Shown: piece after piece, positions 1-54,467 of the stretch
Layout: each line of letters starts with the position of its first letter
Position numbering within the stretch: the stretch's first letter is position 1
Assembly: GCA_013115145.1 (NCBI GenBank)
Contig: JAAPAO010000196.1
Location: forward strand, 1 to 54,467
DNA: 54,467 bases
Direction of reading: 5' to 3'
From: Perkinsus chesapeaki
Lineage: Eukaryota; Perkinsozoa; Perkinsida; Perkinsidae
Notes under the pieces: model-generated
What the model was told of the DNA's origin: nothing
What the model saw: the letters and a program-made list of their open reading frames with translations, nothing else
Database searches by the model: none
Made by a program: the position numbers and the translations under genes

Positions 1-224
1 ACAATCGGTACACCCGGCAGATAGAGCCCAGTGTTTGTCGGCTTTCATACATTGCTCGATCGAAGCTTTCTGAGTCAGAAATTCTGACCAAGGCTGGTCA
101 TAACACATCCAGCCATGAAGTTACTGAAATGTACACCATACTTCTTCCAAGAGGCTTCATCAGACTTGGAACATTGACCAGCTAGGGTCGCGGTTAAAGC
201 AGCAGTTACAATGATAACTCTCAT
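1..224 (-). pseudogene. Truncated, frameshifted copy of secreted Cys-rich protein
   Basis: This is a paralogue of the intact gene at 1460-1876. It starts at an ATG at 224-222 with a signal peptide (MRVIIVTAALTATLAGQC) and shares the block KKYGVHFSNFMAGCVMT. Compared with the intact copy it carries about 14 extra bases near 74-88, which form a perfect short palindrome and shift the frame, giving a stop after about 49 residues. Downstream DNA (1-70) is nearly identical to the intact copy but out of frame, and the gene is cut by the window edge. It could instead encode a short peptide on purpose. A pseudogene is more likely because the homology resumes beyond the stop. Confidence 0.7.
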
Positions 225-1459
225 ATTGCAACGTGTCGTCGATGAACAGTGACTGTTTCTGTGGTGCGAGCTGCGTAGCGGAGCAATGCCACGCTCCATT
301 GTGCCTGTGATGGCTGGATGAGATCATGTACTTCGTAGACGTCAAGATCGATGCTGCTCTCATTCAACTTAGTCAGCTAAGCTGACTGAGCTTGCGCAAT
401 CATTCGTGAGGGAAAGCATTCAGTGCTAACCGTCTTGATATTCGTATCGAAGTACCATACGTTATTGCATACATGGCGCATTATCGCGCCAACGTCTCAC
501 AAAGATCAGGGAAATTCCAACAATATACTCGTGTGCGGCGCATGTTTGTTCGGCACAAAAAAACTGTTGGTAAGGAAGGCAAAAACAAGGGCTCGCGAGG
601 CGAGTCGCTTCAGGCTACGGAGCGTGCTAAAAGGCAGCTTGGACGATGGATCGCGTCTTCATCGAAAAGTTTAATGCAGCCTCCCGCCGAAACTACTGGT
701 ACCTGTCTGGCGCGCCAGATCCGAATAGCAGCACTTGCGACCAAGGGAATCGAGTAACCGGTATTCGCGGCATTTTTCGGGCAATCGTGACATGGATGAG
801 GACTTCTAGCTGCGTTGACTAATTTGGGCGATTCGTCCCTACGTGCATATCTTCCTTAAATATTGCACAAGCCAAGTGAGCCTTATGCGTGCATTCCGCA
901 TAAGTTTTTACACGCAGGCTCAACATTGAACCCCCATCAACTAATGAGTGTGATGCGAAGATGCGAGAATCCACCAACTCGCCTGTAAACTACATACCCG
1001 GACAGTGGTCTCCCGGGACTGCAAAAACATGGGCCTGCCGGCCTTCGTGGATTGTCCTCGAACTGGGACTCGCTGATTTCGAGTTCGAGGCGCAGGCCGT
1101 TTCTACGGTTCTAGAGCTGTTAAGGAAAGAAACGATGATGACAGCACACTCAAGCATGCACAGTCGAGTTCGGACTGTTCCGCTGCATCCAGATCTCCGA
1201 TTCTAACAAAGTCTAACCTGCATTCTTCATCGTGGAGTAACTGCTCCTTCACGGGTCGGTAACTCACAGTTGCGGCTCGCATTACCTGCTTGTTTTGGCC
1301 TGCTTGCTAGAAGGCTTTGTGTATTACTGTCATTGACGGACTACCAACGCGGTACATTTAAGCTCCTCGAAGCTGATTTGTGGACTAATAAAATTTCTAA
1401 TGAAAGTTTCGAAGGAGAGACTCAAGTACTATGTCACGGACATGTGTCTCCGAGAGATA
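225..1459. other. Intergenic, no supported gene
   Basis: Short open frames exist on the plus strand at 423-757 and 961-1206, but none has a recognisable domain, paralogue or convincing splice context. I see no RNA gene here. Confidence 0.4.
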
Positions 1460-1876
1460 TCACATCATCAAGCGCAAATCAGGGAGATGATCCTCTGTGC
1501 CCGTCTGGTTAGTAGGAAGTTGTAATAGACCATATCCAGTACAATCATATAGATCTTTAGGACAGTGTGTCTTAATATTACAATCCCAACACCTCTTATC
1601 ACCAACGCCGTAGGTCAAGCATGTTAGGGAACACTCAGAGAAGGTGCAGGCACCAAATGTAGCGAAACAATCGGTACACCCGGCAGATAGAGCCCAGTGT
1701 TTGTCGGCTTTCATACATTGCTCGATCGAAGCTTTCTTACCATAGCCAGTCATAACACATCCAGCCATGAAGTTACTGAAGTGCACACCATACTTCTTCC
1801 AGAAGGCTTCATCAGACGGGGAACACTGACCAGCTAGAGCCCCGACAAGAGTGGCAAGTCCGAGGAGTACTCTCAT
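1460..1876 (-). CDS. Small secreted Cys-rich protein, intact copy
   Basis: Single open frame of 138 residues. It has a clear N-terminal signal peptide (MRVLLGLATLVGALAGQC) followed by about 100 residues rich in cysteine, with CxxC pairs such as CTDCF and CWDC, which suggests a disulfide-bonded secreted module. The start is chosen because the signal peptide begins exactly there and the paralogue at 1-224 shares the same ATG. A short intron near the 3' end would give a slightly different C-terminus; this cannot be settled from the sequence. The family is not recognised by name. Lineage-specific secreted Cys-rich families of this kind are common in parasitic alveolates. No function is assigned. 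Confidence 0.75.
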   Translation of the reverse strand: MRVLLGLATLVGALAGQCSPSDEAFWKKYGVHFSNFMAGCVMTGYGKKASIEQCMKADKHWALSAGCTDCFATFGACTFSECSLTCLTYGVGDKRCWDCNIKTHCPKDLYDCTGYGLLQLPTNQTGTEDHLPDLRLMM

Positions 1877-2329
1877 GAATGGAGATGGTAAGCTTACTTG
1901 ATTGTGCTGTGGTTGAAGGCCCTTGCAGCGAGAGACGCCGTATCCTGGTCGGCGTACACACGAACTCGAAACGTGCAGCCTTTTCCCTGCTGCAGCTGCA
2001 TTAGTTACTGTAAGTCTCTGCGGCCTTCAACCTTTGTCCTGCTCCTGTTGGATACCAATCTATACTGCCCTGCTTATCAGCTGACCGTAAGGCGGCTTAT
2101 ATCCGATCTCCTCAACTTATCCTGCATTTGGTGCGCGGCCCAAGTGAATCTTCTAGTTTGTACTCGCTAGAGCTAACCTTATGCGTCCGTCGCGGAGGTT
2201 CCTCCACCTTGAATTCTTCGGCCCTTCATAAGGCTCCGACTGTAGAGTTTACTAGCGGACATTGAAGCACTCATGTTACGCGCACCATATTCATCAATCG
2301 GATACAGGTTATATAACAGCATACTATTC

Positions 2330-2352
2330 GAGATTCTCGAATCGAGAATCTC
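2330..2352. repeat. Perfect 23-nt palindrome
   Basis: Two 11-nt arms (left arm GAGATTCTCGA, right arm its reverse complement) flank one central base. It sits in the gene-free stretch 1877-3230, where I see no other supported gene. It could form a hairpin or cruciform. Confidence 0.85.
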
Positions 2353-2870
2353 TTACGCTATATGATATGTGGGGCAACCCTCTGGACTTACTATTCTATA
2401 CGCCAATGGGCATCTTCGAATTTGAGTCAAATGATGTTAAGATCTGCTTCACGCATGTGCCCGTGAGGTATTGATCCTCGTTTCAGTGTACTGTCGGGCG
2501 CAGGTTCCATAATAGCCGACTGAACGAGCTCCTAGTTTTTCCAACAATATTAGCTTTCCATTATTAGCTCTGACTGAAGCTGTTTTGAGCTACGATCATC
2601 GTGGTATGCGCTTGCTAAGTAGGAGCGTCGTTGAATACACGAGGAAAGACATAACGGTGAGTTTTCCATTTCATCAGGGTGATAGCGTCATTGGAAGGAT
2701 TGCAAGAGTAAGCTGATTAGAGCGATGCCTCTCTTGCTAATCATTTGATGACCTTTGCAGATCAGCGTACGCCAGTCTACATCCCTAATTTTGCGTACAA
2801 TGCATGCTCTTAATCTACTCTACGTAACTGAACCAGATTCTCGGCGTGAGGAGAGTGGCGGGGAGTAATG

Positions 2871-2953
2871 TTTTCCGTTTAAACTCGGAGTCTAAAACTG
2901 CATATTTTTTCATACTATTTTCCGTTTAAACTAGGAGTCTGAAACCGCTTATT
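2871..2953. repeat. Two-copy direct repeat, period 47
   Basis: A unit of about 35 nt beginning TTTTCCGTTTAAACT occurs at about 2871 and again at about 2918 with a few mismatches. No gene overlaps it. Confidence 0.8.
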
Positions 2954-3272
2954 CAGATAGATTACGTGGCACATCTGTCGCTCGGCATACGATTCTACGC
3001 GCGATCTTAATGCTAAACGAAGCTTTTATCCTCATATGCGCCAGCCGTAATATCTAAAGGCACCATTCCAACGATATACCGACTGCTTCATCAGCAGACT
3101 GCTGACAGCAGTGCCTGCCTCTCCAGCCTTGTTAGGTTCACAGTATCTTCACAGGGCGACTGTGCGAATTGACCTCTTTACTTTATACGACTAACTCTAT
3201 GACTGTTACGCTCCGCCCCTGCGTACGCGTGCAATGTGCTCTGCAAAGCCCGGCATATTTTCTATCCATCTC

Positions 3273-5915
3273 ATGAGTCCCCCTTGGCCTTGTGTTTCCC
3301 TCACGCAGGACTTTTCCACATCGGTTCCCATCGGGGTGTCTGAGGGAGAGTCCAGAGAGGCTTATTTGCGTGTCCTCAAGTTAACGAACCAGCCCTGTAT
3401 GCACTGCGCGAGCTGCGACAGTGCTCTAGATGATGCATTGATCTTGGTATGCGATCATAACCTCTGCCTCGCATGCGCTTCCAATAACTTGGAGACGAGA
3501 GGACTTAGTGACAGTCATGTGGTGAGATCTAGCTTCCCGGGGCTGCACTAGAGTTTCTGCCTCGATCATTCTTCTGCCGTTGGGACCCGTCGAAGCCGGC
3601 GGCTCTCTTGGCTACCAGTTCCCCGGCGGGTATCGTATGGTTAGCTGCGCTCAGGTATCTTGTAGAAGATGTGGTAGCGTCACTGATGTTGATTCCGACA
3701 CAGCCGAGCAGTTGAGGTGGTAGAATTTGCCAGCTGAGTTGTCGGACTCTCAACTGATTCAGGAATCACTTCTCTCAGCCCGGAACGCATATGACGTCTG
3801 TGAGTGGGCCGGGTGACCTGAGCGCTTTCAACCCCCGCTCCTTCACGATGAATGTGCCTCCTAGTATATCAGCCATTTCACCCGAAGCAAACAGGCGTCG
3901 GGCTTCTGGAGGCCCGGTGGTTCACCGAGGTAGGCCGCTGCTGTCTGTTCACGGTTCATACGGAGTTATGCGTAGCGTCGGTTACGCCTAGTGCTCCTGA
4001 GGCCTCAGTAGCGGTGGCCCCTTGCGGCCAGTGTGGTCGTGACGTGGCCTCCATTCAGTGCTCTAACTGCGATGAAGAGTTCTGTGAGAAATGCGCTAGT
4101 AAGAAAAATCTGGATGTGATTCTCTGAAGTGGATGTCACACAGGTCTCATTCACCGTCGAGGCAGGATGGTTGATCATCGCTTGTCGCCAATAAATCCCA
4201 CAACTCATCTCCCAGCATCTTCGTTGAACTCTTCCCACAGAGCCCTCCCCTCACAGATGTCGACGCAGCTCCCCGTCTCTGTGAAGTACGCCGTTGATAG
4301 CCGTGAAGGCGTCGATCCTTTCTACTATTCCCGAGCAGGATGATTCGTACTTGCCCTGTCCACGAGTCCGAGCATGTCCAATATTTCTGCCTAGCGTGCG
4401 AGTCGCCGCCGATGTGCTCGGAATGCGTGATGCGGAGTGAGGAGCACACAAAGCATTTAAACCAAGTTTTCCTGCTCAAGAAGGCCTTCCCAACGGTAGT
4501 CCTCAATCGCCTTCACGGTTGGAAGCCGACTTAGGCTAGAACTCGCATCGGGGAGTTACAGAGAACCCTCACGGACCGCCTCGGTGACATACGTCAATCT
4601 GAGGAAGTGGTGGAACAGAATCGCCGTGACTTAGTCGCGTTGCGCCAGAAGATCAAAGAAACGTGGGGCGACGTAATCGTTTGTAAACTTTACGGTGTAT
4701 CAGGATAAGCAGTTCGTTTGCATCACTACGTGCCTCATTAGACCGTAAAGAGCAAGAGCTCCTCTCAAAGGCGGAATCCGAGGTCGCACTCATCTTCACG
4801 TGATTTTATCTTTGTATACGGAAGTCTTAGATTCGTGGAGAAACACAACGAGTGGAAAGCGTCTTTCGTGACCTTCAGTCAAAAAGGGAGAGAGTTGAAG
4901 AAGTGGCCACCAGAATGGAGGTTTCACCAACGACAGGCTCGCCTCTATTCATCGGCGCATTTCAGGAGTCGCTGTTAGTCAATGACGAAGTGGCAACGCT
5001 TGGAGCGTATGCTGAAGTAGGCCTGGTGGAATTTATAATTGTCTATAAACAGTTGTTTTTTATACAACTGGTTGGCATCATTTCCTACGGAGCGTTCAAC
5101 GTGTATCTCGCCGTTACAATTCCACAGTGGACTTCTCAGATCAAGCAGCAGATGAACTCCCTGGCAACTCAGCAAGACAGCGTGAAGCTCTCAGCTTTGA
5201 GGATTGACGCAGCCGGAGCAGAATCTTTTGAGAAGAAACTGGGAGAGGCCAGAAGACATATCGAAAACATGCGAGGTTAGTCATACTATCTATCAACTTC
5301 TTGCCTCAATTATTTGTGAATTGTTGCCTACCTTTTACCTGACGTAAATAAGGTTTTCCTTGGAATTATGAGCTAGCATGACAGTCGCTTACCATCAGCA
5401 CCCTGGTACTCGGAAGTGCCAATACATGGTAAAGTTTCCCAATTAGAGGTGTTCAAGACCTATAGCTTCAGAGCCCCTAGGGTAACTCCAATCACTTGGA
5501 TATGGTAGTTGAAGTCGCGCGATCGATGCTCGCTGGTCATACAATGTGACTTACTGATGGCACAGGTCTCAAACTTACTTCCTCGCGGGAGACGAGAAAT
5601 GCCCAGCTCCTTGGTACAAATGAAAGCATCTCCCAAAGTCCGCCTGATGACTATTCTCCTCGCCGAACGAAAACCCAACCCAACCGGCCAGAGGCTGCAG
5701 AAGTGCCACTGGAGCAGCCCTCTAGAGGCATCACGCAGAGGTTGGAGAATGTCTCCACGCAACGGCTGCGATCGACTTGTCTGTCACCAGCCCCTTGCTT
5801 TCCAGGAGTACACGGCCGTCAGCGCCTGCAGTCTTCACTTCAGCGGGGAGACCCAGTCGCCAGGATCAACTGGTAAGGGTCGCCAGGGTGAACGGTCATG
5901 CTATATATCTGACAG
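3273..5915 (+). CDS. B-box zinc-finger / coiled-coil protein (TRIM-like)
   Basis: A multi-exon gene. Exon pieces that join in phase are about 3273-3521 (Cys-rich: CMHCASCDSALDD then CDHNLCLAC), 3655-about 3718 (CRRCGS), about 3765-3928, then a B-box-like finger near 4013-4092 (CGQCGRDVASIQC, CDEEFCEKC). Next comes a classic B-box 2 at about 4340-4494: CPVH, then CLAC, CSEC and HTKH. The Glu/Arg-rich stretch at 4530-5280 reads as coiled coil and has a probable 111-nt in-frame intron at 5017-5127. A Ser/Pro/Arg-rich exon at about 5565-5874 follows. Such proteins are often E3 ligases or scaffolds; no canonical RING is complete here. The 4680-4850 joins, the exact start and the last exon are unresolved. 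Confidence 0.65.
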
Positions 5916-7010
5916 TTGATGAGCGCCGTTGATGATGTTCTTCGGGAAGACTGGAGTCCGACGAACAATCTCGCCGGCCCAGCTCGTAGCGGAGCACACA
6001 AGAGGAAAACTCATAGTGGCGCATCTTTCGGTAAATTCAGAGACTAACTCTCGGTGGCTTGAAGTAGTTGAGGTCAGATAAGGTCTAACTGATAAGGGGA
6101 GTTTCTTATGCCAAGTGAATCTTCATCTGCCTTGTAATTTCCCGTCTTGTAAACAGGATATTAGGGTCGCCGCGACTGATCCTCGAGGCCAGTGTAGATG
6201 ATTCTCCAGAACTTAGTCTTGCGGCGTTCACATTCGGGATTTATAAAGTTGTCAGCGCAGCCCTTGTCGCGCGCATCCCCCGTAAGCATCGCGTGAGTGG
6301 GCATGTAGTGTCGTTATCCCTGTTGAGCTCGGCGATGTCTTAGTGGCTCCTTCCAATAAACGGGAAAGTGTGTGGTATGATGTAGAATTACTATTGACTA
6401 TCTGACTATGAGTATCCCCGTGTAGGTTATACTGGCAGCCGATGACTTAGATGTTGAAGAGGCTTAAATTCGAACATGAGATTCTGTAAATGCACAGAGG
6501 TGTTGGGTTAAGTTCAATGAGTCCTATCTATGTTATATAGGGCACATATTCCTTATATTTATTCGAATATTTTATATTCTTGACTTATACTATTCAATAC
6601 CATATTCTCTATCAACAACACTTGTTCCAATCCAATTGAACTTTGTTCCGAAAGTCTGCCATTTACCTCTTCTTTCATCGTGATGCGCCATTTCCTATTA
6701 TCATGCTCTTCGAATCAATTATGAATTAATTGCATCTAATATCAAGAACTAATGTGGGCTTGGATAATGCCATGTCTAAGAGCTTTCAATTTAGGCAATC
6801 GTTTTCTGAACCACCACGCCTGCTCGTGATGGCTGTTGCGGCCCAATCGCCGATGGAGACTCGCTCGCCCGAATATCTTCGCGTCACAAGAGGGAGTTAG
6901 TTGACAATTTGGAATCCAAATTTCGGCTGCCTCGCAAGTTCTGATTCGGGAGTGAGTAATCGGAGTTAGGAGGCCTGTAGATTCTGGTGGCTAGAGTGTA
7001 CACCTCTGTC
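5916..7010. other. Mostly non-coding, AT-rich in the middle
   Basis: A short frame at 5916-6047 could be a last exon of the preceding gene, but its phase does not fit the donor at 5872. From 6520 to 6740 the DNA is AT-rich. No other gene is supported. Confidence 0.4.
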
Positions 7011-7036
7011 AGATGCATCATATGATAGCCTATCAT

Positions 7037-7166
7037 TGATAGGCCAAGTCAAATGCATTCTGTGATAGGCCAAGTCAAATGCATCCTGTGATAGGCCAAG
7101 TCAAATGCATTCCTTGATAGGCCAAGTCAAATGCATTCTGTGATAGGCCAAGTCGAATGTTTCCTA
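7037..7166. repeat. 26-bp tandem repeat, five copies
   Basis: The unit begins TGATAGGCCAAGTCAAATGC. Copies start at 7037, 7063, 7089, 7115 and 7141; the last is more diverged, and degraded copies flank both ends. The array ends about 300 bp upstream of the first exonuclease paralogue. Confidence 0.95.
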
Positions 7167-7468
7167 AGCCAATTCAGATGCATTTGTTGATGAGCCCTAC
7201 ACGGCCATCTAGAAAGGAGTGTCCTACAGCAGTCTCACCGCCATGGCTCGGAAGCAGAATGCTTTAACGCGCCTCCAGTGTGTATATAATAAAACTGACG
7301 AAACCATAAATGTTGGAGCTCGGTGAAAGGAGCTTCTTGAGGAATTCGCTGAAGTTCGCTCATCGTGTTTATGGAGACAAACTTTGTGCAACAGTTAACT
7401 TTTTTCGATAGTGAAGTCCGCACGCATCCTGATCGCCCAACGAATTCCTGAAGCCCCAATTTAACAGC

Positions 7469-8340
7469 ATGCCTCAATACGACACCTACGGTGGCCCCGT
7501 TCACATCATAGACGGCTGTGACGCCGATGTTGAATTTTGTGAGGAAACACTGTAAGGAATCCCGCTAATAGCACTGGTGTTTCAACCAACCTGTTTGGAA
7601 TCTTTAGATTAGTAATTATTCAGGTATGGTGAGCCATTCGTTGGTATAGACTTCGAGTGGAACAGGGAGCGCCAAGGTGAGAGGAACCCTCTGGAGCTGG
7701 TGAGAACCAGATCGCGATGAAAGCAAAATGAGTCTTTGTCGGCCAGGTTCAGATTGCAACCCCTACAGATGGGGTATTCATTTTCCGGTGTCTCGGTGGT
7801 GAGCCTCTGCACCCTGTCGCAGCGAGTATACTGGGAGATTGGGCAAGTTGCTTCTTCGGCCTCGCCAACTTATCGCGCTCTCAGAATGTCCTCAAAGTTT
7901 GTTCCGGATACGACAATGGTGATTGTGCCAGACTGTGGGAGACATACCACATGGAGATACCAAGGAACTCCCTGCTCGACATTCACGACGAGGCCAAAGA
8001 TCGAGGGTTGCAACGTTATGGACTGCAGGGGGCTTGTGAGGACTGCGGATACTACATCTACAAACCGAAGTAGGTTTAGCGGCTTGCTGGTGGACAAATG
8101 CTCGTTTGTCTGGTAGGAATCCGAACTTCTTCTACTGGAGCCGCGATTTCCTGAAGAAAAGTCAAATTCGTTATGCTGCCGCTGACGCTTGGTTTCCGTT
8201 GTTGATAGCTGCGAATTGGGAGCTCATCGATTTAGACGTAATTTGATGGAAGTCCTATCATCGCTTGCCCGGAGCTTCGGAGTATTTAGGTTGATGAGAT
8301 GGAGCAATACATTTCTCAGTTTTGGGTGAATTCGCAGTAA
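7469..8340 (+). CDS. DEDDy-type 3'-5' exonuclease, paralogue A
   Basis: Six exons: 7469-7551, 7624-7699, 7747-7842, 7885-8069, 8117-8237, 8290-8340; these sum to 612 nt (203 residues). Motif I is GIDFEW (D-x-E). The WRN-like motif II region, LKVCSGYDNGDCARL, keeps its Asp. Motif III is IRYAAADAW (Y-x3-D). These are the metal-binding and tyrosine residues of the RNase D/WRN exonuclease family, which removes 3' nucleotides from DNA or RNA; the substrate here is unknown. Introns are 72, 47, 42, 47 and 52 nt. Intron 3 (7843-7884) must start with GC (GCAAGT) to keep the phase seen in paralogue B. The start is the first ATG in frame with conserved exon 1. It is the first of three tandem copies and looks catalytically intact. 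Confidence 0.85.
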
Positions 8341-8540
8341 AGAGGACCTTTTGCGACGAGGGTTCGAACTTAACTCGAGCTCGATGAGGATTTCCTGTCT
8401 TTCCTATTGTACAGACTTTCTTTGAATCTTGGTCGAAGCTTTGGCTTAACTCCTAACTCTGGAGTTTCATCGCATTCATGTGAGGGGTTGTGTTGGGTTG
8501 GGGGGCTTAAAGACGTCTTACCGTTGGTCTGTGGTTTGAT

Positions 8541-9652
8541 ATGTCCACTGATACCTACGTTGGAGAGGTTCGCGTCATTGAGGGGCCTGATGATGACTTT
8601 CACTTCTGCCGTGATACTCTGTATGCTTGCAGCAACTCAGCCCGATCTCCTGTAAACTTTGACAGGTTCCGTGAGCCTTTGGGCGTAGACTTCGAGTGGG
8701 ACAGGGAATTCAAGGGGCAGAACAATCCTATCGCTTTGGTAGGCCTAACTCTGGATCCCCGTGCAGCTACGCCGCTCATTTCTAGGTTCAGATTGCTACC
8801 CCAACCAACGGTGTCTTGTTGTTCCGCTGCAGGCCGGGAGAGCGCCTTCACCCGGTGGCTCGTGATGCCCTATTATGTCCCGTAAGTCATTTTCCTGGCC
8901 GCCTGGAAATTTGTTGTTTTTCAGAATGCTATAAAGGCTGTTTGTGGCTACGACGGCCGGGACAAGAAGAAGCTGCTGGAAAGCTTCAATATTGAGATCC
9001 CTCCCGAAACACTGGTGGACGTATCAAAAGTCGCTAAAAGGCGGGGGATGACCAAAACTGGACTCAAGGCTATTTGCCGTGAACTCGGCTATGACATCTT
9101 TAAGCCTCAGTAAGGTAGCGTTTCATTGCGCCTGTTGTGGGCTCAGGAATTCACACAGTAATAGTGGTTCCGCTCAGGAGAAGGCATTTCATGATTATCA
9201 TCAAGGGGCATATCCTCAGCAAGGCCTCCATCAGATCTTCGTATTAGAAACACATTTCGAAACTCGAGTACCCCATTTCCGTTGAGCTAATCGTTTCTCG
9301 TCTGTTGCGCCGGGTTGTGATGGTCTTGACATTATCTTGCGTGTTTTCAGCTACGCGGGGTTCCATAAGTATAGCGGTCGCCTGAGGAAGAGCCAGATTC
9401 GCTACGCTGCTGCCGATGCCTGGTTTCCTCTGTTGATAGCCGCCGAGTGGGGGCTGATGGATATCGATGTAAGATGCGCTTTTGGCATTCCCGCGGCCCG
9501 AGCATCGTCTTACTGTCGGACAGAGTGATGTCCCAGAATGACGACGTATTCTGAGCTCCGTCGCTGAAGCCGTTTGAATGATTATCAATCATTTTCAGGA
9601 AGATGTCCAGGAGGAGATGTTGGATTTAGTTGGCCCCTATGCGTCTGTCTAA
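8541..9652 (+). CDS. DEDDy-type 3'-5' exonuclease, paralogue B
   Basis: Six exons: 8541-8620, 8666-8738, 8786-8881, 8925-9109, 9351-9468, 9599-9652; 606 nt, 201 residues. Motif I is GVDFEWD. Motif II is IKAVCGYDGRDKKKL, with the Asp ten residues after the Lys. Motif III is IRYAAADAW. All expected catalytic residues of an RNase D/WRN-like exonuclease domain are present, and there is no accessory helicase or HRDC domain. Intron phases match paralogues A and C at all five positions, which shows tandem duplication of an already intron-bearing gene. Introns are 45, 47, 43, 241 and 130 nt. A nuclear or nucleolar RNA/DNA 3' trimming role is plausible, but the substrate cannot be told. Confidence 0.88.
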
Positions 9653-10253
9653 TTCAGTCTGGCATTTTTTCCTGAAAATTGTCTCCCAAGTAAGCTTAAT
9701 ATTGACTGTTTCGTTTGATGGGTAGGCGCATTTCTCAGATAAGTATCACTCAGTCATCTAATCATAACAGGCGGATGAGGAAGAAGTGTCCACGATAACA
9801 GTATAAGAAGTTATTGATTCCTTTACTGCGAAGTCTGTTGAGTTCCCTTTAATAAAGTCCAGCTCAAGATTGCTGGCAATGATTTAGGTTACACTTCTTG
9901 TAGTAACAGCGTTGAAGTTGAGAACGCGATAGTTTGATAACTAAATCTAGTGGAGATTGAATACAAATTCGAATACCTAAGAGAGCGGTTGGGTTTATAA
10001 GTATAAGGCTTATTCAGGGAGCATACGGTCTATACGTAAGGCATACGGTATATACCAACAGCTTGCCCGTACAAGTTACCCACAGTCGGCGTACCACCGA
10101 GCTTTGTGTATGGATCAGCACAGTTTGTGCGACACAACGTTATTGCAGCACTTACGTGCACCCGAAAGGCAGATGTTCCTCCTCCTCCTCCTCCTCATCA
10201 TCATCATCATCATCATTCAGTACTTGTTGGCCCCTCCTCCTCCTCCTTCTTCC
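9653..10253. other. Spacer between exonuclease paralogues B and C
   Basis: No gene seen. It contains two near copies of a short motif (GCATACGGTCTATAC and GCATACGGTATATAC) at about 10022-10055, then the microsatellite listed separately. Confidence 0.5.
10176..10218. repeat. Trinucleotide microsatellite (TCC)n(TCA)n
   Basis: About six TCC units run directly into about seven TCA units. It lies just upstream of the chosen start of exonuclease paralogue C. An in-frame upstream ATG would turn it into a hydrophobic homopolymer tract, so the start of that gene is uncertain. Confidence 0.9.
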
Positions 10254-11399
10254 ATGCCCCGTATCCCTGCTAGTAAATATGACACTTTCGGTGGTAAGGT
10301 GCGTGTGATAGAAGATCCCAATCAGAACGTGGAGTATTGTCGAGAGCGCTTGTAAGTCTAGCGGAGTCTCCTCGGTCTGCATTCTGTTTCAGATCAAGAG
10401 AGCCTGTGATCGGAGTTGATGTCGAGTGGGAGCCCGACAGACGTGGACAGAGCAATCCAGCGTCAATGGTCAGTGACCAATGCTGCTTCGGGATCGTCGT
10501 TGTCTAGGTCCAAATTGCCACTCCCTCGGAGGTCTTCATTTTCCGCGACAAAGGAACCGGCCTTCATCCGGCAGCTCGCGAAGCTCTCACCGATCCGGTA
10601 AGCTCCGCTGCAAACGTTGGTGTAAATTTTTGAGTTCAGAATAAGACCAAGGTGACCTGTGGGCACAACTACAATGGTTCTAAGAAAATGAAGCAAACCT
10701 ACGGTTTCGATATCCCCAAGGAATCCACCGTTGAAATGACAAGAGAAGCTAGAAGCCGCGGTTTGCAGAAGTATGGTCTGAAAGGCCAATGTGATGCCAG
10801 CGGATATAATGTCTACAAGCCCTCGTGATGAGCATCCATTCTGTCCTTTGTGATGTTCGATATCAGCACTCGTGGCGAACGCAAGGAGATGTATGGTTGG
10901 AACTCCGATCGCTTGACTCCTAATCAAGTTCGCCATGCTGCAACAGATGCCTACATGCCCCTCAAGATGGCATCTGAGCAGGGCATAGTCGATGTCGGGG
11001 TAAGATATGCCACCCCCTGGTTTTACACTTCAAAGTATAATATTATTCGAAGGCGATGTCATTTATCAATATTGTGCCTTTCGATGAGTTTGTAATATAT
11101 TTTCGATCCTTTGTATTGTTATAATAGTTATTGATAACTATGATGGGATATTGGAATGTAATGTCATTGATATCCTGTTATGCATTCACTACCACATTTC
11201 CTCCATTTCTCAGAGAGGACGCGAACGTGAGATGGACAATAACATGTCCCACTGGTATAAGAGCAACCGTTCAAATGCAGCCCGCCGCCGCAGCAGCGGC
11301 AGCAGTAGCTCTCAATGGTCTGGTGGAGGAGGATACAAGCGCTCTTATAACGGAGGAAGCTATTCTCAGTCGTATGGTTATCAAGAAGATTACTATTAG
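10254..11399 (+). CDS. Exonuclease-like paralogue C, degenerate active site, low-complexity tail
   Basis: Six exons: 10254-10351, 10393-10468, 10508-10597, 10640-10824, 10867-10999, 11214-11399; 768 nt, 255 residues, with intron phases identical to A and B. It keeps the D-x-E of motif I (VDVEWE). In the motif II region the Asp is replaced (KVTCGHNYNGSKKM), and the motif III tyrosine is His (VRHAATDAY). The final exon is much longer than in A or B and encodes an Arg/Ser/Gly/Tyr-rich tail (ARRRSSGSSSSQW, GGGGYKRS, SYGYQEDYY) like RNA-binding low-complexity tails. By family knowledge the lost Asp should abolish normal two-metal catalysis, so an RNA-binding or regulatory role is inferred. The start is the ATG before conserved exon 1. 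Confidence 0.83.
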
Positions 11400-11642
11400 A
11401 TATTCCACTATTTCCACTAAAGGTAAGCTCCTGTCGTCGACTAATCTACTAGCTCCTTTGTAAGGTGATATCGCAAGATGATTATGCGGTTTTGAAGAGT
11501 TATATGAAAACACGATTTCCTTTAACGCAGAGGTCTCATTTTAGATCAATTTGCTGTTGTGTTGTCTGTTAATACGTCTACTTGTATCAGCGGCGGAGTA
11601 CGCTTCCTGGAGTAGGGAGCTCTGAGTTAGTCCTTTTAGGCA

Positions 11643-11789
11643 ATGCGGTGTTATCTCACGGTCGTCTTCTGCCTTCCTTTGCTTCTAGAAGCCACCGAGT
11701 TCCCCGGATGCTCCCTCCAGGACACTTCGTACTCGAGCGATGAAGGTTCCAAGATGACCGTTTTTCTTTCTGTGATTGGACCATGCTAA
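11643..11789 (+). CDS. Short frame with signal peptide, possible first exon of PAN gene
   Basis: An open frame of 48 residues begins MRCYLTVVFCLPLLLLEA, a good signal peptide, followed by EFPGCSLQDTSYSSDEG, which resembles the start of a PAN/Apple module. It may be the first exon of the PAN gene that follows at 12167, which otherwise lacks a signal peptide. I could not find the in-phase connecting exon between 11790 and 12166. Confidence 0.4.
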   Translation: MRCYLTVVFCLPLLLEATEFPGCSLQDTSYSSDEGSKMTVFLSVIGPC

Positions 11790-12166
11790 TGTCAGATTCA
11801 TTGGTGAAGATAAATGTTGCGAACTTCCTCAACTATGGAGCGTTGCCTGAGGGTGAGGTGAAGAGATAGACCGCGGGGTGTTCTTGTCTATATTTAGTAA
11901 TCGGTCGGCTCGAGTGTGTTGAAGATTCGATTGTCCAGAGATTTCGGTCACTTCCTCCATCATTTGGCATTGAAAGCTACATTTTCTTCTGCAACCATAC
12001 AGTAGCGTCTTTCAGAGCTTAGCTCCCGAGGACGGGCAAAAAGATTCCAACGCTGTTGTTAGCATAATCTCCACTTCCTGTGGACCACTTGTCATTTTCA
12101 TAAATTTGATTATATTACTCATGTCTCTGTGTATATGAACTATGAGTAACATTGATCAAGAACAGG

Positions 12167-13714
12167 ATGACCGCGCTCTCAAATATATTAGGAGGGGGCA
12201 CCGTTTCGCCTCCTCTCTCGGACTTTCGCTACGTAGGTTGCTTGGATAACAAATGCTCTGATACTCCCAAGTTTGGAGTGAAGAATGTAGAGAGCTGCGC
12301 GACGGTCTGTTCCAAGAATATTGATTGTCGATATTGGACCTTCGGTGTGGTAGGCTGACTCATTGCAGCTTCGAATGTGATCTACGCCATGTTAGGAATC
12401 TACAATGACTAAATGCTGGCTTCGGGCTCAGATTGCGGGACAGGAATTACGCCAGGTATGTCTTTCATTTTTCCAGTACATGCGGTTCATTCAGGGATTT
12501 GCATCTGGTGTGAGAGAGTGCTCTCCTTCTATCTGGCCTGATTGTATGGAGGAGAATACGGTGATCAGGAACGCTGGAAGAGCTGTTTGGTTTGACGCTA
12601 CCACATTCGGCAGCGATGCCATAGATGGCTGCTATGCGGTGAGGCAGTGTTTCTGCGCGTTCAGCACTGCCACTGAAGTGGTGGTATTGGGTTAAATTGC
12701 GGTGTATCACGTAAGCGAGTGTTTAGCATTGAAATACAGGCAAGATATGCCCGGATATCTTAGGTTCACGCGTGCATTCTTTCACAGTAGCCTCCACTTT
12801 ACAATGATAGCTTTACCCACGGTACCGTATAATATACGGCGTATATTTTCAGTCTGACTGCTCCTTCACTGACAAGTTCATCGTCAACGAGCCAAGCGAG
12901 TGTGGTTCAACCTGCGCTAGGCTTCCAGACTGCGAGTTTTGGACATATGGTCGGGAAGATGGGCTCACCAAATGCTGGCTAAGGTAAGAGGCTCCACATC
13001 AACCCACATCACATCGCAGTAGTTTTTCCTATCAACATCTTTGCGTGTACCTCGGTATGTATGTGATTTGCATTTTCGAAAATTGTTAAGTAAATCGAGC
13101 AACCTAGCGCTACTGTATAAGATGCGCACAATTAGTATAAGTGTTTTATCAGAAATGCTGATATTGGACGCGAACAAAATACTTCATTCGTGAGTGGAAA
13201 TCGAGCCTGTGGATCAGCCGCTCCTGAGAGGCGCAGCAAATGGACGCAGGTGAGATAGCAGGGCCGCTCTTCCGCAGGTTTTTTGACGGCTCACTTTCTG
13301 CCGCTATCACAGTTACTCTCTGGTTAAGCTCACATTTACTCATTTTTTCAGGGCGAGAATAACTGTTGGGGAGCAGGCTTTACTGAGGATATGTGTTGCG
13401 ATGAGAAGTATGGACCAAACGGAAACCCAGCCTGTTGGGACGCTGCTCACACGTACCATGACACTGGCCTGTGTGGGGGCGTTCATTGTGTAGGTTCGAG
13501 ATGTGTTGCCTGGGACACCGTCCCTACTGGCAGCACTCCACTGGCATTGAGAGAGCTGATGAGTTGTGAGACATGCAAAAAACATGTATTTTCGAACTTT
13601 TCAATCTTGAGTTTTGTTAGCGAAGTGAAGCATCACGGGGATGAATGGAAAATGGATGAACGAATTAATTGGAACGAATTAAAGCCCACCTCTATGTGCC
13701 ACTGGCAAGACTGA
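12167..13714 (+). CDS. PAN/Apple-domain protein, probably secreted
   Basis: Exons 12167-12349, 12396-12455, 12495-12638, 12853-12983, 13153-13249, 13352-13714 join in phase (978 nt, 325 residues). Two PAN-like modules share a layout. The first has YVGCLDNKCSDTPKFGV, then CATVC, CRYWTFGV and MTKCWLR. The second has GCYASDCSFTDKF, then CGSTC, CEFWTYG and LTKCWLR. The last exon carries CWGAGFTEDMCC followed by NPACWDAAHTY, a Cys/Trp module. PAN domains bind proteins or glycans extracellularly. Introns are 46, 39, 214, 169 and 102 nt. The 5' end is probably incomplete (see 11643), and the tail after about residue 250 may contain one more intron. Confidence 0.75.
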
Positions 13715-14535
13715 GTACTTCGAGCCCTAAAGATGAAGTATGGTGCCGCACCTTGCGAGGTGTTGTGTTCTGCTAGTTGTACAGGGGCCCCCGGTTGTAT
13801 GAGTGAATTCTTCTCGGAGGAATATGATGTATTAACACCAGTTGCATTCCTCTGGGTGAACTATTTAGTGACAAAAATAGTGTAGCTATTAAACTCTCCC
13901 GGCAGTTGCACATAGAATGAATAGTCTAGCTAAGCCATTTTTGGCGTTGGAGTATAAACTCAGACACACACGAATTAATGTAGCACACCAATGGAATTAC
14001 GTCCCAATTGTAGCGAGTGCTTTGCCCAAGAACAGCCTGGCTATTATATCCAAGATAGAACGATCAGTTGCCTATTGTCGCAGTATTAGTTGATGAACTC
14101 TGAAGAATAACACAACAAAGGAGCTTGAGCCAGAATATCAATACTACGACCTTGGGGACAATAGATATAAGCGCACTACCTGCACTTGAGTTCTGCACCA
14201 ATCTATGCGTACGCAAACACAGTTGCTCGTTTGCGCAAGTGGGTGCGCCCTCAAGTCGGCTACGCATGCGGTTGTGCTTTGACTTATTCAATGAGTTGGA
14301 TGGCAAGCAAAGAACATCTGTACTCCGTTCCTTAACCGTGGTGGGAGTTGGGACGCGTTTTGGTCAAGCAGAAAGCCAGTCATCCAAAGACTCATTTTGT
14401 CCACCGCTTGCCAGGCGTCTTCTGAAGCCATGCATAACCTACTCCTGCCCTGTGGTATTCCCTTCACCCGATAGGCTGCCTACTCAGTAGGCTGTCTACA
14501 TACCGGGTAGTTCCATCTTCTTTCAACATCCCAGC
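13715..14535. other. Spacer with a possible PAN-like exon remnant
   Basis: The only coding-like signal is at about 14150-14250 on the plus strand, where LEFCTNLCVRKHSCSFAQV matches the cysteine pattern of a PAN module. No start, partner exon or stop context supports a gene, so it is best read as a degraded duplicate of the neighbouring gene. Confidence 0.3.
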
Positions 14536-14955
14536 ATGTCATTCGCGGTAGCCCTACTAATCTCAAGAGTCGCTATTTGTGCTGCGTGGAACTTCCCCGG
14601 AGAGAAGTATGAAGGATCCGCCCAGAGCCCCTATATTATGGTCACGTGTGTCTTCCATAACACCGGTCCCTTTCCTACCGTCCGTATGGAGGCGCAGTGC
14701 GATGTTGGCGAGCCGTTCGCTGACACTGAGAAATATATCGGACTGAAGAGGGACCCTACTGATTCGGGCGCGTTTATCGTGGCTGCGACACCTTCGCCTC
14801 ATTTTAAGTATCTCATCAACAACCTCAATAGTATTTGTCCCAAGCGAAACTTCACCAACAGCGATTTCTCAAAGTTCATCGTAACCTCTGATGTTGATGA
14901 GCTTATGATTAGGTTAGATGGTAGATATGTGAGTATAAGGAAGGTGCCCAGTTAG
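14536..14955 (+). CDS. Small secreted protein, single exon, unknown family
   Basis: A 139-residue open frame starts MSFAVALLISRVAICAAWN, a convincing signal peptide. The mature part is about 120 residues with few cysteines and no recognised domain, containing VTCVFHNTGPFPTVRMEA and DVDELMIRLDGRYVSIRKV. The alternation of hydrophobic and charged residues suggests a compact beta-rich domain. It is intronless, unlike its neighbours. An imperfect inverted repeat (core ACTACGC AGC GCGTAGT) follows about 15 bp after the stop and could be a 3' UTR hairpin. Likely a lineage-specific secreted protein; no function assigned. Confidence 0.7.
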   Translation: MSFAVALLISRVAICAAWNFPGEKYEGSAQSPYIMVTCVFHNTGPFPTVRMEAQCDVGEPFADTEKYIGLKRDPTDSGAFIVAATPSPHFKYLINNLNSICPKRNFTNSDFSKFIVTSDVDELMIRLDGRYVSIRKVPS

Positions 14956-15111
14956 AAGTAGTACGCATACTACGCAGCGCGTAGTTCGTATTACTCAGTC
15001 GAGTTTTTCTCTACAGCACTCGGCAGTTAGCCTGTATTGGTGAGAAAAATTACTTATTAATGATTAAGGATTACTATCATTAGTCATTTTGTGGGTGTTG
15101 TGTTATGCCAA

Positions 15112-15180
15112 GTATACAATGGCGACTGGTGTTCTCGATTATACTAGTCAGAAGTGCTCGACACAACGCCATTGTTATAC
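15112..15180. repeat. Inverted repeat pair
   Basis: The left arm GTATACAATGGCG (15112-15124) is matched by the right arm CGCCATTGTTATAC (15167-15180) with one extra base, across a 42-nt loop. It lies between two convergent genes (14536 plus, 15446-22271 minus). Confidence 0.75.
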
Positions 15181-15445
15181 AAGAGTCACCATCGTCGATT
15201 ACACAACATGTAAAATACTATCATAAGGTCTAATCCTCACAGAATAAGCAACCTCTTTTAAAGCTAAAGTTGACCAACTATTTTAGAGGAGCTGACCATC
15301 ATCATCTGTTACTTCGTCCGAAGTGTTCATCGTCGGCCGCGTCGGAGGAGGCTGTAGTCTCGGTACAACTCCGGTCGCAGAAGACAATCCACCAGAACGC
15401 ATTCGAACCTAATGAGTAGCTCGGAATACTGCTGGCATCGCTACT

Positions 15446-18400
15446 TCATACTTGTGTGCCAACTTCTGCTTCATCGTTCTCGTCCGGACCTCCGATACCA
15501 AGCAAATCAGGTATACCACCGAGCTCCTCGTCCGACTGTTCGCTTCCACTGGGGGTGTCCATCCTCTGAAAACACGAATGTGCGATCCCTGAAGATTCCC
15601 ATGAGGTCACTCTGAGCTCCTCTGCGTTATCATCCGATTTCTTGTTATGTCCAACCCTTGAGGAATAGTGTTCGAGTTGAGGGGCGTCATCGAAACTGAC
15701 CAACACCACTGAACAGCGATTTTAATCAGCACTCTTGAAATCTACTGCGGACAGTCAGCGAACGTTTAGCGAACTTCCTGCTGGGTTTAATAACTATGAG
15801 GGCTTTGGTAATTGCAGTGTTTGCGAAATCAAGGATGATAGATAATCCAACACGACACTTTCCTACTCGTCAGGATCTCCATCTTCAGTTGCTCGTACAG
15901 CAAGCTGTGCACTCCGCCCTATTGTGGAGTACTTCACATACCTAAACGAAATGAAAGTTTAACCATAAGCTCGCTTTTCTCGAAGACATCACTCGAGCGT
16001 CTCGAAACCATAGTTGCCGATGGTGCTCTTCCACCTGTCCGATCCAGAGAGATAAGTTCCTCCACCGATGACTGCCACGATGAAGGCAATGAAGAGTAAT
16101 GTAGCAACGGCTCCTGATGGAAGAAACGATTTAAAGCTGCCAAAGGGAGACCGCCTTACCCCGGGAGAAGGGGCTATGGCTTGGACATGGTACTCGTTCC
16201 TTTTGTGGCCGCCACCCTCCTTCGCAGGTATCCCCAACTACTTTACGATAGGCATCGGCGAAGAAGATTCCAGAGGAGGTGCAGACCATCTCAGCTGGAG
16301 TTAATACCTAAACGAGTTCGGTGGGCATTTACCTCCTACCTCGAGTGCCCCGAACCGAGGCCGATATACGATACGCGCTGCCTAACACTTATCTCTGGTC
16401 TGACTCCTACTAAAATCTCAAACGGTTGTTTGCTTGCCTACGCTACATCCGGGCAGTCACCACAGAATACTATTATATGTTTAAGTATGCCTGGGTAACC
16501 ATCTAATATGATAGCCTTATTACATAATATTATAAATACAATTTAATATATTATATCTAGTATATAACATAGTCATCATAATAATGGCAACGTCTGTTTA
16601 GAGCATCACTATGACGAATGACAGCTAGTAAGGCTTGACAGTTGGCGAACGATGGAATAGAACTGTGAGAGTGATTTAACAACTTGTCGATTACCGCATC
16701 AACATCAACTGGTTTGCAATCCGTGCTGCCGATCTTCCTCGCGAAACCAAGCTCACAATCGTAATCTTCTATTGTACAAGGACAGTTATGGCGAATAACG
16801 GGACGCTCAAACTTTTCGCCTGAAAATGAACAAGTCGGGAAATAATTCCGAAACGACTACCATTAAAGCATTCAGAGTCCTTCTTCCGCCTCACATAACT
16901 AATAACTCGACCGAGCAGGCATGCGTCTCCAGATGTTCTGGCAAAGAATGGTATGAAATGAAGGAGCCCAGCAGCAGGAAGTTACTTACCTTCCATCACT
17001 TGGTATCCACGTCTCATAGTCGCTACCAGCCGAATCAGCCGCCCATGCACCTTGGCATTGTGGCTGCCCCAAAGTGTCAAAATCAATGTGATAGAGAACA
17101 CCTGAAATGCGCTAATCCCGATCAAACCGTCGAGGACACCTCTCCCATACTGGGTGTTCTACAACGTACGGCCGTGACACTACCCGCGTCACTTCTTGTG
17201 CCATACATAAGGAATTTAGTAGAAGTGGATGTTGGCTCGGTAACGATGTTATCCACCGCCATTGGATGCTCAGATACGTCGAAATCATACCTGAGGGTTA
17301 TCGAGGAAATATCAACAATAATGATGAAGTGACAAGTTGTTATTACCAACTATGTCCTTCATTCCATGAGAACACTACTTGTCGTGTCTTCTGGATATCA
17401 TCCGCCATCACCACTAAACCTCCATGGTCACCAAACTCGTAAATGTACGCACCTGAGCCAGCAGCAGGGTGAGATGTCAACGATGCCTAATAAGCCTGTG
17501 TAGGTCATGGAAATTGTTGTCACCATGTAGATAGAGAATAAAATTTACTATCATAGGATCAGAACATGCTATGATATACTATAATAGTTACATCTCAACT
17601 ACTATCACCACAGTATTCTTGCCGACTACCTTTATGTGCCTCAATCCACGTAAGGCCACCATCCCGTGATAAATAGGTATTTACTTCGTCCTTCTCAAAG
17701 CGTAAATAAGGACCGACATTACCTGCCATTCAGGAGATGCAATATAAAGGCCCAAGGCGCCGCCTACCAGTGCCCATGATTAAGCCAACGGCTGACTCTA
17801 GGGAGTAAAAAGGCGCGTAGTTGTGGAAATTTGTTATTCCATGTAGATGGAGGAAGCATCTGCGACGGTACTTGTGGTAAATTACGGTACACCGATGGTA
17901 TACCTGTCTCGAGGGCAATCGATTGTCTTTCCTTTGGAGTCGACTCTCGGTGGAATGAGATATGACCAGATACCACCCTTATCAAATGATATAACAGTGC
18001 CTGCTGCTCACACTCATCATCCTCGAGTCAAAATGTAAGTATCACGTATCATGCTCTCATCCTTCCCACTTTTACTTCTACCATGGTGACCCATTGCAAA
18101 ACTTGCATCTTCGGAATCCTGAAGACGCGATAGCCCATCCAGAAAACGAACGTTCCTTCCCCCGGGAATATAGTTTTGAAAAAAAAGCTGTCCGGTGTAT
18201 TCAATGGTGCTGGTGGTAATAAACTACGAGGAGCCGACAGTATAAGTAAGCACAGTAATTTCAAATAATGTTATCCTCAAATGAATGTCTTCTTCTTGGC
18301 TTTGTTAAGGAACGCAGGATATGATTGTGACCATTGGTGGTAGCTGTAGGCAAGATCAGTTACCGTCACAGTGCCGGGAAGTTTACTTCAAGTGGGCAGA

Positions 18401-21400
18401 TGTCCTACCTATTTTTCTAGAGGAGCTCGACAGAGTTCAACACTCGGTGCTCATCCTCGCATCAATGATGCATCGCCCGGCGAGGAACCGATCGAATTCC
18501 GGGCGAATCTCGCTTCATTAAATTGAGTATCATCGGATGCCCCGATAACACACAGGAGCGTGTATCGAGCTTAAACTCTCAGCAGCTGCGGAACAGACCG
18601 TGTGAATTCCATCGGTGGAAAACTCTATTCTTATATACAGTACTCCTATTTGAATGTCTCATAAATAACTGCCACTAAAATTCACGCTCAAATTTTTCCC
18701 ATTTTCCCCTTGTCACAATAATGCATTTTCTAACATACCGTACAAAGGTATATAACTTACTTCATCATTCATGATATCTTCCTCGTACCCGTCATTGTCA
18801 AAATCAGTATCAACAAAGTTGGCCAGATACACTCCTTCAAGAGAAAGTATCTTATCGAACTCACAGTCACCGCTACTGGAACGAACCTGGCAACAACCAT
18901 GACCATTCTCATCCACCTGGATGATGCACATGAAAATGGCGGCTATCCCCAATCCATCGCGGGTCAGTAATTAAGCGATGTTCGCTTAATCTGTTTGTGC
19001 TGCTCAGTTGAGCTGTAGAAGCTCAATTAACGACAGCACATACGAGCAGGATGCGGCTATAAACTTTACCCAAGTTCATTGCAACCACCTTGCCAGTGGG
19101 TTGTAAATATTACACTTTGTGAAAATAAGAAACAATACCTCAATTCTGGCTTCGTTCTGTTATATTCGTGAAGCACGACGAAGTTTGTGCTATCGTACGC
19201 TCTGATGGGAAAGAGGCGCTCGTCGAGCGCGTGCGTCAATCTCATGTCACGGTGTACATGCGTACGATGATAGGGGGAGCCGCTGAAGGCGGTTGAGACC
19301 TTGAGTTAAGGTCTAAGAGTTTCAAGCTCATTACTGCGGAGAGTCTAAGTGTCTCCTTCATTTTCTCCCGCCCTCCACTCCCTGTTTGAAAGGGAGGGGG
19401 ACTCACTCGGTCAAGATGGTTGTCGCTCGTCCCCGTTGCTCACCGCCCAACTTAGTTTGAGACGGACATGGGCTGAACCATCAAGGAGTTCACATTATAT
19501 ACAACGGAAAAAGAAGTACATTTTAGGCCCTCTTTCCCTTACAATTTTTAACTATATATATTATCATATAATATTCATATCAATTTAATCCAAGACTCGA
19601 TATGCATTTTTCCTCCGCATGTTACTAACATCTGAAGCTAGTAATTATCCAGGGGGCTTACATTATTTGGCAAGCTGAGGCTGTAGCGGACACCATCCTT
19701 ATCACTGACATATACATTACCAGTGCCACCACTACCAGTTGACTCGTGATTAACGTGCAGCATTACCGCACCTATAATGAATCTCACCATCAGCTGCTGT
19801 TATATCTCACCTTCACTGGTATCGAGAACTGTATAGCTCTTCTCTTCGAGCTTAACTGGCAGCCTTGCCGTATCAAAATGATCTCCACCATCAGCCGACA
19901 CGATCAACTTCACGCTCTGTGATCCTACAAATGCACAACTATAATCTTTCAAAGAACGAGGAGGTGGAATTAGTTTTGTCGCCGCTCTTCGTAGTGCCAC
20001 TTAGGTCTTATAAATATTACGATGACAGAATAATAAGATTAAACCCAAAAGGTTTTTTTTCCGAGGAGGCAGCGGTGGGATGGGAGGAGGTCGATACGCC
20101 AGAATGACCAAGTCCGAATGATGAGAGAGAATTATGTCCATTACGATGCTGGTATTTTTCTATTCCAGCTTTTCGTGAATGGAGCTTCGTACCCACTGAT
20201 CTTCTAAAAACACTTTAATAGAAACTAATAATATAGTAGCAGTTCATTCACAGTCAACCTAGTCTAGTGTAAAGGATTTCAGTATAACTGTCGATTTTAC
20301 TTACGTTTATCAATCAGCTTGGCAACAAAGATGAAGCCATTACTGATAAGGAACTTGTTCCCTTGTGACACCGCACGGTAAAAGGTGTGACCTGGAGAGG
20401 GTAACAACAACAACAATGGTAGATGGTTGAACTAGGACTAGCCCGGGTTGAGCACGCACACAGTTCGGCTCCCCGCGGCACAAGTGCTGGAAAGAGCAAT
20501 CGATATAACCATCGCCAGAAGCATGTCCCTGTAGGGCTCCAGGATGTGATGTCGGCGTGGCGAAGGTTCCTCCCTCCTGCGCTCATCTCGCTCATTCAAG
20601 AATGACTGGCCGATTTGGGACCAATCCAATTTGACTATATTCAATGAGCTTAGCATCAGCGAAATCCCTCATAACACGCACCTTACTGAGGCGTCAATTC
20701 TCATTTCCGGTGAAGCACTGTGTAAAACCAGCGCTTCGGTCTCAGCAAACAGGAGTCATTCATGCCCCATGGCAGCTTACCCATATCATCGCTGTATGCA
20801 AAATCAACTCCAGATGACCACAGTGTGAGCTTTGGTTGATCGCCAGACTTCGTCCTGAGGAACCAGAGATATAACCCAACGGTTGTATGAGGACTCCGGC
20901 TGCACGCCTGACACTTTATTTTTGAAATCAAAAATTAAGATGCACCGGGAATGAAACGACTGAGAATAAATTGAGATATATATTCTTCTATCTTCATGAT
21001 ATCTAATGTCTCTTTATGATTTATAAATCCATAAGGCAAGTTGATCCTTTTAAGAAGCAAGAGCGTGCTCACTCTACCTGAAGTGTGTGAGGTATATCCT
21101 GTCTTCTTGACCAAATGCCTTCTCGCCCCAATCAAACTGCACCACGTACGATTGAACAAGAAGGAACGTCCGTCCACCATCCTGAGAAATCAACGACAAT
21201 CTTCCTCGCGAAGTCGCCTATTTTTTTAAATCTGGGAAAAATAGGGAGTTTCGGTGTTTAACCTACAACAACCGCTCTACTATGTTCTATACAGAGCATT
21301 CTCGAGGATTTCTCATATCAAACGGGGCTCTCATGAGACCTGTAAGGCTGCCACCGCCGACACCCAGCGCAAGCCAGGCGACGCTGGTAGAGAGCGGAGC

Positions 21401-22271
21401 TTACCTGTGTTAGGAACAATGAGTGATGGCAGGGATCGACATCTCCATCTGATCGAGTTCTCCTTGTTTCACATGCCTCAGTCCAAGTCGACATCAGCGC
21501 CCATCTGCGCAAATCAAATCACTCCTAGCGTCGACCAAGGGGCTCTCACTTTGGTCTGGTTGGGTGGAAAATGTACGAGTGGATTCCCTTATACTTCACA
21601 ACACGCCAACGTTGACCAGCGTCATCGCTGATAAAGTGGACCTGAAGAGAACGACTTTGAAAATTAAAATGTAGGCAAAGCCACTTTGTGATTGGAGACA
21701 GCCACGACCGTGTTCTTATCGTTCTCATTGCCAGCTAGCGAAGTCAGGTAGATATCACGTCCACTCGAGCTGCTGCGGTCGGCGTATGACCTAGTTTAGA
21801 ATGCAGTGGAGATCAAGTAGAGACGTACTTGGCCGATTTGCTTGCTGTAAGGGTATCGGTGATCTCATCCCAGATGTCACCGCCATTGATGGATCTATTA
21901 AAAACAATAGAGATGATGATCTCATGAACATGTTGAGGAGGGATTGATTCAGAGAGATAGGAAGCTCCTCAGGATGAAATTAAAAGGTATTGAAAAGGGA
22001 CATTGAATAGACCTCTACAAGGGAAAATAAGATTAGTAAGCTTACCTATAAAGGCGTCCTCGACTGGTACGGACCATGACCACCTTGCTGTCGGTACCAA
22101 GCCATACGATATCCGCAATAGCACTGTCGAACACCTAAGATTAGAATCTACGTGTCTGTAGTGTGAGGCGGTGGCACTTACCACTTCCTTAACAGATACC
22201 TTCTTGTTCACCTCCAAACTGAGGACTGCGATTCCCAATAGGAAAAGCCGGACAAGGTCAAAGAGCCCCAT
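15446..22271 (-). CDS. VPS10-domain sorting receptor (sortilin)
   Basis: About 25 exons join in phase from 22271 to the stop at 15446 (about 892 residues). A signal peptide ([20 protein letters not shown]) leads into the VPS10 ten-bladed propeller. Asp-box-type motifs seen include [32 protein letters not shown] and SRDGGLTW. Hallmarks GNVGPYLRF and [10 protein letters not shown] are also present. The 10CC region follows ([26 protein letters not shown]), then one membrane helix ([19 protein letters not shown], exon 15993-16113). The acidic cytosolic tail (exons 15867-15941, 15446-15695) has YSTI, DEEL and PDLLGI, which resemble adaptor and clathrin signals. Sortilins carry luminal cargo from Golgi to endolysosomal organelles. 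Most introns are 38-56 nt; the longest are 11 (775) and 12 (642). The exon at 18046-18118 and the last tail join are less certain. Confidence 0.9.
18971..19040. repeat. Cluster of hairpins in sortilin intron 11
   Basis: TTAAGCGA/TCGCTTAA forms a perfect hairpin at 18971-18989. Then a nested stem-loop has an inner stem TTGAGCT/AGCTCAA (19008-19026) and an outer stem TGTGCTG/CAGCACA (18996-19040). They lie in the longest intron (18887-19661). Confidence 0.75.
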
Positions 22272-23715
22272 AGTGACAGGAAGGATACAGCAGCGACTGA
22301 AGACTTAACGTGAAGACTGGACCAAAACAAACTCGAGTTGATACTATTAGTTTGATTTCGATCTATCAATTTAACATAATATTAGAGGAATAATTTCAAT
22401 CGGAAATGCAGCAAGTGGCCATAGAGGTAGCAACGGTATAGCAAGCGACAATGGGATCAATAAATTTGGAACTCTGAGTTTGGGAATACAGATGAGGCCA
22501 TCAAAGCGGACGAAGGCAAACAGGGTCGAGCGAATGCAATACGCAGTTAGATCAGGAAACACGCAGACGCAGAAACAAAGCGGCTATTGGGCCCGATTGG
22601 TTCGGGAGAGTGAATTGTTGTGGCAAATTTAATACACTATGAGGATTATTGAGGCGTCAAATAGAAGTGCGTAGTTCGGGGATCGAAAATGGGCCCTAGT
22701 GCGGCAATACACGGAATGTTGAGACCAAAGCCAGCATTAATACTTCTATCGATGTTATTGTCACTGGGAGCAGCGGTGCATTTACGGTACTGAACTCAAG
22801 CGTGCCGATGAAGGCTGTATAAATAGGTACCAATATGCCCTACGACAGACACTCAGGTGAACAAGCAGCTCATGAGGTAATGCAGAGAAGGTGCAGCACC
22901 AGTACCACAGTAGTAGGAAGTGACGAATAGGGGTTAATGAGTTAACCTGAGTTAAATACCGATGCGCAGGGACGCGCCGTAAGCGCACGCGATTGTGTCG
23001 GAGACGCGAAATCTGAAACGGTGGGCGCCCCGCGTGGGGGTGCCTCAACCCTGAGGTCACGGTGAGACTTAAAGGTGTGGCGCAGGCCTAGTTGTTGTTA
23101 TTTTACCCCATCCCTCCACTCCCGGGAAGCAAGCAGTAAAGGACGGGGCATCGACATTTCGCGGCTATTGCGTAGCCCGCATACTCACGGAGTGTCGATG
23201 AGGTTTCGCGGCTCGGGTGCCGCCGATATCCTCAAAGCCCTTCCTTTAAGTGCTTTAGGGCCGGATCCGCATCCGCGTCCGCCCCTCAGACCCGCGCGAC
23301 CCGGAGTGGGATATTTAACGTTATCGTTTTTACGGCGAGCGCGTATAATCCTTCGCTGATTAAAAGCCAAGTGCGCAGGTTCGATTCCTGGGGCCTCCGG
23401 TTTGAGTCAAAATAGGTATTTGAGATCACATGAGTTGAGTTGATAATAATCTGACCCTCTTATCGACTCCAATGGGTCCCCCATACAAGGCATCGACTGG
23501 CAATCATTATATCCAATCTGTCACTATGTTTTGGGTTCATGTCAATGACCACGTTGGAACGGGGAATATTACAGCAGGAGTGAGCTTATGGGTTTGGCAG
23601 TTCGGGTACGGCACACCGACGAGCTTTGTCCAATCGCTGCTCATGGATGGTAATTCGTTCGAAGTAGCCCGGTTTTATAAATGACTTTGTACATCGCCTC
23701 ATCCTGCTACTGCCA
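22272..23715. other. Divergent intergenic region with tRNA-like box
   Basis: This region separates the s​ortilin start (minus) from the giant gene start (plus). A perfect pol III B-box (GGTTCGATTCC) occurs at 23378-23388 followed by a CCTGG/GGCCTCC tail like a tRNA 3' end, but no matching 5' acceptor strand or D-arm is seen upstream. That suggests a tRNA-derived repeat fragment. A short frame at 23472-23684 has no support. No other gene is seen; any shared promoter would lie here. Confidence 0.5.
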
Positions 23716-26700
23716 ATGCTAACCCTACTCCCATTCACTTTACTGGCATCAGCTCTGACATCCCGGTCGGCTCATGGAGATTGGACAGATAACACTTGTG
23801 GTAGTGTTATGAGATGTCAATGAATCAGACTCAAGTTTGCGTCGGGCTCGGCGACACCCAGTGCCCTTAGTTTTCACCATAGAAATTCACACTTCCGAGC
23901 CGCACCAATATATTTTTAAATGTAGAATTGTTAAATGGATAACTGTTCTGCGCCAAATTCACATGTTTGATAATATAGTTGTCAAGTGGCGTCAAAGATC
24001 GTTGTCAGGAATTTACCCGCCGAGGCCGGTCGACACTCGCTTCCCACCAGACCCTCCGTTAGCTCCAGTATTAGAATCGTCTTGGCCTAGAGAGATAGAG
24101 TCAACAGCTCGGCCGGTTGTGGTGACACTTCTCGGCATGTACTTCGACGATTGGATAGATTTGCTTGTCTGCAAGATGAGCGATGGGCGCCGCATTCCAG
24201 CTGTTGTTGTGAACGAGTCTGCGACAGAATGCAAGCTTCCGTTTACGGGGAGCTCTCGCGCTCGAGAGATCTGGCTCGGCCTGGAAACCACTTCGACACC
24301 TACGTACCGCACAGGCCAAATTGCCATCCTTGTTCGGCAAGCGGCTGACTATAGGACAGCTACACCTCGACATGCATCAACGCGGGGATCGGGCAAGATC
24401 TTCATAACTGGGGTTAATTTCCCTGTCAAGGCTGCTAATATTGAACCGGTGCCTATATGTGAATTTGGGGACCGCGGATTCACTGAAGTGGAGTTCGTTA
24501 GCGACACTCAAGCTTGGTGCGCTGTGCCACCTACTAGCTCTTCTGGTAAGTCTCCTCTAGGCTCGTTCTCATTTGCGTTTCGGGTCGAGGGGTGTCGTTA
24601 TATGGAATATATGTCGACACGTGTTGTGGTGCAGGTTCGGTGACTCTATGGATAGGATCGAAGCTTGTGCCAGGCAACGCTCGAGAGTTCGGCTTTACGT
24701 AAGTTCGGTGGCTCGTCTTTGCAGCGTGGGAGCACGTTTTACGCTGTATAAGCTCATGGCTGTGTGGTCTAGTGGTATGATTCTCGCTTAGGGTGCGAGA
24801 GGTCCCGAGTTCAATTCTCGGCACAGCCCTTTCCAAGGGGGCCCTGTATTGCTTCTCTTCCTGATTCAGGTACTGGAGTGAAGGATACATAGATGCACTC
24901 TATCCAAACCACTATCCATGGTCGATCGGACGAGGCTCAGCGTGGATCCTTGTGGTGAGGATCCATTTCAACCCGCTCGCTAACTAACCTTGTCTAGGTC
25001 GGTCAAGATTTCCCACACACGTATCCTCCCCTCGATTGCTCCTTCTATACCGGCGTGCAGCGTGCTATGAAAACAGTCATCATGAACTCGACACATGCTA
25101 AGATGCAGCTGCGGTCTCCAGGGTATCCGAGGGTCAAGGTCAGCTCTCCTGGGATAGCATCGTCTTGGCAGATTCTCGGTCGTCATTAGCAGTATTGAAC
25201 TTCGCTGCTGGGAGTCCAACGAGCTTGTCCTGTCGGAGAGTGTTAGTCAGCCGACCTTTGCGTGGACTACAGGACCGGCTATCGAGAGAGTCCTACCAAG
25301 TGAGTTGAGCCTTAGTCTGTGAAGATTAGTTCGCGTTGTTTCTTTTTAGGTACTGTCGTATTTGAGAGCCGTATAACCGTAACCGTTATTGGGAAGAATA
25401 TTTCCGCATCACAGGCGTTGTCCTGCATGTTCGACGGAAGGTCGTTTGCCCAACTTTTTAGCATTTAACAAGTCTGTCAGATACATCGTGGAAGCCATTT
25501 ACTTGAACTCATCAGCCTGTGGGTGTCAGTTGCCAGACGGGGTTGGATCTAGGCCTGGCTATGGCCGAGGGACTATCACAATTTCACTTGATAAGGTACA
25601 TTGTACGCTCCCTCCAGATAAGCTCATGCTGTGTCGTTAAATAATATTATCGGCTGTCCTTCACTCATCCCGTTCTCCGGTATAATAGAGTATCACAGAC
25701 CCTTAGTCCAGTCGAAGTTAGCTTATGGCACTTATTTCGTCCACGACGGTCACATTGAACAATACTCACCACGATCCGCCCGATAACCTATTCCTGCTGG
25801 CGGCTAAGTCTTTCTACTCACGAGATTCAGTAGACCCGACCAAATTCCCAAGCTGCTGTCGAAGCCTGACCTACACGATCCCCTAATGTAGGTGCATTGG
25901 GCGCCACCGGTGGACATCAAGATAGAGTATGAATCTGTGTTCCCGGCAGAGCCTGATGAACCAGAACCTGTTTGGCCTCCGGTAGTCGCAGACAATGCTG
26001 CTATCTTGCGCATGTCGGTGTGCTAAACTCAGACCCCGAAGATCGTACGACCTCCTTATAACCAAACGAGCTCCAACATAACAGGATTGCGAATGTACAA
26101 GGCGAACGCAGTGGCTGTAAATCTGCCGGCAACTCGCACCAACTCGACTGCAATTCTGCCGATGCTGTACAGCAGCTTCTTCATCGGCATCAGTGACTAT
26201 CCAGTAACACGGTGCGAACCTTCTATGGGACTGATAGACGGCAATTTGACGGTACATCTACACACGTCCAGCCGAAGCGGCTTTCCCGGCAGGGTTAGCT
26301 CGTTAATAGTTTGTCGGTTCGGAAGTGTCGTTGTTCCTGGGCGGTGGAACATGACTCATAGAACGATTGATTGTGAGACTCCGCAGGTTCAAACTGCTGG
26401 GGCATACCGTCTACAGGTGAGCGAGGTAGTGCCGCTGCGAAATTGGACGGTTTCGATTGCTCAGGTCAGTATGGATGCCGGCTTAACCTTTTCACCGGTT
26501 ACCGACACTACGGCTACATTTTATTATCACCGCTTCCCTGAATTCAGTCTAATTTACCCTCCGCTCGGGTCTGTGGTTGGCGGAGGCCAGGTGACGGTGT
26601 CGGGGAGGTACTTCCCCACCGCTTCCTCGACAGTGATATGCCGCTGGAACGAGACGGTCGTTGTCCTGGGTCATCTGGTCAGCGATACCACACTGCGATG

Positions 26701-29700
26701 TGGCGTGCCATCGAAGTTCAGACTGCTTCCGTTTTCTAATATAGAAGATGAAGAAGCCGCAACATCCCTCGAGTTGGAAGTGTCGTTTTCGAGAGCCCCA
26801 GCAGCCTTCTATGGGGTGCACACTTCAACGGAATTCCGTCAGCACGGATTGATATCGGCGAGAGAAGCGAATTATCTGTTATCGCCAAGACAAACATTGG
26901 CTTCGTTAGGAGGGGCTAACGTTACCGTCAGAGGAACGAACTTTGTTGTTGGACTACCAAGCGACTTCACTCTCTGCCGGTAGGGCCTGGTGGATTTTGT
27001 GGTATTTTAGAGTCGCTATCGTCTAGTGGTTAGGACGTCACGTTGTGGCCGTGACAACCCCGGTTCAAATCCGGGTAGCGACTATTTATTCCGATGTATT
27101 AAATTCTCAGATTCGGTGCTGTAGAGGTAGCAGCCCACGTAATTAACTCTACGACGTTGAGGTGCATCGCACCTTCCCTGGCAGAGGTACCTCAACCATG
27201 AAACGCCGCTGCCAGTCGCTCCACATCAGGTCGATGCTGCCGCTGTAGCTCCCGCGGATGTATTGATACAATTGTCCTTCGATCTCGGCAATAGCTACTC
27301 TCCTATCCGAGTAAACCAAACCTACATAAAGTTCGTACATAAAGTCGATCCTCAGGCGGCTTTCACTTACGTTGAAGATTTCATAGTGGACACTTTGTCG
27401 CCCGACATGGCCGTTTCAGAGGGCGGAACGCTCATCCTCATACTTGGCAGCAGATTTACGGACTCGCCATCCCTTGGATGTCGCTTCGGAAACGAGACAG
27501 TACCAGCAACATTTGTATCATCCCAGGTCGGCTCTAGGTTACCGGCCACCCCGTTCTACCGAATTGTTCAGGTTATGCAATGCACCACGCCTCCACTGCC
27601 TGTTGGAGTGCATCCCTTCGAGATGACGCTGGATGGTGTACAGTATTTCTCAACTGGCAAGAGCATCACGACCCTTCCGCCCTCGACGCTGTTGAGTGTT
27701 TATCCTCGTCGAGGGTACTTTAGCGGAGGCACAGAGGTTCTTGTTAATGGTAGGCTCGTTGATCTCGTTCTGGAGTTAATGTCCTTGTGGCTCAGGCACT
27801 AACCTTGTGGACTCTGTGCTGCTCCAGTGCCAATTTGGACAGTCCTCATTGGCAGCAAAAGACTGGCATGATGAGGAGCATGTGACATGCACCGTCCCGC
27901 CGTGCGATTCTGCAATGGGGGGTCAAGCGCGTGGTGAGCAATGCGAGGGAACCGTGCAGGTAGGGCGCAACTCGGTGCCACCCAGAACAGTGGGCAGTGG
28001 CGGCGCGTGAACTTTTCAGGTGATGCTATCATTCAATGGTCTCGATTTCTTTGGCAATCTTACCTACGAATATGTAAGACGCCAAAGGATCGTCGATATT
28101 CTACCGTTCCCTGCGGGGAGATGGGATCAACCCATGAATGTGACGCTGATGGGCGTGGGCTTCAGTCCGCCGGTTTACTGCCGGTGGCTTCACCTGCCAG
28201 TCGTGCTGGCCTTGGAAGTGACCACGAGGTGCATCTAGAAGCGTGATATTCTTCAGTCAGGTTGGCGTCTCGATGGACCCGTCATCATCAGCCGACTCCT
28301 ATGCTATTTGCACGGCCCCTGTGTTACCTGAAAGCCAAAGGGTGGTCGGTGGTATGGAAACTGAAGGGGTGCTCGGGTAAGTTAATCCCGGTGAGCTGCC
28401 TGACCAGAGTTCTCCGTTTCCCGAGGCTGATCTTCTTGATCGCTCTTCAAGGTACGTTGAGGTCTCTGCCAATAGCATCGACTTCACCAGCGACCGAACC
28501 CAGTGGTACTTTTACTCCCCACCGACCGTTGAAGAAGTCACACCGTCTCGGGTAAGTGCCCCTCCCTCGGCTCTGACGTATGCTTCTCATAGGTTTGGCA
28601 CAGCCTGTCCCTTCAAGGCAGTCTGATGGTGCATGGCAGCCATTTCAGAGCCATCGTCCCGGGCGAGGTCACCTGCAAATGGTGGTACGTCACTTCATCA
28701 GCCTCGATGCCGAGTCTTAGATCCCTGCCAGTTGACACAATCCTCAGGTACGACTCCGATCGCCAAGCCCCAGAAGTTGTTTCCGCCTACTACCTGTCTC
28801 GAAATGTTCTGCGCTGCAAGCCTGCGAGCCCGCCGGTGATGCCGTCTGATCAGAGAATTACATTTGACGTTCGGGTTGAGGTTGGACTTACCCCCGAGGT
28901 CTACTCTACCTCTAATAAGACCATTCTGGTGGGCGTGCTTCTATCAAGGGTCGACCAAGACCGAGGGTGTTGCAGGCAACCAGCCGTCCTCATGTGGACG
29001 AAGTCGTCCAGGAATCAGGGCCTTTCCTCGGTGGCAATGTCCTCACTCTCCACGGCACTGGACTTTGGTATTCCCAACCGACGGACAAGGTACGTCTTAG
29101 GTTGACTCCTGTCTTAACATTCATGTGCCTCCAGGACCGACCTCCGGCGGACGTGCTCTACGTCATTATCGGTGACACCCCTGTGATGGCTCGGCCTACG
29201 TCCGTTAATGGCACCACTGCGACCATACGCCTCCCTGCAGTGCCACACTTTACAGGCTCGCCTGCTAAGTTCGACATCAGCCTCACACATAACCTACAGG
29301 CAAGCGAGAGATAAATCAATACGAAGTCACTTCCTGCATTCCGCACTGCGTAACCTGTGCAACCTTCATACTCGCTCAGACTCGCGATATTAGTCAATGC
29401 ACTCTCGCACTCCGGTGGAGGACTGAATGGAGAGTCGCGGGAATCTTAATAAGACCTTTAAATGGGATAATCGACTTTAGATTCTTTCAATGCTTCTCTT
29501 GTCTATTTTTTTGCTAAGTGTCGGAGGTTCACTCTGTTTTGACTGAAGACCTCTTTTTCAATGCCAGTGCCTTTATGAGACACCCTATAGACTATTACTC
29601 ACACTTGTTGCCTGTCAGGACCGCCTCTTCACCGGTCTGCTAGCGTTCGGTGAGACGCAGAGAGAAGTCCTGAAGGAGTAAGGCACCAATTCTGTTGATT

Positions 29701-32700
29701 CGTTACCACGGCCTCTTTGCTAGGTACGAGTACCTGGACGTGCCCATTGGACAGTTCTATCGCCCGGAGATCCACTCAGATGGTGTTGCTAGGAAGTGTC
29801 CGCGCGGTCACTACTGCCGTGGGGGTTACGCCAGAAATCTCACCAAGTCCCTGACTGCACCACAGTAAGGTGTTGACATCAGTCATTTGTTGAACTACTC
29901 GAAGAGACACTCGCAGCCGAGCGTTTCCTTGATTCCACTTTGGCGAGGAAATATGTCTGTGATGAGGATATTGGCGCACTTGGCCTTCGTAGTGAAGTTG
30001 CGGAGCAGCTCCATTGGAGTTCACTTACGCTCCGAATGTTGCGTGGAATCCGGTCGTTTAATTTCACTGTTTAATGAGCAGAAGCGATACAGCCAATCCG
30101 CACTGGCAAGATATCAATACTACTCTTCAATGTCATATCTTCCAAGTGTTTTACTCTGCCTGTTTGTCACGCAGCGCGGCTAATAAAGCGCATAACAGAA
30201 ACCTTGGTACCTTTTTCATCGTCTCGTTGATATCCCCATGTGATAAGGGTATCCAAAGTGTGCAAATCTGTTCGAGTTCCGCTTATTTGTAAATGTCCTG
30301 AGTGATGATATTCCTCCTTCCAGATTCGCTGCTCCGTGTTCATCGGGCTACTACCAAAACAACACTGGTAACTGGACATGTGATATCTGCCCAGCAGGCT
30401 CGTGGTGCGGCACCAACGCTGCCATCGCTCCAAGTAAATGCCCAGATGGGTAGGTGCTGCCGTGGATAGAATTGCGGTTATTGAATTGCTTATTCGGTCA
30501 GTTACGTCTGCTGGGGCAACAAGGGCTACGGTCAGGACGTCCCTCTGTGCCCTCAGGGCCTCATCTGTGTAGAATCTGTGGCGACTGCCCGCCCGACTCG
30601 GGTAAGCGAGGCGAACCGTCCAGCTATCACTCCCGCCTGGTGTAGGTCAAAGCCTCCACGAGGAGGCTTCGATTACGGCGCCCGCCGCCCCGTAAGCTGG
30701 CGGAGCTCCCAACTGCAGTGGAGACCATCGACTGCCCGCCGGGCTACTACTGCCCGCCTGGCAGTCTAGCGACGCGGACGGAAGATGGCACTATTGTGAT
30801 GGCAGACGATGTGATGAGCATCTCTGAATTTCCTGGCGCGTGACGATTGCTTGTAGGTGCCTGCTTGTTCCATCCCTGGGATTGTTTGCTCTGAGGGCTC
30901 GGCTGCGCCTCTGGCTGTCGACACTCCTGTTGAGGAAGGCTTTTACGTTAGTGAAGATGGCAGTCAGTTGCTGCCTTGCGTTCCTGGGTAAGGTGACTCC
31001 GCTTGCCGAGAGATAAAAATAATTACGCCACAGTGTTGCATCTGTTTCATACGAGTGCACTTGATTATGTTCCGAGAGGGGACAGTTTTGTGTGCTGCTG
31101 TTGAACACCACTGATAAAGCCAGAATTCACGATGAGAGCAGCTGCAGATTTACAGTATTATGTTTAGATGATTTATTTTTATCTTGACCCTATGGTTGTT
31201 TGTTAGGAGATCAAAGCCAGTCTTGTATTGTTTGCCATCTATTGGAATACTATTGGTTCGGCTTAACTCTTGGCTATCACCATCAGGTTCTCCTGCTCGA
31301 CTACAAGGTCAGGTGGTGGGTATCCCGAGCCTTGCCCTCCTGGGACATACCAGGTCTCACCGGGAAGCTCTCTTTGCAGTACCTGCACTGCCGGTGAGAA
31401 CATCACGGCCTAGTTGGCAATCGTACTGATTCGAGACATTCCTTTGGTTGTGGAACTTGCCAGGATCTTTGTCTGTCCTTCCTGTCTTTGCTACTTATAC
31501 TAGTACCATACATCTTGCTATCACCAGTATACTAGACTTCACCTCTATGTTCAGCGGCCCTGGAAGATTATTCGCCTTATGTGTCGGCTTGACAGACCTT
31601 TGCAATCTTCGTAGAGCATGAGTCGCCGGATTCATCCTCACAGTGCCCCTTCGCTATCGTGGGGAACTACTGCTCAGTAGTAGTGCAGTAGCACTGCACT
31701 ATTGCCGCCGCTGTCTTGCTATCGTCATTTGAAGTCTGGATTCCTGCATTCTTCATTATGTGCTGCCCCCCCACCTTTTTTCAGGGACGATGTGCTCTTC
31801 TGAGGGATCGGCCCTCCCTAGCTTGTGTCCAGCTGGGCGGGTATGTGCCCATGCCGGTCGAGCTCAGCCAAGCTACATGTGCCCGGCTGGAAGCTACTGC
31901 CTTCCGGGAGTATTCACTTTGAACACCTTAGCAGGCGTCGACCCGTTGTAAGTGAATCGATGGACTGCTTGTACGAATACAGTCTGGTACGTGCTTGGTC
32001 AGATATCTTCCAACTATATGCGGCAATGGTACGTATTGCATGCCCGGCACTACCACAAATGTTGTCGACGACCTGGACCCAACAGCTCCTCGGAAATGCG
32101 TGGAGGGGTGCGCTGCTTTAATCTCGATTCTAAACAGGTTGGCTTTGGTCAGGTACTTCTGTCAGGCTAACGAGACGACTTACAGAGGTCAGGGAGAGTG
32201 CCCTATCGGCCATTATTGTGTCCGAGCTAGTCTAGAGCCAGTGCTGGCTCCTAAAGGGTGAGCCTCGAATGCAGGGACGTGTCCAAAATAAGAGAGACAT
32301 TGTTGATAACCTCTCAATAGCATTAACTGTAATAATATCAATATCTGATTATATTTCGAATAGTATAAATAATAATATTAACCGTATCCAGTACTTATGG
32401 TAACCATGAAGAGCTTGCTTCCGTGAGGAACTGTGCGAGCATAGGCTCATACTTGCCTTGGCGTATTCCTGAAGAATATATAATATATAATAATACAGTT
32501 TTACCCAAAGCATATGCGAAAGCCAGCGGAGACGGAAGCTCATACTTCACATAGCAGGATGTGTGTTTTCTGAGTGAAGGTCCAGTGGTATTCCTGAGCA
32601 TTATCTAAACTGCTTTTGATGCTCCTCTGAGGTATCCTAGCGATGTCATCCTCAGATACTATGTTGACTACACTGGTGCGTATACACCATCAAGGTGCAA

Positions 32701-35700
32701 GCCGGGGACGTACCAAGATGAAATAGGTCAGACCAGATGCAAGCCTTGTCCGGACGGCCACGAATGCACGTTTGATGGTACGAGGCTGCAATACGTTGAC
32801 ATGCATTGGCTTATCGGCTGAGCATTGGGATGGCCTTATCAAAATGCACTGGTTGGTGCTGGAAGATGCGCACAAAAAAGAGCGGGCCGAGTTCCGTCAA
32901 TTTCACTTCCTCCCCCATAACACATTCTATTGTGTATTATATTATTAATAGTTTACTATTACGCTATTAGTTACCCGGTAAAGCAAGGTTTGGCTTCAGG
33001 AACATGGAAACCTGTTCCGTGCCGGCCGGGAACGTACCGGTCCATAGGAGATCCGAGCTTCACCGAAGAATCCAATATCTTCTGTCATCCCTGTCCCCAA
33101 GGAACTTGGAATTTCCGAGGGCAACTTACAAGCGAGCTCATGTGTGAGAATTGTCCTAGTCGGTAAGACTGCTGCAACGGTGGCGAAGCAGTTAAATACT
33201 AATGAATGGATATGGTCAGGGGGTCGTGGAGGAACACCGAAAGAGTTCCAAGAGAGAATCTTTTTCGTGTTACCTTGTGCTCTAGGAATTTTTTGACTAA
33301 AATTTGTATTATGTATTCGCAAGATGCTCATCATTTTTATCATTCTCCATTGAGCCATAGGATGTCTGTATATGTCACATGTCTGTCAACATTCATCTGT
33401 CACATTCACATGTCTGTATATGATACCCATACTATGTTCACAACACAGCTCCCCTTTGATAGCAGATCTGTGATAGGTTTTCAGCAGAGGTTTGGATTCA
33501 TTAGTCGCCTTAACCTTGGCCCCGGCCTCTCTCTCTTGGGGGGTCTCTATTGGGTATAGCGCAGCGGTAGCCCACAGTAGCATTTGAGGGGCCGCACTTG
33601 TTAGCTTCGCTTCAACTGGACTGGCAATATGCTTCAAAACACAACTCCGAACTGTTGATACTGTATTCGACGAATGCTTGCAGGTACGTGTGCGCAAGAG
33701 AGGGTCTTACAGTGTTCGCCACCAAGGAGCAGACCGACTGCACCCCAGATGAAAATGTGCCGCAGCTTGGATTGTGGCAGCCTCATTATGATGGCTTATT
33801 TGTGTTAGGGTGTTGCGCTGTGCTATCAGCTGTCGCAGGCTAATGACTGTCCGGAGGGTTATGCTTGTGGAGACTCTACAACTGCTTATACACGGTAAGC
33901 TAGGGGACATCCTGACTCAGGATGATCCTGATAGATATAGAATAATAATATAGTGTATCATAAATATTCATGGGGGCCCACACAAGACGTTGTGAACCTC
34001 TTTGTGGTCCAGCAGATGGCTGATGAACGCCAGCTGATTGGCTGGATGCTTAATACTTCCACAATATTTAATACCTCACCCCGGCGTAGGGCCTGGGGCT
34101 CCAATTTCGGATACCAACGGGTAACACAACGTTACAGACTCAGGCTGAGTCGCAGAAGAGAGTCGTATATTGCCAAGAGGAATATATTCCGGGCCTCCCC
34201 TCCACTATTACCATATTTTCTGTAAAGTTCTCCATCACACAATATCTTGAAGGTAACTTTCTGATCGCAGAGCAGCATATTTCACATTCCTGAATGAACC
34301 TCTGATACTCGTTCTTCTCTGCTTCAGTGACTGGTAACGTGCTACTGTGTGTAGGTATGACTACCCTTGCGAGCCTGGGTATTACTGCAAGTCATTGACG
34401 GCACTGAACGAGATGAGATACCTCCTCTGCCCGGCCGGCCACTACTGCAAGCACGCCACAGGAGCGAGTAAGAAAACTGCCAACACTTGTCCGACAAACT
34501 GGTAAGCGATCCTTCTGCTGTGGTGCGAAATGTGGACAGGTACTGTCCCGAAGGGACCAGCGGTCTGGATGTGACGAACGGCACCGGGGTTGTCCTCGAC
34601 TTGAAGAATGTGCAATCGTGGGTTGTCCTCGACGAAGAAGGGAATAGCGTGGCCAAGTAGGACGAGTTTTCCAAGGATGTCGAAGGCGACCTGAACAGAT
34701 ACGTGCAGCAGATTGATGCCAAGACGGGGGCAGTTTGTAAGCGTTGTAGCGATGAGACATTTGTAAGTTGAAAGTCGTCCCAAATAATCTGTAATTTCTT
34801 GTATGTAGATTCCTCCCTCTGCTGTGGACGCCACTGAATGTCTGCCGTGCGGTGTACCGGAGGTTGTGGGCGAGGATGAGCTTTGGGTGCCTAATGAGGA
34901 ATGGGCTAGCCTTAAGTGCCCTGAAGGTGAGCTACTACAGGGTGATGCGAAAAAAAGGGCCCATGCCTCATATTTTTTTGGCGCGTGGGAGTTGCGAGTG
35001 AAGTAAGGTACCAACTTGAAGCTTTTGTAATGCCTCATCAACCGAGGTGATATTCGAACTAGACTCTGAGTAATGGTTGAACAAAAAATCGCTAGATAGA
35101 GAAATGTGCTGGTAAAACTGAATAGGAAGTGTTTGGTAAGGTACTTCGTCGATATGGAAATCAAGCAAACCCGACGACTGCAAGCAAATCGGCGTGGTGA
35201 TCGCCGTTGTGAACCTGTAAGCTTACAGCATCTGGCGTTCCCCAGTCTTCTGCCAGGTATGCTAACCAGACCGTTACGTATCCCTCTACAGGGGAGGAAG
35301 TGCGACTGTGGGATCCTGAAAGGGAGCTTAAATGGATAGATGACGCCTCGAACGAGTATCAAGCTAAAACGACATACCGGTGAGAACGTTTTCCGCCTGT
35401 GGTGCACGAGGGACATCTCCGACTTCAACTTTTTCCCTTCCGAAAATTAGGATTCAGTACTTACGTTGCCCTGCAAGTTTGGTCACTTTGCGTCGTTATA
35501 GTTCGTCGAAAAAGGTACTAGCGAGTCGTTCATTACAAATAGTGTAGTCGTGAAAGTCGATCTTCTTGAGGCTTCTAGTTTCAATACTCGACAATGCAAC
35601 GTGAGTTTCGGCTGCAGCAGAAGCCTCAGATACGGTCAACCGATCAGCGATGATGATGATACCCTGGTCGAGTTCATCGGCTTCGATGAGCGCAAAGATA

Positions 35701-38700
35701 CTGACAGGAATATCTTTCATTTCACCAACCTCCGACTACGTGCCTTCGAAATTGTAACAAGGCGTCTTGTGGGGATGATGCCAATTATTCAGGCGCACGT
35801 CTACTTGGAGTTTTCCAAGATAGTATCTGGCACGAGACTCAGCACACGACGGAGCAGCGGTCATTATGATATCGTTATTACCTCTAATAAACTAGGACCT
35901 TTACAGCAGAAGACAGGCTATGACCTCCCCTATCATTTGGAGGAAAGTGACGGAGTAGACCGCCTGGGTCTACTGCTCTCGCTCGCTCTCTCGCGCCGTC
36001 GTTGTTGTTATCACACTTGCGCGTCTAGTATTATTTACGGAGTGACTCTGATGTGGAGGTCGCATATTGGTAGACAACTAAGGGACAAGGCAATGCGGGA
36101 ATTTCAATAATAAAATATGATAGTCTGAATTGATAAAATGATCAGATCTGAACTTCCTGATCATTTCTTTTATATTCAACTGTACTTGCTTGAAGAGTGG
36201 CTATATCCTTGATTATTCTGGTATCTACACTCGCTTGTTCCGTCAAGCTTGTGTCAGCTGTCTCGTTTGTATCGGCATATATGCTGTCGAAGGCCAGGAG
36301 AATCATTGCCTTGCCGTTCTGATCTGCTGAACTTTCCCTGCCGAGAGGATAGTGAGGGACTCTGTTATTTCAGGAGCTGTTCTACGACTTCGAGCTCAAG
36401 CTACTGGCCCTGGAGGAGGACGTCGTGTTCAATATATCTCTCAACTTGTTGCATGGAAGCCACTTGAAAAACCTACACTTCTTCAATGAGACAGTTACCA
36501 TGAAGATAATGCGGCCCAACAGAGCAGATTGGGGTAGGACAGTTACCTGCCTGCAAGGTCTGAAAACTCGACCGGCTTCACGATACGCATAAGCGTGATA
36601 CTTCCGCCTCTGATCAGACTTCTGAGATACCGCATCCAAGTGATATTCAATCCCGACCGCAAATGTCGTTTATTCTTACGTGGAACAGCACGTGGTTCCG
36701 CTGAGATGGTCCCCGCTTTCGGCACTGTGTACTCCATATGGCGATTCGGAGAGGGCATTATTGAGCCCAACTGAGGATGACTGTCGCACATTTACACACC
36801 GAGCTTTCAGAAACAGAAAACATTTCAACACGCCTGGTCACAACTCTCGTTTCCTCAGGCCAGCCGAAAACATTCCTGGCGATCTTGAACAGGGAATTGC
36901 TTAGTGGTAAAGGATTTGAGCTGCCGTAAGTGCAAACGAACTCTCAATTAGTCCTTGTTGAATGCCTGCTGGTTTGGTCTTTAATTGCAATTATATGTCA
37001 CCTTACGTTGTGCGTAATAATGTAACAAAACTGGATTATACCGAGGACTTGTCTGTCGTAATGACAGTGCAAGATTGCACCATGATCTGGTCTCTGGTGT
37101 AGGTATAACATGCCTCCAGGATTGGCCGACACTCCCGGGGATCCAAGCATGGTTGTGGATATGGCCAACGAGAAAGATATCACCGAGGATCGAACCAAAG
37201 CCAGCACACAGATGCCTGGAGGTCAGCAGCTTTAGCCATTCCCGCCATCGGAGATGGAGGAACACTCAATAACACAGGAACCAATTTGATGCTCCATTAT
37301 TTCACTAATAACTCACTTTCTATAGCATATCCGTACTACCAACGCACTTTGAGCAGCCTTGGGAAAGGCCCTTGCATGCCTTCACGCCTTCAGCTCATCG
37401 GCTTCGGTGTCGGTCCCGGAGCTGGCCATGATGCTACAAGGCTAAGTTTGATCACTTCAACGTTTTTAACTACTGGCGTATAGTTCCGCGATTGTCCCTT
37501 CTATCCTGTACAAGGCTAGCGCGTAGAGAACTAGTTTTCCTCTTTCGTCTCTCAGTCGAGTAGCCACTTCTGGTGTTAAGGTTGACTAATAGTAACCATC
37601 GCCTTCAAAGCTCGAACCTGGCAGGTACATTCTGGAACGTTATGCAAGTCGAGACCGTGGCACTTCCGTGGTTGCCGTTTTTCTCCAGCTGCGACTACTT
37701 CGACAGTCATATTGTTATTTGGGACCTGCTTGAAAATCCCGACAAACCCGCTGAAGCTGGAAGCTGCAAGATACCTAACAAGGAGGATGTTAAACCGGTG
37801 AGTCACAGCTAACGAATCCGCGAGTCGGACCTTCCCGCGTAAGCAGCTTCGCTGACCGAATAACGTTTTCCATTGGCCTGGTCTTTCCTATTTCCATGAA
37901 GGTTTATGAAACTTTTTCGGACATACAATAAACTTGCCCAAAGTGTAATTAGCTATTTTATAACCTTGAGTGATTGGGAGTTGCTCTGAACTCTTCATCA
38001 TTCTTACATCCAGCTTCAACCTCACTGACTCACTCCTGTTTTCCAGGTCCCTCCGTTGTTTATAGACCTATCTACCTTGGAGGTCACAATGGAGGCCAAC
38101 TCGGACGAATGCAGCCTAACCATCACATGCCGCTATGAGGACCCCATGACCAATCATCTCAATACACCGTGGATGTCTGTACGTTATCGCGATGCACGGT
38201 CAAACTGCTCAAGAGTATTTCGAACAGATCGACGAGGAGACCAAACTCTTCTACTTGACGCGGGACCCGAGGACGTACGAAGATTACGCTCGAGGAGCGG
38301 ATTTATTCGACTCGCTCGTTGGCACTGACAACTTGGTCGGAGTCGGCTTCGAATCCGGCGAACGCGAAGGTGACTGAAGCTGAGTTACGGGCTGTGATTG
38401 ATTTGACTTAGGCGATTACCCCCGCAGTGTCAGCTTCAGTATCGCCTATATGCAAGAGGGTACCGACTATAAGAAGATCGTTGAGGCCGGTAAGTGGCAT
38501 CCGAGGACCCCCATGTCCACACAGGGTTTTAGGAATGGCGGTTGATGATTTTGATGACGATTTCCGCCGGCTCGACTACAACCTGACAATCGAATACAAA
38601 CCAATGGTCTGGTCTGAGCTCATGAACGCCTTCCAGCTCCCTCTGTCGGTGTAGGTCTGTCTTGTGTCACTTCTGTCCCCTATTTTGCATACAGTTACTG

Positions 38701-41700
38701 CGTTCTTTTCGCTCTCATCGGTGCAGCTGCAGTGGTGGTCACTTGGCTATCTTGGGTAGTTATGCGCATCGGCGTCAAGCGGGTTCAGGTAGTGCTTTCT
38801 CTATACTGTGGAATTTTTCGCAATCGCATCCATCTATACATCTTTCCTTCAGTCCCCGCGCTTCCAGTTAGCCGAGTGCTTCGAGTTCATGCTGCTTTGG
38901 CCCATACAAGGGGTTTGTATTGCGTCCTTGCTTGTCGTGGTAAGGTCGTCTAACCTCTGAGGAGATGACTTCGAGCTCTCTCCTCCCAGGTGCTCTCAAT
39001 TATCATAAAGCTTTCCTTCACGGACTTCGCAGATCCATTCCAGGTAGGCTTCCTTTCACCAACTCCTCGGCAGCACGGCGTTGTGGTAGGATATCGGTTG
39101 CTCCTGGCCACAAGCAGTTGGGACGAGTGGTGCCGCTGAAGAGATGGACACGGAGACCTGCAAGCAAGCTCGAATGGGTAACTCGATGATCTCGAGTCAT
39201 CACTCGTAGGCTTTGGTAGGCGAATGCTTTCTCTTGGCTGGGCTTATGATGCTCTGGTCGGGATCGAAGCTGATGGTACCGCGGCTCCGGGATGTAGAAG
39301 TTAAGTTTTTAATGCAGCGCAAGACTGAAGATTTGCATCAGGAAGTGAGCAAGCGCAACCTCTACTGTGTTTGGCGTATCCGGCACTGAGCGCATTGAAC
39401 TCGCCCACACAAATGAGCTGTTTTCTCTCTAGCACCCTTTTGCTAGTACCTTTAAGTGATCTATCAAGCACTTACATGGCCCTTAAGGAACTCTTCAATG
39501 GGGGCGTGCATTCTCATGTGAAGGGCGTGTCTCTCTATGGCGCTCTGACTCCTTGGCCCAATATTTCTCTTCGACTGGAGAGTAGATATATCTCGTGCTG
39601 CTAGTAAGGCATTGGTCTGATAATATTATTTCTGGTGCCCTTCCGGAGGCTTTCCCTGTAGGGCATTCCTATTCCAGCGTCCCGCTCGAAGGCATCCAAG
39701 ATCACAGGCTTACCAGTGAAGTGGAAACGATTTCACCTTCTTTGGTGTTCAGTTTTGCTGGTCTTGGCGTTGATGGTGATGATGGAGTTCTCGTAAGTCC
39801 CACTCCTGTAAATGATGGTAGCAGGCCTCTGAGAAATCTCTAGGGTGCGGTATTGGTATCTTAGGTCGCAGCGAGGCCAACTTCTTCAAAAGTTCCAATT
39901 GGTGCATTAATCGCATTTCGAATCGAACGTATCGTTAGAATCCTATCTCGCAATCTCTAATGGAGGGCGGGGCTGAAAGATAGCTCGGGTTGTTGCGGAA
40001 TAAATTAGGCTCTAGTTGTCAGTCTTTCGTTCGATGAGCAGAATCGTACGGCGCGATATAAAATAAGCGAATGGCGCTCGCCTCAAGCCTATGCCTCCTC
40101 AATGTCTTGCAGGTATTCTGATTTCTTCGGCACATATACCGTTAACTTCATCATCGGCTTCACCTTTATGATGATGGCAGCGGAGGCTGTCTTTGCTCGA
40201 GCTGTCCGCGAAACCCTCCTGCTCATCCCGCTGCTCGCGGCCTGCGAAGTGGTAGGTGTCATCTGCTTATTATACAGCATTGCTGTAACAGCAATGCTTC
40301 TTAGTAGGTCTTGTTCATCGCCACCATGGGAGCCGATAACTTCCAGGACTTCGCCGAATCTTTCTTCGTGGAGCTTCTTCTCAAGATTGCCGATCGCCTA
40401 GTGTTCGGCTCGGTGTTTCAGTGGATCGACTACTATGCAGCTGCCACTATCGAGTTCCTCAGTAAGCAATCAGCGGTTCATTGCTTATCACCCACGGAAA
40501 CAATCCGCATCTACTAGGGACGCGATCATTCCTGTGGACCGCGCTGCTCGCCATTGGCGGGCCTAGACGCGGAAAGGCTAACGCCACTAAAGATGGAGAT
40601 GACATCGGGCGGCAAGTACCGGGCCTGAAGTTTGCTAGCCGTGCGAAAAAACTTCCTGAGGGTGAGTCGAGATTGCCGTGACTGGGCCCTTTCTATTGGC
40701 TTCTATTAGCGTCAACTGCGGCACCCGCTGAGAAGACAGTTCCTGAAAAGCACGACCAAGGACATGGACATCCGAGTGCTATCGAGGAGGCAATCGAGGA
40801 GCATGTCAGGGGTGGCAGCACTGCGATGAGTAAGCCACGGAAAAGAGTACACAACACGCTCCTAAATACGAACATTGTCAGTAGTTTCTTAGACCATGAC
40901 AATATTGGGCGAGCGAGCTTTTTAAATGCGCCTTCGCCACAGCTTTAGTGCCAAATGTTCCCTTTGTTAGGCAGATGGGTTCCCAAAAAGCGGAGCTAGC
41001 TTTTAATTGTTGAGTCTTCACTTGTGGATTGTTCTTTAACTCCACAGGCATCGCTTAGAATAGTTGGTGGCATCGACAGTTTGGCCGAGTGGTCTAAGGC
41101 GCTGGCTTAAGGCGCCAGTCCGAAAGGGCGTGGGTTCGAACCCCACAGCTGTCATTTGCTTCTTGCGCTTCCTCGTTTATCGAGCATATCTGTGTCCCGT
41201 GGGTGCAAGACCCACGGTGGTGTGTCGGCGGTGTTTTATGCGTCCTACTGCCTTCAGGTACTATTCTGGCTCCCATGGTTATCGCCTTTATAATCGCATT
41301 CCCAACTGCCACTGAAGTTCCTCAACAGTACGACATCCGCAACGGAGATTTAATGTGAGCACGCTCGACTGGCATGCCCCCCGCCTATCACAAGGCCTTT
41401 CCTGCTTACTGCAGGAAACTCTGCTCGTGTGCGAGCTTTATGCCATAAAGCCTTGCAGTACAGATAACTACTATTTTGGTTCTGAACCTGAACAGTTCGG
41501 TTTGTGAAGACCTTCGGTCATTTTGGGAAGGTTGAGCTCGTTCACAGTTTGATGAAAAGCTGTCACTGAAATTGGCGTTACTGTAACGTGACCCTGCCTC
41601 ACTAGTTCGGCAAGGCTATTCTGTCTGATGATTCTTGTTGTTGCTGATGATGCACCGCCACTGTGTAGTTACTATATGTTGTTTGGTGTTGTCATCGTCC

Positions 41701-43560
41701 CCTTCCAAGTTGGTATGGACATATTGATGAATCACGCAACCGAGCTGGCACACGGAGTAAGTGGTTCAAACTTAACGAACGCAGCGATGCCTTACACAAG
41801 GTGAAAATCTACGACTTCATGCTCTACGCAAAATGGAGGTGGCGGAACAGGCTCACAAGGTGGCTGTTTGACGATCCTAGATACGATCAGAGCATCGGAG
41901 AGCAGGTCAGTTGAACACCGTTGGATCCTCTGGATAGATGTCGATTTGATTCACATAGGAAGTGCTTACCATCGCCTTAGACTCTGCATTGTGCTACTGT
42001 ATAAGGCGTTCATTGCTGCTGTCAGGTGCAAGGAGTGAACCACTTATGCTTCTCACCACAGTTCTATTTCATAATATCATATTATACATGGGGAATGATT
42101 ATGACACTGCTCGGCATTACCACATTATTGAGGAAACAGGCTAATCCTTTTGAGGTCAGCATTACAGGCTTCCATCCCTTGAAATATTCTCCACCTTAGG
42201 ATCCAGCCTTTGTATACTATGTGGCACAGCAGTACATTGCTAACAGGATATTAGACAGCACAATTCGCTGGATGACATTCCATGTAAGCATTCCGAGCGG
42301 ACAGCATGATCTTCCTGCTCTATTTTTTTGTGCCAGCTGCTATGGAAGCCTCGAGATAACGCTTCGACCAGAGCCTTTGCGGCAAGTATCAAACTTGGAT
42401 TGAAGCAGAAAGAAATACAGTCTCGGACGTCAGAGTTCCGGTAGCAGTCCGCAGACGTTCGGCTTACTATATGAGAGTATCAGAGAGAACTTCTTCAATC
42501 GCCATAAGGACTGGATCCTGTCCAACGTGGGGCTCATATTCACGCCGCGGCACAGTCGGCAAAGGTGAAACGTGTTGATAACTATTTGGAGCCTTAGCTC
42601 TGGTGTAGGTACCGAGCGCAACTCAGTGATGTTTACCAGAAGCTCCTCAGTTTGCAAAGTCCATTTGAGTAGGCGAATGCAGCGCTTACCGTACTATCGC
42701 TTGTGATGGCTCAGTTACCGAATGCCTGATGAGGCTACTATAGCTGGGCGGGTGCCGCAAGGACTACCAGGTATTTGCGGTCTATTCTTCACTTGCCCCA
42801 ATTCACTGACAGGTGATGAGACTGGAGATATATTGCCGGTTGATGATGGCGAAGAGAGCGATGATGGTTTGCTCGCCAACGCCTTGGTAGCCAGACCTGC
42901 GGGCTTCTGTTTTTTTCAAAATGGAAATGCCAATGACTGCCTCGATCTTTCCCGAGATTGGTGTTCTTCAGGCGGCGGCTGGCAAAAGAATGGAGGAAGA
43001 TTCTGAACAGCGAGCTCGGCGTGAAGAAGACGAAGCAGTCGACAAGGTCCGGCTGAAGTTACCTCAGGGCGTTAGCACCCTCGCTTGGGTCACGCTGGAG
43101 GGATGGTACGCCGTAGCTCGACAGAGGATGAAGGTGGCGTGCAATTGCTCTTCGCAGCATTCAACTCGGCATTTGCTCAGGGTGGCGTTAACTCCCAGCG
43201 GCTTGGTCTGCCATCACCAACGCGCTCTCAAGGGCGTCCTCAGGCCATGTCGGAACGTGTACTGGACGAAGACGAAGAGGTGACGTTATTCACTAATTGA
43301 CTAATGGACTGCATTCCTCCTCATAGATAGCTGAATTGAACTCCTTTCCGGATTGGTTAACTGCCAATATAACCCACCCATCGAGAGAAATGCTATTGCA
43401 CTGGGCTCGAGAGGCTCGGTAAGTTCACGTAGGGACTGATATCCTATTTTATACCATGCAGCTCACTTAATAGTTATCCACTGCAAGTACATCTTTTCGT
43501 ATCAGGGCTCGCTTGAAGACTCGAAGCCAGCAGCGACATGCTCGTTTGATGCCTCGTTAG
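23716..43560 (+). CDS. Giant IPT/TIG + GCC2/GCC3-like multi-pass membrane protein (CRMP-like)
   Basis: One gene of dozens of exons. Exon 1 (23716-23800) encodes a signal peptide (MLTLLPFTLLASALTS) and joins in phase to 24009-24545. From 24.0 to 29.3 kb it encodes serial IPT/TIG Ig-like modules, for example GGGQVTVSGRYFP and CRWNETVVVLG. From 29.6 to 34.9 kb it encodes Cys modules (CPRGHYC, CPPGYYCPPG, CRPGTYRSIG, CPAGHYCKH), like GCC2/GCC3 or ephrin-receptor-like repeats. The region 35-38.6 kb is a further ectodomain. From 38.7 kb come about seven hydrophobic helices, then loops such as MGADNFQDF, YDFMLYAKWRW and VGLIFTPR, and a charged C-tail. The stop is at 43558-43560. The layout resembles alveolate CRMP-type surface proteins. 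Many internal exon joins (35-37.5 kb, 39-40 kb, 43.0 kb) are provisional. Confidence 0.8.
24758..24829 (+). tRNA. tRNA-Pro (AGG), inside an intron
   Basis: Acceptor stem GGCTGTG/CACAGCC pairs over 7 bp. Anticodon stem CTCGC/GCGAG encloses loop TTAGGGT, giving anticodon AGG. T-arm CCGAG TTCAATT CTCGG is perfect. The gene lies within the 24699-24869 intron of the giant gene, same strand, and has no intron of its own. Confidence 0.95.
27012..27083 (+). tRNA. tRNA-His (GTG), inside an intron
   Basis: Acceptor GTCGCTA/TAGCGAC pairs over 7 bp. Anticodon stem TCACG/CGTGA encloses loop TTGTGGC, giving anticodon GTG. T-arm CCCGG TTCAAAT CCGGG is perfect. It sits in the intron between the giant-gene exon ending at about 26982 and the one starting at about 27107, same strand. 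Confidence 0.95.
29300..29618 (+). other. Probable GC-AG intron of the giant gene
   Basis: The upstream coding frame ends CTACAG followed by GCAAGC, with no GT donor in reach. The next exon starts after CCTGTCAG in phase 0 (GAC CGC CTC). The site fits the usual AG|GCAAG consensus of GC donors. Confidence 0.6.
41075..41154 (+). tRNA. tRNA-Leu (AAG), inside an intron
   Basis: Acceptor GACAGTT/AGCTGTC pairs over 7 bp, including one G-T pair. Anticodon stem CTGGC/GCCAG encloses loop TTAAGGC, giving anticodon AAG. It has a type II variable arm (TCCGAAAGGGC) and T-arm GTGGG TTCGAAC CCCAC. It lies in the intron of the giant gene between exons ending at about 40828 and starting at about 41258, same strand. 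Confidence 0.95.
42382..42454 (+). other. Probable GC-AG intron of the giant gene
   Basis: The exon LLWKPRDNASTRAFA ends at 42381 and is followed by GCAAGT. Reading through gives a stop and loses the conserved frame. Splicing to the AG at 42454 restores it in phase 0 (TFGLLYESIRENFF). Confidence 0.65.
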
Positions 43561-43598
43561 CTCTCATTGAAACCATTACATGCTATAATAACAGACAT

Positions 43599-43713
43599 CG
43601 GTTGTACTTTAATAATTTACCTTGAGTTAGTCAAGACGTACGGTTGTACTTTAATAATTTACCTTGAGTTAGTCAAGACGTACGGTTGTACTTTAATAAT
43701 TTACCTTGAGTTA
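43599..43713. repeat. 42-bp tandem repeat, at least 2.7 copies
   Basis: Units beginning CGGTTGTACTTTAATAATTT start at 43599, 43641 and 43683 and are identical as far as they can be read. The third runs into an assembly gap. The DNA after the gap starts with a partial, diverged match (TTAGTCGAGAC), so the true copy number is unknown. Confidence 0.95.
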
Positions 43714-43810
43714 NNNNNNNNNNNNNNNNNNNNNNNNNNNNNNNNNNNNNNNNNNNNNNNNNNNNNNNNNNNNNNNNNNNNNNNNNNNNNNNNNNNNNNN
43801 NNNNNNNNNN
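43714..43810. other. Assembly gap (97 N)
   Basis: A run of N interrupts the 42-bp repeat array, most likely because the repeat could not be assembled across. Confidence 0.99.
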
Positions 43811-44140
43811 TTAGTCGAGACCTAATGGCAGTTAATAACGATGGATGGCCAGATAGACACTGTGCACGATGTCACAAGGTTGGAATGTTCTAAGCGTGTG
43901 TTCGCCTGAACACGTTGGCGACGAGCTTTCTGTCCGTTTTGGTATTTCTCACCGTTAAAGAGCGTTTCACTGCTTGAGGACTCGGAGGCGGGTTGATTTC
44001 AAGGCTCAACTGAGAAGGGCGACATATACAGCCCGACGCAATGAAATAGAATATTTCGTATTTTTTCGATTTCTCACTCAATATTGAGTATTATCGAGCG
44101 AAATTAAAAACATGAGTACTACAACGAATTCCAATGGAAC

Positions 44141-44181
44141 AAATTATTAAAGTACAACCGTACGTCTTGACTAACTCAAGG
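44141..44181. repeat. Inverted 41-nt copy of the 42-bp repeat unit
   Basis: This stretch is an exact reverse complement of 41 nt of the tandem array at 43599-43713 (it contains GTACAACCGTACGTCTTGAC). It lies about 96 bp upstream of the start of the 761-residue gene. I see no gene between 43561 and 44277. Confidence 0.93.
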
Positions 44182-44277
44182 TCATCCGTTGCCCTTCTCA
44201 GTTCTGCTGATTGCAACGCTGCTGCGATGATGATCAAACATACTGTTTGCAGCTAGGTACGTTTGAATTTGCTATAA

Positions 44278-46563
44278 ATGAGTGCAGTTCCCACCGTCGA
44301 AGATCTCTTAGTAGATCCGGAATCTATGAGAATAAAGTCCGGCGAGCGGTATGTCCAGTTGGTCGGAGTTCTCGGTCAAACCCCCGGCCCCCTGACGCCC
44401 CTGCCCATCATCACTGCGGTACTCGACGTCGACCTCGTCGATGCTGAAGCATGCGTTCCGCCCACCCCCGAGGAGAAAGCAGCCGTCTCAGGCACGGTTC
44501 TGTGCACGAGTTGCATACTCCGCCCCAGAGAGAGCTCGAGCTCAGCGGTATGGGTTTTGCATCTCGAACGGTCTGATGTGCCGATCGCCTTCAAAGGAAC
44601 TAGCAACATCATTAATCGCCATTGCCTCTGCCCTGGTGCACCGGTGGAGGTTGTCGGGTCTCTCAAACGGGGCTCAGCTCCGATTGGAGGCCGCCGCCAG
44701 GAGATTCAGTTGGCTGAGTCCGAGGTGGTGATTCACCGGCTTGGGGAAGGTCACAAAGGTACAACGATTAAGATCGGCTTCGTGCTATCTGGTGGTGCCG
44801 TCCTGGGCGTTCACAATGACACTGAGCTTGTTCTAGTCTGCCTCCATCAATGGTGCCGCTGCCAGAGCGAAGTCTTATGTCCAAGGATGGTTATTGAATG
44901 TTTCGGGTTTACTGAGGTCTCCAGCGTTGCTAAGCCCATATCGAAGATACTTGTCGCCAACATTCATTCGGCGGTCATCGTCAAATGTGCCAGCGACGTT
45001 TCTCCGAGGCAAAATAAGTTGGAGCCGCTTTACAAAGCGGTCAAGGGTCTGCCGTCCGCCGTTTATGAGGGCTGTCCACTCCACACAGTAAGGGATTTGT
45101 GCCGCCACCTGGATCCACGCCTCCAGTCCGAAGCCGAACGCTGCAAGCCGTGCTCCAACCCTACGGCGGTCTTGGGTTACGCAGGCATACTGAAGCAGCC
45201 TGTAGGCTGTCCCAAAGTGTGTGATGATGCTTTCGTAACGTTCAATGATCTACCATTGTGTTGGTACCGTCAGATCTTCGAATGTGCCAGAACGGTGTTC
45301 CCTGCTCAACCTCTGAGTGTCGTCCGTGCGCCTCCATTTGATGCATTGGGAGTCTACAACCTTGCCAGTGACCTGCCTTGTCACGATGCTCTTGGTGTTC
45401 ACGTTGGCGGTCCCGTGGTTGTTTCTGGTCGTGACGCAGCCGATGCTATTACTGAAGAGAGAGGAGTGGTCGTGCGCTGCGCAAAAGGTGTCTGTTATTT
45501 CCAGTCTCCTGATGGGAGTCTGGGGCATATCAAAGGGGATCCTCGCCCAGCGTTGTCTGTCATAGGGAAGCTGTCTGATCGTGAAGAGAAGCTTGCACTG
45601 TGCCATGCGGCGTCACTGCATCCTCTGCTTCACTCTGTTGAGGAAGTTTCCCGCATGCCTCCATCTTCCCCTTTCACGCTGAAAGCTGCCATAGTGTGTG
45701 AGGTTATCCATAGAAAGCTATCAAGGTCCCCTGATGTGTTGCTCGCCGATGTCAACGCAGAGGGTTGGGATTTGACGATTCAGGACGTAGCACCGACTGG
45801 GAGGCTGCTTAGAGTCTGGGTCTCGAAGACCCAGCTCCGACGGGATATTCCTGTGCCCTCACTCGTTGACATATCAGATGCCATCACGCTCGACAGCGAC
45901 TACCTACCAGAGCGTCACAGTTCGGCGGCGTTCCGTCCGGTCTTTGCTGTGGTGCTGCCAACAGGTTTTTTGGACTTACGCTGGCCTCGACTACCTCTGA
46001 ATATGTTCCCGCATGCATCACCGACAAGCTTCTGGATGGCCGGAAGGGTATCGTGGTTGCGGGAGATCAGTGCTCATGCTGTTTGCAAGAACTGTGGTGA
46101 CAAAATATATCTCCTTTCCGCTTGCACTTGTGGGAAGACTCGTTTACTTTCGCCAGCGGATGCTGCTTTGGACGGCCTCGATGTTGTGCTGACTGCTAAG
46201 GGTCAAATAACTAGTCGCACGAGCTTTCACGTTGAGGCGTCGTTTGTAGACCAGGCGGCACTCAGTGTCTCCACCGACTGCAGCTTAACAACGTCGCAGC
46301 TCGATGGCGTCAAGCGGTACATAATCGCCGATGGTGGCGGAACTACTATTCTTGCTACGAAGGAGACACAAGAGTCGAAATGGGTCTCTCACTACCTGGG
46401 CATCAAGTACCCACAGCTTGTCACGGGGACGTACTGCTTTCGTGGAGAGCATCGTGAAGAGGGGCTCTACATCCACCACGCTAGACGTCTAGGAGGGTCT
46501 CGCGATGACGTCTATGCTAAGCTGAACAAGAAGGTTTTCTGCAACTTGGAGATGATTGATTGA
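44278..46563 (+). CDS. 761-residue intronless protein, OB-fold/zinc-ribbon character
   Basis: A single uninterrupted frame, unusual among intron-rich neighbours. No family is recognised with certainty. The N-terminal part (about residues 1-165) alternates beta-like strands with glycines (RYVQLVGVLGQTPG, GAPVEVVGSLKRG, EIQLAESEVVIHRL), as in OB-fold modules. About residues 605-680 hold a CxxC...CxC cluster (CKNCGDKIYLLSACTCGK) in a strand-rich region, like the zinc ribbon inside RPA-type OB folds. Multi-OB proteins with such ribbons include RPA1 and CTC1 of the CST complex, so single-stranded DNA or telomere binding is a hypothesis only. The first ATG is taken; the upstream frame is short. The 3' neighbour is convergent. 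Confidence 0.8.
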   Translation: MSAVPTVEDLLVDPESMRIKSGERYVQLVGVLGQTPGPLTPLPIITAVLDVDLVDAEACVPPTPEEKAAVSGTVLCTSCILRPRESSSSAVWVLHLERSDVPIAFKGTSNIINRHCLCPGAPVEVVGSLKRGSAPIGGRRQEIQLAESEVVIHRLGEGHKGTTIKIGFVLSGGAVLGVHNDTELVLVCLHQWCRCQSEVLCPRMVIECFGFTEVSSVAKPISKILVANIHSAVIVKCASDVSPRQNKLEPLYKAVKGLPSAVYEGCPLHTVRDLCRHLDPRLQSEAERCKPCSNPTAVLGYAGILKQPVGCPKVCDDAFVTFNDLPLCWYRQIFECARTVFPAQPLSVVRAPPFDALGVYNLASDLPCHDALGVHVGGPVVVSGRDAADAITEERGVVVRCAKGVCYFQSPDGSLGHIKGDPRPALSVIGKLSDREEKLALCHAASLHPLLHSVEEVSRMPPSSPFTLKAAIVCEVIHRKLSRSPDVLLADVNAEGWDLTIQDVAPTGRLLRVWVSKTQLRRDIPVPSLVDISDAITLDSDYLPERHSSAAFRPVFAVVLPTGFLDLRWPRLPLNMFPHASPTSFWMAGRVSWLREISAHAVCKNCGDKIYLLSACTCGKTRLLSPADAALDGLDVVLTAKGQITSRTSFHVEASFVDQAALSVSTDCSLTTSQLDGVKRYIIADGGGTTILATKETQESKWVSHYLGIKYPQLVTGTYCFRGEHREEGLYIHHARRLGGSRDDVYAKLNKKVFCNLEMID

Positions 46564-46691
46564 CTGGCGAACTCCCAAATTCGTTTCTTTATGCACACCT
46601 AGTTTTGGGTTCTTCGTGAGTACTGTAGGTGTCCTTGTATTGTCCTCAGTATCCTCGCTACGGGAGAAATGAAAAATAGAGAGGTTCATCT

Positions 46692-47285
46692 TTAATTAAC
46701 TGTCTCGGTGCCTCGCTTCACGAGAACTTTACCCGGAGGATACTCAGTACAATTGCGTATAACCTCCGCTGGCACGCTTTGCCATGTATGTCCGAAGCGT
46801 TTAGTGAGTTTTTGCGAATCCGTATCGAGCAGGGCGCAATCACTGAGCACACGAGTCGTGATAATAGCATATGAGATGGTAGCATGTTCAAATCTGTCAG
46901 AGGCTACCTTGACCCTGTCTTCCAGTGAATTGATTCAATCCAGTCCGAAGCTAGCATTCCATAACTTGGGCCATCGGATATCGTTAATGATCGCCATATC
47001 ATGTAGCGCTATAAGACTTGCTTTCCAGTGGAAGGCTTCTACTGCAAGTGTTCACCGCCGAAGCGTATTCACATAGCCACCGGAAATGAGTTTGTTCAGC
47101 AAGCTAAGGCTTGTCCATCGAAAGTGAGGCTCTCTCTCCGAATCTTCATCCATCAAGCTGGGCAGATGCTTGAAGCTTATGTTTCCTTTTCGACTGATTC
47201 CGTTTGCTCGGACTGCTAAACCAACTCGACACCACGGCACTCGAAACGTATTCAGCTCTTCAGCTGAAGCACACATGGGTGACAA
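46692..47285 (-). CDS. Unknown three-exon protein, about 167 residues
   Basis: Exons 47081-47285, 46966-47041 and 46692-46914 join in phase (504 nt). The introns are 39 and 51 nt; the second removes an in-frame TGA. The protein reads as a charged helical sequence (WPK then VKVASDRFEHATISYAIITT, LLDTDSQKLTKRFGHTW) and ends KVLVKRGTETVN. No signal peptide, membrane helix or known domain is seen. Two start codons (47285 and about 9 bp inside) are possible. It is convergent with the OB-fold-like gene, which ends 128 bp away. Confidence 0.55.
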
Positions 47286-47759
47286 AAGTAACTATTGTTA
47301 TAGAGCAATAATGCTACGAGAAATCATAACCGACTGGAATCGCGGAGTGTCTCATTCTTCCTCGGTCTCAACCATCGGCCATCATGCATTAACACCTGGC
47401 AAGCTGCCATGAACCAGACATGCGCTCTACGTGTTATGTACATGCTCATCGATACATTCCGTTAGATTCGGGGAACCATTGACGTCGGTCCAGAGTTGGG
47501 GGTAACTAAAACGAGCGGCTAGAAATATCTCATGAACGAAATGCGATAAACAGAGAAACGAAGGGACGGAGACGAATTCCAGATGAAGAATTCCAGTGGG
47601 CCCAGACAGAGTCTGACTTTTGCAAATTCAAAGAGTCAATGTTGGTGCACATCCATTCGTGTGTCATTCTCGGCCATCGTAAAAGATGCACACCGTCCCC
47701 CCTTCCGCAAATGTATCTGAAAGATCGACCAATCCTCGGGGCAAACCATAGAGAGCGAG
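47286..47759. other. Intergenic, no supported gene
   Basis: It separates two minus-strand genes. A short minus-strand frame near 47700 is open but has no domain or splice context. Confidence 0.4.
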
Positions 47760-49357
47760 CTACTTGGATAGATGAGGTTGCACTACGTAGTCGAGCCCGG
47801 CAGAGATGTGCGATAAAGGAATCCTGTGGACTGCAAGCTTTTGAGTGATGTCAACAGAACAGCCATAATTCGGGGCATGCTGAACCTGATGGCAACGCTC
47901 GGAACAAAAATACAAGACGAATGGCTCACTAGATTTGCATTGCATGCAATCCGATGAAGTACCCCACGTTTCTCCCCAATGTCGAGCAATCGAGCAGTTC
48001 GACCAGCTGCTGATAGAATGGGCTTGAAAACGGCTTCGGCAGGACTTGACCGCTTTGGTGGCGCTCCCAGTCCAATACGCCTATGGGTCCAGTGTTACTC
48101 ACCAACCGAGCGATGCATAACACGTGGGCCAGAGCCCAGTGTATCTCTTTGCAACCATTTCGAGCTGGTATCACCTGGAAAAGTCCCTTCCTCCCCAATG
48201 GATAAATGAGAGTGTTCGTGTGTCAGGTAGAGCGGACGGGGCCACGAGAACCTGCGCAGAGCCTGCCGGGTCCGGGCAGCCCGGAGATGTGATGGAGTTT
48301 CCATGGTTCAATCCGAGCTGGTCCAGTGTCGGGTAACTTACTATGCGGTCAATGAGGTCGATGTTTTGCGCAGCGAACCTCAGCGCAATACCGCCACCCA
48401 GGGACATGCCCGCGACGACCTGAGGCCTTAGACGTATGAGATTGCAGACAAGAAAAGGCCCTGCCACCGTGGAGGCTCCCAGCCGGCGGATGCTCACAAA
48501 GCTGCGATTGTTCATATATGATAATCTGTCTCAGTGCTGAATAGCATTTCCGAAATACACAGACAGGCGAACGTAAGTTCTCATCCCAAAGGACCAACAA
48601 CTTCGCCGCCGAAAAGCCCAGTGATTCTAGATCTGTATATCGGCAGTGAAGCTACAATTGTCGAGGAGGAAGGTTCTTCCTTCCATCCAGCCATCTCTAT
48701 ACAGCATTCCACTTGTTGCAGTAGAAGATCTGGTGTCAAATCTTCAACGGCAGGAGGGTCTGGTGACTTGCCCATTCCGAAGAAATCTGTTACACGACAT
48801 GGTGGTGTAGTTGAGCTCAGGGGACTACCCAGCATGATCACCTCTCCACCGTAGAGCTGAATAAGCTGGCGAGGTAGGTGACCCCATGCTGTATGGTCTT
48901 GGAGCCACCCATGCAGTAGGAGGAATCTCGGAGAGTTACGGCGTTTATCGATCGCCTGAGGAGGACACAGGTCATCCTCATTCGATAATAGGCCGCAGGA
49001 AGGTGAGAAGATTATTATGAAGCTTGCAGTGCGCGCCATGTGACAATAGTCACGATGGTAGAAGCCTATCCAAGTCATAGAGAAGTGCGAAGTCGGCAGC
49101 ATGTACAGAAACTCAAAATTGGTACGCCGTTGCGCGCAGTATGCTGGATGCTTCCGGATTGCATCTCAGTCAGTTTCCGTACGTGTCAAACTAAGCACCT
49201 CTTGATCCTGAATCGCATCAGTTTCCTTAGTAAAAAGAATCTTTTCAAAAAATTCGTGGAACTTGCGAATTACCGGGGATCGGCCACGCAAATGCAACCA
49301 ATAAAAATTGTGAAGTTCAGGACGCCGAACATCGACCGAGTCGGATGCAGCGGCCAT
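47760..49357 (-). CDS. Alpha/beta-hydrolase fold protein
   Basis: Seven exons: 49199-49357, 48829-48955, 48656-48786, 48342-48419, 48175-48251, 47930-48080, 47760-47885; 849 nt, 282 residues. After an N-terminal helix, FLLLHGWLQDHTAW is the strand-3/oxyanion HG motif, VIMLDFFGMGKS is the strand-4 D-x-x-G-x-G-x-S block, and VVAGMSLGGG holds the nucleophile elbow G-x-S-x-G with the catalytic Ser. IDRIVLVAPSA is the following strand. The catalytic acid and His are not obvious in the last two exons, whose frame is less certain. Likely an esterase, lipase or epoxide-hydrolase-like enzyme, substrate unknown. The first exon is linked by phase only; an alternative start is the ATG at 49039. Confidence 0.72.
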
Positions 49358-49399
49358 CGCTTAGAAGGCGACAACACCTCCGGGGAATGGTGGGAAACA

Positions 49400-51132
49400 A
49401 ACCCTGTAGCACCGTCAGGAACCGTCAAACACACCGCGAGTGGTTATAGTAAATGAAGTATGACACGGGCATTTCACAAACTCAACACTTCTGAGTAGAG
49501 GAAACCTTTGATATTACTTGCTGTCATCCGCGGACTCCGCAGCGCGGAGGTAATGTTCGTGCTGTGATGTCTAATGCCATTGATGACGATTGAGATTTAT
49601 TAAGGATAGTGAAAAGGGTAACAAACAACAGTAGCTATCGCACGTTTCTTTTTACTTGGACGGGAGAAAGTTTGCCTCGTCTGAAAATTTTTGTGACCAA
49701 ATTTTTGCCGGTGAAAAATCATGAGAGCTCACCGTTTGCTAGAGAAATCGATTAAGGGAATAGGCGCCTATACAACGATGTTATTAAGGAATACCTTGAA
49801 AATGCCATACCGGGATTTTTCGAGACTGGTAGTGTAAGGGAGACAGATCTTTGCATGATTTGTATCACTTGGACCAACCTCTGACAGCTGGAGGCTTCTG
49901 GCTACTGTGAAGTATCTTTCTTCGAAGGTGCTCTAGGATTACCAGCAAATAAAACCCTCGGGCTTGCAGAGTCGAGAACTCTTAGACGCAAAGATATGAT
50001 AGTCATAGTAATTACTCCCCACTCATTTCTTGGTTCCTTTTGACCCTCCCTCCCTCCCTTAACGGTTGCAACGCGAGGTAAACTCGTAAATCTTATTCAA
50101 CTGGGATCGTCGATCCCGAATTGAGCACGGGTGCACTTTGTTTCCCATATAGAGGCCTAAAGTGGAGGGAATGCAGCGGTCTATTATAGTCACTGTGATC
50201 CCTTGGACGTCAGCGGTTTATTCAGATAGTGGCGGTAGAAATGGCAATGGTTGTTTAAAACTAGCAGTACTCCTTGCAGGTCATGTCGGTCCAGAAATTG
50301 TGGACCAAGCGTTACATACCCTACCAAGGTTAGGCAAGGCTTCTCCGACGAGCTTAGTTGCTATAATGGCTGATACGTGACAGCCTGCCAAGTGACAGTA
50401 ATACGGTCTGGTCGTTTATGCCGAGTTCAGGACGTCTGCCTGTTCACAGATCGCTTCGGGAGTCGCCCGTGCCGGGCAGCCTGTGGAAATGTCAATTCTG
50501 AGAAGTTCCACTAGATTTTCGCATCCCCCACTGCGCCGGTTCCAGCCGTAACCACCAAGCACATTATGTGGGTTCGTTAAAGAGAACTGACTGGGGAAAC
50601 AGCAATCTAATAGACGACTCAACGCCGGCGTACGCAGTAGTTCTCAAGCATGTGACTCACGTGACGTGGGTGTCGTTCTCCACGACACATTCTCCACGCG
50701 AAAGCCGATGAACAGCAGCAGAGCCTAGCTCCTTAGTGTAGAACAGTGAACACAAACCATTGCAGATGGCTGAAATAGTACCGTACGTATTACATATCAA
50801 ATCAATCTCGATAGCAATCGTGATGAAACAATTGACACAAGTTTTAAACGCCTAATTTTAATCGATTTTCAACCTTTTTGAGAAACCTACTTAGCGTCTA
50901 GCATAGTAGTTAAAGTCGTGACCAGCTGGCCTATCATATGTTATACTCTGCAAAGGAGAGCCTCGGTCCAAAGAACCCCTCCTAGGCGAGCCGCTCAGAC
51001 TTGGTCGCATACGCTTTGCGGATTCTGTCTCCCGAGCTTCCTCGATCCTAAAAAGTCGACAGCTTTCATCTGTGAGTTGACCAATCTCCCGCTCATCATT
51101 TCGTGCTTGGAATGACCGAAGGTCAGGGAGAC
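49400..51132. other. Long gene-free stretch
   Basis: No coding region is supported on either strand. A 72-residue frame at 50162-50380 (plus) has no domain or splice context. The DNA is AT-rich around 49.6-50.1 kb and 50.75-50.9 kb. Confidence 0.4.
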
Positions 51133-52568
51133 TTACTTAGTAGGCACGGACCTTCGTCGCCGTCTGCCCTTTCCCTTCGCCGATCCCTCGGGGCGTCGTT
51201 GCATAGGATAATTAAGCTCCTCCTCGACAGGCTCGGGAATCGGCAGCCACTCATCCTGAAGTGACCCGTGATATTTCCCAGTGAGCAGGGCATTGCCTAC
51301 TTCTCGCATCCGAGGTTCGCGTGGCATTCGGCGGTTATCGACGCCTCGCCTATAATGATGAAACGCCGGGTTCTCGCCTCGGTCCTCCCAGCTCGGGGGC
51401 GATGGTCCACGACTTGGGAACTGCTCCCAGAGTTCTGGAGATAACATCGATTGCTCGAGAGGCCAGTAATGCTCAGCTGAGTTAATGCGATCGTGACGCT
51501 GAGGCTGAGGAGGTAAAGAGGTTCACGCTTAGGGTGAAGCAGAAAGTGGCTTACTTCCATGAAACCTCCAGAGCCGTCAAAATGCCTATCATCGTTAGCA
51601 TCGTAGAGGGAGTATTCTGCAACAGGTTCGCCCTGACCGGAGGGAAAAGATACTGTGTTGAGAACTGAGTAAACTGAGGAAGACTGTCTTCCTCAGCTCA
51701 TCCGAGTTAGAATTTCGTTTAGTTATCCGAAGTTTTGCCGAGTTTTTCTAAGTTTTGCGGCTAAGGCTAGGGCGTATGCTAAGATGCAGCAGTGCTGATC
51801 TGGAAAATATCGGAAGGACAATGACGAATGTTACCATGCCATAAAGTGCACCATGCAGCATGCACACTTACATCCTCCCATCCATCATCATCCTCATTTT
51901 CATCGGAATCGCCTTCTTTGCGCCATTCTTTATACCACTCTTTCTTCAACTCATCCCACTTCCAATCATACCACCATCCCGTCCAATTCTCCCAATTGTC
52001 CTTTCCCTCCGAGCTACGCCGTTTCTCTTCCGCCGAATGCCTCAATCTCGCTCCCCAGCCATCGGTTTTCATTTCCTCCTGATCCGAGCCGCCCTTAGGG
52101 GCAGTCCATGGGCTGGACTCAGCTTCCTTCTCGGTAGTGTCCCAACCTTTGCTTTCACTGGGAGGTGTTGTCTGGGGAGTCCTCTTCCCTTCTGGTCGCC
52201 ACTCGGTTGCCAATGATGACCTGGCAGAGGAACATCTGCACCGGTACTCTAGAAACTCCATAATAGGTTAGTAGTCCTAAAAAGTTACTGCCACTACTCT
52301 CGACAGTGTTCCCCAGCATTCCGCTGCTACCGCGAAAACACGGGGAAAATAAAATATAGTAGCAACTCACTTGAGAGGTGTAGTAGGTACTTTTGCTGTG
52401 CTCGATGTCCATGCTTCTGGCCCCACAAGACGTACTGCAGACTCCGTAGAGACTCCGGCCTGCTGAGAGTGATGGATCTGTATATGCATTACTATGAATT
52501 ACTGTGCCATTATTCGCCTTGAACCCAGCTAAGGCTTGGGCTCTCGCTGCTTCCCTGGCGAGCTCTGC
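51133..52568 (-). CDS. Trp/Lys/Glu-rich protein with basic C-terminus
   Basis: Exons 52371-52568, about 52215-51872, 51632-51555 and 51471-51133 read as coding. The second encodes a striking aromatic/charged block (NWENWTGWWYDWKWDELKKE) followed by an acidic run (GDSDENEDDDGWED). The last is Pro/Arg-rich and ends GKGRRRRRSVPTK. Exon 3 is exactly 26 codons with phase 0 on both sides. The join between exons 1 and 2 is unresolved and the 5' end is not found, so the N-terminus is missing. No family is recognised. Low-complexity Trp/Glu blocks with an Arg tail suggest a nuclear or nucleic-acid-associated protein, which is inference. Confidence 0.55.
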
Positions 52569-52963
52569 CTAAGATAAAAGTTGCCTATTGCCTACTCAGA
52601 ATGACAGTCTACGGGAACTCCCCAGAAGTATAAATTTTGTTCTTCATTTTCATAGTGAGTAATAAATAGACTTATGATCGGTATAAATGATAGTTTACTC
52701 TTGCGGTTCTTAAGCTACGAACTATTGGGTTTAAAGAACGCTCGATTACCTCGGACTGAGCAAGGACAAGGTTCTACAGGTCACGGCCCGCTAATTTTTT
52801 TAACCAGTCCCATATGTATTCACATTTTCAACGTGTTGAATGTCAACAATAAAACTCAGTGGTTCAGACTAGCATCAGGATTATCGGATGCAGCATGTGA
52901 CATCTGAGGTAGTCCAGTTTGGTAGCCCAGCTGGAGCACTGGGCAATGATAATACGTGGCGAT

Positions 52964-53010
52964 AGTCGCGTGACGCGACTCGCGTCAACGATTGGCGCGG
53001 GAAGTTGACG
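52964..53010. repeat. Two adjacent palindromes
   Basis: A perfect 17-nt palindrome (AGTCGCGT G ACGCGACT) at 52964-52980 is followed by a second stem CGTCAAC/GTTGACG spanning 52983-53010. Both lie in a gene-poor stretch. Confidence 0.85.
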
Positions 53011-53140
53011 TCCATGGAGCGCGATGGGGGCATTTGTCCCGTCGACAAAAGCATGTTGTGCGCACGCCTAGTCAAGAAATTTGTCCGCGCACATTTTGAA
53101 GGCCTTTAGTTGCAACAACTTTGGTGGAGAACCCGTCGCC

Positions 53141-54129
53141 ATGCCATCGGAAGGATCAGTTGAGCAAACTCCTTCACCAGCTGAGGCCGAACGAGTTCTT
53201 CATATCAACGTGAATTTACTTCATCACGTTAAACATGACAAGCTCGATGGAGCTCTACAAGACGTGCCCGAACTTCGCGGCGCACTCGTTATCGTGATTT
53301 TTTTTCTCGCTCGCTCAGCTCGTAATACTACCTCACACAATCCTGGGTCAACTTCTCCTCTAGTTCCGCCGCACTCGTCTATACGTACGCAGTCAGCTGC
53401 ATTTAGCACTGCATCTACTGGAAATGTGCGATCACTGGCTGGCGCTATATGTGACCGAAGGAGGTTGCGGACCCGAAGACAGTCCGGAGTCTGGACTCTA
53501 ATCCATAAAAGCTATGCAAATTCCGGACGATAAACCTTACTCGGGTTTGTCTGACTCCGATGTATCCCGTTTTGCAATCTGTTCAACGTGAGATTACTTT
53601 CATAGGATTAGGCCCGAAATTCTCATGGCACTAGTTGTCAGTTCACCGGCACTTTCTCGTTCACTGCTGTAATGAGTCAGTTGCCTCAGGGCTTTTGACC
53701 GCGGTCCAGCCTTATATGCAACCGAAATTAGGCCGACTGGATTACACCGCGATTCTTGATCGGCTGGCTGCTTGCCGGGGGAGTTGGAGTACTATATTCA
53801 ATAGTACACTCCAAGAACGAGCTTGCCGACGCTTCACCAGAGAATGTTGCCAGTGGGATTTTGCTGTAGGCAACACTTGGAGGGCTATCACATCACATCA
53901 TGCTACGAGCGACGATCCTCCCATTGTGGACATCCATATAACAAACTGTGCGAAGTACGGCATTTGTCTCTTCGGCAGCACAGATCGTCGTCCGAGAAAC
54001 GGTGAGCCTTCGGTGGGGTTTCGTCAGCGGCTGCTACTCAGTAGCACTGCCCCCTGTGCAGTATCCGTCATGTGGAGGGCTAGCAGCGCAATCTCCGCTG
54101 AAAAATCCCCTCTCGGTAGGTGTTGCTAA
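53141..54129 (+). other. Unclear open frames, possible degraded gene
   Basis: Frames at 53141-53533 (starting MPSEGSVEQTPSPAEAERVL) and 53635-54129 are open, but carry no recognised domain and cannot be joined convincingly. The second contains an imperfect hairpin (GAGTACTAT/ATAGTACACTC, about 53788-53813). They may be remnants of a mobile element or of a gene running off the contig; no function is assigned. Confidence 0.25.
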
Positions 54130-54394
54130 ATGGATGTTGAAACTTGAGGAGATGTTCCCGTTGTTCGACACAAATCGGGTTCTGCCGGTGCCAGTTTGTC
54201 ACAAAATACCAAGCTTTCGCTTTTGTAACATCCCAGGCTTTCCCCGCTGCTTCCATCACGCAGCGTGATTCACGATCACAATAACTCACAATTCGAGACG
54301 GAGCTTGGGAACTTCGCGGTTGGAATCGGACATAGGTATTAGTCCCGCGGACGGAGGTAGAGTCAATCTGCAAGTCTAGTGGTACCAGAGCAGT

Positions 54395-54467
<73 letters not shown>
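54395..54467. repeat. Poly-G run at contig end
   Basis: About 73 nt of G with a single C. Such runs at contig ends are typical of no-signal calls in two-colour short-read sequencing and are unlikely to be real sequence. Confidence 0.9.

Follow-up and report, generated by a model that had tools for sequence, protein, structure and literature searches.

Perkinsus chesapeaki is a parasite of shellfish. In the current study, we examined a stretch of 54,467 nucleotides of its genome (contig JAAPAO010000196.1, assembly GCA_013115145.1; the whole stretch is hereafter called the window), in which three tRNA genes lie within the predicted introns of one large protein-coding gene:

23526-43555, + strand: large host gene, IPT/TIG and cysteine-rich (PF07699, Ephrin_rec_like), from the HMM model, its domains and homologs P0011 to P0015
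24699-24869, + strand: predicted host intron with tRNA-Pro, 171 nt, phase 2, GT-AG
24758-24829, + strand: tRNA-Pro(AGG), called by ARAGORN, RF00005 score 56.9 bits, TTT directly 3′
26980-27110, + strand: predicted host intron with tRNA-His, 131 nt, phase 2, GT-AG
27011-27084, + strand: tRNA-His(GTG), called by ARAGORN, RF00005 score 61.7 bits, TTT directly 3′
40830-41257, + strand: predicted host intron with tRNA-Leu, 428 nt, phase 1, GT-AG
41075-41154, + strand: tRNA-Leu(AAG), called by ARAGORN, RF00005 score 56.0 bits, TTT directly 3′

The initial annotation had named tRNAs for Pro(AGG), His(GTG) and Leu(AAG), and these are confirmed. ARAGORN called exactly three tRNAs in the window, all on the + strand, and their RF00005 scores (56.0 to 61.7 bits) lie well above the Rfam cut-off of 29 bits. 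The reversed window yielded none, and the same control applied to 109 sequences gave one false tRNA in each of two, both with long “introns.” Identical copies occur among the sampled loci (15 for Pro, 12 for His and 8 for Leu, the window's own being counted), and whole-genome searches returned 37 matches for Pro, 18 for His and 29 for Leu, the last two counts including the query itself; 8 of the 29 Leu matches were below 80% identity. The three are real tRNA genes, beyond chance, and are probably cytosolic.

The host gene model comprises about 75 predicted exons and a product of 3,192 residues free of internal stops. Its ends are uncertain; the N terminus of homolog P0012 is longer, and the 3′ end was set manually at 43555, beyond which the gene finder (a home-made, self-trained, two-strand HMM) continued into the next gene. 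Scans of exonic ORFs identified a TIG domain (PF01833) in three, and the cysteine-rich part of the protein scored 42.1 bits for PF07699 against a cut-off of 23.1. Forcing a tRNA to lie between genes cost the model 14.5 (Pro), 16.6 (His) or 10.9 (Leu) nats, and forcing it into a minus-strand intron cost 26.6, 33.3 or 31.1 nats, respectively; the same three introns were returned when the tRNAs were left unmasked. The window itself was in the training set, so these calls are no independent test of the introns. Homologs align over the joins, although the first is covered weakly: when five selected proteins were searched, P0015 alone aligned across the tRNA-Pro intron join (E of 1e-5). At the tRNA-His join, P0012 and P0013 align across with one-residue gaps nearby, P0011 and P0014 align with an insertion two residues beyond the join, and P0015 aligns weakly; at the tRNA-Leu join, P0011, P0012 and P0013 align gap-free at the join and P0015 again weakly. 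By its source name, P0012, which aligns over the second and third joins at 35% identity, is a transcript ORF, from another organism.

An initial homology search with a 1,791-residue query gave six matches covering at most 32% of the query, and the full-length query did better. Neither search returned a Perkinsus-named protein, so the matches did not include a deposited entry for the host protein, and two pieces of the host protein searched for paralogs outside the window matched only one distant sequence (on C102, 36% identity). The model supports the earlier proposal of a single host gene with the tRNAs in three different introns on its sense strand, and the proposed in-phase joining of the flanking exons is borne out by the intron phases (2, 2 and 1) and the stop-free product. 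The homologs that align over the joins make it unlikely that the flanking exons are instead parts of separate transcripts. We conclude that each of the three tRNA genes is nested in a predicted intron of one + strand gene.

To place the trio in context, we scored tRNA genes from elsewhere in the genome. The sample is nonrandom, being drawn from the highest Rfam scores and from the Pro, His, Leu and Gln families. Of the 109 sequences, 102 contributed a total of 127 distinct tRNA rows; copies sharing identical 25-base flanks entered the count a single time, tRNAs truncated by a locus end were skipped, and no row came from L098, where a Gln match sits at the end of a contig. A tRNA in L047 was called by ARAGORN as Thr with an intron, yet it matches the His query. 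Exclusion of 13 rows lying less than 400 bases from a locus end left 114 scorable genes, 84 of which had contexts covered by the training of the gene finder. Within predicted introns lay 100 of the 114 (about 88%), as scored by a gene finder biased toward intron over intergenic sequence (only 5.5% of the window's noncoding bases were called intergenic); the remaining 14 (12.3%) were intergenic, compared with an intergenic share of 12.2% of noncoding bases by the same gene finder. Forty of the intronic genes were sense and 60 antisense (P = 0.057 against one half, no margin filter). When the 27 genes with a margin below 4 nats were excluded, 83 of the remaining 87 were intronic and 4 intergenic, and 35 of the 83 were sense (P = 0.19 against one half). 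Loci fetched after training contributed 30 scorable tRNAs (13 sense, 16 antisense and 1 intergenic). The suggestion that sense nesting is disfavored is therefore unsupported here, nor does it agree with the 56% of intronic tRNA genes reported as sense in the parts of a study of Caenorhabditis elegans considered here (PMC4999229).

Is the trio unusual? A B-box pattern matched the 35.4-Mb assembly 2,432 times and its reversed counterpart 566 times, which leaves about 1,870 matches in excess; we estimate the dispersed tRNA genes of P. chesapeaki at roughly one to three thousand. A stretch of the window's size is then expected to hold 1.5 to 4.5 tRNA genes, and the host gene's 10.45 kb of intron 0.5 to 1.5. 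For totals of 1,000 to 2,946 tRNA genes, the probability of at least three within the host introns is 0.017 to 0.20; that of at least three, all sense, is 0.001 to 0.012, but the latter figure presupposes a gene chosen beforehand, and the host gene was not so chosen. As a cluster, the trio is not beyond chance. Because the genome is crowded with tRNA genes, most examined ones being intronic, the trio looks typical of P. chesapeaki rather than like a special arrangement. Three tRNAs in a single gene were earlier taken to suggest a tolerated or selected arrangement; toleration is supported, whereas selection is not, the count being close to what tRNA density predicts.

On the reading that we hold to be very probably correct, the three are ordinary nuclear tRNA genes whose location in introns is incidental and which pol III transcribes by way of their internal A and B boxes. 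Pol III would initiate at each of the three copies through the internal boxes, the spliceosome would remove the host introns, and the overlap of pol II and pol III transcription would be tolerated. Dispersal would be the cause of the intronic placement; with many dispersed tRNA genes and noncoding DNA that is mostly intron, new copies would mostly survive within introns, persisting there in either orientation. What can be read directly from the sequence is the identity of the tRNAs, their predicted placement in introns, the genome sample, and the common 5′ and 3′ flank signals.

Alternatively, RNase P and RNase Z may free the sense tRNAs from the host intron, whether or not it has been spliced out, in the manner of intronic snoRNAs, with no synthesis by pol III. 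All three tRNAs of the window are indeed sense and flanked on both sides by intron sequence, and some sense introns are very tight (in L041, 18 nt, the tRNA, and then 7 nt), such that splicing and tRNA cleavage would compete. Against this, identical copies (the window's included) are found in other contexts: 4 sense, 10 antisense and 1 intergenic for Pro; 3, 4 and 5 for His; and 4, 4 and 0 for Leu. Dependence on sense host transcription would thus not be needed; all three tRNAs have identical copies in antisense introns, and those of Pro and His also lie between genes, where no host intron could free them. Moreover, the T-rich trailer and an A at −3 are common to both orientations: A at −3 in 27 of 42 sense and 37 of 66 antisense tRNAs (6 of 18 intergenic copies, not significant), and TT within +1 to +3 in 30 of 43 sense and 41 of 66 antisense. 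Runs of at least four T's in the next 20 nt were more frequent in sense copies (18/34 versus 12/56; P = 0.003), but these extra runs may represent the polypyrimidine tract and not a terminator. Release from the intron, offered earlier as an alternative, need not be invoked, and we consider it highly improbable; autonomous pol III transcription would be the simplest mechanism for the nested tRNAs.

It is also conceivable, if highly improbable, that the position of the tRNAs is selected, either because they tune host splicing or expression or because tRNA expression is gated by the host promoter, as reported for sup-7 of C. elegans. According to the portions of the literature considered here, host promoters affect intronic tRNA expression in C. 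elegans and the host-tRNA pairing is conserved (PMC4999229), and human nuclear intronic mitochondrial-type tRNAs, or nimtRNAs, increase splicing in reporters (PMC7722341). In P. chesapeaki, however, placement tracks the intron share of noncoding DNA, and sense copies are not in excess.

The least probable reading is that tRNA insertion into exons made new introns, as introners do, with the T-rich trailer furnishing a polypyrimidine tract (sense) or, reversed, a 5′ splice site (antisense). Many host introns do consist of a tRNA plus 30 to 60 nt (the tRNA-His intron minus its tRNA is 57 nt), the trailer often abuts the splice site, and the residual host introns are shorter than a length-weighted draw (median of 132.5 versus 209 nt; P = 0.0014, n = 70); yet they exceed an unweighted draw (median of about 68 nt), which is what one would expect of insertions into preexisting introns, residuals of at most 60 nt make up 21% (near the weighted expectation of 17%), and, with tRNAs masked, just six locus pairs share sequence at an E of 1e-8. 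Those six, which include tandem copies on C131 and the duplicated region L045/L046, are duplicated regions or short repeats, and we found no intron family common to the tRNA loci at this threshold; on visual comparison, the flanks of intronic copies differ. The residual-length distribution of the 70 host introns led us to reject the tRNA as an intron maker.

Nested tRNA genes are already known, C. elegans being the precedent. As described in the sections of PMC4999229 considered here, a large fraction of its nuclear tRNA genes (44 to 47%, of which 56% are sense) lies in protein-coding introns, sense as well as antisense; this fraction roughly matches what the intron content would predict, and identical copies are found at separate places. 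Our sample differs in degree (about 88% intronic, 40% of those sense). Host-promoter control and conserved pairing were tested in C. elegans (PMC4999229). In Perkinsus marinus, of the same genus, multicopy tRNA genes are targets of Dada transposons (PMC3706591); in the parts of that report considered here, the passages on introns deal with exon prediction and with the introns that transposon genes contain rather than with tRNA genes nested in a host intron. Human nimtRNAs, from the excerpted account in PMC7722341, likewise lie within pre-mRNA introns in either orientation, but they are tRNA-like sequences of mitochondrial derivation and mostly diverged, whereas the window's three have identical genomic copies. 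Among the papers listed by our literature searches, we saw no description of intronic tRNA abundance in Perkinsus.

A pattern noticed post hoc concerns the Pro family. All nine Pro(TGG) genes were sense (one, in L065, with a margin of only 0.8), while Pro(AGG) genes were 4 sense, 10 antisense and 2 intergenic. Heterogeneity of orientation among isoacceptors (P = 0.0008, n = 72) weakened as loci were added (P = 0.004, n = 83; P = 0.008, n = 82, with one tandem paralog removed) and rests on Pro (P = 0.004 for Pro; P = 0.40 without it); we therefore rejected isoacceptor-specific orientation as a general rule. Cryptic splice sites were likewise rejected as a general rule, the actual orientation being the internally weaker one in 34 of 72 cases for acceptors (P = 0.79) and 42 of 72 for donors (P = 0.66). 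The Pro(AGG) anticodon arm contains TTCTCGCTTAG|G, which had at first suggested a reason for its scarce sense copies.

Taken alone, this locus simply exemplifies the nesting of tRNA genes, which is known from nematodes. The added value lies in the surrounding sample, in which 100 of 114 scorable tRNA genes of a protist fall in predicted introns, and in the identical tRNAs found in sense, antisense and intergenic contexts, which amount to a natural experiment in which overlap of pol II and pol III transcription can be compared for one and the same tRNA. One joint reading, tentative and rather doubtful, is that the intron is the default home of tRNA genes, that in the tightest sense case splicing excludes tRNA maturation, and that Pro orientation is tied to the anticodon. 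With 18 nt before the tRNA and 7 nt after it, the branch point would have to lie no further downstream than the tRNA itself, and a given transcript could undergo either splicing or tRNA maturation but not both. If this reading is true, roughly nine in ten P. chesapeaki nuclear tRNA genes would be housed within pol II genes, some sense and some antisense, and an isoacceptor's own sequence would decide which pre-mRNA strand is permitted to it, TGG always being sense.

ARAGORN found three tRNA genes in the window, every one on the + strand, and each is predicted to lie in sense within an intron of the same protein-coding gene:

24758-24829, + strand, tRNA-Pro(AGG) gene; predicted host intron 24699-24869, + strand
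27011-27084, + strand, tRNA-His(GTG) gene; predicted host intron 26980-27110, + strand
41075-41154, + strand, tRNA-Leu(AAG) gene; predicted host intron 40830-41257, + strand

They score 56 to 62 bits against Rfam, and TTT directly follows all three. Folding-only z-scores are -2.2 (Pro), -3.5 (His) and -3.3 (Leu); the minimum-energy fold of tRNA-Leu is a full cloverleaf, and those of tRNA-Pro and tRNA-His are not. A further 3′ tRNA half at 23340-23400 (+ strand), comprising a T-arm and an acceptor-like end (GGTTCGATTCC), has no recognizable 5′ half; a DNA search of the genome found no second copy, and it may be a decayed tRNA.

The introns were called with a two-strand HMM of our own, which combines a coding Markov model, splice-site weights and GT-AG introns and was trained on the window and the loci fetched by then. 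It predicts a host gene of 75 exons on the + strand (23526-43555; the model continued into the following gene at 44315 and was trimmed by hand at 43555). Of the 74 introns, 28 are 42-50 nt long. The product reads through 3,192 residues without a stop and contains IPT/TIG domains and a cysteine-rich part matching PF07699, the family once named GCC2_GCC3. The same three host introns were predicted with tRNA masking on or off, and forcing the tRNAs into intergenic DNA cost 14.5 (Pro), 16.6 (His) and 10.9 (Leu) nats. Alignments to the homologous proteins P0012 (named as a Trinity transcript) and P0013 span the second and third joins, with nearby gaps of at most 1 residue. P0011 aligns ungapped over the third join and over the second with an insertion 2 residues beyond it; P0014 spans the second, insertion included. 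P0015 (21-23% identity) spans all three and is the only homolog, a weak one, aligned over the first, the tRNA-Pro join. The 5′ end of the gene is uncertain, P0012 extending further there.

Just downstream, a 42-base tandem repeat of identical copies (43599-43713) abuts an assembly gap of N, and much of its unit recurs inverted at about 44150-44180. An intron-poor gene then adjoins the host:

44278-46560, + strand, ORF with a protein match

It is 88% identical over the full query length to hypothetical protein FOL47_003156 (Perkinsus chesapeaki); no Pfam match was found, and one source labels a P. marinus relative a CST complex subunit.

The initial annotation took three tRNAs in one gene to suggest a tolerated or selected arrangement; tRNA density speaks against the trio being special. 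The pattern GGTTCRANNCC (B box) has 2,432 matches in the 35.39-Mb, 884-contig assembly to which the window belongs, versus 566 for the reversed pattern. Since 18 of 32 matches in fetched DNA (targeted tRNAs excluded) fell inside ARAGORN tRNAs, and only 73 of 123 tRNAs contain the exact pattern, the genome should hold roughly 1,000 to 3,000 tRNA genes. This predicts 0.5 to 1.5 in the 10.45 kb of host-gene intron and 1.5 to 4.5 per window-sized stretch. The trio is thus not unusual, and the locus is ordinary for this genome. Nor does the premise hold that nesting in sense is disfavoured as a rule: in C. elegans, 44% of 609 tRNA genes are intronic, no different from chance, and 56% of the intronic genes lie in sense (PMC4999229). 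Multicopy tRNA genes of P. marinus have already been published (PMC3706591); among the papers listed in searches that paired Perkinsus with tRNA genes, with tRNAscan-SE or with splice sites, no title or abstract opening describes intronic tRNA genes in that genus.

In a wider sample, 108 loci were fetched around tRNAs, and each tRNA was scored under three forced states: intron on the + strand, intron on the - strand, and intergenic DNA. Of 127 distinct tRNA rows, the 114 lying 400 bases or more from the nearest locus end were counted. Sixty were antisense-intronic, 40 sense-intronic and 14 intergenic; when a margin of 4 nats or more was required (n = 87), the counts were 48, 35 and 4. Loci fetched after training gave 16 antisense, 13 sense and 1 intergenic among 30 scorable tRNAs, and an unmasked rerun returned the identical intron in 75 of 83 intronic cases. 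By the same HMM, 12.3% of tRNAs are intergenic, as against 12.2% of non-coding bases (a base count covering all but the last 20 loci), so tRNA genes are intronic about as often as non-coding DNA is. The sense shortfall was not significant (40/100, P = 0.057; 35/83, P = 0.19).

Identical copies of the window Pro, His and Leu genes occur in introns in either orientation; for Pro and His, some are intergenic as well. Sense and antisense copies alike tend to have A at position -3 and T immediately downstream; intergenic copies have A at -3 in 6/18 (not significant) and TT in 12/18 (significant). Pol III start and stop signals acting independently of the host gene would fit both the copies and their flanks. 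The tRNA may be released from the host intron, though nothing here requires it. At least four T within 20 nt follow 18/34 sense versus 12/56 antisense copies (control windows, 6.8%); the longer runs of sense copies probably also serve as a polypyrimidine tract. The shortest host intron, at locus L041, is 99 nt: 18 nt, the tRNA, and 7 nt to the exon.

All 37 genomic matches to the Pro query were classified (35 intronic, 2 intergenic). Within this family, orientation differs by anticodon: Pro(TGG) was sense in 9/9 (8/8 at a margin of at least 4), Pro(CGG) was sense in 8 and antisense in 4, and of the 16 Pro(AGG) genes 4 were sense, 10 antisense and 2 intergenic. The effect was spotted post hoc and was not seen in the other families pooled. 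The nine Pro(TGG) host genes showed no homology to one another at E 1e-6. Among the Pro genes (L049-L078, L089-L095), T6 of every one of the 16 Pro(AGG) genes pairs with an A in the 3′ acceptor strand, where Pro(TGG) and Pro(CGG) have a mismatched T or C, which also creates a splice-acceptor-like CTCAG or CCCAG; in this comparison the L094 sequence is displaced by one base, and L095 carries additional differences. Cryptic splice sites do not account for tRNA orientation in general.

Several other loci were noted. One is probably a pseudogene:

973-1042 of locus L100, - strand, Gln-like tRNA with anticodon TTA (Rfam 43.5 bits)

Its anticodon would read the stop codon UAA, and 25/200 shuffles fold equally well or better. 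tRNA-Gln(TTG) genes, all called antisense, are spaced regularly at ~4.2 kb on contigs C131 (L010, L012, L096; tandem duplicates) and C358 (L013-L015; no homology among hosts at E 1e-6). tRNA-Arg(TCT) genes cluster on both strands of C440 and C328 (L002, L004, L005, L007-L009, L017, L019), several <1 kb apart. A duplicated region with tRNA-His and tRNA-Phe genes lies on two contigs (L045/L046; identity reaches 93% over 233 bases).

Very probably, then, the window tRNAs are ordinary nuclear tRNA genes with pol III signals of their own, lying in introns; we put it no higher because the first join has a single weak homolog and most scored tRNA contexts belonged to the training set. The original observation of three sense tRNAs in one gene stands, whereas its interpretation survives by about half. 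The part worth following, beyond this single locus, is the genome-wide habit of intronic tRNA genes.
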